The translations under genes were made by a program, and so were the position numbers. A DNA stretch of 64,000 bases. It comes from Geomonas agri (GTDB lineage Bacteria > Desulfobacterota > Desulfuromonadia > Geobacterales > Geobacteraceae). This document shows, piece after piece, positions 1 to 64,000 of the stretch. Each line of letters opens with the position of its first letter. Positions within the stretch are counted from its first letter, which is position 1. The DNA lies in assembly GCF_020179605.1 (NCBI RefSeq), contig NZ_JAINZO010000001.1:1248396-1312395 (forward strand), in the 5' to 3' direction. The notes beneath the pieces are model-generated. The model saw nothing but the letters and a program-made list of their open reading frames with translations. It had not been told where the DNA came from and did not search any database.

Positions 1-55
1 CCCCCGGGGGGGGGGTGTGGGGGGGGGTGCCCCACACCTCGTCCCTTTGAATCTT

Positions 56-90
56 CCCCCCTCCCAGCCTCCCCCCTCCGGGGGGAGGAG
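56..90. repeat. GC-rich inverted repeat, family B (partial)
   Basis: A C-rich arm followed by a short hairpin (CCCCCCTCCGGGGGGAGG). The same arm recurs at 20716-20800, 27673-27763 and 59982-60050. Bases 1-40 are an irregular G/C tract and may be the other half of this copy, cut by the window edge. No coding potential is seen before 189. Confidence 0.6.
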
Positions 91-188
91 TATGTGCCCG
101 CAAGACCTCCGATCTGAACCGTTGCTTTAACTGTAGTAGCATAACCTTCTGATATTCGTTGGGTTAACCATATAGAGGGGGGCAACAG

Positions 189-1331
189 ATGAGAAAGATG
201 TTCGCTGTAATCGGTATCACCATGCTGCTTCTGTGCAGTGCCAGCGCGGCCTTCGCCGCGGCTCCGATCAAGATCGGGGGACTCTTCGCCGTTACCGGTC
301 CTGCTTCCTTCCTTGGCGAACCTGAAAAGAACACCCTTGAACTGCTGGTCAAAGAGGCCAACGCCAAGGGGGGCATCAACGGCTCCAAGATCGAGCTCTT
401 CGTCTACGACACCGGCGGGGACGCCACCAAGGCTGTGCAACTCGCCAACAAGCTGATCAAGAACGACAAGGTAGTCGCCATCATCGGACCGAGCACCACC
501 GGTGAATCGATGGCCGTCATCCCGGTCGCCGAGAAAGAACAGATCCCGCTCGTTTCCTGCGCCGCCGGCATCAAGATCACCGACCCCGTCAAGAAATGGG
601 TCTTTAAGACTCCCGCCAACGACCATGTTGCGGCGGAGAAGATCTTGATTCAGGCGGAGAAGCTGAAGCAGAAGAACATCGCCCTGATCACCGTCTCCGA
701 TTCCTTCGGTTCCTCCGGACGGGAACAGCTGAAGCAGATGGCCGCCAAGCGCGGCTTCAAGATCGTGGCTGACGAAGTCTACTCGCCCAAAGACACCGAC
801 ATGACCCCGCAGCTTACGAAGATCAAGGCTGCTAAACCGGACGCCATCATCTGCTGGGGCACCAATCCCGGCCCGGCCATCATCACTCGCAACATCCAGC
901 AGCTGGGCATCAAGACCCAGGTCTACCAAAGCCACGGCGTCGCCTCCAAGAAGTACATCGAGCTGGCCACCGCGCAGGCCGCCAAGGGGATCATGCTCCC
1001 CGCCGGCAAACTGGCCGTGTTCGACCTGCTGAAGGCGAGCGACCCGCAGGCGAAACTGCTCAAGGACTACAACACCGACTACAAGAAAAGCTACGGCGTC
1101 GAGGCTTCCACCTTCGGCGGCTACGCTTACGACGGCTTCCAGTTGATCGCCGCGGCCATCAAGAAAGGGGCCGCCACCGCGGCCCAGATCCGCGACGGTA
1201 TCGAGAAAAACGGCCGCATGGTAGGCGTGTCCGGCGTCTTCAAGATGTCGCCGACCGATCACAACGGCCTCGATCTGGGCGCCTTCGAGATGGTCCGCAT
1301 CGTTAAGGGCGACTGGGTCATCGTAAAATAA
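189..1331 (+). CDS. ABC transporter periplasmic binding protein, branched-chain amino-acid (LivK-like) type, copy 1
   Basis: A 380-residue solute-binding protein of the Leu/Ile/Val-binding (type I periplasmic fold) family. Residues 1-23 form a signal peptide with an AFA cleavage site. The mature start PIKIGGLFAVTGPASFLGE and the IIGPSTTGES segment are typical of this family, which presents ligand to LivHM. The ATG at 189 follows a GAGGGG ribosome site. A second, clearly paralogous binding protein follows after 41 bp, then the permease and ATPase genes. The ligand cannot be read from the sequence. The paaK gene at the end of the operon makes an aromatic acid or amino acid possible as well as Leu/Ile/Val. 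Confidence 0.93.
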   Translation: MRKMFAVIGITMLLLCSASAAFAAAPIKIGGLFAVTGPASFLGEPEKNTLELLVKEANAKGGINGSKIELFVYDTGGDATKAVQLANKLIKNDKVVAIIGPSTTGESMAVIPVAEKEQIPLVSCAAGIKITDPVKKWVFKTPANDHVAAEKILIQAEKLKQKNIALITVSDSFGSSGREQLKQMAAKRGFKIVADEVYSPKDTDMTPQLTKIKAAKPDAIICWGTNPGPAIITRNIQQLGIKTQVYQSHGVASKKYIELATAQAAKGIMLPAGKLAVFDLLKASDPQAKLLKDYNTDYKKSYGVEASTFGGYAYDGFQLIAAAIKKGAATAAQIRDGIEKNGRMVGVSGVFKMSPTDHNGLDLGAFEMVRIVKGDWVIVK

Positions 1332-1372
1332 CGACCTGCGGCAGGAGTGCCGCTCAAAAGGGGAGGGAAATC

Positions 1373-2512
1373 GTGAAAAAACTAGTCTCGACTGCTTTTG
1401 CTTCGTTTGCATTATTCTGCCTGTCCACCGCCGCACTGGCAGCTCCGCCGATCAAGATCGGCGCGCTCTTCGCCGTGACCGGCCCCGCGTCGTTCCTCGG
1501 CGAGCCCGAGCGTAACACTGCGCAGATGGTGGTTGACGAGATCAACAAGGCCGGCGGCGTCAAGGGGCGCAAGTTGGAGCTGATCACCTACGACACCGGC
1601 GGGGATGCCACCAAGGCCGTTCAGCTCGCCAACAAGCTCGTCAAGAACGACAAGGTGGTCGCCATCATCGGTCCCAGCACCACCGGTGACAGTATGGCTA
1701 TCATCCCCATCGTCGAGAAGGCCCAGGTACCGCTCATCTCCTGCGCGGCGGGCAGCAAGATCACCGAGCCGGTGAAAAAGTGGGTCTTCAAGACCGCCCA
1801 GAACGACGGGCTGGCCGTGGCGAAGATCTACGAGCAGCTGAAGAAGGAGAAGAAGACCAAGGTCGCCATCCTGACCGTCTCTGACGGCTTCGGCGCTTCC
1901 GGCCGGGAGCAACTGAAGGCGCAGGCAGCGCACTACGGCATCCAGATCCTTTCCGACGACACCTACGGTCCCAAGGACACCGACATGACCGCGCAACTGG
2001 CCAAGATCCGCGGTTCCCAGGCCCAGGCCCTCATCTGCTGGGGCACCAACCCGGGGCCGGCCGTCATCGCCAGAAACGCCAAGCAGCTCGGCCTCACCAT
2101 CCCGGTGTACATGAGCCACGGCGTCTCCTCCAAGAAGTTCATCGAGCTGGCCGGCGATGCAGCCGAGGGGATCAAGCTGCCGTCCGGCAAGGTGCTGGTC
2201 GCCGACCTTCTGCCGAAAACCGACAAGCAAAAACCCTCTCTGCTTGCCTTCATCAAGGATTATCAGAACCACTTCAGGGCCGAGGGTGACCACTTTGGCG
2301 GCCACGCTTGGGATGCGGTCATGCTGCTGAAAGGCGCCATCGAGAAAGGCGGCGACACCCCTGCCGGTATCCGCAATGCGCTGGAAAATACTCGCAACTT
2401 CCCGGGTATCGGCGGTGTGTTCAGCTACTCCGCCAAGGACCACGCCGGTCTGACCAAGGATGCCTTTACCCTGGTCGAAGTGCGCAAAAAAGACTGGGTG
2501 CTGGTCAAGTAG
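1373..2512 (+). CDS. ABC transporter periplasmic binding protein, branched-chain amino-acid (LivK-like) type, copy 2
   Basis: A 379-residue paralogue of the preceding gene. It has a signal peptide (cleavage near ALA at about residue 23), the same PIKIG-LFAVTGPASFLGEPE mature start, the YDTGGDATKAVQLANKL block and the ICWGTNPGPA motif. It starts with GTG at 1373 behind a strong GGGAGGG ribosome site. It ends 13 bp before livH, so the two binding proteins probably feed one permease. Divergence is spread over the C-terminal half, which suggests different ligands rather than a recent exact duplication. Confidence 0.93.
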   Translation: MKKLVSTAFASFALFCLSTAALAAPPIKIGALFAVTGPASFLGEPERNTAQMVVDEINKAGGVKGRKLELITYDTGGDATKAVQLANKLVKNDKVVAIIGPSTTGDSMAIIPIVEKAQVPLISCAAGSKITEPVKKWVFKTAQNDGLAVAKIYEQLKKEKKTKVAILTVSDGFGASGREQLKAQAAHYGIQILSDDTYGPKDTDMTAQLAKIRGSQAQALICWGTNPGPAVIARNAKQLGLTIPVYMSHGVSSKKFIELAGDAAEGIKLPSGKVLVADLLPKTDKQKPSLLAFIKDYQNHFRAEGDHFGGHAWDAVMLLKGAIEKGGDTPAGIRNALENTRNFPGIGGVFSYSAKDHAGLTKDAFTLVEVRKKDWVLVK

Positions 2513-2525
2513 GTAAAGAGGATTC

Positions 2526-3410
2526 ATGGAGCTTTTAAACCAGGTAACGCAGTTCGTCATATCGGGGCTCGCCACAGGTTCCATCTACGCCCTTATTGGC
2601 CTCAGCTTCGCCATCATCTTCAATTCGACCGGGATCATCAACTTCGCCCAGGGTGAGTTCGTCATGCTGGGCGGGGTGTTGACCATCTTCTCGCTGAACG
2701 TGCTGCATCTGCCGCTGCTGGCGGCCATCGTCGTCGCGGTAGCGGTAACCACTATCATCGGCCTTGTTTTCGAGCGGCTGGCCATCCGGCCGCTCAAAAA
2801 CGCCACCCCGCTCATGCTCATCATCATCACCATCGGCGCCAGCATCCTGATTCGCGGCCTGGTGATGCTGCTGTGGGGCAAGGACACCCAGGCGCTGCCG
2901 GCCTTTTCCGGGACCGACCCGATCAGCATCGCCGGGGCGACCCTGCTACCGCAGCATCTCTGGATCTTCGGCGTCACCGTGCTGGTCATCATCGGCTGCC
3001 GACTCTTCTTCAACCACACTATCAGCGGCAAGGCCATGCGCGCCTGCTCCTTCAACCGCCGCGCCGCAAACCTGGTCGGCATCAGCGTCGGGCGCATGGT
3101 GCTCTTCTCCTTCGTGATTTCCGCCGCGGTCGGTGCGCTGGCAGGGGTGATCATCGCGCCGCTCACCATGACCGCCTACGACGTCGGCGTCATGCTGGGG
3201 TTGAAGGGATTCTGTGCCGCCATCATGGGCGGCATGGGGAGCGGTCTCGGCACCGTGTTGGGTGGCCTGATCCTCGGCACCCTCGAGTCGCTCGGCGCCG
3301 GCCTCATCTCCTCCGGTTATAAGGACGCCATCGCATTTTTCATCCTGCTCCTGATCCTTTTCATCAGGCCGCAGGGGCTTTTCAAGAAGGGCGAAACAGA
3401 AAGGGTTTAA
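2526..3410 (+). CDS. livH: Branched-chain amino-acid ABC transporter permease LivH
   Basis: A 294-residue inner-membrane permease with about eight hydrophobic segments. It carries the LivH hallmarks GLSFAIIFNSTGIINFAQGE near the N-terminus and the EAA-like loop GLKGFCAAIMGGMGS-GTVLGGL near residues 225-250. It starts at ATG 2526 behind AGAGGA, 13 bp after the second binding protein, and is followed 10 bp later by livM. It forms the transmembrane channel as a heterodimer with LivM. Confidence 0.95.
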   Translation: MELLNQVTQFVISGLATGSIYALIGLSFAIIFNSTGIINFAQGEFVMLGGVLTIFSLNVLHLPLLAAIVVAVAVTTIIGLVFERLAIRPLKNATPLMLIIITIGASILIRGLVMLLWGKDTQALPAFSGTDPISIAGATLLPQHLWIFGVTVLVIIGCRLFFNHTISGKAMRACSFNRRAANLVGISVGRMVLFSFVISAAVGALAGVIIAPLTMTAYDVGVMLGLKGFCAAIMGGMGSGLGTVLGGLILGTLESLGAGLISSGYKDAIAFFILLLILFIRPQGLFKKGETERV

Positions 3411-3420
3411 AGGTTTTACT

Positions 3421-4386
3421 TTGAAATCGGACAGAATAAAATTTCTCTTTTTTGCCCTCGTGGTGCTGCTTATCCCGCTGCCGCTCTCCGGTGGGTATCT
3501 TACCAACGTCCTTATCTTTGTCGGGATCAACAGCGTGCTCGCCCTGGGGCTCAACCTCCTGTTGGGCTACGCTGGCCAGATCTCGCTCGGGCAGGCTGCC
3601 TTCTTCGGCCTGGGCGCCTACGGTTCCGGCGTGCTCACTACCGCCTACGGCCTCAACCCCTGGCTCGCCATGATCGCCGTCGCCCTCTGCGTCGCTGCCT
3701 TCGCCTTCGCCATCGGCTTCCCGGTGCTGCGCCTGAAAGGGCACTACCTGGCCATGGCCACCCTCGGCGTCGGCGTCATCGTCAACATCGCCTTCAACGA
3801 GACCGTAGACCTCACCGGCGGCCCGTCCGGCCTCTCCGGCATTCCCAATCTCAGCATCGGCAGCCTCACCTTCGACTCTGACCTGAAGAACTACTACCTG
3901 GTCTGGGTCTTCGCGCTTGGGATGATCCTCTTATCGCTGAACCTGGTCAACTCCCGTTTCGGGCGCGGCCTGCGCGCCATCCACGATTCGGAGGTGGCCG
4001 CCCGCGTCATGGGCGTCAATGCGAGGCTCATGAAGGTGCAGGTATTCACCCTGTCGGCATTCATGTCCGCCATCATGGGGAGCCTGTACTGTCACGTGAT
4101 GACCTTTATCTCGCCCAACTCCTTCGGGTTCAGCATGTCGGTTGAGCTGCTCACCATGGTGGTTATCGGCGGCCTGGGGAGCGTGTACGGCTCCATCCTG
4201 GGTGCCTTGCTGCTGACCCTGCTCCCCGAGATGCTGCGCACCTTCCAGGACTACGACATCATCGTGTACGGCCTCCTGCTGATTACCATGACCATCTACC
4301 TCCCCGGCGGCCTGGTGGAGGGGATTCCGGCGCTGTTCCGGCTCCTGGTGCCGGCGAAGAAGGTAACGGAGGGGAGCGATGCTTAG
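3421..4386 (+). CDS. livM: Branched-chain amino-acid ABC transporter permease LivM
   Basis: A 321-residue integral membrane protein. Recognisable LivM segments are LGLNLLLGYAGQISLGQAAF (about residues 40-60), TLGVGVIVNIAFNETVDLTGG, and TMVVIGGLGSVYGSILGALL in the EAA loop. Translation appears to start at TTG 3421, because no ATG lies between the livH stop and the first membrane segment and an AAAGG site precedes it. The last codons overlap livG by 8 bp, indicating translational coupling. Confidence 0.94.
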   Translation: MKSDRIKFLFFALVVLLIPLPLSGGYLTNVLIFVGINSVLALGLNLLLGYAGQISLGQAAFFGLGAYGSGVLTTAYGLNPWLAMIAVALCVAAFAFAIGFPVLRLKGHYLAMATLGVGVIVNIAFNETVDLTGGPSGLSGIPNLSIGSLTFDSDLKNYYLVWVFALGMILLSLNLVNSRFGRGLRAIHDSEVAARVMGVNARLMKVQVFTLSAFMSAIMGSLYCHVMTFISPNSFGFSMSVELLTMVVIGGLGSVYGSILGALLLTLLPEMLRTFQDYDIIVYGLLLITMTIYLPGGLVEGIPALFRLLVPAKKVTEGSDA

Positions 4387-5131
4387 CCTGAACGGAATCG
4401 GCAAGAGGTTCGGCGGACTGATCGCCCTGGAGGGTATCAGCTTCAATGTCGGCAAGGGCTCCATCACCGGCATCATCGGTCCCAACGGCGCAGGCAAGAC
4501 CACGCTCTTCAACGTCGCCACCGGGATCTATCCCCCATCCAGCGGAGCCGTGCTCCTGGAGGGGAAGGACATCTCCAAGCTGCCGCCGGAAGGGCGCGCG
4601 CGGCTGGGACTGGTGCGCACCTTCCAGAACATCGAGCTCTTCGGCAAGATGACCGTGCTGGAGAACGTCATGGTCGGTCTGCACACCCAGAGCAGCTCCG
4701 GCTTATTCGCCTGCTCGTTCCGGATGCCCTGGCAGATGAGCGAGGAGCGCCGCATACGCGCGCGGGCCATGGAACTGCTCGACTTCGTCGGCATCCAGGA
4801 GCTGGCCGAGGTCCAGGCTGGCACTCTGTCTTTCGGCAAGGGACGGCTTTTGGAGATCGCGCGCGCCATGGCGCTGGAGCCGAAGATCCTTTTGATGGAC
4901 GAACCGGCGGCGGGCCTCAATAGCAGCGAGACGGCGGAGTTGGCCGAGCTGATTAAGCGGATCCGAGACCTTGGCGTGACGGTGGCCTTGGTCGAGCACG
5001 ACATGGACCTGGTCATGGACATCTGCGACCAGTTGGTGGTCCTCAACCTGGGCTCCATGCTGGCGGAAGGGACCCCGCGCCAGATCCAGGACAACCAGGC
5101 CGTTATCACCGCGTACCTCGGGGAGGAATAG
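4379..5131 (+). CDS. livG: Branched-chain amino-acid ABC transporter ATPase LivG
   Basis: A 250-residue cytoplasmic ATPase. Walker A GPNGAGKTT lies near residue 34, the signature is the LivG-type LSFGKGRLLEIARAMA in place of LSGGQ, and Walker B is ILLMDEPAAGLN, followed by the switch segment VALVEHDMDLVM. It overlaps livM by 8 bp. The next gene, livF, is separated from it by a 116-bp palindromic repeat element, an unusual interruption of a normally tight operon. Confidence 0.95.
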   Translation: MLSLNGIGKRFGGLIALEGISFNVGKGSITGIIGPNGAGKTTLFNVATGIYPPSSGAVLLEGKDISKLPPEGRARLGLVRTFQNIELFGKMTVLENVMVGLHTQSSSGLFACSFRMPWQMSEERRIRARAMELLDFVGIQELAEVQAGTLSFGKGRLLEIARAMALEPKILLMDEPAAGLNSSETAELAELIKRIRDLGVTVALVEHDMDLVMDICDQLVVLNLGSMLAEGTPRQIQDNQAVITAYLGEE

Positions 5132-5142
5132 GCTAGTCCAGT

Positions 5143-5258
5143 TCCCTCCCCGGAGGGGGAGGGTGCCCGAAGGGCGGGTGAGGGCTGTGCCACGAAGTGA
5201 GTGAGGCGCATATTGCGGCGCCCTCACCCCCAGCCCCTCTCCCGGAGGGCGAGGGGAG
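5143..5258. repeat. Palindromic GC-rich element, family A, copy 1
   Basis: An element of about 116 bp with inverted arms. The left arm contains GGGTGCCCGAAGGGCGGGTG and the right arm contains CCCTCACCCCCAGCCCCTCT, with a short variable centre of about 35 bp. A second copy lies at 13967-14083 with the same arms and a different centre. It sits between livG and livF, and read through in frame it would add a spurious 26-residue N-terminus to LivF. Confidence 0.8.
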
Positions 5259-5274
5259 TCTTTTAAGGAACCAA

Positions 5275-6018
5275 ATGCTAAAGATCAAGAACATCAACGC
5301 CTATTACGGGAAGGTGCACGCGCTCAAGAACGTATCGCTGCACCTGAAGGCCGGCGAGATAGTGACCCTTATCGGCGCCAACGGCGCGGGGAAGACCACG
5401 CTGCTCAACACGCTCTCCGGCATCATCCCCACCGCCAGCGGGGAGATCCTGCTCGAAGGGAAGGATATCGTCGGGCAGGCCGCGGATCGCGTGGTCTCGC
5501 TGGGGCTGTCCCAGGTGCCGGAAGGACGCCAGGTTTTCAACCCGCTCACGGTCGAGGAAAACCTGGAGCTGGGCGCCTACCTGCGCTACCGGGCCGGCGG
5601 ACAGAGACACGACATCGGAACGGACCTGGAGCGAATGTACCAGATGTTCCCGCGACTCAAGGAACGTCGCCGCCAGGCTGCCGGGACCCTCTCCGGCGGT
5701 GAGCAGCAGATGCTCGCCATCGGTCGCGCGCTTATGGCACGCCCGAAGCTCTTGCTTCTGGACGAGCCGTCCATGGGACTTGCCCCGCTGGTGGTGCAGG
5801 ACATCTTCAAGGTGATCGAGCGCCTGCGCAGCGAGGAGGGGACCACCATCCTCCTGGTGGAGCAGAACGCACGCGCCGCGCTGAAGGTCGCAGATCGCGG
5901 CTACGTCCTCGAGACCGGTAAAGTGATACTTGAAGGAAAGGCGTCCGAACTGTTGGAAAACAAGGATGTGCAGCGCGCCTATCTGGGGCGCGACAAGAAA
6001 GAAATTTGGGAGAGGTAG
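5275..6018 (+). CDS. livF: Branched-chain amino-acid ABC transporter ATPase LivF
   Basis: A 247-residue ATPase starting at ATG 5275 ([20 protein letters not shown]) behind TTAAGGAA. The upstream in-frame ATG at 5197 lies inside the family A repeat and encodes Pro-rich low-complexity sequence, so it is not used here. Walker [10 protein letters not shown], signature [16 protein letters not shown] and Walker [14 protein letters not shown] are all present. LivF pairs with LivG to energise LivHM. Confidence 0.95.
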
Positions 6019-6020
6019 CT

Positions 6021-7322
6021 ATGCAGATTTGGGAGCCCGAATACGAGTGCATGCCGCGGGAGGAGATCGAGCAGCTCCAATTGGAGCGGCTCCAGGCTAC
6101 TCTGAACCGCGTTTACAAGAACGTCACCTGCTACCGCAACAGGTTCAAGGAAATGGGGATCGTCCCCGAGGACGTCCGATCCCTCGCCGACCTGGCCAAG
6201 CTCCCGTTCACCACCAAGGAGGACCTACGCCTCAACTACCCGTACGGCATGTTCGCAGTGCCGCTGCGCGAGGTGGTTCGCATCCACTCCTCCTCGGGCA
6301 CCACCGGCAAGCCGACGGTCGTGGGCTACACCAAGCACGACCTGAAGGTCTGGTCCAGCCTCGTTGCCCGCTTTATGACTGCGGCCGGGGTTAACAGTGA
6401 CGACGTGGTGCAGATCGCGTTCGGCTATGGTCTCTTCACCGGTGCTTTTGGCCTGCACTACGGTTCCGAAATGATCGGCGCTTCCGTCATCCCGATGGGG
6501 TCGGGCAACACCGAAAAGCAGATCATGATCATGCAGGACTACCGCACCACCGCGCTGGTCTCTACGCCGAGCTATGCCGTCACCATCGCGGAGCGGATGG
6601 AGAAAATGGGGATCGATCCCAAGGGTCTCACTCTGAAGGTCGGTCTCTTCGGCGGCGAGCCTTGGTCCGAGGCGATGCGCCGCGAGATTGAGGAACGGCT
6701 CGGCATCACCGCCACCGACAACTACGGCCTCTCCGAGGTGATCGGCCCGGGCGTCGCCGGCGAGTGCCTGTGCAAGCGCGGCATGCACATCTCCGAGGAT
6801 CATTTCATCGCCGAGATTATCGACCCGGATACGGGCGCCGTGCTGCCTCCCGGCAGCGTCGGCGAACTGGTGCTTACCTCGCTCACCAAGGAAGCCTTCC
6901 CGATGGTTCGGTACCGGACCCGCGACATCACCTCACTGGACTACGAGAAGTGCGACTGCGGCAGAACCATGGTGCGCATGAAGAAAACCATGGGGCGCTC
7001 CGACGACATGCTCATCATCAAGGGGGTCAACGTCTACCCGTCGCAGATCGAGGACGTGCTGTTCGCCATCGAAGGGTGCCAACCTCACTACCAGTTGGTC
7101 GTGGATCGCAAGGGTGCGCTGGACACCCTGGAGATCCGCATCGAGGTAACCGAGAACATCTTCTTTGACGAGATGAAGAAGCAGAAGGCCTTCCTGGACC
7201 AGGTGGAGAAGAAGATTGATTCCGTGCTCGGCGTCGGCGCCGTGGTGAAGCTGGTGGAGCCCAACAGCATTCCGCGAGCCGAAGGCAAAGCATGTCGCGT
7301 CATTGACAACAGGAAAATCTAG
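6021..7322 (+). CDS. paaK: Phenylacetate-CoA ligase
   Basis: A 433-residue member of the adenylate-forming PaaK family, which activates phenylacetate (or a related aryl acetate) to its CoA thioester with ATP. Visible motifs are the phosphate-binding loop [19 protein letters not shown] (about residues 90-108), [12 protein letters not shown], the hinge [10 protein letters not shown] and the C-terminal [20 protein letters not shown]. The ATG at 6021 lies 2 bp after the livF stop with GAGAGG upstream, and an in-frame TTG at 6006 is less likely. Its place in the liv operon fits uptake and degradation of an aromatic amino acid such as phenylalanine, which is inference. Confidence 0.92.
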
Positions 7323-7427
7323 ACTAGCATTGATTCCGCTTTTGCTTTCAAGCCGGGTGTCATTGTCAAGGCTGCAAGCATACTCAACTGGGGCACGCCC
7401 CCCCGATACTACCAAGGAGGAATCAAC

Positions 7428-7760
7428 ATGAAAAAAGTTCTCGTTGCTACTGCTGCTGTACTGTCTATGTCCGTAATCGCGGTTCCCGCTTTTGCCGAGG
7501 CCAAGAAAGGCGAGAAGATCGACGCCAAGGCCAAGTTCGACCAACACTGTGTCGCCTGTCACCCGAAAGGCGGCAACATCATCAAACCCAGCAAGGGCCT
7601 GGGCAAAAAAGAGCTCGCCGCCAACGGCATCAAGACCGAGAAGGACATCGTTGCCAAGATGCGCAACCCCGGCCCCGGCATGACCAAGTTCGATGCCAAA
7701 GCAGTGCCCGATGCCGAAGCCCACGCCATCGCCAAGTACATCCTCACCACCTTTAAATAA
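7428..7760 (+). CDS. Periplasmic monoheme class I cytochrome c
   Basis: A 110-residue exported protein. Residues 1-23 form a signal peptide ending AFA. One heme-binding motif, CVACH, lies at residues 41-45, followed by a Gly/Pro-rich stretch with Met near PGPGMTKF that can serve as the distal heme ligand. The size and the HCVACHPKGG-NIIKP layout resemble the cytochrome c6 / small class I cytochromes known in Geobacter. The start follows a perfect AGGAGG. It forms a single-gene unit closed by the terminator at 7780-7818. It is probably a soluble periplasmic electron carrier, and its partners are not shown by the context. Confidence 0.9.
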   Translation: MKKVLVATAAVLSMSVIAVPAFAEAKKGEKIDAKAKFDQHCVACHPKGGNIIKPSKGLGKKELAANGIKTEKDIVAKMRNPGPGMTKFDAKAVPDAEAHAIAKYILTTFK

Positions 7761-7779
7761 TCTCGCTTCAGATAATGCA

Positions 7780-7818
7780 AAAAGCACCTGCCGGCCTTGC
7801 GCCAGCAGGTGCTTTTTT
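7780..7818 (+). terminator. Rho-independent terminator after the cytochrome c gene
   Basis: A 12-bp stem (AAAAGCACCTGC / GCAGGTGCTTTT) with a 13-nt loop runs straight into a T tract. It lies 19 bp after the stop codon. Confidence 0.9.
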
Positions 7819-7882
7819 ATTGAAGCAGGGAACCGGAGCCCTACAGCAGATTGTTCTACGAAGTGCTGCACTTGGCTTCAGG

Positions 7883-7920
7883 CTCCCCCGCTTGTTAAAG
7901 GGGGGATAGGGGGGATTTGC
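7883..7920. repeat. Family C repeat, copy 1
   Basis: CCCCCGCTTGTTAAAGGGGG followed by ATAGGGGGGATTTG. Together with about 40 bp of upstream flank it forms a diverged tandem duplicate of 7945-8020 (shared GCTGCAC ... TTCCCCC flank). Confidence 0.8.
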
Positions 7921-7986
7921 TTTATTCAACCCAGTGCCTGACCCCCCACAGCAAATTCGTCAACGAATCGCTGCACGTTACTTACG

Positions 7987-8020
7987 TTCCCCCCTTGTTA
8001 AAGGGGGGCAGGGGGATTTG
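7987..8020. repeat. Family C repeat, copy 2 (contains the stop codon of the DUF559 gene)
   Basis: TTCCCCCCTTGTTAAAGGGG followed by GGCAGGGGGATTTG. The minus-strand gene that ends at 7998 takes its last codons (NPPAPL) and its TAA stop from this repeat. Confidence 0.8.
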
Positions 8021-8378
8021 CTCTTTGCTGGCACATCCTAAATATTTCTTCCAATACCGCTGTCGTTTCCACTAATACCTGCCGGTTGTCAAATCTCAGC
8101 ACCATCAATCCCTGTTCTTTCAGAGACACGTCTCGGGCAGCATCACCCTTGCACTGCTCCTCCTCAAGATGCTGACAGCCATCGACCTCAATCACCAATT
8201 GTGCGGCGGCAGCAAAGAAATCGACAATATAAGGCCCCAGCGGTTTCTGACGATGGAACTGGAGCCCGAGGAGTTGCTTGCCCCGCAGGTGAGACCACAG
8301 CAGCTGCTCGGCCTCGGTCATCTGTTTGCGCAGTGTACGGGATGGCCATTTTAGATGGTGATTGTAATTTCGGAACAA
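7998..8378 (-). CDS. DUF559 (Vsr-like endonuclease fold) protein embedded in repeats
   Basis: A 126-residue protein of the DUF559 family, which shares the PD-(D/E)XK-like fold of very-short-patch-repair endonucleases. The family core is clear: RTLRKQMTEAEQLLWSHLRG, FHRQKPLGPYIVDFF (catalytic Asp region), and LVIEVDGCQH with the conserved Glu and Asp. The likely start is TTG at 8378, immediately inside the flanking repeat copy at 8384-8417, with no good ribosome site. The C-terminal six residues and stop come from repeat copy 2. It is intact but weakly equipped for expression. Its function is not established; association with the surrounding repeats is the notable feature. Confidence 0.82.
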   Translation of the reverse strand: MFRNYNHHLKWPSRTLRKQMTEAEQLLWSHLRGKQLLGLQFHRQKPLGPYIVDFFAAAAQLVIEVDGCQHLEEEQCKGDAARDVSLKEQGLMVLRFDNRQVLVETTAVLEEIFRMCQQRANPPAPL

Positions 8379-8383
8379 GGCTG

Positions 8384-8417
8384 AATCCCCCCTGGCCCCC
8401 CTTTAACAAGGGGGGGA
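8384..8417. repeat. Family C repeat, copy 3 (opposite orientation)
   Basis: AATCCCCCCTGGCCCCCCTT followed by TAACAAGGGGGG. It lies directly upstream of the DUF559 start codon, inverted relative to copies 1 and 2. Confidence 0.8.
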
Positions 8418-8494
8418 CGCGAGTGCCCGTGCTGCGCTTTGTGGGCAAGGTAGTTCCGTTTCTTGTGATGGCAAGGAGGTGCCGGGACATAGCT

Positions 8495-8530
8495 AAATCC
8501 CCCCTGTCCCCCCTTTGTTAAAGGGGGGGA
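8495..8530. repeat. Family C repeat, copy 4
   Basis: AAATCCCCCCTGTCCCCCCT followed by TTGTTAAAGGGGGGG, in the same orientation as copy 3. Confidence 0.8.
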
Positions 8531-8616
8531 CGTGATATGTAGTGAAGCGCTTCGTGCTCCACTCAACTGGGTGCAACCGTCGGTTGTTGGCCACGCAGGT
8601 CAGCACCAGAGTTCAG

Positions 8617-8668
8617 GTTCCCCCCCTTGTAAAAGGGGGGACAGGGGGGATTTGATCTTTGCTGGCAG
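8617..8668. repeat. Family C repeat, copy 5, with DUF559 3'-end flank
   Basis: CCCCCCCTTGTAAAAGGGGG, then ACAGGGGGGATTTGATCTTTGCTGGCA. The TCTTTGCTGGCA flank is the same sequence that forms the 3' end of the DUF559 gene beside copy 2. This end therefore looks like the edge of another, deleted DUF559 unit. Confidence 0.75.
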
Positions 8669-8796
8669 ACTGTGGTTCGAGGTCACACTATACCCTTAAC
8701 CCTGAGCTTTGGCTGGAGACTTTTTAAGTTTGACTTTGTCGCCAATACTGTTAAACCGATCTAATGTTTTTATCCCGGTTTAGCAAGGAGCGGGCG

Positions 8797-11700
8797 ATGG
8801 GAAAGGAACATTGGCTCTTTAAATGGCCGGCGCTACGCCAGTTGACTAACGGCGATCCGTCGGGACTGGGTGAGTCCGCGATGAGCGAACGGACGCGCAA
8901 CCTGAAACCGCGCATCGCGGAGGCGGACAAGGTAGTGGGGTCGGTCTGCCCATTCTGCGGCGTCGGCTGCGGCCAGAAGGTCTACGTCAAGGACGGCAAG
9001 ATCATGGACATAGAGGGAGACTACGACTCTCCCATCTCGGAGGGGTGCCTCTGTCCTAAGGGGGCAGCAACCATGCAACTCGTTACCGGGTCTCACCGGG
9101 TCATGAACGTCCTGTATCGGCGCCCCTACGGCAAGAGGTGGGAGAAGATCCCGCTCAAACAGGCGATGAACATGGTGGCTGACCGGGTCAAGCAGACCCG
9201 CGACGAAACCTGGGAGGACCAGCACGAACAGGGGCATCCGCTGCGACGCACGCTCGGTATCGCACACCTGGGCGGCGCGACCCTGGATAATGAAGAAAAC
9301 TACCTCATCAAGAAACTGTTCACCTCCCTGGGCATAATCCAGGTGGAGAACCAGGCACGCATCTGACATTCCTCCACCGTCCCCGGTCTGGGGATCTCGT
9401 TCGGCAGGGGAGGGGCAACCACCTTTCAGCAGGACCTGCAGCACTCCGATTGCATCGTCATCCAGGGCTCCAACATGGCCGAGTGCCACCCGGTGGGCTT
9501 CCGCTGGGTCATGGAGGCCAAACGTCGAGGCGCCACCATCATTCATGTCGATCCCCGTTTCACCCGTACCAGCGCCGTCGCTGACATTCACGTCCCCATC
9601 CGCCCCGGCAGCGACATCGCCTTCCTGGGAGGCCTGATCAATTACATCATCAGTAACGAGCGCTGGTTCCGGGACTACGTCATCAACTACACCAACGCTG
9701 CTGCCCTGGTTTCCGAGGACTATCAGGACACGGAGGACCTGGACGGTCTGTTCAGCGGCTGGAATGCAGAGAAGGGGCAGTACGACCCATCGTCCTGGCA
9801 GTATCGTGGCCTGGAAGTGACCCCTGCCGCCGGCCACCGCGAAATGTTCTCCGGTGAGCCGCGCGCCGAACGCGGCGCCATCGTTGCGGCGGAACAACAC
9901 GACTTCACGCTCACCGATCCGCTGTGCGTGTTCCAGATCGTGAAGAGACACTTCTCCCGCTACACGCCCGAAGTAGTGCAGGAGGCATGCGGTATCCAGC
10001 CCGAGATGTTCGAGACGGTGGCACGTGCCCTGTGCGACAACTCCGGCCGGGAACGGACCAGCGCGTTTTGCTACGCCGTCGGCTGGACCCAGCACTCAAT
10101 CGGCGTTCAATACATCCGCACCGCCGCCATTGTGCAGATGCTCTTAGGCAACATCGGCCGTCCCGGCGGCGGCATCATGGCTCTGCGCGGGCATTCCTCC
10201 ATCCAGGGATCCACTGATATCCCGACCCTGTACAACATGCTCCCCGGCTACCTCCCGATGCCCAAGGCCTCCTATGACACAGATCTAAAGAAATATCTGG
10301 AGTACAACGAGTCCGCCTCGGGGTGGTGGAGCGAGTTCCCCAAGTACATGGTTTCCCTCTTGAAGGCATGGTACGGTCCCGCTGCGACCTTGCAGAACGA
10401 CTGGTGCTACAACTACCTGCCCCATATCTCGGGCGATCACTCTCACATGGTGACGGTGGCCGCCATGGCCGACTCCAAGGTGCAGGGGTACTTCGTCATG
10501 GGAGAAAATCCGGCAGTTGGATCGATGAACTGCGCCCTGCAGCGTAAGGGGCTGCGCAACCTGAAGTGGCTCGTTGTGCGCGATTTCGCCCCCACGGAGA
10601 CCGCGGAGTTCTGGCGCAAAGCGCCCGAAATCGTCGCCGGTGACGTCAAACCGGAAGAGATCGGCACCGAAGTATTTTTCTTCCCCTGCGCCGCCCATAC
10701 CGAAAAGGACGGCACCTTCACCAACACCCAGCGTCTGTTGCAGTGGCACCACAAGGCGGTGGAGCCACCCGGCGACTGCCGCTCCGAACTGCACTTCATC
10801 TGGCATCTCGGCCGGCGGCTGAAGGAGCTGTACCGGGCCTCGTCGGAGCCCAAGGACCTTGCCCTGCGCGACTTGACCTGGGACTACCGCAGCATCGGCG
10901 CGATCGAGGAACCGGATGCCGAGGAGGTTCTCGCCGAGATTGGCGGCTACACCCTGGGGGATCACAAATATCTCTCCGGGTACAAGGAACTTAAGAACGA
11001 CGGCAGCACGGTCTGCGGCTGCTGGATCTACTGCGGTTGCTACAAAGATGGCGTCAACCAGCCAGCACGCAGAAAGCCGGCGGCTCAGCAGACCTGGGTG
11101 GCGCCGGAATGGGGCTGGGCGTGGCCAGCCAACCGGCGCATGCTCTACAACCGCGCGTCCGCTGATCTCGACGGCAAGCCGTGGTCGGAACGGAAGAAGT
11201 ACGTCTGGTGGGACCCCGAGCAGCGCAAATGGACCGGCTACGACAACCCTGACTTCATCGTGGAACGTCCTCCCGACTATCGCCCGGGCCCCGACGCCAA
11301 GGGGATCGACACCCTCTCCGGCATCGATCCTTTCATCATGCAGGCGGAGGGGAAGGCGTGGCTTTACGACCCCAACGGACTTTTGGACGGTCCGCTCCCC
11401 ACCCATTACGAACCCGAGGAATCGGTGCTGAAAAACCCGCTCTACGGTCAGCAGTGCAACCCGGCGCGCATGGAGTGGGTCCGCAACGACAACCCCTACC
11501 ACAAGGCGTGGGGCGATCCCGATTATCCTTTTATCGGCACGACCTACCGCCTTACCGAACATCACACCGCCGGGGGGATGAGTCGATGGGTGCCCTGGCT
11601 GTGCGAGCTGCAACCCGAGATGTTCATCGAGGTGTCGCCGGAACTGGCACAGCTGCGTGGGCTGGAGAACGGTGGCTGGGCCACGGTAAGCACCATCCGC

Positions 11701-12063
11701 GGCGAGATCGAGGCGCGGGTGCTGGTGACCGAGCGGATGCAGCCGTTCGTGCAGCAGGGGCGGACGCTGCACACGGTAGGGCTTCCCTATCACTGGAGCT
11801 GGATCGGACGCTCCACCGGTGATGCTGCCAACGAACTCACCGCCTTCGTGGCGGACCCCAATGTCAGCATAGAGGAATCGAAGGCGTTCTCGGTCCAGGT
11901 GGTGGCAGGGAGGAAGTCCAAGAAGCGGCGTGCGGCGGCCCAGGGGCCGCTGGCACAGCGTGAGGTGTCGGGCCCAGAGCGGGACCTGCCACCGGTTCAC
12001 GAGAAGCCAGCCGGCGCACACGGGCTCCACGCAGGTAAGACGGAATTGACGGAGGAATCATGA
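8797..12063 (+). CDS. Formate dehydrogenase catalytic subunit, selenocysteine-containing
   Basis: A 1088-residue molybdopterin/tungstopterin formate dehydrogenase. An in-frame TGA at 9364-9366 encodes selenocysteine (residue 190) in the family context RI-U-HSSTVPGLGISFGRG, and the frame continues open to 12063. An N-terminal [4Fe-4S] site uses C51, C54, C58 and C86 (CPFCGVGC ... LCPKG). Start chosen at ATG 8797, with AAGGAG 6 bp upstream. No twin-arginine signal is visible, so the enzyme should face the cytoplasm, unlike E. coli FDH-N. It overlaps the iron-sulfur subunit gene by ATGA. It oxidises formate (or reduces CO2) and passes electrons to the next two subunits. Confidence 0.93.
9364..9402 (+). 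promoter_or_regulatory. Selenocysteine UGA codon and bacterial SECIS-like hairpin
   Basis: The TGA is followed by a 5-bp stem TCCCC (9380-9384) / GGGGA (9390-9394) closing the loop GGTCT. The 18-nt distance from UGA to the loop and the GGUCU apical sequence match the E. coli fdhF SECIS, the binding site of SelB. This supports read-through and not a split gene. Confidence 0.88.
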
Positions 12064-12860
12064 CCACTCCAGCTACCGGTTTCTTTACCGACACCAGCGT
12101 CTGCATCGGCTGCAAGGCATGCGAGGTCGCCTGCAAGCAGTGGAACCAACTCCCGGCTGACGGAGACTTTTTCAGCGGCCGTTCCTACGACAACACCATT
12201 CACCTGGAAGCGACCACGTGGCGCCATGTCGCGTTCATCGAGCGCCAACAGCGGCTCTCTGGACAGAGCACGTCGCGACCATTCTCCTGGCTTCTCATGT
12301 CCGACGTCTGCAAACACTGCGAACGTGCCGGCTGCCTGGAGGCATGCCCAACCGGCGCCATCGTGCGCACGGAGTTCGACACCGTCTATGTCCAACCGGA
12401 TGTCTGCAACGGCTGCGGCTACTGCGTGGTTTGCTGCCCCTTCGGCGTCATCAATCGCCGCGAGGACGACGGTCGGGCCTGGAAGTGCACGCTCTGTTAC
12501 GACCGCCAGAAAGAGGGCATCGAGCCCGCTTGCGCCAAGACATGTCCGACCGATTCGATAACCTTCGGGAAGCTGGATGACTTGAAGGAGATCGCCCTTG
12601 CCCGTTTGCAGGAGCTGCACCGGCGCGGGGTGACCGAGGCGTGGCTGTACGGGATGGGTGGGCGTGACCAGCCGGGCACGGAGGGACTGCACGCCTTCTT
12701 CCTGTTGCTGGATCGACCCGAGGCTTATAACTTGCCGCCCGATCCTTACGTCCCGACCAAGGGAGTGGCAGGGGCGTGGGGCGTCATGGCGTTGGCAGCA
12801 GCGGGGATGGCGGCTGCGGCACTGGCCGCCGCCCATGGCAGGGGAGGGGACCGGAAATGA
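12060..12860 (+). CDS. Formate dehydrogenase iron-sulfur subunit
   Basis: A 266-residue ferredoxin-like subunit with four cysteine clusters for [4Fe-4S] centres: CIGCKACEVAC (about residues 15-25), CKHCERAGCLEACP, CNGCGYCVVCCPFG, and CTLCYDRQKEG ... CAKTCP. A hydrophobic, Ala-rich segment near residues 240-260 probably anchors it to the membrane, as in FdnH-type subunits. It overlaps the catalytic subunit and the downstream NrfD-like gene by 4 bp each (ATGA), so the three are translationally coupled. It transfers electrons from the active site to the membrane subunit. Confidence 0.93.
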   Translation: MTTPATGFFTDTSVCIGCKACEVACKQWNQLPADGDFFSGRSYDNTIHLEATTWRHVAFIERQQRLSGQSTSRPFSWLLMSDVCKHCERAGCLEACPTGAIVRTEFDTVYVQPDVCNGCGYCVVCCPFGVINRREDDGRAWKCTLCYDRQKEGIEPACAKTCPTDSITFGKLDDLKEIALARLQELHRRGVTEAWLYGMGGRDQPGTEGLHAFFLLLDRPEAYNLPPDPYVPTKGVAGAWGVMALAAAGMAAAALAAAHGRGGDRK

Positions 12861-13882
12861 GCCTGGCACAGAGAAGGTTGCACGTAGGAAGGGAGATGAG
12901 TCCGGAACTCGCGCTGCAGATAGGCGAGGGGGCCGCACAGCAGGTAAAGCGTCCTGAACCGGATGCCGGAGGCATCGTGCCGTTGTGGCGGCAAGTTCCG
13001 TCGCAGCACCGCACCGACCAGAACTACTACGGGCTGGCACTGATCAAGGAGCCGGTGTGGATCTGGTCGGTGCCGGCGTACTTCTACGTCGGCGGGGTGG
13101 CTGGAGGGAGCGCCATGCTGGCCGCGGCGTTGCACGGCAAGAAGCGCCTGCGCAGGTTGGCGGCCTGGTGCCGTCTGCTGGCCTTTGCCGGCACCACGGT
13201 CGGTCCGGCACTGCTCACCTACGACCTGGGCAAGATGAGCCGGTTCCTGAACATGCTGCGCGTTTTGCGCCCCAGCTCTCCCATGAGTGTCGGTTCCTGG
13301 TCGCTTGCAGGCACCGGCATGATGGCGACCCTCTCCCTGCTGCAGGGTGATCGCTCCGGTGTGGTTACCCGTTACGGCACGGCGCTGGGAGGACTCCTGG
13401 TGGCTGGTTACACCGGGGTGCTTTTGGGCAACACTGCCAACCCGCTCTGGCGCGAGCGGCGGCTGCTCCTGCCGATGCTGTTCATGTCGTCAGCGGCGGC
13501 CAGCACGGCTGGCGTGCTGCAAATGATGCCGCTGGACAAGCGTGAGGAAAAGGTGGTGCAGCGCTTCGGCATGGTCGGCAAAGCGGGCGAAGCCGCCTGC
13601 ATGGTTGCCATGCAGAGGAGCGATGCGGCGGTGCCCGAGGTAGGCGCGGCCGCAAGGGAGGGGAAGGGTGGAGTGCTGTGGACGGCGGCCAAGGCCGCAC
13701 TGGTTTCCGGTATCCTGGTGGAGTTGCTGCCGGTACGCTCACCCTTGAAGAGGAAGGTAAGTGGTGCCCTTACCACCATCGGTGCCATCTGCCTGCGCTT
13801 CGCGCTGCTGGAGGCGGGAAAGACAGCGGCGCGGGAGCCGCAGACGACCATCAATTTGCAGCGTAGCAGGATGAGGCGGTAA
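12857..13882 (+). CDS. NrfD/PsrC-family membrane subunit of formate dehydrogenase
   Basis: A 341-residue protein with about seven hydrophobic segments. The NrfD family is recognised from EPVWIWSVPAYFYVGGVAGG (about residues 65-85), the TYDLGKMSRFLNMLRV motif and GSWSLAGTGMMATLSLL. Such subunits bind quinone and need no heme, unlike the cytochrome b FdnI. The ATG at 12857 overlaps the preceding stop; an upstream in-frame ATG at 12776 lies inside the previous gene. The complex probably links formate to the quinone pool. Confidence 0.88.
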   Translation: MSLAQRRLHVGREMSPELALQIGEGAAQQVKRPEPDAGGIVPLWRQVPSQHRTDQNYYGLALIKEPVWIWSVPAYFYVGGVAGGSAMLAAALHGKKRLRRLAAWCRLLAFAGTTVGPALLTYDLGKMSRFLNMLRVLRPSSPMSVGSWSLAGTGMMATLSLLQGDRSGVVTRYGTALGGLLVAGYTGVLLGNTANPLWRERRLLLPMLFMSSAAASTAGVLQMMPLDKREEKVVQRFGMVGKAGEAACMVAMQRSDAAVPEVGAAAREGKGGVLWTAAKAALVSGILVELLPVRSPLKRKVSGALTTIGAICLRFALLEAGKTAAREPQTTINLQRSRMRR

Positions 13883-13916
13883 GGCTGGCGGACAGCGTGG
13901 TGGACAGCACACACAA

Positions 13917-13953
13917 AGAGCGCCGCAGGGAATCCTGCGGCGCTCTTCTTTAT
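13917..13953 (+). terminator. Terminator of the formate dehydrogenase operon
   Basis: A 13-bp stem AGAGCGCCGCAGG / CCTGCGGCGCTCT with loop GAAT, followed by TCTTTATT. It lies 35 bp after the NrfD-like stop. Confidence 0.85.
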
Positions 13954-13966
13954 TCCGTCTAGTCGA

Positions 13967-14083
13967 TCCCTCTCCCCTCCGGGAGAGGGTGCCCGAAGGG
14001 CGGGTGAGGGGGATGCCCAATATGAGACGTTGCCTACTGCAGCACCCTCACCCCCGGCCCCTCTCCCGAAGGGCGAGGGGAGA
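13967..14083. repeat. Palindromic GC-rich element, family A, copy 2
   Basis: It has the same left arm (GGGTGCCCGAAGGGCGGGTG) and right arm (CACCCTCACCCCCGGCCCCT ...) as 5143-5258, with an unrelated centre. It lies between two convergent transcription units. Confidence 0.8.
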
Positions 14084-14096
14084 CCGGCCACTACAG

Positions 14097-14477
14097 CTAC
14101 AGCGTCTGTTTGGCGGCCGAGACCTTGATTTCCATGACCGCCCTGGCCCAGGGGAAGGTGGCCTTGGTGGAATCGAAGTTGGGGCCGGAGTCGAGGATTG
14201 TCCCGGTACCCTCGACGAAGAACCCGGTGCCGGGGCCGTGACTTCCTTCGACTTCACGGGTGCCCAGCGTGATCAGGACCCGCGGGTTCTGGGCCAGGTT
14301 GTTCTCGGTCACGTGCATGTAGCCGACCGGCACCAGCAGTTTCCCGTCCGGGCTGATCCTCAGGTAGCTGTTCCAGGTGTTGACCATGTGCGGGCCTTCA
14401 ATGCCCTGCGTCACTATGGCCACCACGCCCTCATGCGCCATCACTTCTTTCATCTTGTCAGGAATGGGAATCATCAT
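14097..14477 (-). CDS. Pyridoxamine 5'-phosphate oxidase-like FMN-binding protein
   Basis: A 126-residue split-barrel flavoprotein of the PNPOx-like superfamily. Supporting segments are VVAIVTQGIEGPHMVNTWNS at the N-terminus, LLVPVGYMHVTENNL in the FMN-phosphate region, and the downstream PRVLITLGTREVEG. It starts at ATG 14477 with AGGAGG upstream, and is the last gene of a minus-strand unit with the VOC protein and MFS transporter. The substrate is unknown. The proteins of this group include flavin reductases and small-molecule oxidoreductases. Confidence 0.8.
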   Translation of the reverse strand: MMIPIPDKMKEVMAHEGVVAIVTQGIEGPHMVNTWNSYLRISPDGKLLVPVGYMHVTENNLAQNPRVLITLGTREVEGSHGPGTGFFVEGTGTILDSGPNFDSTKATFPWARAVMEIKVSAAKQTL

Positions 14478-14496
14478 ATAGCTCCTCCTTTGGTGG

Positions 14497-14877
14497 CTAC
14501 CACTGTCTCAGTTCGATGGGAAATCCGTCGCAATCCCGTATCTCGGCACGTTTGGAAGGTCCCAGCGCTACCGGTCCCCAACTGGGGGTGATGCCTTTGC
14601 CGGCGAGGTAGGCTAGGACGGCATCCATGTCTTCCACCTCCAGCGCCATCATCCGGTAACCGGTGCTCCAAGGCTCTGCCGCCGTTATGGTCGGATCCTT
14701 CACCCGCATCAGCTCCAGCACCGTGTCCCCCAAGGCGAGATAGGCGATTTCCTCGAGCGGCGCTGCCGCCACTGTCATTTGCTGCCGTACGGTGAAGCCG
14801 AGGACATCGGTATAAAACCGGATGGAGCGTTCGAAGTCTGCGGGAATTATCTCGATGTGATCGATTCTCTTAAACAC
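14497..14877 (-). CDS. VOC-family (glyoxalase/bleomycin-resistance fold) protein
   Basis: A 126-residue protein made of two beta-alpha-beta-beta-beta units. The metal-ligand pattern of this fold is visible: RIDHIEIIPADFERSIRFYTDVLGF at the start (His), the internal Glu in DTVLELM, and the terminal DCDGFPIEL (Glu). Start chosen at GTG 14877 with AAGGAG 8 bp upstream; an ATG farther upstream would overlap the MFS gene. The closest enzymatic model is lactoylglutathione lyase or a dioxygenase-type VOC protein, and the substrate is not determinable. Confidence 0.82.
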   Translation of the reverse strand: MFKRIDHIEIIPADFERSIRFYTDVLGFTVRQQMTVAAAPLEEIAYLALGDTVLELMRVKDPTITAAEPWSTGYRMMALEVEDMDAVLAYLAGKGITPSWGPVALGPSKRAEIRDCDGFPIELRQW

Positions 14878-14927
14878 ACTTATCTCCTTATTGCTGTATC
14901 TACTTACCGCATTATCTGCTGTGATGT

Positions 14928-16130
14928 TTACTGTGGCTCTGCTATGAGTGCCGCTTCCGTTGCTTGGTCGGGCACCCGCATCCACTGTGCCGCGATGAGC
15001 GAGATGACACCAAGCACGGTGCCGGCAATGAAAGGAATGCGGTAATCCATCATCCAGAAGTACCCGCCCAGTGCGGGCAGGAACACGGCAGCTATGTGGT
15101 TGATGGTGAAACCCACTGACATGGAGGAGGCGATGTCGGCAGGATCGGCCACCTTCTGAAAGTAGGTCCTGATTGCAACTTCGAAATTGTAGAGGATGTT
15201 GTCGAGTATGTACATCAGCATGACCAGATTTTTGGAGGTGGTGAAGGCATAGACCAGGAAGATGACGATAACGCCGGAGTACTCGATGGACGAGATGGTG
15301 CGTTCGCCGAAGTGGTTGATCGCCTTGCCGATCAGCGAGTTGAGGATGTAGGCCACCACGTTGTTGACGATGAAGAGGATGGTCATCTCGCGTACCGTGA
15401 AGTGGAACACCTGGACCAGGAGCAAAATGGAAAACACCACGAAGATCTGGCGTCGTGCGCCGGACAGGAGCGTCATAAGGTAAAAGAGCGAGTACCGGCG
15501 GCGCAGGATCATCTTCTTGCGCTGCGGCACGATGCCGGCGTGGGTGGGGTTCTGGAACAGCCCCCAGATTCCTGCTGCCAGCACCAGTGCGCCGATGGTC
15601 AGGTACATCTCGCGGTACTGCGCGATGCCGCTCAGGCAGTACACGATGATGCCGGCGACGACGCTCGATACCGCCGCGAGCGCACGCAGACGACCGAAAA
15701 TGAGTGGCGACACAGCGGTCGAGAAATATTGCAGCGTGAGTGACTGGTTGGTGCTCTCGTAGTAGTGGAAGCCGAAGCTCATGACCACGGTGGTGAAGAT
15801 GACCCAGCCGTAGGAGGGGATTAGGGCGGTGATGCCGGTCCCCAGGCCGAGTAGGACGATGGAAAGCGCAGCCAGCTTGTGTTCCCGGACCAGCAGCAGC
15901 ACGAACACCACCAAAAGCGACAAGAGCCCGGGTATCTCGCGCACCGACTGGGTTACCCCCACCTGGCTGCCGTTCAGATGCACCATCTCGGCGGCGAAGT
16001 TGTTGAAGAGAATGGTATAGCCCTGCAGGCCGATGGTAGAGGCTGCGGTAAGCACCACCAGGAAGCGCAGCATCGGGCGCTGCTCCGAGGCCAAAAGTCC
16101 GGTATCGAATTTCCCCAGTACACCTTTCAT
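14928..16130 (-). CDS. Major facilitator superfamily transporter
   Basis: A 400-residue membrane protein with 11-12 hydrophobic segments, starting at ATG 16130. A positively charged central loop (RKKMILRRRYSLFYL, about residues 204-218) separates the two six-helix halves. No strong substrate-specific motif was recognised. It leads the minus-strand unit MFS, VOC protein, PNPOx-like protein, so an export or uptake role tied to detoxification of a small carbonyl or drug-like compound is possible but unproven. Confidence 0.85.
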   Translation of the reverse strand: MKGVLGKFDTGLLASEQRPMLRFLVVLTAASTIGLQGYTILFNNFAAEMVHLNGSQVGVTQSVREIPGLLSLLVVFVLLLVREHKLAALSIVLLGLGTGITALIPSYGWVIFTTVVMSFGFHYYESTNQSLTLQYFSTAVSPLIFGRLRALAAVSSVVAGIIVYCLSGIAQYREMYLTIGALVLAAGIWGLFQNPTHAGIVPQRKKMILRRRYSLFYLMTLLSGARRQIFVVFSILLLVQVFHFTVREMTILFIVNNVVAYILNSLIGKAINHFGERTISSIEYSGVIVIFLVYAFTTSKNLVMLMYILDNILYNFEVAIRTYFQKVADPADIASSMSVGFTINHIAAVFLPALGGYFWMMDYRIPFIAGTVLGVISLIAAQWMRVPDQATEAALIAEPQ

Positions 16131-16358
16131 GAACTCTCCGGTTTCGTGTTGCGGTTCACGCGCCGGCTCCAGCCGCGCAGAGCGCTATTCTTAGCACTGA
16201 TGGCGTCGCCTGTATATACCGCTGTCTCTAATGATTAAGAGGCGGCTTGACATTAATGGGTCGCCAGCTACTTTTTATGAATGTTTTTCGGCACAGGCAC
16301 CGGCTGCGCAAGCGTATCGGCGCGGGTGACGGCTACATCAACTTGGGAGGAGGACGTC

Positions 16359-16517
16359 ATGCAAAAGTATCGCTGCACTGTTTGTGGGTACATCTACGAT
16401 CCAGAGGTCGGGGACATTGATAGTGGTGTAGCTCCGGGAACCGCTTTCGAGGACATCCCGGAGGATTGGGTCTGCCCCATCTGTGGTGTCGACAAGAGCA
16501 TGTTCGAGCCGGAATAG
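16359..16517 (+). CDS. Rubredoxin
   Basis: A 52-residue electron carrier with the two defining knuckles [12 protein letters not shown] (residues 4-15) and [12 protein letters not shown], whose four cysteines hold one iron atom. It starts at ATG 16359 behind GGAGGAGG. An upstream in-frame ATG at 16281 would add a non-homologous extension. It lies 21 bp before a pyridine-nucleotide flavoprotein that is a plausible rubredoxin or oxygen-linked partner. Confidence 0.95.
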
Positions 16518-16538
16518 GCCTCTCGGGGAGAACCGATC

Positions 16539-17873
16539 ATGAAGTGCGTGATAATCGGTGGCATAGCAGCCGGACTTTCGGCGGCGAGCCAGATCAAGCG
16601 ACAGTCACCCGAGGCTGAGGTCATCGTCCTGGAGAAAAGCGGCGACGTTTCGTACGCAGCGTGCGGCATGCCGTACAACCTCTTCTTCAGGGACCGCCCG
16701 GTGGAGAAGCTGTACGCCATGCCCCTGGTGACCATCCGCAGCGAGCGCGGCGTCGACTATCGGCTGCACCAGGAAGTGACCCGCATCGATGCGGACGGGA
16801 AGAAGGTCGAGATTACCGATCTACAGAGCGGTAAAAGCTACAGTGAAAGTTATGATTTTCTGGTGTATGCCACCGGAAACAAAGCGATCCGTCTCGATTA
16901 TCCCGGCTTCGACGATCCTGACGTCTTCTATTTTCGCACCCTGGAAGATACCCGACGCGCCAAGGAATTCCTCTACCGCACCCCTCCTTCGAAGGTGCTC
17001 CTGATTGGGGCCGGCTATACCAACCTGGAAGTTGCCGACGTCATGACCAACCTGAAACTCGCCCCGGTGATCGTCGAGAAGGCGCCGGTGATTCTCCCCT
17101 CCTTCTGCGAGGAGGTGCGCGAGAAGGTCGTGGCGAAGGCGCTGGATAAGGGGATCGAGATCTTTACCGGTGTTGATATCGAGGAGAAGTCGGGCCGGAA
17201 GGTGAAGACCTCCGCGGGGACGTTCGAGGCCGACATGGTCGTTGTGGCAGCCGGGGCAAGGCCCAACACGGCGCTCTTCGCCGCGGCCGGTGGTGAACTG
17301 GGTGTTGCCGGCGCGGTCAAGGTGGACCGCTACCTGCGCACCAACCTGGACGGTGTCTTCTCCGGCGGGGACTGCGCCGAGCACTACGTTCGGCAGTTGG
17401 GGTTGAACTCGTATTTCCCGCTGGGGCCAGCTGCCAACAAGCAGGGGCGGGTGATCGGCCACAACATCTGCAACCCCGACAAGATGACCGAGTTCTGGGG
17501 CGTCGACCAGACCGCGGTCTTCAAGTTTTTCGACTACACCGTGGCCACCACGGGGCTCAACGAACGGCAGCTGCAAACGCTGGGCAAGAACGTGGTCAAG
17601 GTTGTGGTGGACGGGCCGACCAGGGGAGAATTTCCCGGAGGCGGCACCGTCCGCATCGTGCTCCTGTGCGAGAAAGGAAGCGGTCTTCTGCTCGGTGGCC
17701 AGATGGTGGGCGAGGACGTGGTCGCCAAGCGGCTGGATATCCTGGCGACTGCCATCTACAAGAACATGACCGTGTTCGAGATCGCCGAGTTGGACCTGAG
17801 TTATTCCCCGCCTTACGCGCCGGTCTGGGACCCGGTCCTGGTCGCGGCCAACGTCGCGGTAAAAAAAGTCTGA
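16539..17873 (+). CDS. FAD-dependent pyridine nucleotide-disulfide oxidoreductase (NADH oxidase / CoA-disulfide reductase type)
   Basis: A 444-residue flavoprotein. An N-terminal FAD-binding Rossmann motif (VIIGGIAAGLSAA) is followed by the single redox cysteine C42 in SYAACGMPYNLF, the signature of NADH oxidases, CoA-disulfide and persulfide reductases. A second dinucleotide motif, LLIGAGYTNLEVADVM, lies near residue 150, and the FAD motif GVFSGGDCAEH near 270. The C-terminal dimerisation domain is complete. The gene sits between rubredoxin and aconitase with short gaps. Oxygen or peroxide defence is the likeliest role; the exact acceptor cannot be read. Confidence 0.88.
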   Translation: MKCVIIGGIAAGLSAASQIKRQSPEAEVIVLEKSGDVSYAACGMPYNLFFRDRPVEKLYAMPLVTIRSERGVDYRLHQEVTRIDADGKKVEITDLQSGKSYSESYDFLVYATGNKAIRLDYPGFDDPDVFYFRTLEDTRRAKEFLYRTPPSKVLLIGAGYTNLEVADVMTNLKLAPVIVEKAPVILPSFCEEVREKVVAKALDKGIEIFTGVDIEEKSGRKVKTSAGTFEADMVVVAAGARPNTALFAAAGGELGVAGAVKVDRYLRTNLDGVFSGGDCAEHYVRQLGLNSYFPLGPAANKQGRVIGHNICNPDKMTEFWGVDQTAVFKFFDYTVATTGLNERQLQTLGKNVVKVVVDGPTRGEFPGGGTVRIVLLCEKGSGLLLGGQMVGEDVVAKRLDILATAIYKNMTVFEIAELDLSYSPPYAPVWDPVLVAANVAVKKV

Positions 17874-17882
17874 GGAGAAGAC

Positions 17883-20696
<2,814 letters not shown>

Positions 20697-20715
20697 ACCT
20701 CGTCTGACTGTGATT

Positions 20716-20800
20716 CCCTCCTCTGGAGGGGGAGGGGCGGGGAGGGGGCTCGCCGGCAACGGTTCCCCCCCTCCCAACCTCCCCCCTCCAGGGGGAGGAG
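20716..20800. repeat. GC-rich inverted repeat, family B, copy 2
   Basis: Two inverted arms (CCTCTGGAGGGGGAGGGGCG and CCCAACCTCCCCCCTCCAGG) around a 16-bp centre. It lies 20 bp after the aconitase stop and may act as its transcription end, although no T tract follows. Confidence 0.75.
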
Positions 20801-20885
20801 TCGCCTCGGTCCCCGCCTAGTCCCTCCGCACTCGCATTCCAACCCGGAAGTCGCGCGAATGATTATTCGCCCCTACAGTTCTCAC

Positions 20886-20915
20886 TTGACCTTTAATACC
20901 CCCTGGGGGTATTGT
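20886..20915 (+). promoter_or_regulatory. csoR promoter with operator in the spacer
   Basis: TTGACC (20886-20891) and TATTGT (20910-20915) are separated by 18 bp. The spacer holds a perfect 17-bp palindrome, ATACCCCCTGGGGGTAT (20896-20912), the G/C-tract dyad typical of CsoR operators. Confidence 0.8.
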
Positions 20916-20928
20916 CGATCTAACTGGA

Positions 20929-20947
20929 GATACCCCCGTGGGGTATC
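20929..20947. promoter_or_regulatory. Second CsoR operator
   Basis: GATACCCCCGTGGGGTATC is an 8-bp perfect dyad, GATACCCC / GGGGTATC, around CGT, 33 bp downstream of the first dyad (centre to centre 34 bp) and 19 bp before the csoR start. Confidence 0.78.
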
Positions 20948-20966
20948 CCGAAGGCTGGAGGGAGCT

Positions 20967-21257
20967 ATGAGCGACTCGTCAAAAAACAAGCTGAACACGC
21001 GCGTCAAAAGGATCGCCGGGCAGGTGGCCGGTATCGAGCGGATGCTGGAGGAGAAGCGCTACTGCGTAGATATCCTGAACCAGATTTCCGCTGTGCGCTC
21101 CGCACTCGATTCTTTGGGAGTGGAGCTACTGACTCGTCACCTTGAAAACTGCGTACTGGGGCAGGGGGGCGACAAGCAGCACGACCAGGCCAAACCGATG
21201 AGCCAGCAGCAGTTGATGGACGAGGTGAAGACGGCATTGTCACGGTTCCTGAAGTAG
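20967..21257 (+). CDS. csoR: CsoR-family copper-sensing repressor
   Basis: A 96-residue all-helical repressor. The Cu(I) ligand set is present as C33 (RYCVDIL), H58 and C62 (LLTRHLENC), matching CsoR and not formaldehyde-sensing FrmR (which lacks the second Cys). Start chosen at ATG 20967 behind GGAGGGAG; the ATG at 20859 lies upstream of the promoter. The gene follows two operator-like dyads and precedes the copper ATPase gene by 21 bp, so it very probably represses itself and copA and releases DNA on Cu(I) binding. Confidence 0.93.
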   Translation: MSDSSKNKLNTRVKRIAGQVAGIERMLEEKRYCVDILNQISAVRSALDSLGVELLTRHLENCVLGQGGDKQHDQAKPMSQQQLMDEVKTALSRFLK

Positions 21258-21278
21258 TGAGTTAGGGAGGACAAGTAC

Positions 21279-23828
21279 ATGGCTGAGAAGGTATTATTTC
21301 GCGACCCGGTGTGCGGGATGGAAGTCGGCGCAGCTGCTCCCCTTTCCGCTACCCATAAAGGCACCAGTTACAAATTCTGCTCGGTGAATTGCCTGGAGAA
21401 GTTTCTTGCTTCTCCCGAAACCTACCTCGCGCAAGCTGCCGTGCCCGTGCCGGGCGAGTCGGCTGCACCGGTAGAGCCGCCGACCCCGCCTGCGACACAT
21501 GAGACGCACGAGCTGCATGCACCGGAGCAGGTGGAACAGTGCGAGCTGCCGCTTCTGGGTATGAACTGCGCCGGGTGCGCTGGCCGGATCGAGAAGACGC
21601 TGAATACAACGCCCGGCGTTGTCACCGCAGCGGTCAACTTCGCCACCACCCGCGCCACGATCAAGTACGATCCCCAGGGAACTTCTCCTGATGCGCTCAA
21701 GCAGGTGGTGCGCGACATGGGCTACGACGTCCTGGAATCCGGCGGCGGAGGGGAGGCGGACGAGGCCGGCATGCTGGAGGCGCAGACCCAGGTGCACGAG
21801 GCGCAGTACAGGAAGAACCGGACCAAGTTCTTCCTGGCGCTGGCCCTGACCCTGCCGGTGGCCGTGCTGGCCATGGGGGGACACGTAATCCCTGCGCTGG
21901 CGGATTCCTTCAACTTCCCGGGACGCGCATGGGGCGAGCTCGCCCTCACCACTCCCGTGCTGTTCTGGGCCGGTCGGGAGTTCTTCACTGGCGCCTGGGC
22001 CGCGGCTAAACACCGGGTGGCGGATATGAACACGCTGGTAGCCCTGGGCACCCTCTCCGCATATGTCTTCAGTCTGGTCGCGACCATCGCCCCGGAGTGG
22101 CTGATGGCCGGAGCTGGCTCGTCTGGCGCAACCGCCGGGCACGCACATGCCATGGCCTCGCCGGTTGGGGTCTACTACGAGGTGGCCGCCATCATCGTCA
22201 CGCTGATCCTGATGGGGCGCCTCCTGGAGGCGCGCGCCCGCAGTAAGACCAGCGGCGCCATCCATGCCCTTATCGGCCTGCAGCCCAAGCTGGCCCGCGT
22301 GGTTCGCAATGACAGGGAAGAGGATATCCCGATCGCCGAGGTGGTGCTTGGCGATGTCATCGTAGTTCGTCCCGGCGAAAAGGTACCGGTGGACGGTGAC
22401 GTCATCGAGGGGAGTTCTTCGGTGGACGAGAGTATGCTGACCGGTGAGCCGCTGCCGGTGCACAAAAAAACAGGCGACACCGTGATCGGTGCTACCTTGA
22501 ACAAGACCGGCTCGTTCCGGATGCGTGCCACCAGGATCGGCAAGGACACCGTGTTGCAACAGATCGTGCGTCTGGTGCAACAGGCCCAGGGGAGCAAGGC
22601 CCCTATTCAGCGCCTCGCCGATCTCATCGCGAGCTACTTTGTACCGGTGGTGATCAGTCTCGCCATTGCAACCTTCGTGATCTGGTTCGACGTTTCGCCG
22701 CCGGAGACGCGTCTCAATATGGCGGTGCTCACCTTCGTCTCGGTGCTGATCATCGCATGCCCTTGCGCCCTGGGGCTCGCCACGCCGACCGCCATCATGG
22801 TAGGGACCGGGCGCGGCGCCCAGAGCGGCATCCTAATCAAGGGGGGCGAGGCGCTTGAGACCGCCCACAAGCTGACAACCATCGTTCTGGACAAGACCGG
22901 CACCATCACCCGCGGCGTCCCTTCAGTCACCGACGTGGAAAGCTTCCTGGACGATCGGCAGACCTTGCTGAAGTTGGCGGCCTCCGCTGAGGCGGGCAGC
23001 GAGCACCCACTTGGGGAGGCAATCGTACGCTCGGCTGAGGAGGAGGGACTGGAACGGCTGCCGGTGAGCGGTTTCAATGCCATCCCTGGGCATGGCATCG
23101 AGGCCGAGGTGGCAGGCAAGAAGATCCTTATCGGCACCGAGCTGCTGCTGAATAACCACGCTGTAGCCGTTAATCCTTCGAAGGCTCACCGGTTGGCGGA
23201 TGAGGGAAAGACCCCGGTGCTGGTAGCCATTGACGGACGGTTCGCCGGTGTCATCGCCGTCGCCGACCCGATCAAGGAAACGTCCGCCGCCGCTGTGAAG
23301 CGCCTGCACGAACTCGGGCTCGAGGTGATCATGCTGACCGGCGACAACCGCCGCACCGCCGACTCCATTGCCCGCCAGGTAGGCGTGGACCGCGTGGTGG
23401 CTGAGGTTCTGCCGGATGGCAAGGGTGAAGAGGTCAAGAAACTGCAGGCGCAGGGCAAGGTGGTCGCCATGGTCGGGGACGGCATCAACGACGCACCGGC
23501 GCTGGCCCAGGCCGACGTGGGGATCGCCATGGGGAGCGGCACCGACGTCGCCATCGAGGCGGCCGACATAACGCTGGTGCGCGGCGACCTCAACGGCGTC
23601 ATCTCCAGCATCGCGCTCTCCCGGGCCACCATCGCCAACATCAAGCAGAACCTGTTCTTCGCCTTCATCTACAACATCCTCGGTATCCCGATCGCCGCGG
23701 GGATCCTGTACCCGTTCACCGGGTGGCTCCTGAGCCCGATCATCGCCTCGCTCACCATGGCGCTCTCGTCAGTGAGCGTGGTTACCAACGCCCTGCGTTT
23801 GCGCGGGTTTACCGTAGAGAGGGGATAG
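21279..23828 (+). CDS. copA: Copper-exporting P1B-type ATPase with N-terminal YHS and HMA domains
   Basis: An 849-residue pump. A YHS metal-binding domain (DPVCGMEVG ... [12 protein letters not shown], residues 8-45) and a Pro/His-rich linker precede one heavy-metal-associated domain ([17 protein letters not shown], about residue 90). Catalytic features are the membrane CPC motif C494-P-C496 ([12 protein letters not shown]), the phosphorylated Asp D538 in [16 protein letters not shown] and [14 protein letters not shown]. It exports Cu(I) from cytoplasm to periplasm. It is controlled with csoR and followed after 2 bp by a small metal-binding membrane protein. The single HMA plus YHS layout is less common than two HMAs. 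Confidence 0.94.
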
Positions 23829-23830
23829 CC

Positions 23831-24049
23831 ATGGATACGTCTCAGATACTGGTAACTCTGGGCGGAGTCGCCCTGATTTCGTTCAACCTCTGGTTCTTTT
23901 TCGGCAAAAAAGCTACCAACAAGCCTGCTGCCGCCAAGGGAGCACGGTATGCCTGCCCGATGCATCCCTGGATCACCAGCGACGATCCCACTGCTGACTG
24001 CTCGATCTGCGGGATGAAGCTGGTTAGCAGCGACGAGTTGAGGAAGTAG
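23831..24049 (+). CDS. Small membrane-anchored heavy-metal-binding-domain protein
   Basis: A 72-residue protein starting 2 bp after copA. Residues 5-25 form one membrane segment (ILVTLGGVALISFNLWFFFG). The C-terminal half is the compact heavy-metal-binding domain YACPMHPWITSD ... CSICGMKLV, with CxMHP and CxxCGM elements. The same domain occurs at the N-terminus of the CusB-like adaptor at 27850. It probably takes copper released by CopA or passes it to the periplasmic efflux parts; that role is inference. Confidence 0.85.
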   Translation: MDTSQILVTLGGVALISFNLWFFFGKKATNKPAAAKGARYACPMHPWITSDDPTADCSICGMKLVSSDELRK

Positions 24050-24067
24050 TCAGAGCGGCCGTGTGTG

Positions 24068-24096
24068 GAATATTCTTCTGCCTACGTTGAATATTC
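24068..24096. promoter_or_regulatory. Paired activator sites upstream of the ABC exporter
   Basis: Two perfect GAATATTC palindromes at 24068-24075 and 24089-24096 start exactly 21 bp apart, each followed by TTC. They lie about 80-110 bp before the sigma-54 promoter at 24177, the usual place for an enhancer-binding protein. The same pair and spacing recur at 26250 and 32430. Confidence 0.75.
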
Positions 24097-24120
24097 TTCC
24101 GCGGCCGTTGCCGTCCCGAG

Positions 24121-24150
24121 AGCGCAGACCCGCGCGGGTTGCGCTTTTCC
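24121..24150 (+). terminator. Terminator of the csoR-copA unit
   Basis: A 10-bp stem with one bulge (AGCGCA-ACCC / GGGT-TGCGCT), loop GCGC, followed by TTTTCC. It lies between the activator sites and the sigma-54 promoter of the next operon. Confidence 0.7.
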
Positions 24151-24176
24151 AGGCACTTAAACTCTTGGTCGCCAGT

Positions 24177-24192
24177 TGGCACGACACTTGAT
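24177..24192 (+). promoter_or_regulatory. Sigma-54 (-24/-12) promoter of the ABC exporter operon
   Basis: TGGCACGACACTTGAT matches TGGCACG-N4-TTGCW with correct 12-bp spacing of the key G residues. The -12 element reads TTGAT in place of TTGCT. The following AAAC is shared with the promoter at 36859. Confidence 0.75.
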
Positions 24193-24214
24193 AAACAAGT
24201 AGCCGTTAGTCGTT

Positions 24215-24263
24215 GAAAGAAGATGCCGCGGGGCTCCTCCTCCTCGGTCCCGCGGCATCTTTC
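24215..24263 (+). other. Strong leader hairpin in the ABC exporter mRNA
   Basis: AGATGCCGCGGG (24221-24232) pairs perfectly with CCCGCGGCATCT (24249-24260) around a pyrimidine-rich loop. It lies between the predicted transcription start and the start codon at 24285. It has only TTT after the stem, so it may be an mRNA-stability or attenuation element. Confidence 0.55.
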
Positions 24264-24284
24264 AACCCGCAGCACGGAGACACG

Positions 24285-25445
24285 ATGAAACTGCACACCA
24301 TCTCGATCAACAACCTGAAGCGCCGCAAGGCCAAGATGGCATTTTTGACCATCGGCCTCATGGTCGGCATCGCCACCATCGTGACCCTGGTCACCCTGAC
24401 CCGGTCCATGTCCAACGACATCGAGCGGAAGATGGACGAGTTCGGCGCCAACATCCTGATCACCCCGCAAAGTAACGGCCTGTCCATGAACTACGGTGGC
24501 ATCAACCTGGGCGGCGTCACCTTCGACCAGCGTGAGATCAAGCAGGAGGATCTCGACAAGGTCCGCAAAATCAAGAACAACAAGAACATCTCCTCCATCT
24601 CCCCGAAAGTGCTGGGCGGCGTTAAGGTCGGTAACCACGACGTCCTGCTGGTCGGCGTCGACTTCGCGGCGGAGTTGAAGATGAAGCAGTGGTGGCAGAT
24701 CTTCGGCAGCGAGCCCAAAGGCGACAACGAGGTGCTGTTGGGAAGCGACGCCTCCAACACGCTCAACGCGACCTCGGGGGACAGTATCGAGATAAAGGGT
24801 GAGAAGTTCAAGGTGGCCGGCGTCCTGAACCAGACCGGTTCGCAGGACGATTCGCTGGTCTTCATCGCGTTGCCCAAGGCGCAGAAGATCCTGGGCAAGG
24901 AAGGGAAGATAACCATGGCCGAGGTCGCCGCGCTCTGCTCCGGTTGCCCCATCTCCGATATGGTGACCCAGATCGCGGAACTGCTGCCGGACAGCAAGGT
25001 GTCAGCGATCCAGCAGGTCGTGGCGGGACGCCTCAAGGCCCTGGACCAGTTCAAGCGTTTCTCCTATGCCATGGGGAGCGTCGTCGTCTTCATCGGTTCC
25101 CTCATCGTCTTCGTGACCATGATGGGGAGCGTCAACGAACGCACCACCGAAATCGGCGTGTTCCGCGCCATCGGCTTCCGGAAGAGCCATATCATGCGCA
25201 TCATCCTGCTCGAAGCCGCCTTGGTGAGTCTGCTGGCCGGCGTGCTCGGCTACGCGGCGGGCATGGGCGGCGCCAAGCTTGCCCTCCCGTTCATGGCTGA
25301 GACTAAGAACGCGCACCTGGTTTGGGACACGACGGTAGCCTTCGGCTCGATAGCGCTGGCGCTGCTGCTCGGCATCCTGGCCAGTCTCTACCCTGCGCTG
25401 CATGCCAGCAAGATGGACCCGACCGAAGCCCTGAGGGCACTCTAA
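24285..25445 (+). CDS. MacB/FtsX-type ABC transporter permease
   Basis: A 386-residue membrane protein with the MacB-like layout: one N-terminal membrane segment ([20 protein letters not shown], residues 19-38), a large periplasmic domain (about residues 45-275), and three C-terminal segments forming the FtsX domain with [21 protein letters not shown]. The C-terminus [21 protein letters not shown] is diagnostic. It starts at ATG 24285. The ATPase partner follows 11 bp later. It sits between copper ATPase and RND efflux genes under a sigma-54 promoter, so it probably exports a periplasmic or lipid-linked substrate during metal or envelope stress. The substrate is unknown. Confidence 0.88.
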
Positions 25446-25456
25446 GAGAGGAAGAC

Positions 25457-26125
25457 ATGGCGATCATAGAGATGAAAAACGTTAAGAAGCAGTACCAGAC
25501 CGGCTCCGACCTGGTCGAGGCGCTGCGCGGGGTGGATATATCTATCGAGGCTGGAGAGTTCATCACCATCATGGGGCAGTCCGGTTCCGGCAAGAGTACG
25601 CTCCTTTCCGTCCTGGGCGGGATGAACCATCCCACCAGCGGTGAAGTAGAGATGGCCGGGGTAAAGCTGTACCAGTTGAAAAGCGAGGAGTTGGCAGACT
25701 TCAGGGCGCAGAACCTCGGCTTCGTTTTCCAGTCCTTCCACCTGATCCAGTACTTGACTGCACTCGAGAACGTCATGCTGCCGCTGGCTATCGTCAAGAT
25801 GAGCACTGCGGCCAAAAAAGAAGCGGCGCGCCAGGCGCTGGAGCGTGTAGGCCTGGGAGCAAAGACTGACCGGCTCCCCAACCAGCTCTCCGGCGGCGAG
25901 CAGGAGCGCGTCGCCATCGCGCGTGCCATCGTCAACAACCCGCACATCCTGCTCGCGGACGAGCCGACGGGAAACCTTGACTCCAAGACCAGCGAGGAAG
26001 TCATGGCGCTTTTCAGGCAACTGAATGAAGCGGGGCAGACGGTGGTGATGGTTACTCATAACCCGGACAACGGTGCTTATTCGGATCGGACCATTCATCT
26101 CAAGGATGGTTTGATCAGCGCGTAG
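25457..26125 (+). CDS. MacB/LolD-type ABC transporter ATPase
   Basis: A 222-residue ATPase with Walker [10 protein letters not shown] (about residue 40), the family's [14 protein letters not shown] segment, signature [15 protein letters not shown] and Walker [15 protein letters not shown], followed by VVMVTHN. It starts at ATG 25457 with AGAGGAAG upstream, and is coupled to the FtsX permease. It lacks a fused membrane domain, so with the permease it makes a split MacB-type exporter. Terminator follows at 26153. Confidence 0.92.
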
Positions 26126-26152
26126 ATCCCCGCATCTCTGTCATAAGTGGAG

Positions 26153-26206
26153 AAGATCTGGAGAACACTAAGGTTTTTCGTAGTGTTCTTCAGATCTTTC
26201 TTTTTG
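26153..26206 (+). terminator. Terminator of the ABC exporter operon
   Basis: A long stem (AGATCTGGAGAACACTA, 26154-26170, paired with TAGTGTTCTTCAGATCT, 26181-26197, one mismatch) with a 10-nt loop and a TTCTTTTT tail. Confidence 0.88.
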
Positions 26207-26249
26207 TGCCGAGTATTCAAGTAAACAGCAAAACGTGCCGAAGTGTGTA

Positions 26250-26278
26250 TAATATTCCACGGTAAGTGCCGAATATCC
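26250..26278. promoter_or_regulatory. Paired activator sites upstream of the RND efflux operon
   Basis: TAATATTC (26250-26257) and GAATATCC (26271-26278), each one change from GAATATTC, start 21 bp apart. They lie about 60-85 bp before the promoter at 26337. Confidence 0.68.
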
Positions 26279-26336
26279 TTCGCCTTGCTGTCAGGTTGAG
26301 TTTTGAGAACCTTTATAAAACGTATATTTATAACTC

Positions 26337-26352
26337 GGGCACGAAACGTGTA
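26337..26352 (+). promoter_or_regulatory. Sigma-54-like promoter of the RND efflux operon
   Basis: GGGCACGAAACGTGTA fits (T)GGCACG-N4-(T)TG with the right spacing. The -12 GC is replaced by GT, so it is the weakest of the four candidates. Confidence 0.6.
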
Positions 26353-26392
26353 TTTAAGTTGTGAAAGCTACTGCCAAGTTTCTGGAGTCACC

Positions 26393-27670
26393 ATGAAATA
26401 CCGGCTTTTCCCCTTGTACCTGTTGTTGTCCATCCTGATGACCGCGCCTGCGGCCCTCGCCGAAGACGCTAAGCCCGCCACGGAAAACCTCGATCAGCTC
26501 GTGCAGACTGCCCTGGCCAACAACCCGGAACTGAAGTCCACATCGGCGCGCTGGGAGATGTACAAGAGCCGCATCAAGCAGGCGGGTGCACTAGAAGACC
26601 CGATGCTGATGCTGAAACTGCAGAACATGATCGTTACCGATCCGCTGAGCTTCAACAAGGACTCGATGACCCAGAAGGTGGTTGGCATCAGCCAGTTGAT
26701 CCCGTTCGCCGGCAAGCGCAAGCTCAAGGAGGACATCGCATCGGCTGAGGCTGAGACCTACCGCTGGAGCGTGGAAGAGCGCAAATTCGAACTGACCAGG
26801 ATGGTTCGCGAGGCGTACTTCCAGGTCTACTTCACCGATAAGTCCCTGGGCATCATCGATAAGAACATCAAGATCCTGGACGACTTCATCACCCTGGCCC
26901 AGACCAAGTACTCCGTCGGGCAGGGTGCGCAGCAGGATATCTACAAGGCGCTTCTGGAACGCTCCAAGATGCTGGACATGAAGATCTCCCTGGAGCAGCA
27001 GCGCAGAAGCCTCGAGGTGAGCCTCAACTCGCTGCTGAACCGCCCCCAGAGTACCAAGGTCGGTGCCGTCCCCGATTTCAAGCTGGCACCTTTTGCCTAC
27101 ACCCCGGAACAGCTGGTGGATATGGCCGAGGAGAACCGGCCGCAACTCAAAGCGGTCAAGGCCCAGATCGAGAAGGGGCGGGCGGGTCACCTGCTGGCGC
27201 AGAAGGAATCCTACCCGGACTTCAACGTCTCCTTCGAATACATGCAGCGCCAGAAGGCCATGGGGAGCGATGGCGCCGATATGTACTCGCTGGGCGTCAC
27301 TTTCAACCTTCCCATTCAGAAGGAGCGTCGTGCCGCGATGCGGGCCGAGTCCTCCTCTGAGATCAACATGGCCAGCGAGGAGTTGAACGGCGCGCGCAAC
27401 ACCATCTCCTCCGGGGTGAACGACCTCCTGGCGCAGATGGAACGGCGCAGGAAGCTGATCGACCTCTACACCACCGGCATCATCCCGCAGGCGGAGCAGT
27501 CGCTGGAGTCGGCGGTAATCGGCTACCGGGTCAGCAAGGTGGACTTCCTCACCCTGCTGGATAACCGAGTCACCCTGTTCAATTACGAGCGCGAATACTA
27601 CGACTCGATGGCGGATTACCAGATGAAGCTGGCCCAGCTCGAAGCGCTGGTGGGCAAGGACCTGCAGTAA
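26393..27670 (+). CDS. TolC-family outer-membrane efflux protein (CusC/CzcC-like)
   Basis: A 425-residue exported protein. Residues 1-22 form a signal peptide (ALA cleavage), and there is no lipobox. The body has the TolC-type repeat of long coiled-coil helices with short beta segments, such as LVQTALANNPELKSTSARWE at the start and GYRVSKVDFLTLLDNRVTLF near the end. Start chosen at ATG 26393 with TGGAG upstream. It is the outer-membrane duct for the RND pump encoded by the next two genes, from which it is separated by a family B repeat. Confidence 0.9.
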   Translation: MKYRLFPLYLLLSILMTAPAALAEDAKPATENLDQLVQTALANNPELKSTSARWEMYKSRIKQAGALEDPMLMLKLQNMIVTDPLSFNKDSMTQKVVGISQLIPFAGKRKLKEDIASAEAETYRWSVEERKFELTRMVREAYFQVYFTDKSLGIIDKNIKILDDFITLAQTKYSVGQGAQQDIYKALLERSKMLDMKISLEQQRRSLEVSLNSLLNRPQSTKVGAVPDFKLAPFAYTPEQLVDMAEENRPQLKAVKAQIEKGRAGHLLAQKESYPDFNVSFEYMQRQKAMGSDGADMYSLGVTFNLPIQKERRAAMRAESSSEINMASEELNGARNTISSGVNDLLAQMERRRKLIDLYTTGIIPQAEQSLESAVIGYRVSKVDFLTLLDNRVTLFNYEREYYDSMADYQMKLAQLEALVGKDLQ

Positions 27671-27672
27671 CG

Positions 27673-27763
27673 CTCCTCCCCCCGGAGGGGGGAGGTTGGG
27701 AGGGGGGCTGGTTTCGAGATGAAGCATCCCCCTCCCTGTCCCTCCCCCTCCGGGGGAGGGGAC
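27673..27763. repeat. GC-rich inverted repeat, family B, copy 3
   Basis: Arms CTCCTCCCCCCGGAGGGGGG and CCTCCCCCTCCGGGGGAGGG are inverted around a short centre. It lies inside the cus-like operon, 3 bp after the TolC-family stop. Confidence 0.75.
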
Positions 27764-27849
27764 GTGGCTACGCAGGAGCTTGTAATCTGGCCTGTGCTGA
27801 TTGAGCCTAGGCCCCCGATATTAATTACTACCCCGCGAGGTACTTACTC

Positions 27850-29256
27850 ATGAACAAAAGCGTGAAGGTTGCAGTCCCCATTATCCTGGTCCTGGTAGCG
27901 GCGGCTGCCGGTGGCGGATACTACCTGTACCAGCAGAAGCACCAGGCCCCGGCCGGCAAGGAGAAGGCGGCCCAGGGACAGGTCCTGTACACCTGCGCCA
28001 TGCACCCTTTTATTATCAAGGACAAGCCGGGAACCTGTCCCATCTGCGGGATGCAGCTGATCAAGAAGGTCGAAGCGACCCAGGCGAGCGCCCAGGAACA
28101 GAAGATGCTCGGGCACGTTTCACTGTCGCCGACTCAGTCGGTCATGGCCAACGTCGCCACGGTACCGGCCGATTACGAGCCGCTTTCCAAGGAGATCAAC
28201 GCCGTCGGCATCGTGCAGTACGACCAGTCCAAGCAGGCCAAGGTGACCGCCTGGGTCGCCGGGCGTATCGACAAGTTGAACGTGAGCACCGTGGGCGCTT
28301 TCGTCTCCAAAGGTAGGCCGGTGGCTGAAATCTACTCGCCGGACCTAGTTGCCGCGCAGCAGGAATACCTGCTGGCGCTGAGAAGCCGCGACCAGTTCAA
28401 GAAATCGAGCATTGAAGCCATCTCTCAAGGAGGCGAGGGACTGGTGGCCTCGGCGCGCCAGAGGCTGAAACTCCTCGGCGTCAAGGACGAGCAGATCGCC
28501 GGCCTGGAGAAGGCGGGGCATCCCAACATCAAGCTCCCCATCTATACGCCCTTATCTGGCGTTGTGATCGAAAAGGTGGTCCAGGAAGGGCAGTACGTGA
28601 ACATGGGCGACCCGCTCTTCAACATCGCCGACCTCTCCACTGTCTGGGTAGACGTCGAGGTGTATGAGAACGAGTTCAGTTTCGTGAAGATGGGACAACG
28701 GGTGGAGATCGTCTCCCAGTCCTATCCCGGCAAGACTTTCTCCGGGCGCGTCTCCTTCATCTATCCCTTCCTCGATCCCAAGACCCGCACCGTCAAAGTC
28801 AGGGTGGAGATGGCAAACCCGGGCCTCAAGCTGAAGCCGGACATGTTCGTCAACGCCTCCATAAAGGCGCCGCTTGGCAAAGCCCTTGTCGTACCGACCA
28901 CCGCGCTCATGGACACCGGTAAGCGCCAGGTGGTCTGGGTGGAATCCCAGCCGGGCATGTTCGAGCCGCATGACGTGCAGGCCGGCGCCCGCGTGGGGGA
29001 CAAGGTGCAAATCCTGTCCGGCTTGAAACAGGGTGACAAGGTGGCGGCTTCCGGCGGCTACCTGATTGATTCCGAAGCGCAGCTCTCCGGCGGCAGCGGT
29101 GGCGGCGGCCACGAAGGTCATGCCGGCGGAGCCGCAACTCCGGCCGCACCGGCGGCACCGGGATCCGCAGGGGAGCACCAGGGCCACGGTGCCCCGGCCG
29201 CACCCGCCGCGCCCAAGAAGGGCGGCGGCATGGATATGGGCGACATGAAGATGTAG
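27850..29256 (+). CDS. cusB: CusB-type RND periplasmic adaptor with N-terminal heavy-metal-binding domain
   Basis: A 468-residue membrane-fusion protein. An N-terminal membrane anchor (residues 8-25) is followed by the metal-binding domain YTCAMHPFIIKD ... CPICGMQLI (about residues 50-78). The lipoyl/barrel core includes VTAWVAGRIDKLNVSTVGAF and GQYVNMGDPLFNIADLSTVW, as in CusB. The last about 60 residues are an unusual Gly/His/Ala/Pro-rich tail ending in GGGMDMGDMKM, with further Met ligands. It bridges the RND pump and outer-membrane protein and probably loads Cu(I)/Ag(I). Confidence 0.93.
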   Translation: MNKSVKVAVPIILVLVAAAAGGGYYLYQQKHQAPAGKEKAAQGQVLYTCAMHPFIIKDKPGTCPICGMQLIKKVEATQASAQEQKMLGHVSLSPTQSVMANVATVPADYEPLSKEINAVGIVQYDQSKQAKVTAWVAGRIDKLNVSTVGAFVSKGRPVAEIYSPDLVAAQQEYLLALRSRDQFKKSSIEAISQGGEGLVASARQRLKLLGVKDEQIAGLEKAGHPNIKLPIYTPLSGVVIEKVVQEGQYVNMGDPLFNIADLSTVWVDVEVYENEFSFVKMGQRVEIVSQSYPGKTFSGRVSFIYPFLDPKTRTVKVRVEMANPGLKLKPDMFVNASIKAPLGKALVVPTTALMDTGKRQVVWVESQPGMFEPHDVQAGARVGDKVQILSGLKQGDKVAASGGYLIDSEAQLSGGSGGGGHEGHAGGAATPAAPAAPGSAGEHQGHGAPAAPAAPKKGGGMDMGDMKM

Positions 29257-29289
29257 TTGTTGGAATTACTATGAGCACTGAGGTTTTAC

Positions 29290-32200
29290 ATGATTGAAAA
29301 GATCATCGAATATTCCGCCCGCAACCGGGTGATAGTGCTGATGATGTTCGCCCTGCTGATCGCATGGGGCGTCTGGGCGGTCTACAAGACGCCGGTCGAC
29401 GCGATACCGGATCTCTCCGACAACCAGGTCATCGTCTTCACCGATTACCCGGGCCGGTCGCCGCAGGTGGTCGAGGACCAGGTCACCTACCCGCTGGCGG
29501 TCAACCTGCAGGGCCTGCCGCAGGTGCGCGCAGTGCGCGCCTCCTCCGCCTTCGGCTTCTCCATGATCTACGTGATCTTCGAGGACAAGGCGGACATCTA
29601 CTGGGCCAGGACCCGCGTCCTTGAGCGGCTGAACTACGCCGCCAGCCTGTTGCCGCAGGGCGTGGTCCCGACCCTCGGTCCCGACGGCACCGGTGTCGGC
29701 CACGTATTCTGGTACACGCTGGAAGGGAAAGGGTACGACCTTGAGCAGTTGAGGACCCTGCAGGACTGGTTCGTGCGCTACCAGCTGAACACTGTCCCCG
29801 GCGTGGCTGAGGTCGCCTCCATCGGCGGATTCGTGCGCGAGTACCAGGTCGATCTCGACCCCAACCGCCTCTTTGCCTACAACATCAAGGTAAACCAGGT
29901 TGCCGACGCCATCAAGAAGTCCAACAATGACGTAGGCGGCAGGCTCCTGGAGCAGGCCGATGCCGAGTACCTGATCCGCGGCCGCGGCTACGTGAAGTCC
30001 ACTGCCGACCTGGAGAACATCGTGGTCGGCGCCGACATGCGCGGCACACCCATCTACGTCAAAAACCTCGGCACGGTGCAATTGGGCGGCGCCATCCGGC
30101 GCGGCATGCTTGATATGAACGGGCAGGGCGAGGCCGTGGGCGGCATCGTGGTCATGCGCTACGGTGAGAACGCGAAGGACGTCATCGACCGGGTCAAGGA
30201 GAAGATCGTCTCCCTGGAGAAGGGGCTTCCGCCAGGTGTCAAGATCATGGTCTCTTATGATCGCAGCGACCTGATCGAGCGCGCCATCCACACGCTCAAA
30301 CACTCGCTGATCGAGGAATCGATCGTGGTGTCGCTGGTCATCCTGGTGTTCCTGCTTCACTTCCAGAGTGCCCTGGTCATCGTGCTGACGCTCCCCATCG
30401 CGGTGCTCATCTCCTTCATCACCATGAAGCTGATGGGGGTCACTTCGAACATCATGTCGTTGGGCGGCATCGCCATCGCCATTGGCGTGCTGGTCGACGC
30501 CGGCGTCATCATGGTGGAGAACTGCTACCGCCACCTGTCCGAGATGCCACCCGAGGAGCGAAAAGAGAAGCGCCTGGACGTGATCATCACTTCAGCCAAG
30601 CAAGTCGGGCGCGCCATCTTCTTCTCGCTGGCCATCATCATCCTCTCCTTCGTGCCGGTGTTCCTGCTCGAAGGGCAGGAAGGGAAGATGTTCCACCCGC
30701 TCGCCTTCACCAAGACCTTCTCGATGATGGGATCGGCCTTCATCGCCATCACGCTGGTCCCGGTGCTGATGTACTTCCTGATGCGCGGCAAGATGCCGCC
30801 GGAGAGCTCGAACCCGGTGTCGAGCTTCTTCATCAAGCTCTACTCGCCCATCATCCGGTGGGTGCTCAAGTGGAAGAAGACGACCATTGCGCTCAACGTC
30901 CTGGCACTTGCCATCGCCATCCCGATGTTCATGAGCATCGGCAGCGAGTTCATGCCGCCATTGGACGAGGGATCGCTGCTCTATATGCCCGTCACGCTCC
31001 CCAATATCTCCATCAACGAGGCCAAGCGCCTGATCCAGGTGCAGGACACCGTGATCAAGAGCGTACCGGAGGTTCAGCACGTGCTGGGCAAGGTCGGCCG
31101 TGCCGAGACCTCCACCGACCCGGCGCCGGTCTCCATGTTCGAGAGCATCATCATCCTGAAGCCCAAGGAGCAGTGGCGCCCCGGCGTCACCAAGGCCGAC
31201 ATCGTTTCCGAACTGGACGGCAAGCTGCAGCAGATCGGCGTCCGTAACGGCTGGACCCAGCCGATTATCAACCGCATCAACATGCTCTCCACCGGCGTGC
31301 GCACCGACCTAGGTGTCAAGATCTTCGGCTCCGACCTGAACGTCCTGAAGGACCTTGCGGTACAGGCCGAGGGGATCCTGAAGACGGTGCCAGGGGCGGC
31401 GGACGTGGTTGCTGAACGCGTCACCGGCGGCAACTACATCGACATCGACATCGACCGCGAGGCCGCGGCGCGCTACGGCGTTTCCGTTGGGGACATCGAG
31501 GATGTCATTTCCACGGCCCTGGGCGGCGAGATGCTTTCCACTTCTGTCGAGGGGCGCAACCGCTTCCCGATCCGCCTACGCTACATGCGCGAGATGCGCA
31601 GCGACATCCCGTCCATCCAGCGTATCCTCGTCTCCGGCATGGATGGGGCGCAGGTGCCGCTGTCGCTGGTGACCAAGCTGAAGGTGTCCACCGGCGCGCC
31701 GGAGATCAACAGCGAAGGCGGCCTGTTGCGCTCCATCGTCTTCCTCAACGTGCGCGGCCGTGACATGGGCGGTTTCGTCAACGAGGCGAAGACCGTGCTT
31801 GAGAAACAGATGAAGCTTCCTCCGGGCTACTATGTCGCTTGGTCCGGACAATGGGAGAACCAGGTGCGAGCCAAGGCGCGTCTGCAGATGCTCGTTCCTG
31901 CCGGGATCCTGATCATCTTCATCCTGCTCTACTTCACCTTCCACTCGGCGCTCGAGGCGAGCATGGTCATGCTCTCGGTGCCGTTTGCGCTGGTGGGCGG
32001 GGTGTACCTGGTGAAACTGCTCGGCTACAACATGTCGGTTGCGGTCTGGGTCGGCTTCATCGCCCTCTACGGCATCGCGGTTGAAACCGGCGTGGTGATG
32101 GTCATCTACCTGCACGAGGCGCTGGACCGGAAACTCTTGAAGGGGCCGGTAACCGAGCAGGATATCTACGACGCCACCTTCGAAGGGGCAGTGCTCAGGC

Positions 32201-32427
32201 TTCGTCCCAAGTTGATGACGGTGGCGGTGGCCCTGCTCGGCCTGGTACCCATCATGTGGTCCACGGGAACCGGCGCAGACGTGATGAAGCCGATCGCGGC
32301 GCCCATGATTGGCGGTATGATTTCGTCCGCGGTGCACGTGCTGATCATGACGCCGGTCATCTTCGTGCTGATGAAAAAGCACGACCTGAAGAAAGGCAAA
32401 CTGAAGTACTCGGGGATGAAGCATTAG
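29290..32427 (+). CDS. cusA: CusA-type Cu(I)/Ag(I) RND efflux pump
   Basis: A 1045-residue inner-membrane proton-driven pump with 12 membrane helices. The three periplasmic methionines that bind Cu(I)/Ag(I) in E. coli CusA are kept with identical spacing: M566 (LLYMPVTLP), M616 (APVSMFES) and M665 (INMLSTG), 50 and 49 residues apart. The proton-relay helix carries IAIGVLVDAGVIMVENCYRH, the copper/silver subgroup form. It starts at ATG 29290 and follows cusB by 33 bp. It exports monovalent copper or silver through the TolC-family duct. Confidence 0.95.
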   Translation: MIEKIIEYSARNRVIVLMMFALLIAWGVWAVYKTPVDAIPDLSDNQVIVFTDYPGRSPQVVEDQVTYPLAVNLQGLPQVRAVRASSAFGFSMIYVIFEDKADIYWARTRVLERLNYAASLLPQGVVPTLGPDGTGVGHVFWYTLEGKGYDLEQLRTLQDWFVRYQLNTVPGVAEVASIGGFVREYQVDLDPNRLFAYNIKVNQVADAIKKSNNDVGGRLLEQADAEYLIRGRGYVKSTADLENIVVGADMRGTPIYVKNLGTVQLGGAIRRGMLDMNGQGEAVGGIVVMRYGENAKDVIDRVKEKIVSLEKGLPPGVKIMVSYDRSDLIERAIHTLKHSLIEESIVVSLVILVFLLHFQSALVIVLTLPIAVLISFITMKLMGVTSNIMSLGGIAIAIGVLVDAGVIMVENCYRHLSEMPPEERKEKRLDVIITSAKQVGRAIFFSLAIIILSFVPVFLLEGQEGKMFHPLAFTKTFSMMGSAFIAITLVPVLMYFLMRGKMPPESSNPVSSFFIKLYSPIIRWVLKWKKTTIALNVLALAIAIPMFMSIGSEFMPPLDEGSLLYMPVTLPNISINEAKRLIQVQDTVIKSVPEVQHVLGKVGRAETSTDPAPVSMFESIIILKPKEQWRPGVTKADIVSELDGKLQQIGVRNGWTQPIINRINMLSTGVRTDLGVKIFGSDLNVLKDLAVQAEGILKTVPGAADVVAERVTGGNYIDIDIDREAAARYGVSVGDIEDVISTALGGEMLSTSVEGRNRFPIRLRYMREMRSDIPSIQRILVSGMDGAQVPLSLVTKLKVSTGAPEINSEGGLLRSIVFLNVRGRDMGGFVNEAKTVLEKQMKLPPGYYVAWSGQWENQVRAKARLQMLVPAGILIIFILLYFTFHSALEASMVMLSVPFALVGGVYLVKLLGYNMSVAVWVGFIALYGIAVETGVVMVIYLHEALDRKLLKGPVTEQDIYDATFEGAVLRLRPKLMTVAVALLGLVPIMWSTGTGADVMKPIAAPMIGGMISSAVHVLIMTPVIFVLMKKHDLKKGKLKYSGMKH

Positions 32428-32429
32428 GC

Positions 32430-32458
32430 GAATATGCTACTGCCGCAGTAGAATATTC
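32430..32458. promoter_or_regulatory. Paired activator sites upstream of the Met/His-rich protein gene
   Basis: GAATATGC (32430-32437) and GAATATTC (32451-32458) start 21 bp apart, the third occurrence of this arrangement. They lie about 60-85 bp upstream of the sigma-54 promoter at 32515. Confidence 0.72.
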
Positions 32459-32514
32459 CTCACGACACTCTCTCGTGGTGCCGTGAAACCACGCTGAAAC
32501 GGCACTTTAGCTCT

Positions 32515-32530
32515 TGGCACACCGCGTGCT
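32515..32530 (+). promoter_or_regulatory. Sigma-54 promoter of the Met/His-rich protein gene
   Basis: TGGCACACCGCGTGCT has the conserved -24 TGGCAC and -12 GC at correct spacing, the best -12 match of the four candidates. An inverted repeat GTGCCGT / ACGGCAC (32478-32505) just upstream may end cusA transcription. Confidence 0.78.
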
Positions 32531-32572
32531 TAGTCAATAACAGATTATTTTTCACGCAAAAGGAGAACTACC

Positions 32573-33052
32573 ATGAAGAAACTCGTCGTTCTGGCTGCCG
32601 CCGCACTCGCTCTGTCTGCACCGTTTGCTTCCTATGCTATGGACCACGGTTCCATGGACATGGGGCACGGCGATATGAAGATGGACCATGATATGGGTGG
32701 CGTCGCTCACCAGGAAGTTGTCAACGGCGTCAAGGCCACCTTCAAGGTTATGAGCATGAAAGAGCACATGGCCGCCATGAAGATGGAACTGCCCAAGGGG
32801 ATGAAAGAGACCCACCACATTGCAGTCGAGTTCAAGGACGCCAAGACCGGCAAGCCGCTTACCGAAGGCGAAGTGAAAGCGAAGGTCCAGGGCCCGGACA
32901 AATCCGAGCAGACCAAGGACCTGATGGGCATGCAGGGCCACTTCGGCGCCGACTTCGACCTCTCCAAGAAGGGCAAGTACGGCGTGATGTGCAAGTTCAA
33001 GCTGAAAGACGGCCAGGTGCGCACCTCCAAGTTCTGGTACACCGTTAAGTAG
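32573..33052 (+). CDS. Periplasmic Met/His-rich protein, probable copper binder
   Basis: A 159-residue exported protein. The signal peptide ends at about residue 22 (SYA). The mature N-terminus is a Met/His/Asp cluster (MDHGSMDMGHGDMKMDHDMG) suited to Cu(I)/Cu(II) binding. Residues 45-159 form a beta-rich domain (VNGVKATFKVMSMKEHMAAM ... KYGVMCKFKLKDGQVRTSKF) like small Ig-fold YtkA/FixH-type domains; this family link is tentative. The ATG at 32573 follows AAGGAGAA. It is a single-gene unit with its own sigma-54 promoter, paired activator sites and terminator, implying a strongly induced periplasmic metal buffer. Confidence 0.8.
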   Translation: MKKLVVLAAAALALSAPFASYAMDHGSMDMGHGDMKMDHDMGGVAHQEVVNGVKATFKVMSMKEHMAAMKMELPKGMKETHHIAVEFKDAKTGKPLTEGEVKAKVQGPDKSEQTKDLMGMQGHFGADFDLSKKGKYGVMCKFKLKDGQVRTSKFWYTVK

Positions 33053-33060
33053 TTCAGACA

Positions 33061-33096
33061 GGGGCGGCTCCGTAAGCGGAGCCGTCCTGGTTTTCC
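33061..33096 (+). terminator. Terminator after the Met/His-rich protein gene
   Basis: Stem CGGCTCCG / CGGAGCCG with loop TAAG, followed by TCCTGGTTTTCCC. Confidence 0.8.
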
Positions 33097-33143
33097 CTTC
33101 CCCTCCTGCGTTCTCCAGTCCTCTTCAGCAATTGCCGTCTCGC

Positions 33144-33178
33144 ATAGTTCGTTTTTTAAGTATAAGTTGTCGAACTAT
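33144..33178. promoter_or_regulatory. Inverted repeat upstream of the GerMN lipoprotein / two-component unit
   Basis: ATAGTTCG (33144-33151) and CGAACTAT (33171-33178) form a perfect 8-bp dyad with a 19-bp AT-rich spacer. It lies about 50 bp before the ATG at 33230. No sigma-54 box is seen here. It is a candidate operator for a different regulator. Confidence 0.4.
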
Positions 33179-33229
33179 AAGAATTATCGACTGGCGTTTT
33201 TCTCTAAAATATCTTAGAGGATACTTACC

Positions 33230-34114
33230 ATGACCACAGATACTCTCATCCGCACCTTTCGCACCGTGTCCCTCTTTCTTCTCCTTGCCTTATTTGTAGG
33301 GTGCACGTCCCGCCAGGAACCGCCTGCCGAAGCGAAGGGGAGGGTGAATGCCACGGCCTCCTTCGTAAAGTACTTCGGCCCGGTGCCGCCGGTGGACAAG
33401 GGCACCTGCTACGGCTTCGTTATCTATTTCCCTTCCGCCAAGGAAGTGGGCAAAGTGCTGCCTTTCCCGTTCTTCACCTTTGACGAGGCGAGTCTCAAGA
33501 AGGTGGCTCTTGGCAAATTGATGGCGGGTATGGGTGACCAGAAAGCATATCAGGGCGAACTGGTTCAGCCGTTTCCGGTCGGCAGCCGCGTCCTTGATGT
33601 CTCTCAAGCCGCCGGCACGGTCACCGTCAATTTCAGCAAGGAAGTAAATTCGATCAAGGAACAGCAACAGCAGGCAGTGGTGAATGCCGTGGTCCTAACG
33701 TTGAGCCAGTTTACCGGAGTGACCAAGGTCGTCATTAAGGTCGAGGGGGCGGAAAGTCCGCTTGAGAAACTGGTCGTGAAAGCCGATGAAAGTGCCGTGC
33801 TTCCCCTCGCACCGCCGAGGCTTTTGGGTGTGGTCGGCATGAAGGAAAAGGGTGCCGCCAACGTCGAGGAGATCGACGCCTTCTTCGATCGCCCGGTGGA
33901 CATCAAGGAACTCACGCTGTCCGCAGCCGATGGGGGGAAGATTGACGGGGACGTCTATCAGTCGGTGTTCGACATGGCAGGGGTCTTAAAGGCAAAAAAG
34001 CCGCTGCCGTACCAGGCCGGCACGCAGGTGAAGGTTCATTGGAAGGTTACCGATAAGCTGGGGCGTAGCGCCTCGGGTGATGTCGGCGTCGCTCTCGAGA
34101 TAAGGGAACATTGA
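33230..34114 (+). CDS. GerMN-domain lipoprotein
   Basis: A 294-residue exported lipoprotein with lipobox LFVGC (acylated C25). Residues 60-170 form a GerMN (sporulation/spore-germination) domain: TCYGFVIYFPSAKEVGKV, VPQPFPVGSRVL-like strand and GTVTVNFSKEVNSI, then a long helix. The C-terminal third is a beta-rich (Gmad2-like) domain starting near PRLLGVVGMKEKG. It is followed after 41 bp by a membrane sensor kinase and sigma-54 response regulator, so it may be an envelope sensor or partner of that kinase. That functional link is inference from gene order. Confidence 0.78.
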   Translation: MTTDTLIRTFRTVSLFLLLALFVGCTSRQEPPAEAKGRVNATASFVKYFGPVPPVDKGTCYGFVIYFPSAKEVGKVLPFPFFTFDEASLKKVALGKLMAGMGDQKAYQGELVQPFPVGSRVLDVSQAAGTVTVNFSKEVNSIKEQQQQAVVNAVVLTLSQFTGVTKVVIKVEGAESPLEKLVVKADESAVLPLAPPRLLGVVGMKEKGAANVEEIDAFFDRPVDIKELTLSAADGGKIDGDVYQSVFDMAGVLKAKKPLPYQAGTQVKVHWKVTDKLGRSASGDVGVALEIREH

Positions 34115-34155
34115 TCGAAGTCCAGGGGTGGTGACAGGCGGGGTGTAGAAAGCGT

Positions 34156-35376
34156 ATGTTCAAGAAAGCCATATTGCTGCTCGGCGTCGCAGTAACTTGT
34201 TGTCTGCTCTGGTTCGCCGTCTACGACTATCGCGAGGCCGGGCCCATAGCCAGGGAAAACCTGCGTGGGCTCGCGCTGTCGCTCACCACCGCCATAGAAA
34301 AACTTGCTGCCAACGATCCCTCCTTAGAGACACTGCATTCTTTCCATCCCGCTGATGTAGCCTACTTCGCCCTCGTCGACGGCCGGGGTGTCTACCGCTT
34401 CCATTCCAACCGTGACCTCGTCGGAACTGCCGTTGATCATAGGGCCGCCAAGGAGCAGGTGTTATTCGACAGGTCCGAGACTCGTGTCGTCCTCGGCACC
34501 GGTGAGCGTGCCTACCAGTTCGCCTCGCCGGTGACCGTGGCCGGAGAGCCGCTTCTCCTGGTGCTCACCCTGCACACGTTCCGCGCTGACGCGGTGACAC
34601 GCCGTGCCAGGCTCAATATGACCATCGTGGTTGCCTTGGTCGGCATCGGGTGGCTGTTGAGCCTGGGGTTGGCGCGATATGCGCGGCGCCAGGAGCGTCA
34701 CGAGGAGGAACTGGCGCGCCGGGAGGCGTTGGCGAAACTGGGGGAAATGGGAGCCGTGCTCGCCCACGAGATTCGGAACCCTCTGGCGGGAATCAAGGGA
34801 TTCGCCCAGGTTATCGCTGCGAAACCGCAGGAGTTACGCAACGGAGCTTTCGCCGAGAGCATCGTCACCGAGGCTGTCCGCCTGGAAAGTCTGGTCAACG
34901 ATCTGTTGCTCTATGCCGCCAACGAACCCGACACGGTGGCAGATTTTCCCCTTGCCCCCCTTGTCGAACACGTCGTTTCCCTTCATGGACCCGATGCCGG
35001 CTACGGTCATGTGGGCATCACCTGGAGCTGCCCGGCAGATCTGCTGGTGCGTGGCAACAGGGACAGGATCGAACAGGCGTTGTTGAACCTTGTCCATAAT
35101 GCCCTTCAGGCCATGGCCCAGGGAGGTGAACTCCGCGTGGTTGCGTCACGATCTGGCAGAAACGTCGTCATCAGGATTGAGGATAACGGGCACGGCATAG
35201 CCGATGAGCATCTCCCGCTCGTTTTCGAGCCTTTTTTCACCACCAAAACCAGGGGAACCGGGCTGGGGCTCGCCCTGTGCAAGAAAATAGTCGAGGCAAA
35301 CGGTGGCAGGATTACGCTGAAAAGCAGGGCAGGGGAGGGGACCGTGGTGACGATGGTCCTGCCCCGTGCACGCTGA
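34156..35376 (+). CDS. Membrane sensor histidine kinase (ZraS/NtrB-like)
   Basis: A 406-residue kinase. Membrane segments near residues 5-22 and 154-173 enclose a periplasmic sensor domain of about 130 residues. A short linker leads to the HisKA domain with phosphoacceptor H204 (VLAHEIRNPLAGIKGF), then the HATPase domain with NLVHNALQAM (N box), DNGHGI and GTGLGLALCKKI. The layout matches ZraS-type kinases that pair with sigma-54 activators. The response regulator starts 18 bp later. It probably senses metal or envelope damage, given the adjoining genes. Confidence 0.9.
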   Translation: MFKKAILLLGVAVTCCLLWFAVYDYREAGPIARENLRGLALSLTTAIEKLAANDPSLETLHSFHPADVAYFALVDGRGVYRFHSNRDLVGTAVDHRAAKEQVLFDRSETRVVLGTGERAYQFASPVTVAGEPLLLVLTLHTFRADAVTRRARLNMTIVVALVGIGWLLSLGLARYARRQERHEEELARREALAKLGEMGAVLAHEIRNPLAGIKGFAQVIAAKPQELRNGAFAESIVTEAVRLESLVNDLLLYAANEPDTVADFPLAPLVEHVVSLHGPDAGYGHVGITWSCPADLLVRGNRDRIEQALLNLVHNALQAMAQGGELRVVASRSGRNVVIRIEDNGHGIADEHLPLVFEPFFTTKTRGTGLGLALCKKIVEANGGRITLKSRAGEGTVVTMVLPRAR

Positions 35377-35394
35377 CGGGATTGAGGAGCTGAA

Positions 35395-36744
35395 ATGAAC
35401 GGAACTGTGCTGGTTGTCGAGGATGACGATACCTTTCGTGCCTTAATACAAACCATTTTGCAGGACGAGGGATACCAGGTGCAGACCGCGGCCGACGGCG
35501 TCAAGGCACTGCGCCTGTTGCGTCAGACCGCCTTTGACGTCGTGGTTTCCGACCTGAAGCTGCCAGGAAAGAGCGGTCTGGAGCTGTTTCGGGAGACGAG
35601 ACCGGACCCGGGCGCACCTCCGTTCATCTTCCTCACCGCCTTTGGCACCGTCGACGAGGCCGTTGGCGCCATCAAAGACGGGGCGGTGGATTTCCTGACC
35701 AAGCCCCTGAAGGATCCGCAGGCCTTGATCACGCTGGTGCAGCGGACCATCGAGGCACAGGGGCGGACCCGCGAGTACCTGTCTTTGAAGGAGTCCGAGG
35801 CTGCCGGGTTGCCGCCTGAGGAGCTTCTTTTTGCCGGTGATGCGATGCGCGCCGTGCGGCAATTGGTCGGGGACGTGGCTGCCACCATGGCAAACGTCCT
35901 CATCTTCGGCGAGAGCGGCACCGGCAAGGAGTTGGTCGCCCGGACCATTCACCTGATGAGCCAGAGAAGCAAGGGCGCGTTTGTCGCCATAAACTGTGCC
36001 GCCATTCCGGAAAACCTCCTGGAGAGCGAACTGTTCGGTCACGAGAAGGGTGCCTTCACCGGCGCCATCCAGGCGCGCCAGGGGAAATTCGAGCTCGCCA
36101 AGGGGGGCACCATCTTCCTCGACGAGATCGGTGAAATGCCCCTTCCGCTCCAGGCGAAGCTGCTGCGCGTGATTCAGGAGCGCGCCTTTGAGAGGGTGGG
36201 GGGGACCCGGGAGATGAAGGCGGACGTCCGCATCATTGCGGCCACCAACAGGAACCTGCGCGAGGAAGTTGATCAGCGGCGTTTCCGTGAAGACCTGTAT
36301 TACCGGCTCAACGTCTTCCCGCTTCGACTTCCCGCGCTTCGCGAAAGAATCGATGCTATAGATCTTTTGGCCGAATACTTCGTGCGACGCTTTAGTTCTC
36401 AACTCGGCAAGACGCTTAAGGGAATTGAGCATGACGCGGTCGCCGCGCTACGCCGGTACCCTTGGCCCGGTAATGTCCGGGAACTGCAAAACGTGATGGA
36501 ACGGGCGGTGATCCTGTCCAGGGACCTGGTCCGAGCGGGAACGCTCCCGGACGAGATCGTCTCTGTCGCTCAAGCCGGACAAATGGGCAGCAGGGATTGC
36601 CTGAAGGGGGCGGAACGCGACCTGATTGCACGGGCCATCGCGAAACATGGGGGCAACCGCCGCCTCGCCGCGGAGGAACTCGGTATTTCCCGCCGGTCAT
36701 TGCAGTACAAGCTCAAGGAGTACGGCTTTCTCGACGAGGGATAA
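35395..36744 (+). CDS. Sigma-54-dependent response regulator (NtrC/ZraR family)
   Basis: A 449-residue enhancer-binding activator. The receiver domain has phosphoacceptor D53 (VVVSDLKLPG). The AAA+ domain has Walker A GESGTGKE, the sigma-54 contact loop GAFTGA (HEKGAFTGAIQAR), Walker B FLDEIGEM and arginine fingers in RFREDLYYRLNVFPLRLPAL. The C-terminal Fis-type HTH is GGNRRLAAEELGISRRSLQY. It is co-transcribed with the kinase. It is the only sigma-54 activator in this window, and is the obvious candidate to act at the 21-bp-spaced sites at 24068, 26250 and 32430. Confidence 0.94.
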   Translation: MNGTVLVVEDDDTFRALIQTILQDEGYQVQTAADGVKALRLLRQTAFDVVVSDLKLPGKSGLELFRETRPDPGAPPFIFLTAFGTVDEAVGAIKDGAVDFLTKPLKDPQALITLVQRTIEAQGRTREYLSLKESEAAGLPPEELLFAGDAMRAVRQLVGDVAATMANVLIFGESGTGKELVARTIHLMSQRSKGAFVAINCAAIPENLLESELFGHEKGAFTGAIQARQGKFELAKGGTIFLDEIGEMPLPLQAKLLRVIQERAFERVGGTREMKADVRIIAATNRNLREEVDQRRFREDLYYRLNVFPLRLPALRERIDAIDLLAEYFVRRFSSQLGKTLKGIEHDAVAALRRYPWPGNVRELQNVMERAVILSRDLVRAGTLPDEIVSVAQAGQMGSRDCLKGAERDLIARAIAKHGGNRRLAAEELGISRRSLQYKLKEYGFLDEG

Positions 36745-36858
36745 GTGGTGCAAGGACGCCTGTGGCGGTGCAAAGAATTGCACAACAGACGCTGTCCTAG
36801 CCTCACATCGATTTCCCCATTCAACGCTATTTCGGTGCATTATGCAGTACACCACGAT

Positions 36859-36874
36859 TGGCACGAACCGTGAT
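36859..36874 (+). promoter_or_regulatory. Sigma-54 promoter of the envelope cluster
   Basis: TGGCACGAACCGTGAT, followed by AAAC, closely copies the promoter at 24177. No GAATATTC pair was found upstream. Instead there is a GGTGCAA-[13 bp]-GGTGCAA direct repeat at 36747 and 36767. Confidence 0.72.
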
Positions 36875-36965
36875 AAACCTCTACCGTCGGCACTACGAAA
36901 AGGAGGTTGAGGTTTTGGAAACGGAGCGTTGTTCGGTGAACTGTGACCCGAGAAGTGGGGGAGCG

Positions 36966-37046
36966 ATGAAAGTATTGGCGATGGTTTTGATAGTGGCGGG
37001 ATTCGCGCTGCTGACCGGGTGCTGCATGTTGCATCCGATGTGGTGA
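36966..37046 (+). CDS. Tiny lipoprotein (26 residues)
   Basis: ATG 36966 follows GGGGGAG. The peptide is a complete lipoprotein signal (MKVLAMVLIVAGFALLTGC) plus seven further residues, so the mature lipidated product would be only CCMLHPMW. That octapeptide holds two Cys, two Met and one His. The segment resembles the CxMHP element of the heavy-metal-binding domains nearby. The gene is first in a cluster behind a sigma-54 promoter. It could be an outer-membrane metal-binding lipopeptide; no family is recognised. Confidence 0.6.
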   Translation: MKVLAMVLIVAGFALLTGCCMLHPMW

Positions 37047-37070
37047 CAACCGGAAGGACGGTGAATTGTT

Positions 37071-37619
37071 ATGGCGGGTGGGCGACTTGTTGTGATGATT
37101 ATTGTTTTGCTCTTGAACGGGCTGTGGATCGGGGATGCTTCCGCGGGCTTTCTCGGTTTCGGCTCGGATGACAAGGGAAAAAGCGGCCTTGACTTCAACC
37201 GTGGCTACGACCTCAACACCGTGGGAAACGTGTCCGGTCGAGTCACCGCCGCGCCGCACCAGGTGGAAAACGAGCAGTACATCCTTGAGGTGCAGACCGC
37301 ATCGGGTCCGGTGAACCTGAGCGTCGGACCAGGATCGTATTGGCGCAAAAGCGGGATAGCGGTACGGGTAAGCGATGAGGTCAGTGCCAAAGGCGCCAAG
37401 GCGCAGGGGCTTGATGGAAAGAATTACCTGCTGACACAGAAGTTGGTGAACAAGACCACGGGAGCCGCTGTAGAACTGCGCAGCGAGAGCGGCGATCCGG
37501 CATGGTCGAGCAAGGGAACCGGGGCCGGCATGCGCTCGCAGGACAACCGGTTCGGTTCCGGCATGGGCGGCGGTTTCATGCGTGGCGGCGGCATGATGGG
37601 CGGCGGCATGAGGCGTTAG
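37071..37619 (+). CDS. Exported protein with Gly/Met-rich C-terminus, function unknown
   Basis: A 182-residue protein with a signal peptide (residues 1-25, ASA cleavage). The central part (about 45-150) is predicted beta-rich, with VGNVSGRVTAAPHQVENEQY and VNLSVGPGSYWRKSG suggesting a small OB-like or barrel domain. The last about 35 residues are Gly/Met/Arg-rich (GSGMGGGFMRGGGMMGGGM). It lies 24 bp after the tiny lipoprotein gene and 31 bp before a beta-barrel gene. The Met-rich tail fits Cu(I) binding, but no function is established. Confidence 0.75.
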   Translation: MAGGRLVVMIIVLLLNGLWIGDASAGFLGFGSDDKGKSGLDFNRGYDLNTVGNVSGRVTAAPHQVENEQYILEVQTASGPVNLSVGPGSYWRKSGIAVRVSDEVSAKGAKAQGLDGKNYLLTQKLVNKTTGAAVELRSESGDPAWSSKGTGAGMRSQDNRFGSGMGGGFMRGGGMMGGGMRR

Positions 37620-37650
37620 TGCCTTGAGCCGGGCGTACTACGAGGTGACG

Positions 37651-38517
37651 ATGTTCAAAAAAGGGATTGATCGCAAGGTATTGGGCTTTTTTGCTCTGGC
37701 GGGATGTTTGCTGCTGCCCGGGCAGGTCCGGGCCGAGGGGCCGACGCTCTCAGCCTCCATGGGGTTCGAGTTCGCCTCTGGGGATTACGGCACGAGCACA
37801 AAGACCCAGTCCATCTACCTTCCGTTCACCTTGGCGCTGGCAGCCACCGAGCGGCTTGGGTTTTCACTGGAAATACCCTATGTCTACCAGAGCAACTCGG
37901 CGGTGAACACCGGCGTCATCCTCGGCTCGGGCGGACAAATGGCCGGGATGCAAAAAGAGGTGGCTGCGATGAATGGTGGCCATGGCGGCAGCGGCTCGAT
38001 GTCCTCCGCCACCCCGGACAACTACGGCAAATCCGCGAGCGGCCTGGGTGACATTACCGCAAAGGCCGGTTACGTCCTGGTGCCGGAAGGCGAACTGATG
38101 CCGAGAGTCCGTCCCTACCTTTTCGTTAAGTTCCCGACAGGGGACAAGAACCAGGCGCTGGGCACCGGGGCCTTCGACGAAGGAGGTGCCGTCGAACTGT
38201 TCAAGCAGATCGACCGGTGGTACACCTTCGCCGAGGCGGGCTATACCTTTCAGGGGCATTCGTCAGTGCTGCCCCTGAAGGATTACTTCAGCTTCAATGC
38301 GGGCGCTGGTTACGCGGTTACGGATGCTCTGCTCCCCATGCTGGTGGTGAAAACTTCGACGGCGCCCATCGAGGGGGCCAGCGAGCTTGTAGAAACACGC
38401 CTCAAGTTGAAGTACCTGGTTACCAGCCGGACCAGCATCGAAGGGTACGTAAGTAAAGGATGGACCCGCAGCAGTGCCGACTACGGTAGTGGCATAGCGG
38501 TCAGTTACGATTTCTGA
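37651..38517 (+). CDS. Outer-membrane beta-barrel protein
   Basis: A 288-residue exported protein. The signal peptide ends near residue 28 (VRA). The mature part alternates polar and hydrophobic residues in strand-like segments (SIYLPFTLALAATERLGFSL, YLFVKFPTGDKN, YTFAEAGYTF) and ends in Phe (SYDF), typical of porin-like barrels. A His/Met/Gly/Ser loop (about residues 95-125: MAGMQKEVAAMNGGHGGSGS) interrupts it and could bind metal. Start chosen at ATG 37651 with GAGGTG upstream. It may provide an outer-membrane path for the cluster. Confidence 0.75.
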   Translation: MFKKGIDRKVLGFFALAGCLLLPGQVRAEGPTLSASMGFEFASGDYGTSTKTQSIYLPFTLALAATERLGFSLEIPYVYQSNSAVNTGVILGSGGQMAGMQKEVAAMNGGHGGSGSMSSATPDNYGKSASGLGDITAKAGYVLVPEGELMPRVRPYLFVKFPTGDKNQALGTGAFDEGGAVELFKQIDRWYTFAEAGYTFQGHSSVLPLKDYFSFNAGAGYAVTDALLPMLVVKTSTAPIEGASELVETRLKLKYLVTSRTSIEGYVSKGWTRSSADYGSGIAVSYDF

Positions 38518-38556
38518 ACATACACGATTACGACAATCTAAATAGGGGGCATTACC

Positions 38557-39366
38557 ATGAAAAAGGAAATTATCGCGGCAGTGGCAGCAGTTGTGGGGCT
38601 TGGTCTGCTGGCGGGGTGCGGTGGTGGCGGCTCCTCGTCCACCTCGGCCACGGTTGCCGGTAAGGTGGCGGACGGATACCTGGAGAAGGCAACCGTCTTC
38701 CTCGACAAGAACAACAACTATCGTCTCGATGCAGGCGAGCCCAACACCCAGAGCGACGCCAATGGCGCCTATACGCTTACCGTGGATCCTGCCGATGTAG
38801 GCAAATACCCGATCGTCGCCCTGGCCGTCAAGGACGTCACCATCGACCACGATACCGGCCTTGCCGTGGCACACAGTTACCTGATGAGCCTGCCCAAGGA
38901 CAGCGTTTCCGGGACCGTGAGCAGCAACTTCATCAGCCCTATCACGACCCAGGTCCGCGAGATGATGGAGACCGGCAACTACACCATGACCCAGGCCATG
39001 GACCAGTTGCGGCTCAAGCTGCACCTTGCTCAGGATGCTGACATGATGGGCGACTACATGGCAGGGCAGAATACGGCGCTGCACCAAACCGCCCAGAATA
39101 TGGCGACCCTCATGGGGGGGCAGATGGGGCTGGTGTACCAGCCGGGCAGTGACACCGTGGTGGACGTCAACCGTTACCGCGGCATGATGGGGGCCATGTT
39201 CAGCAACATGTCTTCGGTGCGGGCCGCCAACACGGACGCGCAGATGACGCAGTTGATGAACCAGATGTCCTCGGACCTCAACACCATCATGATCGGGCAA
39301 CCGTTCCACAACATGTCTTCCTACTTCGGCGGCATGATGGGGAGCGGGGGGATGATGGGCCAATAG
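38557..39366 (+). CDS. Met-rich lipoprotein, function unknown
   Basis: A 269-residue lipoprotein (lipobox LLAGC, acylated C21) with a Gly/Ser tether. Residues 30-100 resemble a carboxypeptidase-regulatory-like beta domain (VAGKVADGYLEKATVFLDKN ... TQSDANGAYTLTV). The C-terminal half is helical and unusually Met-rich (MMGDYMAGQ, MATLMGGQMG, YRGMMGAMFSNM, and a GGMMGSGGMMGQ end), with more than 25 Met. It is the last gene of the cluster and is followed by a bidirectional terminator. The Met content suggests a surface or periplasmic copper store; this is inference. Confidence 0.75.
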   Translation: MKKEIIAAVAAVVGLGLLAGCGGGGSSSTSATVAGKVADGYLEKATVFLDKNNNYRLDAGEPNTQSDANGAYTLTVDPADVGKYPIVALAVKDVTIDHDTGLAVAHSYLMSLPKDSVSGTVSSNFISPITTQVREMMETGNYTMTQAMDQLRLKLHLAQDADMMGDYMAGQNTALHQTAQNMATLMGGQMGLVYQPGSDTVVDVNRYRGMMGAMFSNMSSVRAANTDAQMTQLMNQMSSDLNTIMIGQPFHNMSSYFGGMMGSGGMMGQ

Positions 39367-39376
39367 GAGATTCAAA

Positions 39377-39410
39377 AGCGGCATCCTCCGGAGAAGTGGG
39401 GGATGCCGCT
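39377..39410. terminator. Bidirectional terminator between convergent units
   Basis: Stem AGCGGCATCC / GGATGCCGCT with a 14-nt loop. The minus-strand side ends in TTTTGAA, the plus-strand side in CTTG, so it serves the minus-strand kinase best. Confidence 0.7.
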
Positions 39411-39418
39411 CTTGCATT

Positions 39419-41683
<2,265 letters not shown>

Positions 41684-41696
41684 CAAAGATGTCCGG

Positions 41697-42551
41697 TTAC
41701 TTAGCTTGTTTGGGCTGCTGTTTCTCAAGCCGGTCAAAATCAACATTGGCAAAGAAGGAGTAGTCGCGCTTGTAGTCAGCCCTGACCGGTTTGGTCAGTT
41801 TCACCGCCTCCAGCATCTTGCGTCCCTGGTCGGTCTTGTCCAGGTTAAGCAGTGCGACCGTGACTGCATCGCGAACTTTTTTGGGAACTCTGGGATGTGC
41901 TGACAAAGGGTGGGGGGGGATCTGTGGGGTTTGCATGAGGACCCGGAATTCGTTCTGCATTTCGCGCGCATCTTCCATCATGCTGCTGTCGAGGGTGGCG
42001 CCGGCATCTGCCTTCCCGAGCAGGACGCTTTTGGCGACATTTATTGTGGAGCCGCTGAAAGATACGTTGAAGTCGATATTTTGGCCGGTGATAAGGGCGT
42101 GGCGCGTGATGACGCTGCAGACGTTTTTAGGGCCTACGATGGCGATGGTCTTGCCTTCCAGGTCTTTAACCTTGGTATAGGGGGAGTCCTTACGCACGAA
42201 GACTTGTCCTCGTAACATATTGGAACCACGTACTAATGGGATATATTTCTGTTTCTGGTAGGCCAGGAAGAACATGTTGGGGGCGGCATACATGAAGTCC
42301 GCATCGCCGGCCTGGGTCTGCTCCAGGAAGGTTGTTATCTTGTCATAGAGTTTCAGTTCGACCTTGACGCCTAGTTCGCGACTCAGGTATTCCGCGACAG
42401 GCGTCCAGTTTTTATGAAGGGTCACGGCCGGAAGATTTGGGACAATAGCCAGCGTATAGCTTTTGTCCATAGCGGCTGCAAAGCAGGGCAGGGTAGTAAG
42501 AAAGAGGATGGCCAAAGTAAAAGTTAAAAACCTGAATCTGAAGCACGTCAT
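41697..42551 (-). CDS. PhnD-like periplasmic substrate-binding protein
   Basis: A 284-residue type II periplasmic binding protein of the phosphate/phosphite/phosphonate (PhnD) family. The signal peptide ends near residue 25 (CFA). Family segments are YTLAIVPNLPAVTLHKNWTP, ADFMYAAPNMFFLAYQ and VRKDSPYTKVKDLEGKTIAI. Start chosen at the second ATG (42551), 7 bp from GGAGG; an ATG two codons earlier is possible. No permease or ATPase genes accompany it. It is followed directly by a sensor kinase gene, so it probably serves in sensing and not in transport. Confidence 0.85.
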   Translation of the reverse strand: MTCFRFRFLTFTLAILFLTTLPCFAAAMDKSYTLAIVPNLPAVTLHKNWTPVAEYLSRELGVKVELKLYDKITTFLEQTQAGDADFMYAAPNMFFLAYQKQKYIPLVRGSNMLRGQVFVRKDSPYTKVKDLEGKTIAIVGPKNVCSVITRHALITGQNIDFNVSFSGSTINVAKSVLLGKADAGATLDSSMMEDAREMQNEFRVLMQTPQIPPHPLSAHPRVPKKVRDAVTVALLNLDKTDQGRKMLEAVKLTKPVRADYKRDYSFFANVDFDRLEKQQPKQAK

Positions 42552-42757
42552 ACACATTCCTCCAAAGCATTGGCGTTGTGTGATGCTGGTACAGCTGTAA
42601 CTGAAGGAGAATACTGGTCGGCGAAATACTATGCCTGAAACAGGGACGCAGTAACAGTTGCTGGTAACGAAATCTCCTGAAAGTCGCGCTGGTCTAGAAA
42701 TGACATCACACGTTGTCTCTTCGGCGGGTTATGTCTGTAACTGTAGGAGGAATGCAG

Positions 42758-42895
42758 GTGGCGAAAGAAAGCAAGGAAGTAAAGATAGGGGAGATTATGA
42801 ACGGGACTGGTGGGCTGGCCTTGCGGCGGGGTGCTCGTTGCAATGCGGGGTGTGACACTTGTAAATGTCCCATAAGATATATTATGTCAAGTTGA
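42758..42895 (+). CDS. Small Cys-rich peptide ORF
   Basis: A 45-codon ORF starting at GTG 42758, 7 bp after GTAGGAGG. The ATG at 42752 lies only 1 bp from AGGAGG and is less likely. The N-terminal half is charged (AKESKEVKIGEIMNGTGG, with a Gly-Gly). The second half has four cysteines in CNAGCDTCKCP. The layout of charged leader, Gly-Gly and Cys-rich tail recalls precursors of modified peptides, but no modification gene is in the window apart from the nearby creatininase-family hydrolase. It may also be a metal-binding peptide or not expressed. Confidence 0.4.
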   Translation: MAKESKEVKIGEIMNGTGGLALRRGARCNAGCDTCKCPIRYIMSS

Positions 42896-43078
42896 AGGCG
42901 TGTGTGCGGACGATTTGACACCTGGAAATGCTTCCCTCTGCCCCGAGTGGCGTTTTAACGTCGGAGGTAGCTGCAAAACAGGAATCGGGACCCGCCTCCA
43001 AAAGAACCACCGGCACCTCCATTTAGTTTATAGCTGTCGCGTAGTCACCCTGCGTCGTTCGAGCTCCCCATCGCCGGT

Positions 43079-43264
43079 TCATCCACGTCGCACTAGCAAC
43101 CCCACGTCGGGCTTGCTCCGCTTTGTGGCCGGCACGCTCGTCGATAGTACCAGCTTACCTGACATGCCTTCTACGCCGGCGGCCAAAGCGTGCGGCAATT
43201 CTTCTGCTGCCACCGATTTCATCTGCCAAGCGCCTAAAATGGCTCCTGGAGCACCGATAGCAAA
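43079..43264 (-). pseudogene. Possible 3' remnant of a protein gene
   Basis: One minus-strand frame reads as protein-like (IGAPGAILGAWQMKSVAAEE, then LPHALAAGVEGMSGKLVLST) before a stop at 43079. The ending vaguely resembles the last helix and strand of medium-chain dehydrogenases. It lies beyond the creatininase terminator, has no start or ribosome site, and its frame upstream runs antisense over other sequence. Treated as a degraded fragment at low confidence. Confidence 0.25.
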
Positions 43265-43295
43265 AATCGGGTGCAGGTCTACCCCTGCACCCGAT
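43262..43295 (-). terminator. Terminator of the creatininase-family gene
   Basis: A perfect 12-bp stem (ATCGGGTGCAGG / CCTGCACCCGAT) followed on the minus strand by TTTTTG. It lies about 50 bp after the stop codon at 43344. Confidence 0.9.
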
Positions 43296-43343
43296 GGAAA
43301 AGTCCCTTTAAACGGCAAATTTGGAAGCCGCTTTTTTAGGCAA

Positions 43344-44063
43344 TTACCAGTGACGGCTCTCGAGGGCCTTGACCAACTCGACCACCTTGTCTGCCACCAG
43401 TGATTCCAAGATCTTACCTTTTTCCGCGCTCGCCTTGCCGGGGTCCCCCCAGACGCCACCAGGCCAAAAGCTGCGCTTGTCGCGTACCAGGATCCCGACG
43501 GGAAAATTCGGGTACTCGGCGGCAGCCAACCCTTTGACCAACTGCGGGTGCGAATGCATGATGCGTGACGTCTCGATCTCACCGGCGTGGGCGTCGCCGC
43601 GGGTCTCGATGAGATGGGCGCCGCTTTCTTTGGCCAACTCGTACTCGGTGACCACGGCCATGTTGATCTCGTGGAGTTCCTGGATCAGTTCCTCGCCGGC
43701 ATCCTGGAGCGCCATGCGGTGTGATCCACCAGCGTGCCCGGTAAGCACGACGAAGTTGATTAACCCCTGGGCGTGCAGCGAGCGCACGATGTCCTTGAGT
43801 AACGCCTTCAGCGTTGACGTACTGATGGACACGGTGCCAGGATGGCGTGCCGTCGAGCGGCAGCAGCCGTAATTTACCGGTGGCGCCACGAATAGCGGTA
43901 TCCGTTCGGCGGCGCGTTTGCCGACCTCGTAGGCTTCGATGGTATCGGTCGACAGCGGCAGATGGCTGCCATGCTCCTCGACGGAACCAAACGGAATATA
44001 AACGGTTTTACAGACCTCCAGTCCCCGGGCGAACTCATCCATAGTGATATCTTCAATTAGCAT
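43344..44063 (-). CDS. Creatininase-family amidohydrolase
   Basis: A 239-residue metal-dependent hydrolase. The family's metal-site motifs are visible: the Glu-His of FGSVEEHGSHLPLSTDT (residues 26-42), the later LTGHAGGSHR (His), and the Asp-Ala-His-Ala-Gly-Glu of RGDAHAGEIETS. Relatives include creatinine amidohydrolase, FAPy deformylases and the mycofactocin maturation peptidase MftE, so the substrate is open. It starts at ATG 44063 and is a single-gene unit on the minus strand, ended by a strong terminator. The four-Cys small ORF lies beyond that terminator on the opposite strand. Confidence 0.86.
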   Translation of the reverse strand: MLIEDITMDEFARGLEVCKTVYIPFGSVEEHGSHLPLSTDTIEAYEVGKRAAERIPLFVAPPVNYGCCRSTARHPGTVSISTSTLKALLKDIVRSLHAQGLINFVVLTGHAGGSHRMALQDAGEELIQELHEINMAVVTEYELAKESGAHLIETRGDAHAGEIETSRIMHSHPQLVKGLAAAEYPNFPVGILVRDKRSFWPGGVWGDPGKASAEKGKILESLVADKVVELVKALESRHW

Positions 44064-44158
44064 AATATTTCACCTTTAAGTAGTTTAAATTAAACGCTTT
44101 TTCTGCAAATGGGACTCCCCTCCCCTGTTCTGACCAGCTGGGGCAGGGGGCGCAGGTG

Positions 44159-47100
44159 TCAGGAATCGAGCATCTCACGCACCTTGTTGGCCAGTTCGAT
44201 CGGCCGCGCTGGTTTCTTGATGATGTCGACGCCCTCCTCCATGAAAATTCCCTTGTCCTGTATTACGTCAGCCGTATATCCGCTCAGGAAAAGGACTTTC
44301 AACTGTGGTGACTGGCGGCGCAATGCCTCGCAGAGCTGCTTGCCGTTCATCTTGGGCATGATCACGTCAAGCAGTGCCAGGCTGATCTCCTGGCTCCTGG
44401 ACTCGAAGAGTTGCAGCGCTTCGTCGCCACTGCTCGCAAGGATCACCTGGTAGCCATACCTCTTCAGAACCGATTCGACCAACCGTCCCACGGCGGCGTC
44501 GTCTTCCACCACCAGGATGCTCTCGCTACCTCCTTCTGGAATGAAGGTGGCGGGTTTCTCGCTCGTCTGGACCTTTTCTGTGATCAGAGGCAAGTAGATG
44601 CTGAACGTGGTGCCGAAGCCAACCTGGCTGAAGACCGTGATGTAACCTCCGTGCTGCTTGATGATGCCGTACACGATCGACATGCCCAGGCCGGTGCCGC
44701 GCCCGGGTAACTTGGTGGTGAAGAAGGGCTCGAAAATCTTCTGCTGGGTTTCGACATCCATCCCGGTCCCGGTATCGGTAACGGTGATGAGGGCATAGCG
44801 TCCCGGCATGCCGTACCCGTACTGGCGGTGAAACTCCTTGTCCACCGTGGTCAGTTCGGTCCGTATGGTGAGCTCACCGCCGGTAGGCATGGCATCCCTG
44901 GCGTTGGTGGCCAGGTTCATCAGTACCTGCTCCAGCTGCCCGCTGTCGGCCATTACCAGCAGCTTCTCGTCGCTGAAGGAGGTTTTCAAGGTCACGTCTT
45001 CGCCGATGATCCTGACCAGGAATTTGGCATGCCTGCGGGTGAGTTCGTTCAGCTCTACCTGCTGCATCACCATGACCTGCTTGCGGCTGAAGGCCAGCAG
45101 GCTCTTGGTGAGATGCGTGGCCCGGTCAGCAGCATCGAGGATCTGCTCCATGTGGTCGAGCATCGGGTCGTTTGGGGGCAGGGAGTGCTGCAGCAGTTGG
45201 CCGAAGCCGAGGATTACGGTGAGTATGTTGTTGAAATCATGGGCGACGCCGCCGGCGAGTTGGCCGATTGCCTCCATTTTCTGTGCCTGCCTCAGTTGTT
45301 CCTCGAGTTTTTTGCGCTCGTTGATGCTCTCCATGAAGGCCATAAAGTGGCTGATGACCCCGGAACTGTTCAGGATGGGCGAAATGGTGGCGTGCTGCCA
45401 GAACGTGGTGCCGTTTTTGTGCCGGTTGTACAGTTCGCCGCTCCAGACGCGGCCAGAGGTGATGGTGTCCCACATCCCCTGGTACAGCTCCGGCGAGGTC
45501 TTGCCGCTTTTCAGGAGGCGCGGGTTCTGACCGATGACTTCCTCCGAGGTGTAGCCGGTGACCTCGGTAAAGAGAGGGTTTACGAACTCGATATCGCCTT
45601 TGACGCCGGTGATCATGATGGCGACGGGACTCTGCATCACGGCCTGGGACAGCTTCAGCAACTGCTCGTCTGCCTGCCTGCGCTCGGTCACGTCCTTGTA
45701 GATCACCACGGCGCCGACCAACTCTCCCCCTTCCCGGATCGGCCTGCAGTTATATTCAGCGTAGAAGCTGCTACCATCCTTGCGCCAGAACAACTCGTCG
45801 CTCCCCTGGTAGGGGCGACCTTCGTAGCAGGCGGCCGACATCGGACATTCCTGTTCCGGGAACGGGGAGCCATCCTCACGGCTATGGTGCATCAGCGAAT
45901 GCTGGTGCTGTCCGAGTAGTTCTTCCTGGGTCCATCCCACCATGTGCGCCGCAGCCGGGTTGACGAAGGTGATGCGTCCCTGGGTGTCGACGCCGTTGAT
46001 TCCTTCCCCAGCCGCGTCCAGGATGAGCTGCATCTGGCGCCGGGTCTGTTCATGGGCGACTTCGGCCTGTTTGCGCTCGGTGATGTCCTCCAGGTTCTGG
46101 ATCGCACCAACCACCCTCCCCTGCCGGTCACGGATCTGCGCCGCGTTGATGGTGACGTAATGCCCGTTTCCGTGTGGATCCTGGTACCAGCCTTCCGCCT
46201 GCAGCCCCCCCTCGATCAGCGGGGACCTGCGGCAGTCGCTGTAAAACCGGGTGCCTTCTTGGAATTCTTCGTCCAGCACCAGGTCCGCGAGAACGGGTCG
46301 GTCGTTGCCGTAAAAGACTTTGCCGACGTGGGCGGCTCCGAGCACTTCGCTTGCCCTGATTCCCGTGAGGTTCTCCAGCGCGTGATTCCACATGAGGACG
46401 CGGTGTTCGCTGTCCAGCACGAAAGTCGGCTGTGTCATGTTCAGGACCAGGCTCTCGGCGAATTCCTTTTGCGATTGGAGGGCCGCCTCGGCCTGTTTGC
46501 GCTCGGTGATGTCGAGCATGACCCCTAGTACACCGCCGCAGTTGCCGTTGGTGGCCGTGAAGCTGGTTTTGAAGAAGATGACGTCGCGCTCGCTGTGGTC
46601 AGTGTGCACGGCCTTGCTTTCGTAGACCTGAACCCCGGCGCCGGCGATCACCTCTTGGTCCGATCGGTGGTGCACCTCGGCGATCGGAGCGGGGGTCAAC
46701 TCGAACACGGTCTTGCCGATGATCCGGTCCCTGGTTAGGCCGGTAAAGTTGAGGAAGGCCTGGTTGCAGCCCAGATACCTGCCGTCGGCGCCCTTGTAGA
46801 ACACAGGGATCGGGGTGACCTCGATCAGCTTTTGCGAAAAATCAAGCTGCCGTTTCAGCTCGTGTTTCTGCTGTTGAAGTTCCTGTACCAGTTGGTTGAA
46901 GGCGTCCCCAAGGACGCCAATCTCATCGCCAGCCGGGATGTTTATCGGTGCGACGTCGCCTTCCTTGTTCTGGGTCAGCACCCTGATCTGTTCGGTGAAG
47001 GTGGTAAGCGGCGCGGTGAGAAACTTCATGCACAGCGAGACTACCAGCATGGATATGAGAAACACTACGAACAAGGCGATCAGGATATAGCTGCGGGCCC

Positions 47101-47947
47101 GGTAGATGGGCGCGTAGGCTTCTTGCTGCGGGAAGTTGCTGGCGAGGATCCAGTTGGTGGTCTTGAGACGCTTGAAGGAACTGATGACCTTGAGGCCACG
47201 GGAGTTGGTGGTCTCGCCGGTCCCCTCGTACCCGCCGATGGCCTTGTCGTAGAGGCGGTTCTTGCCGATAGGGACGTCCTGTTTGAAGACCCGGCGGTTA
47301 TCGGGGTGGGCGATCATGACCCGGTCCGTGTTGTACAGGTAGAGGTAGCCCTTGTTCCCTAGGGTGATCTTGCCGACTCGGGTCACGAAGTTGTCCCTGG
47401 TAAGGTCCATGCTCCCGGTCAGGACGGCTGCCACCTCTCCCCGATCGTCAAGCACCGGCGCGGTCAGCATGATGATGGGGTGTCCGTGGGTCTGTGCTGA
47501 GAGGAACGGGGCAGAAATCTGGGGCTGCCGGGTGTCGAGGGTCTTTTTCAGGTAGTCGCGGTACAGAAAATTCTTGCCGATTATGCCGCTGTCGAGCGGG
47601 TTACCGGAGATGAGCGTCCCCTGGGCGGAAAAGAGAAACAAGCCGTTGTCGAACATGGTCAGGTTGCCCGGACGCTGGTGGAAAAAGCCCTGCATGGCGC
47701 GCGGGTCGTGCAGCGCGGCGGTCTTCAGGGTACGGGCGGTAGCCACCAGTTCGGTTTGCGACAAGCGGAACTTGTCGTCGATCTGGTCGGCAAGGGCGGT
47801 GACCATGTCGAATTGCTGCGTGTAAAGCAGTCCCTTGATCTGGTCGGTAACGTAAAGGTGGGTGGTAAGCGCAAGAATGGACAGCAACCCCGCAATCAGC
47901 AGGGATATTGTCACCGTCATCTTCGATTTGAGGGTAAAAGGGCGCAA
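44159..47947 (-). CDS. Large hybrid histidine kinase (Cache, HAMP, four PAS, HisKA, HATPase, receiver)
   Basis: A 1262-residue membrane sensor. An N-terminal membrane helix (residues 10-32), a double-Cache periplasmic domain (about 40-285, with [18 protein letters not shown]), a second membrane helix and a HAMP region come first. Four PAS domains follow, recognised from [56 protein letters not shown] and [19 protein letters not shown]. The kinase core has [17 protein letters not shown] and [20 protein letters not shown]. The receiver ([16 protein letters not shown]) is at the C-terminus. Cache domains usually bind small organic acids or amino acids. No output gene is adjacent. Confidence 0.92.
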
Positions 47948-47992
47948 TCAGCCTCCGCTGGCATGGCAGCACGCACGGCGTTACGGAAGTTG

Positions 47993-48184
47993 TTACCTTA
48001 GTATGAAAACATCGGGGCTGTCCAGCTTAAAAAGTTTTTGTATGACCGCGACAAGTTGCTGTTTATTAACTGGATTTTTCACGGTTACAGGCTGAAGCGC
48101 GGTATCCTCCACCTGCGTGCTGAAAAGATTGATAGGTTCCCAAAGCGATTTGATATAGTATTTCGGTTTGTGGCTGCAAAACAT
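47993..48184 (-). CDS. Small ORF upstream of the Cache kinase, function unknown
   Basis: A 63-codon ORF from ATG 48184. The sequence (e.g. YYIKSLWEPINLFSTQ and KNPVNKQQLVAVIQKLFKL) is protein-like. Its end resembles the last helix of a receiver domain (KPV-K-L--VI). There is no clear ribosome site, and the start region faces the divergent cvfB-like gene at 48213. It could be a short real gene in the kinase unit or the relic of a truncated response regulator. Confidence 0.35.
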   Translation of the reverse strand: MFCSHKPKYYIKSLWEPINLFSTQVEDTALQPVTVKNPVNKQQLVAVIQKLFKLDSPDVFILR

Positions 48185-48212
48185 TAGAGCCGCGTGGAGG
48201 AGTACAAAGAAG

Positions 48213-49037
48213 ATGTTAGCAATCGGCAAGTACAATCGTCTGGAAGTGAAGAAGCTCAGCGCCATTGGGGCCTACCTCGCATCGGAACTGGGGGAGATCC
48301 TTTTGCCCACCAAGTACGTTCCGGAGGGACTGCATCACGGCGAGCACTTGAAGGTGTTCGTCTACCTTGACTCCGAGGACCGGCTCATCGCCACCACGCT
48401 GGAACCCAAGGCACAGGTTGGCGATTTTGCGCTCATGGAGGTGAAGGACGTAAGTCCGGTGGGGGCCTTTTTGGACTGGGGACTGGAAAAGGACCTGCTG
48501 GTGCCGTTCAGCGAGCAACCGCGCCCCATGCACAAAGGGGAACGGCACCTGGTTCGGGTGTACCTGGACCGCTCGGAGCGGATCGCGGCGTCGGCCAAGA
48601 TCGGCAAGTTCCTGGAAAAGTCGCCGGCGGGGCTCAAAGAGGGGCAGGAAGTGACACTTACCTTCTACGAGTTCGGTAACCTCGGTGCCAAGGTCATCAT
48701 TGACGGCCGCTATGACGGGCTGCTGTTCAAGACCGAGCTGTTCGGAAGCTACGGTACCGGCGATACCACCAAGGGGTACGTCAAGAAGATCAGGGACGAC
48801 GGCAAGATCGATGTGACCCTCAGAAAAGGGGGGAAGCAGGACCTCACCGGCGGCAGAGAGACTCTGTTGCGAGTGCTTGGCGAGCGGGGCGGCTTCCTTC
48901 CGGTAGGGGATAAGTCGCCGCCGGAATTGATCGCGGAGATGTTCAGGATGAGCAAGAAGAACTTCAAGGCGGTGATCGGTAACTTGTACCGGGAAGGAGT
49001 AATCGAGATCACCAAGGAGGGGATCAGGCTGCGCTAG
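48213..49037 (+). CDS. S1-domain RNA-binding protein (CvfB family)
   Basis: A 274-residue protein with tandem S1-like OB domains and a C-terminal winged helix, the CvfB layout. Supporting segments are VGDFALMEVKDVSPVGAFLD and GLEKDLLVPFSEQ in the second S1 domain, GYVKKIRDDGKIDVTLRKGG in the third, and the winged helix MSKKNFKAVIGNLYREGVIE. Start chosen at ATG 48213, with GGAGGAG upstream. Homologues bind RNA and affect virulence factor or stress gene expression; the target here is unknown. It is a single-gene unit closed by the terminator at 49062. Confidence 0.88.
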   Translation: MLAIGKYNRLEVKKLSAIGAYLASELGEILLPTKYVPEGLHHGEHLKVFVYLDSEDRLIATTLEPKAQVGDFALMEVKDVSPVGAFLDWGLEKDLLVPFSEQPRPMHKGERHLVRVYLDRSERIAASAKIGKFLEKSPAGLKEGQEVTLTFYEFGNLGAKVIIDGRYDGLLFKTELFGSYGTGDTTKGYVKKIRDDGKIDVTLRKGGKQDLTGGRETLLRVLGERGGFLPVGDKSPPELIAEMFRMSKKNFKAVIGNLYREGVIEITKEGIRLR

Positions 49038-49061
49038 CCTCCCCTCCCCTGTCTATACATG

Positions 49062-49100
49062 AAGCCCCCCGGCGTGATCCGCGCCGGGGGGCTTTTTTTT
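49062..49100 (+). terminator. Terminator after the cvfB-like gene
   Basis: A 12-bp stem AGCCCCCCGGCG / CGCCGGGGGGCT with an 8-T tail. The tail reaches the stop codon of the convergent gene at 49099. Confidence 0.92.
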
Positions 49101-49773
49101 ATCTGCGGTCGCCCAGGAACCTGAGCATCAGTAGGAACATGTTGATGAAGTCGAGGTAAAGGGTCAGGGCCCCGAGGATGGCCCCCTTGCCGCCGGTGTT
49201 GCCCATCTGCTTGATCCGCTGGGTATCGTAGGCGGTCAGACCGGTGAAGACGATGATGCCGCACAGACTGAGCACCCAGTTGAGCATCGAGCTGTGCAGG
49301 AAGATGTTTACCAGAGAGGCGATCACCACCCCCACCAGGCCCATGAACAGGAAGCTTCCCCACGAGGAGAGATCGCTCCTGGTCAGGTAGCCGTAGAGGC
49401 TCATGGCGCCGAACATCCCCGCGCTGACCAGGAAGGTCGAGGCGATGGAGGACTGGGTATAGGCCACGAAGATGGTAGACATGGTCAGGCCGTTCAGCGC
49501 GGCGTAGAGCAGGAAGAGCATGCTTGCCGTGGCGGCGCTGATCCTGTTGATGGCCCCGCTTATGGCCACTACCAGTCCCAGTTCGCCGAACAAAAGCGCG
49601 TAGAAGAGGATGCGGTTGCCTAGGATCGCCTGCAAAAGAACCGGTGAGGACGCGGTTATTACAGAGACGAGTGCGGTGAGGAGCAATCCGCCGCTCATCC
49701 AGCCGTACACTCCTCTCATAACGCCGCTGTTAGTAACAGAAATGGTGCGGTACTGAGTCTGATATCTTTCCAT
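49099..49773 (-). CDS. Bax inhibitor-1 / YccA family membrane protein
   Basis: A 224-residue protein with seven hydrophobic segments. Family segments are VYGWMSGGLLLTALVSVITA, LYAALNGLTMSTIFVAYTQS and the C-terminal IIVFTGLTAYDTQRIKQMGN, whose Asp residues form the pH-dependent calcium-leak latch in bacterial homologues. It starts at ATG 49773 with GGGAGC upstream and is a single gene. In bacteria such proteins modulate FtsH or ion leak; the role here is not evident. Confidence 0.92.
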   Translation of the reverse strand: MERYQTQYRTISVTNSGVMRGVYGWMSGGLLLTALVSVITASSPVLLQAILGNRILFYALLFGELGLVVAISGAINRISAATASMLFLLYAALNGLTMSTIFVAYTQSSIASTFLVSAGMFGAMSLYGYLTRSDLSSWGSFLFMGLVGVVIASLVNIFLHSSMLNWVLSLCGIIVFTGLTAYDTQRIKQMGNTGGKGAILGALTLYLDFINMFLLMLRFLGDRR

Positions 49774-49922
49774 TAAAAGCTCCCTTAGGTTGCCGCTGCG
49801 GCCCGAGAATACAGTTCTCGTCGCAGTTTTCAGTGTGTTACGCTCCTTCTTTATAGCATGAAGCAGTGTGGTCAGTCAGGAAAATAAGCATTCTGACGTG
49901 ATTATGCAAGGGGCCGCTCTAT

Positions 49923-50987
49923 TTACTTCGCCCTCTCGTACTGCACCGGCCAGGGCAGGTCCACGCCCAGCGCCTTGGCGGCGTGGATCGGCCAGTACGG
50001 GTCGCGCAACATGGCCCGCGCCAGGAATACGGCGTCAGCCAGGCCGGTGGCAACGATCTGTTCGGCCTGGACCGGGTCCGTGATGACACCCACCGCGCCA
50101 GTCGGGATGCCGACTTCGTGCCTGATGGCCGTTGCGAAGGGTGTCTGGAAGCCAGGGCCGAAGGGCGGCATGGCCTCGGGTACCATCCCGCCGGTGGAGC
50201 AGTCGATCAGGTCGACACCGATCTCCTTGAGCGAGCGGACCAGGTACAGCGTCTGCTCCAGGTCCCACCCCCCTTCCATCCAGTCGGTGGCCGACACCCT
50301 GACAAAGAGCGGCAGGTGCCCCGGCCAGATCTCGCGCACCGCCTTGGCAACGCGCAGCGGGAAGCGGCAGCGGTTCTCCAGTGAGCCGCCGAATTCATCG
50401 CTGCGCTGGTTGGAGAGCGGCGACAGGAACTGGTGCAGCAGGTAGCCGTGCGCCATGTGGATCTCGGCCACCTCGAAGCCGGCTTCGATGCTGCGTCGTG
50501 CGGCGGCCGTGAACTGGCCGAGCAGCGTTTCAAGGTCCTCCAGGGTTGCCTCACGGGGGATCACCGGCTCCTGCTTGGAAAAGGGAACCGGGCTCGGAGC
50601 GATGGTCTGCCAGCCGCGGTGCTTCGCGTCCACCGGACGCCCCCCTTTCCAGGGCAGATCCGTCGACGCCTTGCGCCCGGCGTGGGCGAGTTGGATGCCC
50701 GGAACCGAGCCCTGCTCCTTGATAAAACGTGTTATGGGGGCGAAGGCGGCGGCATGCTCGGCGCTCCAGATACCGCTGTCGTCGGGAGAAATCCGTCCCT
50801 GGGGGGTGACTGCGGTCGCCTCGACCATGACCAGCCCGGCCCCGCCTACGGCGCGGCTTCCCAGGTGCACCATGTGCCAGTCGGTGGGGAGTCCCTCTTT
50901 ACTGGAATACATGCACATGGGTGAAACGAAGATGCGATTCTTGAAGACCAACTCGCGCAGGGTAAGCGGGGTGAAAAGGATGCTCAT
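49923..50987 (-). CDS. Old-yellow-enzyme family NADH:flavin oxidoreductase (YqjM-like)
   Basis: A 354-residue FMN enzyme. It has the YqjM-class N-terminus [20 protein letters not shown], the redox-tuning Cys in PMCMYS, the substrate-binding pair in [11 protein letters not shown], the [20 protein letters not shown] motif and the FMN phosphate site near VGVITDP and the final [17 protein letters not shown]. It reduces activated C=C bonds of unsaturated carbonyls with NAD(P)H. It starts at ATG 50987. The gene upstream is mutM, on the same strand but about 100 bp away, and no functional link is obvious. Confidence 0.93.
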
Positions 50988-51094
50988 GCTGGAGAACCTC
51001 CTGAAGCTGGTGTGATGTGGCAGGTCTGTGTGTCTGCGGCAGTTTAGCAGGCATTGTCATAACTGCAATGAAACTGGAGCATCCTTCGGTTATG

Positions 51095-51916
51095 TTACAG
51101 CTGCTCCGGCTGGCACTGCGGACAGTAGAAGGTGGAGCGGTTGCCAAGTCTTCCCCTGCGGATCGAAGTACCGCACTCGCGGCAGGGAAGCCCTTCCCTG
51201 CCATAGACGAAGAGTTGCTGCGGGAAGTAGGCAAGCTTTTCTTCCGCCTTGTGAAAATCCATCGTTGCGCGCCCGGTGGCGATGGACGAAGCAAGGGTCT
51301 CCTTGATGGCAGTGACCAACGCGGAACAGTCGGCCGCGGTCACGTCACCCGCCGGGATGTCCGGGTGCAGCCGGCAGCGAAAGAGACTTTCCGCGGCATA
51401 GATGTTGCCGATCCCCGCCACGACTGCGCTGTCCATCAGGAACCGCTGCAGTGCCACCCGCCTGCCGCGGCTCAGCCGGTACAGGTAATCCGGCTCAAAG
51501 GCGTCGGTGAGAGGTTCCGGCCCGATCTTCTTGAGCAACTGGTGTTGCAGCGGGTCAGATCCGGTGAAGTGTATGGAACCGAACCGGCGCGGGTCGTTGA
51601 GCCGGAGCACGAGTCCTGAGTCAAGCCGCAGGTCGAAATGGTCATGCGGGCCCGGCGCGACCGAGGCTGGAACCAGGCGCAGGTGCCCGGTCATGCCAAG
51701 GTGCAGCAGCAGCGACCCCGCACCGCAGGCGAGGATCAGGTACTTGCCTCGGCGCTCGACCGAACGAATAGTCTGCCCAACGAGGAGTTCGGGGAGCCCC
51801 TCGGGTACCATGTTGCGCAGCTTGGGGATGTGCATCTGCACCGACGCGATGCGGGCGCCGGTCAGGTGGTCCTTTATCCCCAGGCGGGTAACTTCTACTT
51901 CGGGCAACTCAGGCAT
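51095..51916 (-). CDS. mutM: Formamidopyrimidine-DNA glycosylase (Fpg/MutM)
   Basis: A 273-residue base-excision repair enzyme that removes 8-oxoguanine and ring-opened purines. The N-terminal PELPEVE provides catalytic Pro2 and Glu3. The helix-two-turn-helix region (DSAVVAGIGNIYAAESLFRC) and the C-terminal zinc finger (CRECGTSIRRG ... FYCPQCQ) are complete. The protein is slightly shorter than E. coli Fpg linkers but has all key residues. It starts at ATG 51916, 11 bp after the stop of a small Cys-rich gene on the same strand. Confidence 0.97.
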   Translation of the reverse strand: MPELPEVEVTRLGIKDHLTGARIASVQMHIPKLRNMVPEGLPELLVGQTIRSVERRGKYLILACGAGSLLLHLGMTGHLRLVPASVAPGPHDHFDLRLDSGLVLRLNDPRRFGSIHFTGSDPLQHQLLKKIGPEPLTDAFEPDYLYRLSRGRRVALQRFLMDSAVVAGIGNIYAAESLFRCRLHPDIPAGDVTAADCSALVTAIKETLASSIATGRATMDFHKAEEKLAYFPQQLFVYGREGLPCRECGTSIRRGRLGNRSTFYCPQCQPEQL

Positions 51917-51927
51917 GATCGCTCCGG

Positions 51928-52113
51928 TTACTGGTCCAGTGGCATGGGGCTGCAGACGTTGTCTTCGGAGTTGGCCTCCGCCCCGCAGGTAAAACAGACT
52001 ACCTTTGGTTGGTCGGTAATGTGAGCGATATCTTCAAGGCGGCCGGCGCTTTTGAGCATGCAGATGTGTCCGGTGTGTTTTGCCCCGCATTGGCAGGTTG
52101 CAGTAGATTCCAT
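51928..52113 (-). CDS. Small zinc-ribbon-like protein
   Basis: A 61-residue protein with paired cysteine motifs: CQCGAKHTGHIC near the start and VVCFTCGAEANSEDNVC near the end, suited to one or two zinc ions. The ATG at 52113 follows GGGGGATC. It is directly upstream of mutM (11 bp), so the two are probably co-transcribed. No family name is recognised. Confidence 0.75.
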   Translation of the reverse strand: MESTATCQCGAKHTGHICMLKSAGRLEDIAHITDQPKVVCFTCGAEANSEDNVCSPMPLDQ

Positions 52114-52379
52114 ATGATCCCCCTTTGTCTGACGTACCTCTCATATCTACTGCAAATCTGCCGTGGCAGTCAACTCCTAGGTCGTCCATTGACAGGCCGT
52201 AAGGGCAATGCCATAGAATTGAGAGATTATTTTTTTATAATTTGTGGTTGCTACTTTTGTGTATTGTGATTATATTAGAAAAAACTTTTACTATGACTGT
52301 CCGGATTGTTCTAAGACAGAGCACGAGAAGCACAAGGTTTGGTATGAGCTTGGTTACAATGTTGCCCAAGGGGGAGCGC

Positions 52380-54767
52380 ATGAAAGGAATGGTGAACCAG
52401 GTTGCCCATGACAACAGCGGGGCATCCCGTACCTGCATTGAAGGCGACGCACTGGCACTATGTCAACCCGCCCTGTCTACGCCTGACTATGAACAGGTTC
52501 TGCGCAATATGTTCAAATCGGTCCCCCTGGGGGTATACCAGACTGACCGCTACGGCCACCCCACCGCTACCGAGTTGCTCTGCTTCACGGCCCCCCATGA
52601 ACCCGTTACGCACCGTACAGGCTACCTCAATCCGCAGGATCGAAAGGTCCTGGTGGCATCGTTCCAGGCTGCCATGGAGGCAGGACAACAGTGGCATCAG
52701 CAGTTCCAGTATCGTTTTGCCGATGGCGCCGGCAGCCACATCCAGACCGTCGTTGCCCCGCTGGTTGGCAATGACAGTGCGCTGTCCGGGTACCAGGTCT
52801 GCACCATCGATATCACGTCACAGCACCACTCCCACCTGGAACTAGCCCTGAGTGACGATCGCCAACGGGCCGCCCTGGAGGCTGCGGAACTGGGCATCTG
52901 GGATTTTAACGTAACCGGCAACTACTGCTATTTCAGTCCCTTTTGCTACCAGATGCTGGGCTACAGCGGCGGTCAGGCGCAGGTGCGCCTCCAGGATTGG
53001 AGCAACATCATCCACCCGCAGTACCTCGACAACGCGCGTCGGGTCCTGGAGAACTGCATCAGCGGTACTATCGAGAAGTTCGAAGTCGAGTTCCGCCTCA
53101 AGACCAACGAGGGCAAATGGCGCTGGTTCCGCTGTACCGGCAAGGCTGCCGAAAGGGATGCCAGCGGCCGGGCCAACCGCCTCGCCGGAACGCTGCTGGA
53201 CATAAACCAGGCGAAGCTCATGGAGCACCTGCTGCAGATGGAGCACGGCCTACTGAACCTCATCACTTCAACGAGCCCGGTTGGCATCATGTTCATAGAG
53301 TCCGACGGCAACATCACCTTCGTCAACCCGAAGGCGGAACGGATCCTGGGCCTGACCAAGCAGCAAATGGCGCACAGGGAGCCTGCAGTCATCGACACCA
53401 TTTTCTCCGTGGAGGAGGACACCGCCACAGGCGCGGAACTCTCGCTGGGCAAGATCCTGGAACAGGGACGTTGCCTGCTGCAATCCTGCTTCGTCTTCAC
53501 CCGGCCTGACGGCGCCAGCGCGGTGCTTTCCATCAGTACCGCCCCCTTCCTCGATCCTGCCAGCACGGTCAGCGGCACCGTGGTGACCCTGGAAGACGTG
53601 ACGGAGCAGAAGACACGCGAGCAGGTGCTGGCGGACAACGACCGCCTACTGCGGGAAACGCAACGCATTGCGCAACTGGGGAGCTACGTGCTCGATATCG
53701 CCCAGGACCACTGGGCCTGTTCCAGCAAGCTGGAAGAAATCCTGGGCATCGGCGCCGGCTACCCAAAGACCATGCAGGGGCACTTCGATATCGTGCACGA
53801 GGAATTCCGGGATCAGTTCATCGACAGCTACCGTGCCGCCATCGGCACCAACCGCCCCTTCGAGCACGAGTACAAGATCCGGAGACACAACGACGGCGTG
53901 GAGCGCTGGGTGACTGAGTGCTGCGAACTGACCTGGGACGCGGCCTGCAAACAGGCTCGCATGATCGGTACCATCAAGGACATCACCGAGCGAAAGGCAG
54001 CGGAGGAGGCGATCCGTAACCTCAACGACGAACTGGACCGGCGGGTCATTGAGAGGACCTCTCAGTTGGTGGCAGCGAAGAAGGAAATAGAGTCCTTCAG
54101 CTATTCGGTCTCTCACGACCTGCGCGCGCCGCTCAGGCACATCAACAGCTACAGTTCGATCCTGGTGGAGGAATACGGCGAAACCCTTCCGGAGGACGCC
54201 CGCTATTACCTGGAACGCATCTGTACCGCCAGCAACAGGATGGGGAAGCAGATCGACGACCTGCTTGCGCTGACCCGGGTCGGCCGCGCCATCATGAAGC
54301 GGAGCACGTTCAACATCAGCCAGTTGGCCGCCGACGTGGTGGACATGCTGAGCGATGAATCCGATAATCCGCCGGAATTCGTGGTGCAACCCGGCATCAG
54401 TGCCTACGGTGACAGCGCCCTTGTGCGGCTGGTATTGCAAAATCTCCTGGGTAACTCCGTCAAGTACTCTTCACGCGCCCCAGACCCGCGCATCGAGTTT
54501 GGGCAAACGCTCGTATCAGGAAGGCATGCCTTCTTCGTCAGGGACAACGGCGTTGGGTTTGACATGGCCTACGTAGAGAAGCTGTTCCAGCCCTTCCAGC
54601 GCCTTCACGGTTCCGAATTCGAGGGGACCGGCATAGGCCTCGCCACGGTACGCCGCATCATCGAGCGCCACGGCGGCAGCATCTGGGCCGAAGGAAAAGA
54701 AAACGAGGGCGCTACCTTCTACTTCACCCTCTCCCACCCACGCAAATCCGAAGTGACTGCCTGCTAG
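52380..54767 (+). CDS. Soluble PAS-domain sensor histidine kinase
   Basis: A 795-residue cytoplasmic kinase without membrane segments. It has several PAS domains: a first N-terminal one, a second at about 190-310 with LGIWDFNVTGNYCYFSPFCY, a third at about 325-450 with GIMFIESDGNITFVNPKAER, and a fourth at about 465-585 with AQLGSYVLDIAQDHWACSSK. A phytochrome-type kinase core follows (SYSVSHDLRAPLRHINSY, DNGVGFDMAYVEKLFQPFQR, GTGIGLATVRRIIERHGG). Start chosen at ATG 52380 behind GGGGGAG; upstream ATGs give hydrophobic or charged non-homologous sequence. It has no receiver domain and no adjacent regulator, so it is an orphan. Confidence 0.9.
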   Translation: MKGMVNQVAHDNSGASRTCIEGDALALCQPALSTPDYEQVLRNMFKSVPLGVYQTDRYGHPTATELLCFTAPHEPVTHRTGYLNPQDRKVLVASFQAAMEAGQQWHQQFQYRFADGAGSHIQTVVAPLVGNDSALSGYQVCTIDITSQHHSHLELALSDDRQRAALEAAELGIWDFNVTGNYCYFSPFCYQMLGYSGGQAQVRLQDWSNIIHPQYLDNARRVLENCISGTIEKFEVEFRLKTNEGKWRWFRCTGKAAERDASGRANRLAGTLLDINQAKLMEHLLQMEHGLLNLITSTSPVGIMFIESDGNITFVNPKAERILGLTKQQMAHREPAVIDTIFSVEEDTATGAELSLGKILEQGRCLLQSCFVFTRPDGASAVLSISTAPFLDPASTVSGTVVTLEDVTEQKTREQVLADNDRLLRETQRIAQLGSYVLDIAQDHWACSSKLEEILGIGAGYPKTMQGHFDIVHEEFRDQFIDSYRAAIGTNRPFEHEYKIRRHNDGVERWVTECCELTWDAACKQARMIGTIKDITERKAAEEAIRNLNDELDRRVIERTSQLVAAKKEIESFSYSVSHDLRAPLRHINSYSSILVEEYGETLPEDARYYLERICTASNRMGKQIDDLLALTRVGRAIMKRSTFNISQLAADVVDMLSDESDNPPEFVVQPGISAYGDSALVRLVLQNLLGNSVKYSSRAPDPRIEFGQTLVSGRHAFFVRDNGVGFDMAYVEKLFQPFQRLHGSEFEGTGIGLATVRRIIERHGGSIWAEGKENEGATFYFTLSHPRKSEVTAC

Positions 54768-54797
54768 CGTATCGAGCCCACGCGCCACTCTTCCCTT

Positions 54798-54840
54798 GCG
54801 GGGCGGCTAACGCCCCGCCTGCCTTGTGTCTTCTTTTTTT
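54798..54840 (+). terminator. Terminator after the PAS kinase
   Basis: Stem GCGGGGCG / CGCCCCGC with a 5-nt loop. The T-rich tail is delayed by about 15 bp (TGTCTTCTTTTTTT). Confidence 0.7.
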
Positions 54841-55000
54841 ATTGAACATAAAACAGCGTGTATGCTCGGTGCAGGTGTGGTCAGTAGAGAACGTGTCTTG
54901 AAGAGATGTCTTGACCGCCAAGGCTGAGAGTGTTGCCCCAATGTAGCTGTTATTATGTGTGATAGTGTCAACTCTAGGGGCGGTTATCATAAAAAAATAA

Positions 55001-55029
55001 TTGTCAAAATATCAAAACTATGTTTTATA
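55001..55029 (+). promoter_or_regulatory. Promoter candidate for the FadR-like regulator
   Basis: TTGTCA and TTTATA with a 17-bp spacer in a strongly AT-rich stretch, about 90 bp before the start codon. Confidence 0.55.
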
Positions 55030-55120
55030 TGTGTATACGGCTGCGTTCTGCCCGTAACGAGGTAACGCAGTTGGCAAAGGTATGCTAGTCTGCCTGCCGT
55101 CTATATAAAGTGAGGCACCG

Positions 55121-55825
55121 ATGAGGAAAACCTGCCAGATGGTGGAGAAGGCTTTGGTGGACGGGATGTTGAAGGGGGAGTTCAAACCGGGGAGTCCGCT
55201 GCTCAGCGAGCGGGACCTGGCGGATCGCTTCTCCGTGAGCAGGACCACGGTGCGCGAGGCGCTGCAGAAGTTGCAGGATGCGGGATGGATTTCGGTGCAG
55301 CAGCGGCACGTCACCGTCGTCAAGGATTTCTGGTCCCAAGGCGACCTGGAGATCCTCTCTTCCATCACCAGGAACAGTGATCCTTTTCCTTACGAGTTGG
55401 CGACCCACCTGCTGGAGTTGCGGGTCCAATTCGCTCCGGATTACGCGCGCCGGGCCGTCGAGAACGACGCGGCCGGGGTGGCAGCGGTGCTACGCAAGGC
55501 GGAGAAGCTGCGCAACTGCTCATCGGCCTTGGTCAGCTTCGACTGGGAACTGCACCTGGCCATGGCGGTGATGTCGGGGAACCGCATCTACCCCCTGATG
55601 CTGAACAGTTTTGCCGGCGTCTATTCGAAACTCAGGTCCTCGCTCTTCTCCAGGGACAAACACCGGCTGCAGCTGCGTGGCTACTACCGCGAGATGCTGG
55701 CTGCCGCCAACGCCGGCAACGCCCTGCTGGCGGAAAACATCACCAGGGCGGCGATGCTGATGAGGCTGAACGATTTTAAGCTCTACTTCGGCTCCCTGGC
55801 CCCGGACTGCCCTGCCCCGGCCTAG
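55121..55825 (+). CDS. fadR: GntR/FadR-family transcriptional regulator
   Basis: A 234-residue regulator. The N-terminal winged helix is typical of GntR (LLSERDLADRFSVSRTTVRE). The C-terminal all-helical domain matches the acyl-CoA-binding domain of E. coli FadR (MSGNRIYPLMLNSFAGVYSK aligns with [20 protein letters not shown]). Start chosen at ATG 55121. It lies near the beta-oxidation operon at 56.9-64 kb, so it is the likely acyl-CoA-responsive controller. The symbol rests on the domain match and context. Confidence 0.75.
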   Translation: MRKTCQMVEKALVDGMLKGEFKPGSPLLSERDLADRFSVSRTTVREALQKLQDAGWISVQQRHVTVVKDFWSQGDLEILSSITRNSDPFPYELATHLLELRVQFAPDYARRAVENDAAGVAAVLRKAEKLRNCSSALVSFDWELHLAMAVMSGNRIYPLMLNSFAGVYSKLRSSLFSRDKHRLQLRGYYREMLAAANAGNALLAENITRAAMLMRLNDFKLYFGSLAPDCPAPA

Positions 55826-55838
55826 TCGGGGGCGTGAG

Positions 55839-56708
55839 TCAGCTTCCCAGTGTGAAGTAGAAGGTCGCCCCCCCGTTCACCTCCGCCTCTGCCCAAATCC
55901 TGCCGCCATGCCGGTTGATGATGCGCTGCACGATGGCGAGTCCGATGCCCAGCCCCGGAAACTCCTCGTCGCGATGCATGCGCTGGAACGGCCCGAAAAG
56001 CCGGTCGGCAAAGCGCATGTCGAAGCCGGCGCCGTCGTCCCGCACGAAATAGACCACCTCATCCCCGTCTTTCCTGCTGCCGACTTCGATGGTCGCGGAA
56101 TCCTTCTTCGCCGTAAATTTCCAGGCGTTTTCCAAAAGATGTTCGAGGGCGGTGCGCAGCAGCACAGCGTCTCCATGAGCGGTTAGCCGCTCCGGGATCT
56201 TGAAGGTGACCTTTCTACCCGGGTCCCCTTCCCTGATGCACGCGGCGTAACTGTTGGCCATCTGGCTCAGGTCGAGGTTCAGTGGTGTCATGTCCTGGCG
56301 GCCGATGCGCGACAGCGCCAGCAGCGCGTCCACCAGTCCTTCCATCTTGCGACCAGCCCGAACGATACAGTCCAGGTAGCTGTGCGCGGTCGGTTCCAGC
56401 GCTGTACCGTAGTCCTCGAGCAGGGCGTTGCTGAAGCCGATCAGGTGCCGCAGCGGGGCGCGCAGATCGTGTGAGACAGCGTAGCTGAAGGTTTCCAGTT
56501 CCTTGCCCAGGTTCTCCGCCGTCGCTTTTTGTCGGGCTAACTCCTGGTTGAGGCGGAACAGTTCCCGCTGGGCCTGGGCCAGGCTGCTTTCACACTCGCC
56601 AGCCGGGCCTTTCGGCTCATGACCAGGCTGCTGCGGCTGTGCTGAGACCTCTGCCGAGTTGCCGGTGCTTTTTGGGGTGCCCGCCTTGCACTTGCCCTTG
56701 CTGTCCAT
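55839..56708 (-). CDS. Soluble phytochrome-type histidine kinase
   Basis: A 289-residue kinase core without sensor domains. A Gly/Pro/Gln-rich head (residues 1-40) and a short coiled coil (about 42-70) precede the HisKA box SYAVSHDLRAPLRHLIGFSN. The HATPase domain has EHLLENAWKF, DDGAGFDMRFADRLFGPFQR and GLGIGLAIVQRIINRHGG. It closely resembles the kinase core at 52380. It starts at ATG 56708 with AGGAGG upstream and converges on the FadR-like gene. It is probably the transmitter part of a multi-protein signalling pathway; the partner is unknown. Confidence 0.86.
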   Translation of the reverse strand: MDSKGKCKAGTPKSTGNSAEVSAQPQQPGHEPKGPAGECESSLAQAQRELFRLNQELARQKATAENLGKELETFSYAVSHDLRAPLRHLIGFSNALLEDYGTALEPTAHSYLDCIVRAGRKMEGLVDALLALSRIGRQDMTPLNLDLSQMANSYAACIREGDPGRKVTFKIPERLTAHGDAVLLRTALEHLLENAWKFTAKKDSATIEVGSRKDGDEVVYFVRDDGAGFDMRFADRLFGPFQRMHRDEEFPGLGIGLAIVQRIINRHGGRIWAEAEVNGGATFYFTLGS

Positions 56709-56944
56709 GTGCTCCTCCTGCTGCTACTGACACTGCCCCGCTTAAAACTCTCTTAAAGTCAAATTTTGCCACAACATACAGCATTGCACCAATCATAAAA
56801 GTAAGATTTTTGCTCTGAGCGTCGGCTTTTGACATGCTTTTCATGTCATTACTGACATCCGACCTTCGCCGTGGAAAAGAACGGGCCGGTTCTGCTGACG
56901 TTATACCGAGAACCGGCCCGGACCAATGTCCAAGGTTTTGCGTG
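56709..56944. other. Intergenic region upstream of the small kinase
   Basis: It contains the kinase leader (AT-rich, 56740-56830) and the fad operon terminator (56873-56919). No gene is supported. Confidence 0.5.
56873..56919 (-). terminator. Terminator of the fad operon
   Basis: A perfect 11-bp stem (GGGCCGGTTCT / AGAACCGGCCC) followed on the minus strand by GTTCTTTTCC, 26 bp after the fadE stop. Confidence 0.85.
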
Positions 56945-58723
56945 TCAGAAGGGGTATTTCTCGGCCTCTATCACCGCCTGGGCCAGGATCCGTTTGTCCT
57001 GGAGTAATCCCGTTGGCTGGTAGCGGGTGAATCGCCGGACTGCCCCCAGGAGAACGGTCAGGGGGTCACCCTCCTCGCAGTAGAAAGCTGCCTTGCGGGC
57101 GGCGGTGGCGGTCTTCTCGTTGGCGCCGAAGCAAAAGCTGCGTACGGCTGCGGTAACGGCGCGTCCCTTGGCCTCGCTCAGGCGCGGCAGGATCTTGTCG
57201 GCGCGCAGCATCACGCTTTCCATGGCGAAAATATTGATGACAACGTCGGCTAACGCCATGAGAATTTCCTGCTCGTCCTTGATGGCCGCTTGATACTTCT
57301 GTGCAGCCGACCCCGCCACCACCAGGAACAGTTGCTTGAGTCCCGCAAGAAGGGCCTTCTCCGCAGCGAAGGGGACGCTGTCGTCGGGCTCCTCGAAGGA
57401 TGGCGTGGTGAGGGCGTCAAGTGCCTTCATCGCTTCGCGCTGCAGCGGGATCTCCCCTTTCAGGGCACGGGTAAGCAGGGTGCCCGGTATGAGTAGCCGG
57501 TTGATTTCGTTGGTACCTTCGAAGATGCGGTTGATGCGCTCGTCGCGGTAGTAGCGCTCGGCGGGGTACTCCTGGATGAAGCCGTAGCCGCCGTGGATCT
57601 GGACCACCTGGTCCGCCACGAAAGCGAGCATCTCGGAGCAGAACACCTTGGCGATGGCGCACTCCATGGCGTATTCCTCGATCCCCTTTTGGTAGGCGTC
57701 GTAGTAGTTCGGAGTCTCCTTGGGAATGGTGGCGAGCCGGTCGTCGATGAGCCCGGCCAGGCGGTATACCAGTGACTCCGAGGCGAAGATTTCGGCGGCC
57801 ATGTCGGCCAGCTTTTCCTGGATGGCGCCGAAGGAGGCGATGGTGCGGCCGAACTGCTTTCTCAGCACCGCGTATTTCACACCGTCGGCCAGGGCGAACT
57901 TGGCGGATCCGGTGACTGCGGCCCCCAGCTTGAAGCGGCCGATATTGAGCACATTGAAGGCGATCTTGTGCCCCTTGCCGATCTCGCCCAGCACGTTCTC
58001 CACCGGCACCTTGACGTTGTCGAGGATGACCTGGGTGGTCGAGGAGCCCTTGATGCCCAGCTTCTTTTCCTCCGGCCCGACGCTCACCCCTTCCATGGTC
58101 CGCTCCACCAGGAAGGCAGTGAAATTCTCGCGGTCCACCTTGGCGAAGACGGTGTAGAGGTTGGCGATGGAGCCGTTGGTAGTGAACTGCTTGGTGCCGT
58201 TGAGGATGTAGTGGCTGCCGTCGGCTGAGAGCGTAGCGCTTGCCTTGGCGCCCAGGGCGTCGCTCCCGGAGTCTGGCTCGGTGAGGCAGTAGGCCGCGAC
58301 CCACTCGCCGCTGGTCAGCTTTTCCAGGTAGCGCGCTTTCTGCTCCTCCGTGCCGTAGTAAACCAGGGGCAAGGTGCCGATGCCGCTGTGGGCGGCATAG
58401 GCGACCGAGAACGAGCCCGAGCCCGAGATCTTTTCTGCCGCTAGCATGCTGGTCGCCTTGTCCAGTTCCAGCCCGCCGTATTCCTCGGGGACGTCGATCA
58501 TCAACAGGCCCAGTTCGCCGCAGCGTCGCAGCAACTGAACCACCTTGTCGAAGTTCTGGTGCTCGATCTCTTCGCGCGCCGGGATGACCTCGTTGGCCAC
58601 GAACTGTTCGGTGGTCGCGCCTATTTGGCGCTGCTCGTCACTGAAATCCTCGGGGACGAACACCTCGTCCTTGCCGGTCTCCGTGATCAGGAACTCCGCT
58701 CCTTTGAATATCCTTGCTGCCAT
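56945..58723 (-). CDS. fadE: Acyl-CoA dehydrogenase (FadE, Bacillus type)
   Basis: A 592-residue flavoenzyme for the first oxidation of acyl-CoA. The acyl-CoA dehydrogenase core (about residues 20-400) has YCLTEPDSGSDALGAKA, the FAD/substrate loop GIKGSSTTQVIL and the C-terminal QIHGGYGFIQEYPAERYYRD. A C-terminal helical extension of about 180 residues matches the length of Bacillus FadE (about 594). It is the last gene of the unit fadD-like, fadN, fadA, fadE, 40 bp after fadA. It passes electrons to an electron-transfer flavoprotein encoded elsewhere. Confidence 0.93.
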   Translation of the reverse strand: MAARIFKGAEFLITETGKDEVFVPEDFSDEQRQIGATTEQFVANEVIPAREEIEHQNFDKVVQLLRRCGELGLLMIDVPEEYGGLELDKATSMLAAEKISGSGSFSVAYAAHSGIGTLPLVYYGTEEQKARYLEKLTSGEWVAAYCLTEPDSGSDALGAKASATLSADGSHYILNGTKQFTTNGSIANLYTVFAKVDRENFTAFLVERTMEGVSVGPEEKKLGIKGSSTTQVILDNVKVPVENVLGEIGKGHKIAFNVLNIGRFKLGAAVTGSAKFALADGVKYAVLRKQFGRTIASFGAIQEKLADMAAEIFASESLVYRLAGLIDDRLATIPKETPNYYDAYQKGIEEYAMECAIAKVFCSEMLAFVADQVVQIHGGYGFIQEYPAERYYRDERINRIFEGTNEINRLLIPGTLLTRALKGEIPLQREAMKALDALTTPSFEEPDDSVPFAAEKALLAGLKQLFLVVAGSAAQKYQAAIKDEQEILMALADVVINIFAMESVMLRADKILPRLSEAKGRAVTAAVRSFCFGANEKTATAARKAAFYCEEGDPLTVLLGAVRRFTRYQPTGLLQDKRILAQAVIEAEKYPF

Positions 58724-58763
58724 GACACACCTCGCTAGTTGTAGTGGAACGCGTTGCCCGGTC

Positions 58764-59936
58764 TCAGACCAGCTCGAAAATACCCGCCGCGCCCATGCCG
58801 CCGCCGATGCACATGGTGACCATGCCGTAGCGCTTACCGCGGCGCCGCATCTCGTGCAACAGGCTGGCGGTCAGCTTGGTACCGGTGCATCCCAGCGGGT
58901 GCCCAAGCGCGATGGCGCCGCCGTTGACGTTGACCCGGGCCGGATCGAGCCCCAGTTCGCCAAGGCAGGCAAGCGTCTGCACGGCGAAGGCCTCGTTGAA
59001 CTCGACCAGTTCGACCTGGTCCTGGGCCAGCCCCGCCATCTTCAGCGCCGCCGGGATGGCCTCCACCGGGCCGATGCCCATGATTTCGGGGGGGACCCCC
59101 TTTACCGCGAACGAGACGAAGCGCGCCAGGGGCTTCATGCCGGTTCGCTTCAGGAACTCCTCCGAAACCACCAGCGCCGCTGCGGCGCCGTCAGTCATCT
59201 GCGAGGAGTTGCCCGCGGTAACGGTGCCGTCGGCCTTGAAGGCTGGCTTTAGCTTGGCCAGGGCCTCCAACGTGGTATCGCCGCGCACGCCGTCATCGGC
59301 ATCGACCAGTTCCTCAAGGCACTGCATCTTACCTTTTTGCAGCGCGCAGTGCTGTGCCGGCACCGGTACCGTTTCTTCGGCGAATGTCCCCTGTGCCAGG
59401 GCACGTGCGGCTTTTTGGTGGCTCGCCAGTGCGAAAGCGTCTTGGTCCTCACGGGAGATGCCGTACTTCTGCACCAGCCGCTCCGCCGTGATGCCCATGG
59501 AGGCGTAGGTCTCGGGCCAGGAACTCACGAGGCCAGGGTTGGCGCTGTATTTGTTACCACCCATGGGGATCATGGACATGCTTTCGGTTCCCCCGGCGAT
59601 GATGCAGTCGGCAAATCCTGCCATGATGCGGTCTGCCGCCGAGGCGATGGTTTGCAGGCCGGACGAACAGAAGCGGTTCACGGTCATGCAGGGGACCTGG
59701 TATGGCAAGCCTGCCTTGAAGGCGGCGATGCGGGCCACGTTCATCCCTTGCTCCCCTTCCGGGAAGGCGCAGCCGATGATGACATCCTCGACAAGAGCCG
59801 GGTCCAGGCCGGTCCGCACGATAAGCCCCTTGATGGCTATAGCGGCCAGGTCGTCGGGACGGATGTCCTTGAGTTTCCCCTTGTAGGCCTTGGTGGCCGG
59901 TGTGCGTACGGCTTCTACGATATATGCTGCTCGCAT
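58764..59936 (-). CDS. fadA: Acetyl-CoA acyltransferase (thiolase)
   Basis: A 390-residue thiolase catalysing the final cleavage of 3-ketoacyl-CoA. The nucleophilic Cys lies in TVNRFCSSGLQTIASAA (about residue 88). The second catalytic set is in NVNGGAIALGHPLGCTGTKL (His and Cys). The ATG at 59936 follows AAGGAG. It lies between fadN and fadE, the order of the Bacillus fadNAE operon. A family B repeat separates it from fadN. Confidence 0.95.
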   Translation of the reverse strand: MRAAYIVEAVRTPATKAYKGKLKDIRPDDLAAIAIKGLIVRTGLDPALVEDVIIGCAFPEGEQGMNVARIAAFKAGLPYQVPCMTVNRFCSSGLQTIASAADRIMAGFADCIIAGGTESMSMIPMGGNKYSANPGLVSSWPETYASMGITAERLVQKYGISREDQDAFALASHQKAARALAQGTFAEETVPVPAQHCALQKGKMQCLEELVDADDGVRGDTTLEALAKLKPAFKADGTVTAGNSSQMTDGAAAALVVSEEFLKRTGMKPLARFVSFAVKGVPPEIMGIGPVEAIPAALKMAGLAQDQVELVEFNEAFAVQTLACLGELGLDPARVNVNGGAIALGHPLGCTGTKLTASLLHEMRRRGKRYGMVTMCIGGGMGAAGIFELV

Positions 59937-59981
59937 AGCGTTGCTCCTTTGCTGTTTTCGCTTCTACAGGCGGCGGGTTAC

Positions 59982-60050
59982 TTCCCCCTCCCCGACCCTC
60001 CCCCTCCTGGGGAGGGAGCGTGAACCGCTCACCCTGGCCAGGGGGGGAGC
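59982..60050. repeat. GC-rich inverted repeat, family B, copy 4
   Basis: A left arm, CCCCTCCCCGACCCTCCCCC, and a hairpin, TCCTGGGGAGGGA, followed by a degenerate right arm ending CCAGGGGGGGAG. It lies between fadN and fadA. Confidence 0.65.
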
Positions 60051-60074
60051 TGATGGCGCTTCCCCTGCCCTGCC

Positions 60075-62447
60075 CTAATTCCTGAGCGGCTTCCCTTTCT
60101 TCAGCATGTGCTGGATGCGCTCCTGGGTCTTCTTCTGGCCGCAGAACTTGAGGAAGGTTTCCCGCTCAAGGTCCAGCAGGTATTCTTCGCTGATGATCGT
60201 TCCGGCCGGGACATCCCCGCCGGTAATGACGTCGGCGATCCCTGCGGCGAGGTAGTGATCATAGGCGGAGATGAAGCCCCCCTGCTCCAGGTTCCAGAGC
60301 TGGGTCTTGATGCTGGCGGCGATACTGCGTCCCGGCGCCTTGACCGCGGTCTCGGGTCTGCCGGGCCGGTAGTTCGCCGCGAGGGAAATGGCCTTAAGTT
60401 TCGCGTCGAAGATGCGGCGGTCCAGGGCAAGGGTGATACCGTCGCCGGGGCGCATGAGCCCCATCGCCATTAGTTCTGTGGCGGAACTGCTCATCTTGGC
60501 CATGGCGATGTTCTGGTAGTTCTTCAGCAGAAACGGCGTGACGTCGGCGCCGTTGGCCTCGGCAAGCCGAATGGCACGGAGCGCCATTTCCTTGGTACCG
60601 CCGCCGGCCGGAATCAGCCCGACCCCGATTTCCACCAGTCCCATGTAGGTCTCAGCGTGGGCGTTGATGGCATCGGCGTGCAGGCAGGTCTCGCACCCGC
60701 CTCCCATTACAAGGTTGTGCGGTGCGGCCACCACCGGGATCCGGGAATACTTGATTGCCATCATGGCGCGCTGGAACGATTTCACGGTGAGGTTCAGGTC
60801 GTCCCAGGCGCCTTCGGCGCAGGCCATGGCAATCAGCATCAGGTTGGCTCCGGCCGAGAAGAGGCTTCCCTCGTTGGCGATCACCATCCCGAGGCCGTCG
60901 GACTCGCTGCGACGCAGCCCCTTCTGGATCATGGCCAGCGTGTAGCCGCCGATGGTGTTCATCTTGGAATGGAATTCCAGGCAGAAGATGCCGTCGCCGA
61001 TGTCGATAAGCGAGGCGGCTGCGTTATGTTCCACCACGCCGCCGGCGCTTTTGAGCAGGGTGAGCGAGACCTGTCCGCGGTTGAGTGCCACCTCCCTGAA
61101 CTTTTTGTCGGTGATGCTGTAGTAGTAGCGTTTCCCCTGCTCCAGGCGATAGAAGCTCTCCACATCGCGCAGCCACTGCGGCAGGGCAACGCCGTCGCGG
61201 TCGGCGCGGGCCACGAAGGAGGTGACGCCCAGAGCGTCCAGCAGTTCGAACGGGCCGAGGTCCCAGTTGTAGCCCCACTTCATGGCGTTGTCGACGTTGA
61301 CCACGTCATCTGCTATCTCCGGAATCCGCTTGGCCGTGTAGATCAGGGTGTCGCGTAATGTCCTCCAGGCGAATTCGGCCGCCTTATCGTTACCTTGCAA
61401 CAGCGCCTTCACCCGTGCGCCCGGATCGTCGATCTGCTTAACTGCCCCGACCGAAGCGAACTTCGGAGAGACACACTCGCGATAGGCGCCGTTCTCGGGG
61501 TCGTAGCAGAACTTGACGCTGTGACCGTCCACCGTTTCTCGCTTGAAGAAGCCCCCCTTCCCTTTCTTGCCGGTAAGTCCCTCGGCGACCATGCGCCGCG
61601 TGCTTTCAGGCACCCGGAACAACTCCCGCTCGTCATCGTCGCCGAGCAACTGGTAGCTGTTATCCATGACCCGCACCACCGTGTCGATCCCCACCAGGTC
61701 CCACAGGGCGAATGTGCCGGTCTTGGGCCTGGCCATGGCCTGCCCGGTGACAACGTCGACTTCCTCCACGGTAAGTCCCATATCCACCATGTGGCGCCAG
61801 GTGGCGGCACCGGCGTAGGTGCCGATGCGGTTGGCGATGAAGTTTGGGGTGTCCTTGGCGAACACCACCCCCTTGCCCAGCCGCTTGTCCATGAAGGCGG
61901 CCATGCTGCGCAGCAGGTTGGGATCGGTCTCGCTGCAGGGGACCATCTCCATGAGACGCATGTAGCGCGGCGGATTGAAGAAGTGGGTCACCATGAAGCG
62001 GCGCCTGAGCGCGGCAGGAAGCGCCTGCGCCAGTTCGTTGACCGAGAGGCCGCTGGTGTTGGTGGAGAGGATGGCGTCTTCACCGAGGTTGGGAACCACC
62101 GTTTCCTGGAAGAGACGCTTCTTCACCTCGAGGTTTTCCAGCACCACCTCGATGACCCAGTCGCACTCCTTGAGGCGGTGACTGTCGTCGTCGAAGTTGC
62201 CGGATTCGATCCACGCAGCGTACTCCGATGCATAGAACGCGGCGGGCTTACTCTTGGCCAGGGCTGCCAGCGCCCTATCAGCGATCTGGTTGCGCTGCGC
62301 CTTGTCCTCTGCGGCCGCACCCTTGGCCGTTTCCGGCACCACGTCCAGCAGGAGGACTTCTATACCCGCGTTGGCTAGATGCGCCGCGATGGCCGCTCCC
62401 ATGACGCCCGCACCCAGAACGCCAACCCTCTTTATCTGTTTCATCAC
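60075..62447 (-). CDS. fadN: 3-hydroxyacyl-CoA dehydrogenase / enoyl-CoA hydratase fusion (FadN)
   Basis: A 790-residue bifunctional enzyme. The NAD-binding dehydrogenase is N-terminal (RVGVLGAGVMGAAIAAHLAN, then STNTSGLSVNELA and HFFNPPRYMRLMEMVP). The enoyl-CoA hydratase domain is C-terminal, with EGSLFSAGANLMLIAMACAE and MGGGCETCLHADAINAHAET. This order is that of Bacillus FadN (about 789 residues) and opposite to E. coli FadB. The ATG at 62447 follows GGAGG, 23 bp after the acyl-CoA ligase stop. Confidence 0.93.
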   Translation of the reverse strand: MMKQIKRVGVLGAGVMGAAIAAHLANAGIEVLLLDVVPETAKGAAAEDKAQRNQIADRALAALAKSKPAAFYASEYAAWIESGNFDDDSHRLKECDWVIEVVLENLEVKKRLFQETVVPNLGEDAILSTNTSGLSVNELAQALPAALRRRFMVTHFFNPPRYMRLMEMVPCSETDPNLLRSMAAFMDKRLGKGVVFAKDTPNFIANRIGTYAGAATWRHMVDMGLTVEEVDVVTGQAMARPKTGTFALWDLVGIDTVVRVMDNSYQLLGDDDERELFRVPESTRRMVAEGLTGKKGKGGFFKRETVDGHSVKFCYDPENGAYRECVSPKFASVGAVKQIDDPGARVKALLQGNDKAAEFAWRTLRDTLIYTAKRIPEIADDVVNVDNAMKWGYNWDLGPFELLDALGVTSFVARADRDGVALPQWLRDVESFYRLEQGKRYYYSITDKKFREVALNRGQVSLTLLKSAGGVVEHNAAASLIDIGDGIFCLEFHSKMNTIGGYTLAMIQKGLRRSESDGLGMVIANEGSLFSAGANLMLIAMACAEGAWDDLNLTVKSFQRAMMAIKYSRIPVVAAPHNLVMGGGCETCLHADAINAHAETYMGLVEIGVGLIPAGGGTKEMALRAIRLAEANGADVTPFLLKNYQNIAMAKMSSSATELMAMGLMRPGDGITLALDRRIFDAKLKAISLAANYRPGRPETAVKAPGRSIAASIKTQLWNLEQGGFISAYDHYLAAGIADVITGGDVPAGTIISEEYLLDLERETFLKFCGQKKTQERIQHMLKKGKPLRN

Positions 62448-62470
62448 AACCTCCGGCTCCGGACGCGGCC

Positions 62471-64000
62471 TCAGTTCTCCGCGACGGTATACATCCGCTC
62501 TATCTTATCCTTATAACGTTCAGAAATCACCCGTCTTTTCACCTTCAAGGTCGGGGTGAGCTCCCCCGCCTCGATGGTGAAGTCGCGCGGCAGCAGCACG
62601 AACTGCTTGATGGTCTCGTAGTGGGCCAGTTCGGCGTTGATTGCATCGACTCGCTGCCGGTACAACTCGAGGACAGGCTCGTGCACCACCAGTTCCTCGA
62701 GGTCGTTGTACACGATCTTCTTCTCCTGGGTGAACTCCAGAAGTTTCTCAAGAGTCGGCACGAGCAGTGCAGTCAGGTAGGGGCGCTTGTCCCCGTAGAC
62801 GTAGGCCTGGGAGATGTACTTGTCCCTTTTCAGCAGGTTCTCAATGGGCTGCGGCGCGATGTTCTTGCCGCCGGCGGTGACGATCAGGTCCTTCTTGCGG
62901 TCCGTGATCACCACGAAGCCATCATCGAGGCGCCCGATGTCGCCGGTCTTGAGCCAGCCGTCGCTGAAAGCGTCACGGGTCGCGGTTTCGTCGTTGTAGT
63001 AGCCGAGCATAACCTGCGGCCCGCGCACCAGCAGTTCGCCGTCCTCGGCCACTCGAAACTCGGTTTCCTCGAGCGGCGTGCCCACGCTGCCGAAGCGCAA
63101 CTGCTCGAAGGTGTTGTTGCAAAGGACGGGGCTGGTTTCGGTGAGCCCGTATCCCTCTAGGATCGGAACCCCGATGCTCCAGAAGAACTCGTTGATCTCG
63201 CTATCGAGCGGAGCACCACCACTGGAGCAGAACTTGAGGTTGTTGCCGAAACGCTGGCGCAGCTTCCTGAACACCAACCGGTCCACGACTGCGTGCTGCA
63301 GCGCGAGCCACAGCGGTACCTTTTTCTCGATGTACCGAGCATGGACGTACCTGCGCCCGATGGCCAGCACCGTCCTGAACAGCTTCCTCTTGTACAGGGA
63401 CAGCTGGTGCACATGTTCGTAGATGCGCGAGTGGATCTTCTCGAACAGCCTGGGGACGCAGACCATGATGGTGGGCTGGATCTCCAGCATATTCTCTGCA
63501 ATCTTCTCGATGCTGTCGGCGTAGGCGATCATCCCCCCGGTGGCGATGGGGAGGTAGTAGCCGGTGCAGCGCTCCAGCACGTGGCTGAGCGGCAGAAAAC
63601 TCAGGAAGACTTCTCCCTCCTCGACTGACGCCTTGTCTATGGTGGCGAAGGCGTCAAAGAGAAGGTTGTAGTGCGAGAGCATCACCCCTTTGGGGATACC
63701 GGTGGTCCCCGAGGTGTAGATGATGGTCATCAGCGACTCCGGCTCGATGGAGTCGATGACCGCGAACAGCTCCTGACGCTCCTGGTCGGTAATCGGATCG
63801 TCGATCTCGGAGAGTTGGTAGAAAGTGGTGAGCGGCAGCGCGGGCTCCCCGAGAAAGCGCTCGAAGGAGACCACCAGCTGCACCATAGGGATGGCGTCCT
63901 TGATCTTTAAGAGTTTGCGGTACTGCCATTTGCCGGAGATGAAGACGATGCGGGCATCACTATGGTTCAGGGTGTATTCGACCTGCTCTGGCGAGTTGGT
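62471..64000 (-). CDS. Long-chain acyl-CoA ligase (5' end beyond the window)
   Basis: An AMP-forming ligase. The frame is open to the window edge, giving 509 residues; the missing N-terminus lies past 64000. The visible start reads NSPEQVEYTLNHSDARIVFI. Motifs present are the phosphate loop TIIYTSGTTGIPKGVMLSH, GYGLTETSPV, and DGWLKTGDIGRLDDGFVVIT with DRKKDLIVTAGGKNIAP. The layout is that of long-chain (FadD/LACS-type) ligases. It activates fatty acids for the beta-oxidation enzymes encoded just downstream. It is partial, so size and start cannot be judged. Confidence 0.92.
   Translation of the reverse strand, partial: TNSPEQVEYTLNHSDARIVFISGKWQYRKLLKIKDAIPMVQLVVSFERFLGEPALPLTTFYQLSEIDDPITDQERQELFAVIDSIEPESLMTIIYTSGTTGIPKGVMLSHYNLLFDAFATIDKASVEEGEVFLSFLPLSHVLERCTGYYLPIATGGMIAYADSIEKIAENMLEIQPTIMVCVPRLFEKIHSRIYEHVHQLSLYKRKLFRTVLAIGRRYVHARYIEKKVPLWLALQHAVVDRLVFRKLRQRFGNNLKFCSSGGAPLDSEINEFFWSIGVPILEGYGLTETSPVLCNNTFEQLRFGSVGTPLEETEFRVAEDGELLVRGPQVMLGYYNDETATRDAFSDGWLKTGDIGRLDDGFVVITDRKKDLIVTAGGKNIAPQPIENLLKRDKYISQAYVYGDKRPYLTALLVPTLEKLLEFTQEKKIVYNDLEELVVHEPVLELYRQRVDAINAELAHYETIKQFVLLPRDFTIEAGELTPTLKVKRRVISERYKDKIERMYTVAEN

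Follow-up and report, generated by a model that had tools for sequence, protein, structure and literature searches.

A conserved envelope gene module of Geobacterales with a predicted sigma-54 switch and a putative role in copper handling

Organization of the gene cluster

We examined a 64,000-nucleotide stretch of the Geomonas agri genome (contig NZ_JAINZO010000001.1, positions 1,248,396 to 1,312,395; "the window"), in which genes for a two-component system and four exported proteins lie beside a group of copper genes. The features are the following.

20967-33052, + strand: neighbouring copper genes (CsoR-type repressor, CopA ATPase, CusC/CusB/CusA, YtkA-like), context outside the operon
32573-33052, + strand: Met/His-rich YtkA-like protein, within the copper gene group
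34156-35376, + strand: sensor histidine kinase, ZraS-like, with a periplasmic sCache-like sensor (Pfam HATPase_c/HisKA; best NCBIfam match ZraS)
35395-36744, + strand: NtrC-type sigma-54-activating response regulator (Response_reg, Sigma54_activat and HTH_8), adjoining the module in 30/30 loci
36768-36783, + strand: enhancer palindrome GTGCAAAGAATTGCAC, predicted binding site of the regulator, conserved upstream of the module across Geobacterales
36859-36873, + strand: sigma-54-type promoter TGGCACGAACCGTGA, with 62 orthologous sites
36966-37046, + strand: tiny lipoprotein of 26 aa (MKVLAMVLIVAGFALLTGCCMLHPMW), predicted mature octapeptide CCMLHPMW; homologues at the same place in several genera
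37071-37619, + strand: GlyMet, an exported OB-fold protein of 182 aa with a Gly/Met C-terminal tail
37651-38517, + strand: outer-membrane beta-barrel of the Phenol_MetA_deg family with a Gly/Ser/Met-rich loop (seen in the loop alignment)
38557-39366, + strand: MetLP, a Met-rich lipoprotein with a beta domain bearing an EF-hand-like DKNNNYRLDAGE loop, then a Met-rich helical half; matches in 76/141 genomes
39377-39410, + strand: intrinsic terminator-like hairpin (14 pairs, 9 GC), end of the operon

The four reading frames for exported proteins that the preliminary description had placed behind a sigma-54-type promoter are all present there. Since the intergenic gaps within 36966-39366 are 24-39 nt and the hairpin with its 14-bp stem follows at 39377-39410, a single transcript fits this arrangement. 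The barrel frame has an ATG start at 37651, and its earlier in-frame start is a TTG at 37624. The four envelope products are indeed uncharacterized, as that description had it, in that none belongs to a Pfam or NCBIfam family except the barrel (Phenol_MetA_deg); our literature searches, in which subscription journals were thinly covered, found no description of the module.

The response regulator has the receiver, AAA+ sigma-54 interaction and Fis-type HTH domains of the NtrC family. ZraSR is a sigma-54 two-component pair that drives a neighbouring gene for a small exported protein, ZraP, and the module too places a pair of the ZraS/ZraR kind beside a gene for a small exported protein. It differs in that its kinase (214 bits, NCBIfam ZraS cut-off 479) and regulator (367.6 bits, ZraR cut-off 760) score far under the family thresholds, no ZraP-type protein was found and the products are other ones.

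Conservation of the module

Relatives of GlyMet occur in 97 of the 141 Geobacterales genomes, and the nearest named relatives of the cluster are those of Geomonas species and Citrifermentans. At each of the best 30 loci (30/30) GlyMet is flanked immediately upstream by the response regulator and immediately downstream by the barrel, and MetLP comes next in 28. The regulator, usually with the kinase, accompanies the OB gene at 58 of 60 loci from named genomes; one of the remaining two lies on a contig that begins 0.7 kb upstream. The proposal that the adjacent kinase and activator form a module with the envelope genes is thus strongly supported. Kinase, regulator, OB-fold protein and mostly the barrel recur together through Geobacterales, joined in one clade by MetLP; a set of distant Geobacterales copies has kinase and regulator downstream of the barrel. 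Kindred loci in Desulfobulbaceae hold kinase, regulator, a small Gly-rich protein (below) and the OB protein, mostly with no barrel hit.

Low-complexity proteins of small size invite over-reading, and the barrel shows no Met enrichment, as might be expected if unrelated small envelope genes had merely gathered beside a copper island. The gene order is, however, kept in several families together with a conserved enhancer, and this conservation refutes a chance grouping, to which we give practically no credence.

Promoter and enhancer

The sigma-54-like box at 36859 reads TGGCACGAACCGTGATAAAC and that at 24177, upstream in the window, reads TGGCACGACACTTGATAAAC; both have GA rather than GC at the -12 element. 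We collected 62 distinct orthologous promoter sites by requiring TGGCA; among these the TG of the -12 element is kept in 61 and the C of the classical GC in only 9. Since the relaxed -12 recurs in orthologous sites, the non-consensus element at 36859 looks characteristic of the family rather than a spurious match.

The palindrome GTGCA-N6-TGCAC lies after the regulator's stop codon and ahead of the operon, some 90 bp before the sigma-54 box. It recurs ahead of most orthologs, with an N5 spacer in place of N6 in many distant copies. At the 62 orthologous sites the distance from the palindrome's first base to the -12/TGGCA box is 79-92 bp, in most cases 90-91. A composite search of the 141 genomes (palindrome, 58-84 bases, then TTGGCA) gave 100 matches, spread over 70 genomes; the reversed pattern, used as control, gave 7. 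Of the 100, 72 lead into the module. On comparison of these sequences the module, together with its regulatory element, is established.

Other genomes carry copies of the palindrome-promoter element at further places. With genes named from our reading of the sequences, these copies stand before a Gly-zipper lipoprotein gene that lies upstream of the kinase, before MetLP alone, and before genes for a TolC/RND pump, for diheme peroxidase-like proteins and for a cytochrome with a repeat lipoprotein behind it. The range of genes behind these predicted elements points to an envelope regulon. The element is found before a hydrogenase small subunit-like gene too.

The window holds the palindrome once, even with one mismatch allowed. 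The promoters at 24177 and 32515, ahead of genes of the copper island, have no palindrome; they have instead GAATATNC sites 21 bp apart, in pairs at 24068/24089 and 32430/32451 that lie in the cus and YtkA promoters. "Nearly identical", as the promoters at 36859 and 24177 had been called, thus holds for the sigma-54 core and fails for the enhancer sites. The co-regulation with cusA expected from the 24177 promoter finds no support in view of these differences, and control of the cus operon by the module's own regulator was rejected because of the single palindrome and the GAATATNC sites. As only the sigma-54 core is common to them, the module operon and the copper operons are most likely under different activators, and the GAATATNC sites are predicted to be a separate sigma-54 enhancer of the copper operons. 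Such sites are found at 24068-24096, 26271-26278 and 32430-32458, paired 21 bp apart at two of these three places; the sigma-54-type boxes that precede the FtsX/ABC, CusCBA and YtkA-like genes follow them at a distance of 60-110 bp. One further pair in the genome (C1:1039700) lies downstream of a FAD-dependent disulfide reductase-like gene.

OB-fold protein, barrel and small Gly-rich protein

The AlphaFold2 model of GlyMet is of high confidence over residues 50-140 (core pLDDT >90), and the protein is assigned to the OB fold from this predicted model alone; one relative matches the OB family PF01336 at E 0.002, under the cut-off. The model matches PriB (1woc) with Z 9.2 and rmsd 2.4 over 80 residues, and single-stranded DNA-binding proteins (SSBs) with Z 8-9 (VIA-align). 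Lysyl-tRNA synthetases head the Foldseek matches, which we attribute to the shared OB fold alone. DNA binding is unlikely, since the protein is exported, and the likeness of the modelled fold to PriB and SSBs would give no function. A search of the PDB found no sequence relatives of the OB protein or of the barrel, the profile search giving only chance-level rows.

Across the aligned relatives none of the invariant positions of the OB domain is a Met, His or Cys, so that the domain shows no CusF-like copper site and any metal ligands of the protein would lie in its tail, where 6 Met occur in 33 residues (p 5e-4). Membership of the CusF family was rejected, as PF11604 gives no match. The barrel matches PF13557 at 39.7 bits (cut-off 22) and is thus a member of Phenol_MetA_deg; its Met content of 2.4% shows no overall enrichment, and the His of its loop is unconserved in relatives.

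Three exported proteins with an OB fold, YgiW, YdeI and SipA, are known to bind proteins of the outer membrane and to give protection from peptides, peroxide and cadmium (PMC6370654). The module protein resembles them as an exported single OB fold that probably works with an outer-membrane protein, and its gene adjoins the barrel gene in nearly all Geobacterales copies, Met-poor ones included. It differs in having no detectable sequence membership (no Pfam or NCBIfam match to the YgiW/BOF family), a Gly/Met tail, a barrel gene of its own and a two-component switch. YgiW is not among the fold matches listed, but a relation by fold may still hold. By analogy with YgiW, YdeI and SipA and their porins, the OB protein is most likely a partner of the barrel.

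This analogy also supplies the main rival to a copper or silver role for the module, namely a general envelope-stress function in which OB protein and barrel would act in the manner of YgiW-OmpF, YdeI-OmpD or SipA-OmpA against antimicrobial peptides, oxidants or several metals, with Met as a sacrificial oxidant sink and not a copper ligand. The near-constant OB-barrel pair is in keeping with it, as is the fact that other genomes have the same enhancer ahead of genes for TolC/RND pumps, diheme peroxidase-like proteins and cytochromes. Weighed against the Met and copper-gene data below, we regard this alternative as rather doubtful.

A small secreted Gly-rich protein of Geobacterales and Desulfobulbaceae, with a strongly conserved RPAGSQRRDGTFLTTGTTANGSTTRP stretch and DGSG/DGTG motifs and in no Pfam family, is encoded about 300-450 bp upstream of the OB gene (L043, L123, L139 and other loci). 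Most relatives have such a gene preceding the OB gene; the window has none. One might suppose that the barrel exports this protein (in relatives) and the Gly/Met protein as low-complexity surface proteins, in the manner of FapF: as with FapF, an outer-membrane barrel stands beside genes for Gly-rich exported proteins, in many relatives the secreted protein with its strongly conserved RDGTFLTTGTTANGSTTRP stretch is encoded before the OB gene, and the FapF model gives the barrel a weak hit (E 0.084). That hit, however, scores 11.7 bits against the 700-bit cut-off of NF058560, on which ground we rejected FapF-type secretion; moreover, the barrel has 288 aa where FapF has about 400 aa with a coiled-coil extension, no protease gene is in the cluster, no other Fap components were recognised and the window itself has no Gly-rich small protein. 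We therefore judge such a secretion system improbable.

MetLP and two types of module

MetLP has 24 Met in 268 residues (9.0% against a background of 3.15%, p 5.5e-6), of which 23 are in the C-terminal half. Its model is of moderate confidence and has no clear structural relative (best Foldseek E 0.02). The claim that three of the four products carry strong Met clusters thus stands for MetLP and the Gly/Met tail; the "His/Met/Gly cluster" attributed to the barrel is its weakest part, given the absence of overall Met enrichment and the unconserved loop His. In 26 genomes MetLP is encoded outside the module; in 12 of these it has CusA or YtkA no more than 15 kb away, several times with YtkA at no more than a gene's length. 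As a 30-kb span is less than 1% of a 4-Mb genome, this proximity is far above chance by size alone, although related genomes are not independent.

The modules are of two types. The M-type, to which that of the window belongs, includes MetLP and has Met-rich products; the D-type has no MetLP, is Met-poor and is almost without copper neighbours. In the kinase tree the M-type is nearly one clade and the D-type falls mostly outside it. CusA or YtkA is found within 15 kb of 23 of the 52 modules with MetLP, against 4 of the 59 without; Fisher p values on these counts treat loci as independent and so overstate the copper association. With the M-type nearly confined to a single clade, the kinase tree requires only about 5-6 changes in copper adjacency, and a paired test, for which the pairs are too few, is not significant. 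The last 35 aa of the OB protein have a mean of 5.85 Met with MetLP and 2.14 without, and the Met content of the small Gly-rich protein is 12.7% in copper-adjacent M-type modules, 7.0% in other M-type modules and 2.3% where MetLP is missing.

The proposed copper handling therefore finds partial support: Met content co-varies with copper genes and MetLP is near CusA or YtkA even outside the module, which also speaks against a general envelope-stress role, yet about half of the M-type and nearly all MetLP-less copies have no copper genes nearby. Two His of the kinase sensor, H83 and H140, are invariant (both kept in 53/53 kinases), and modules lacking Met or copper genes conserve them just as well, so that the signal is possibly other than copper; this likeness of the sensor in Met-poor modules favours the envelope-stress alternative.

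The tiny lipoprotein

In both the 26-aa protein and MetLP a lipobox (LTGC or LAGC) follows a hydrophobic stretch, and both are predicted from sequence to be acylated and cleaved as lipoproteins. About 16 distinct homologues of the tiny protein lie upstream of OB genes in several genera. Counting from the lipobox Cys, nearly all homologues have a predicted mature peptide of eight residues (seven in one Geomonas copy, nine in one other), with forms such as CCMLHPMW, CCMMHPMW, CCGLHHIW, CMGMWHPM, CMGMMHGM, CMGMMHGI and CMGMMHWI; this form, rich in Cys, Met, His and Trp, is kept across homologues. The gene offers an example of a conserved lipoprotein whose predicted mature part is only eight residues long, under the size that gene callers usually report. 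For the copies from Geomonas and Citrifermentans the pooled pN/pS is 0.58, a weak result. When the 141 genomes were searched with a DNA pattern matching the CMGM(M/W)H type, there were 8 hits, with 0 for the control; seven are upstream of OB genes, and the eighth is beside a gene for a Met-rich small protein, with cusA about 13 kb away on the contig. At L200:920-1590, where no OB gene was recognised alongside, a stand-alone Met/Gly-rich small protein and a tiny lipoprotein (mature CMGMMHPM) are encoded on a contig with cusA.

The Cu(I) site of CusF consists of His36, Met47 and Met49 capped by Trp44 (PMC9302797), and by analogy the octapeptide appears to offer the same residue types. It is a tentative but real possibility that the lipid-anchored octapeptide (CCMLHPMW here; CMGMWHPM, CMGMMHGM or CCGLHHIW in other genera) binds Cu(I)/Ag(I) through its thioether, imidazole and thiol groups and its Trp, which would place the product of the 26-aa gene among the smallest known metallo-lipoproteins. 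Tethered to the membrane and produced along with its Met-rich partners under a dedicated sigma-54 switch, it would then take the place of CusF.

A candidate for the CusF role

CusA is present in 113 of the 141 Geobacterales genomes; the CusF model PF11604 has no match in the window's genome, nor in 135 of the 141 (6 match), and G. sulfurreducens has been reported to be without CusF (PMC7726332). By these profile searches Geobacterales run CusABC largely without CusF, which leaves copper delivery and buffering in the periplasm to be explained; the M-type module is a concrete candidate for this role, and it offers a conserved regulator, a predicted binding site and a defined set of genes. As in CusCFBA, putative ligands for soft metals in the periplasm are encoded next to a CusABC pump, and the octapeptide has the kinds of residue used at the CusF site (His, two Met, Trp). 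Unlike CusCFBA, the module has no CusF homologue, its putative ligands are in low-complexity tails and a lipopeptide rather than a folded OB site, and it is under separate sigma-54 regulation.

On balance we lean modestly towards the M-type module being a dedicated sensor switch for the production of proteins that would bind Cu(I)/Ag(I) at the outer membrane and in the periplasm, copper being the presumed metal. The membrane kinase would sense a periplasmic signal through its two invariant sensor His and phosphorylate the cognate sigma-54 activator, which would switch the operon on by binding GTGCA-N6-TGCAC some 90 bp ahead of the sigma-54 box. The predicted output is the lipid-anchored octapeptide, the periplasmic OB-fold protein with its Gly/Met tail, presumably partnering the outer-membrane barrel as YgiW, YdeI and SipA do porins, the barrel itself and the Met-rich lipoprotein. 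The M-type products would serve as thioether-rich soft-metal ligands at the outer membrane and in the periplasm, and may buffer copper near the CusABC pump in bacteria that have no CusF.

Two neighbouring regions flank the module in related genomes. The gene at 33230-34114, between the YtkA-like gene and the kinase, encodes a GerMN-domain lipoprotein whose C-terminal part weakly matches CopC (E 0.015), and it is kept at this place in many copper-adjacent copies. Downstream, at 39419-42557, are convergent genes for a hybrid histidine kinase and a phosphonate-type (PhnD-like) binding protein, which are found beside the module in Geomonas and Citrifermentans loci.
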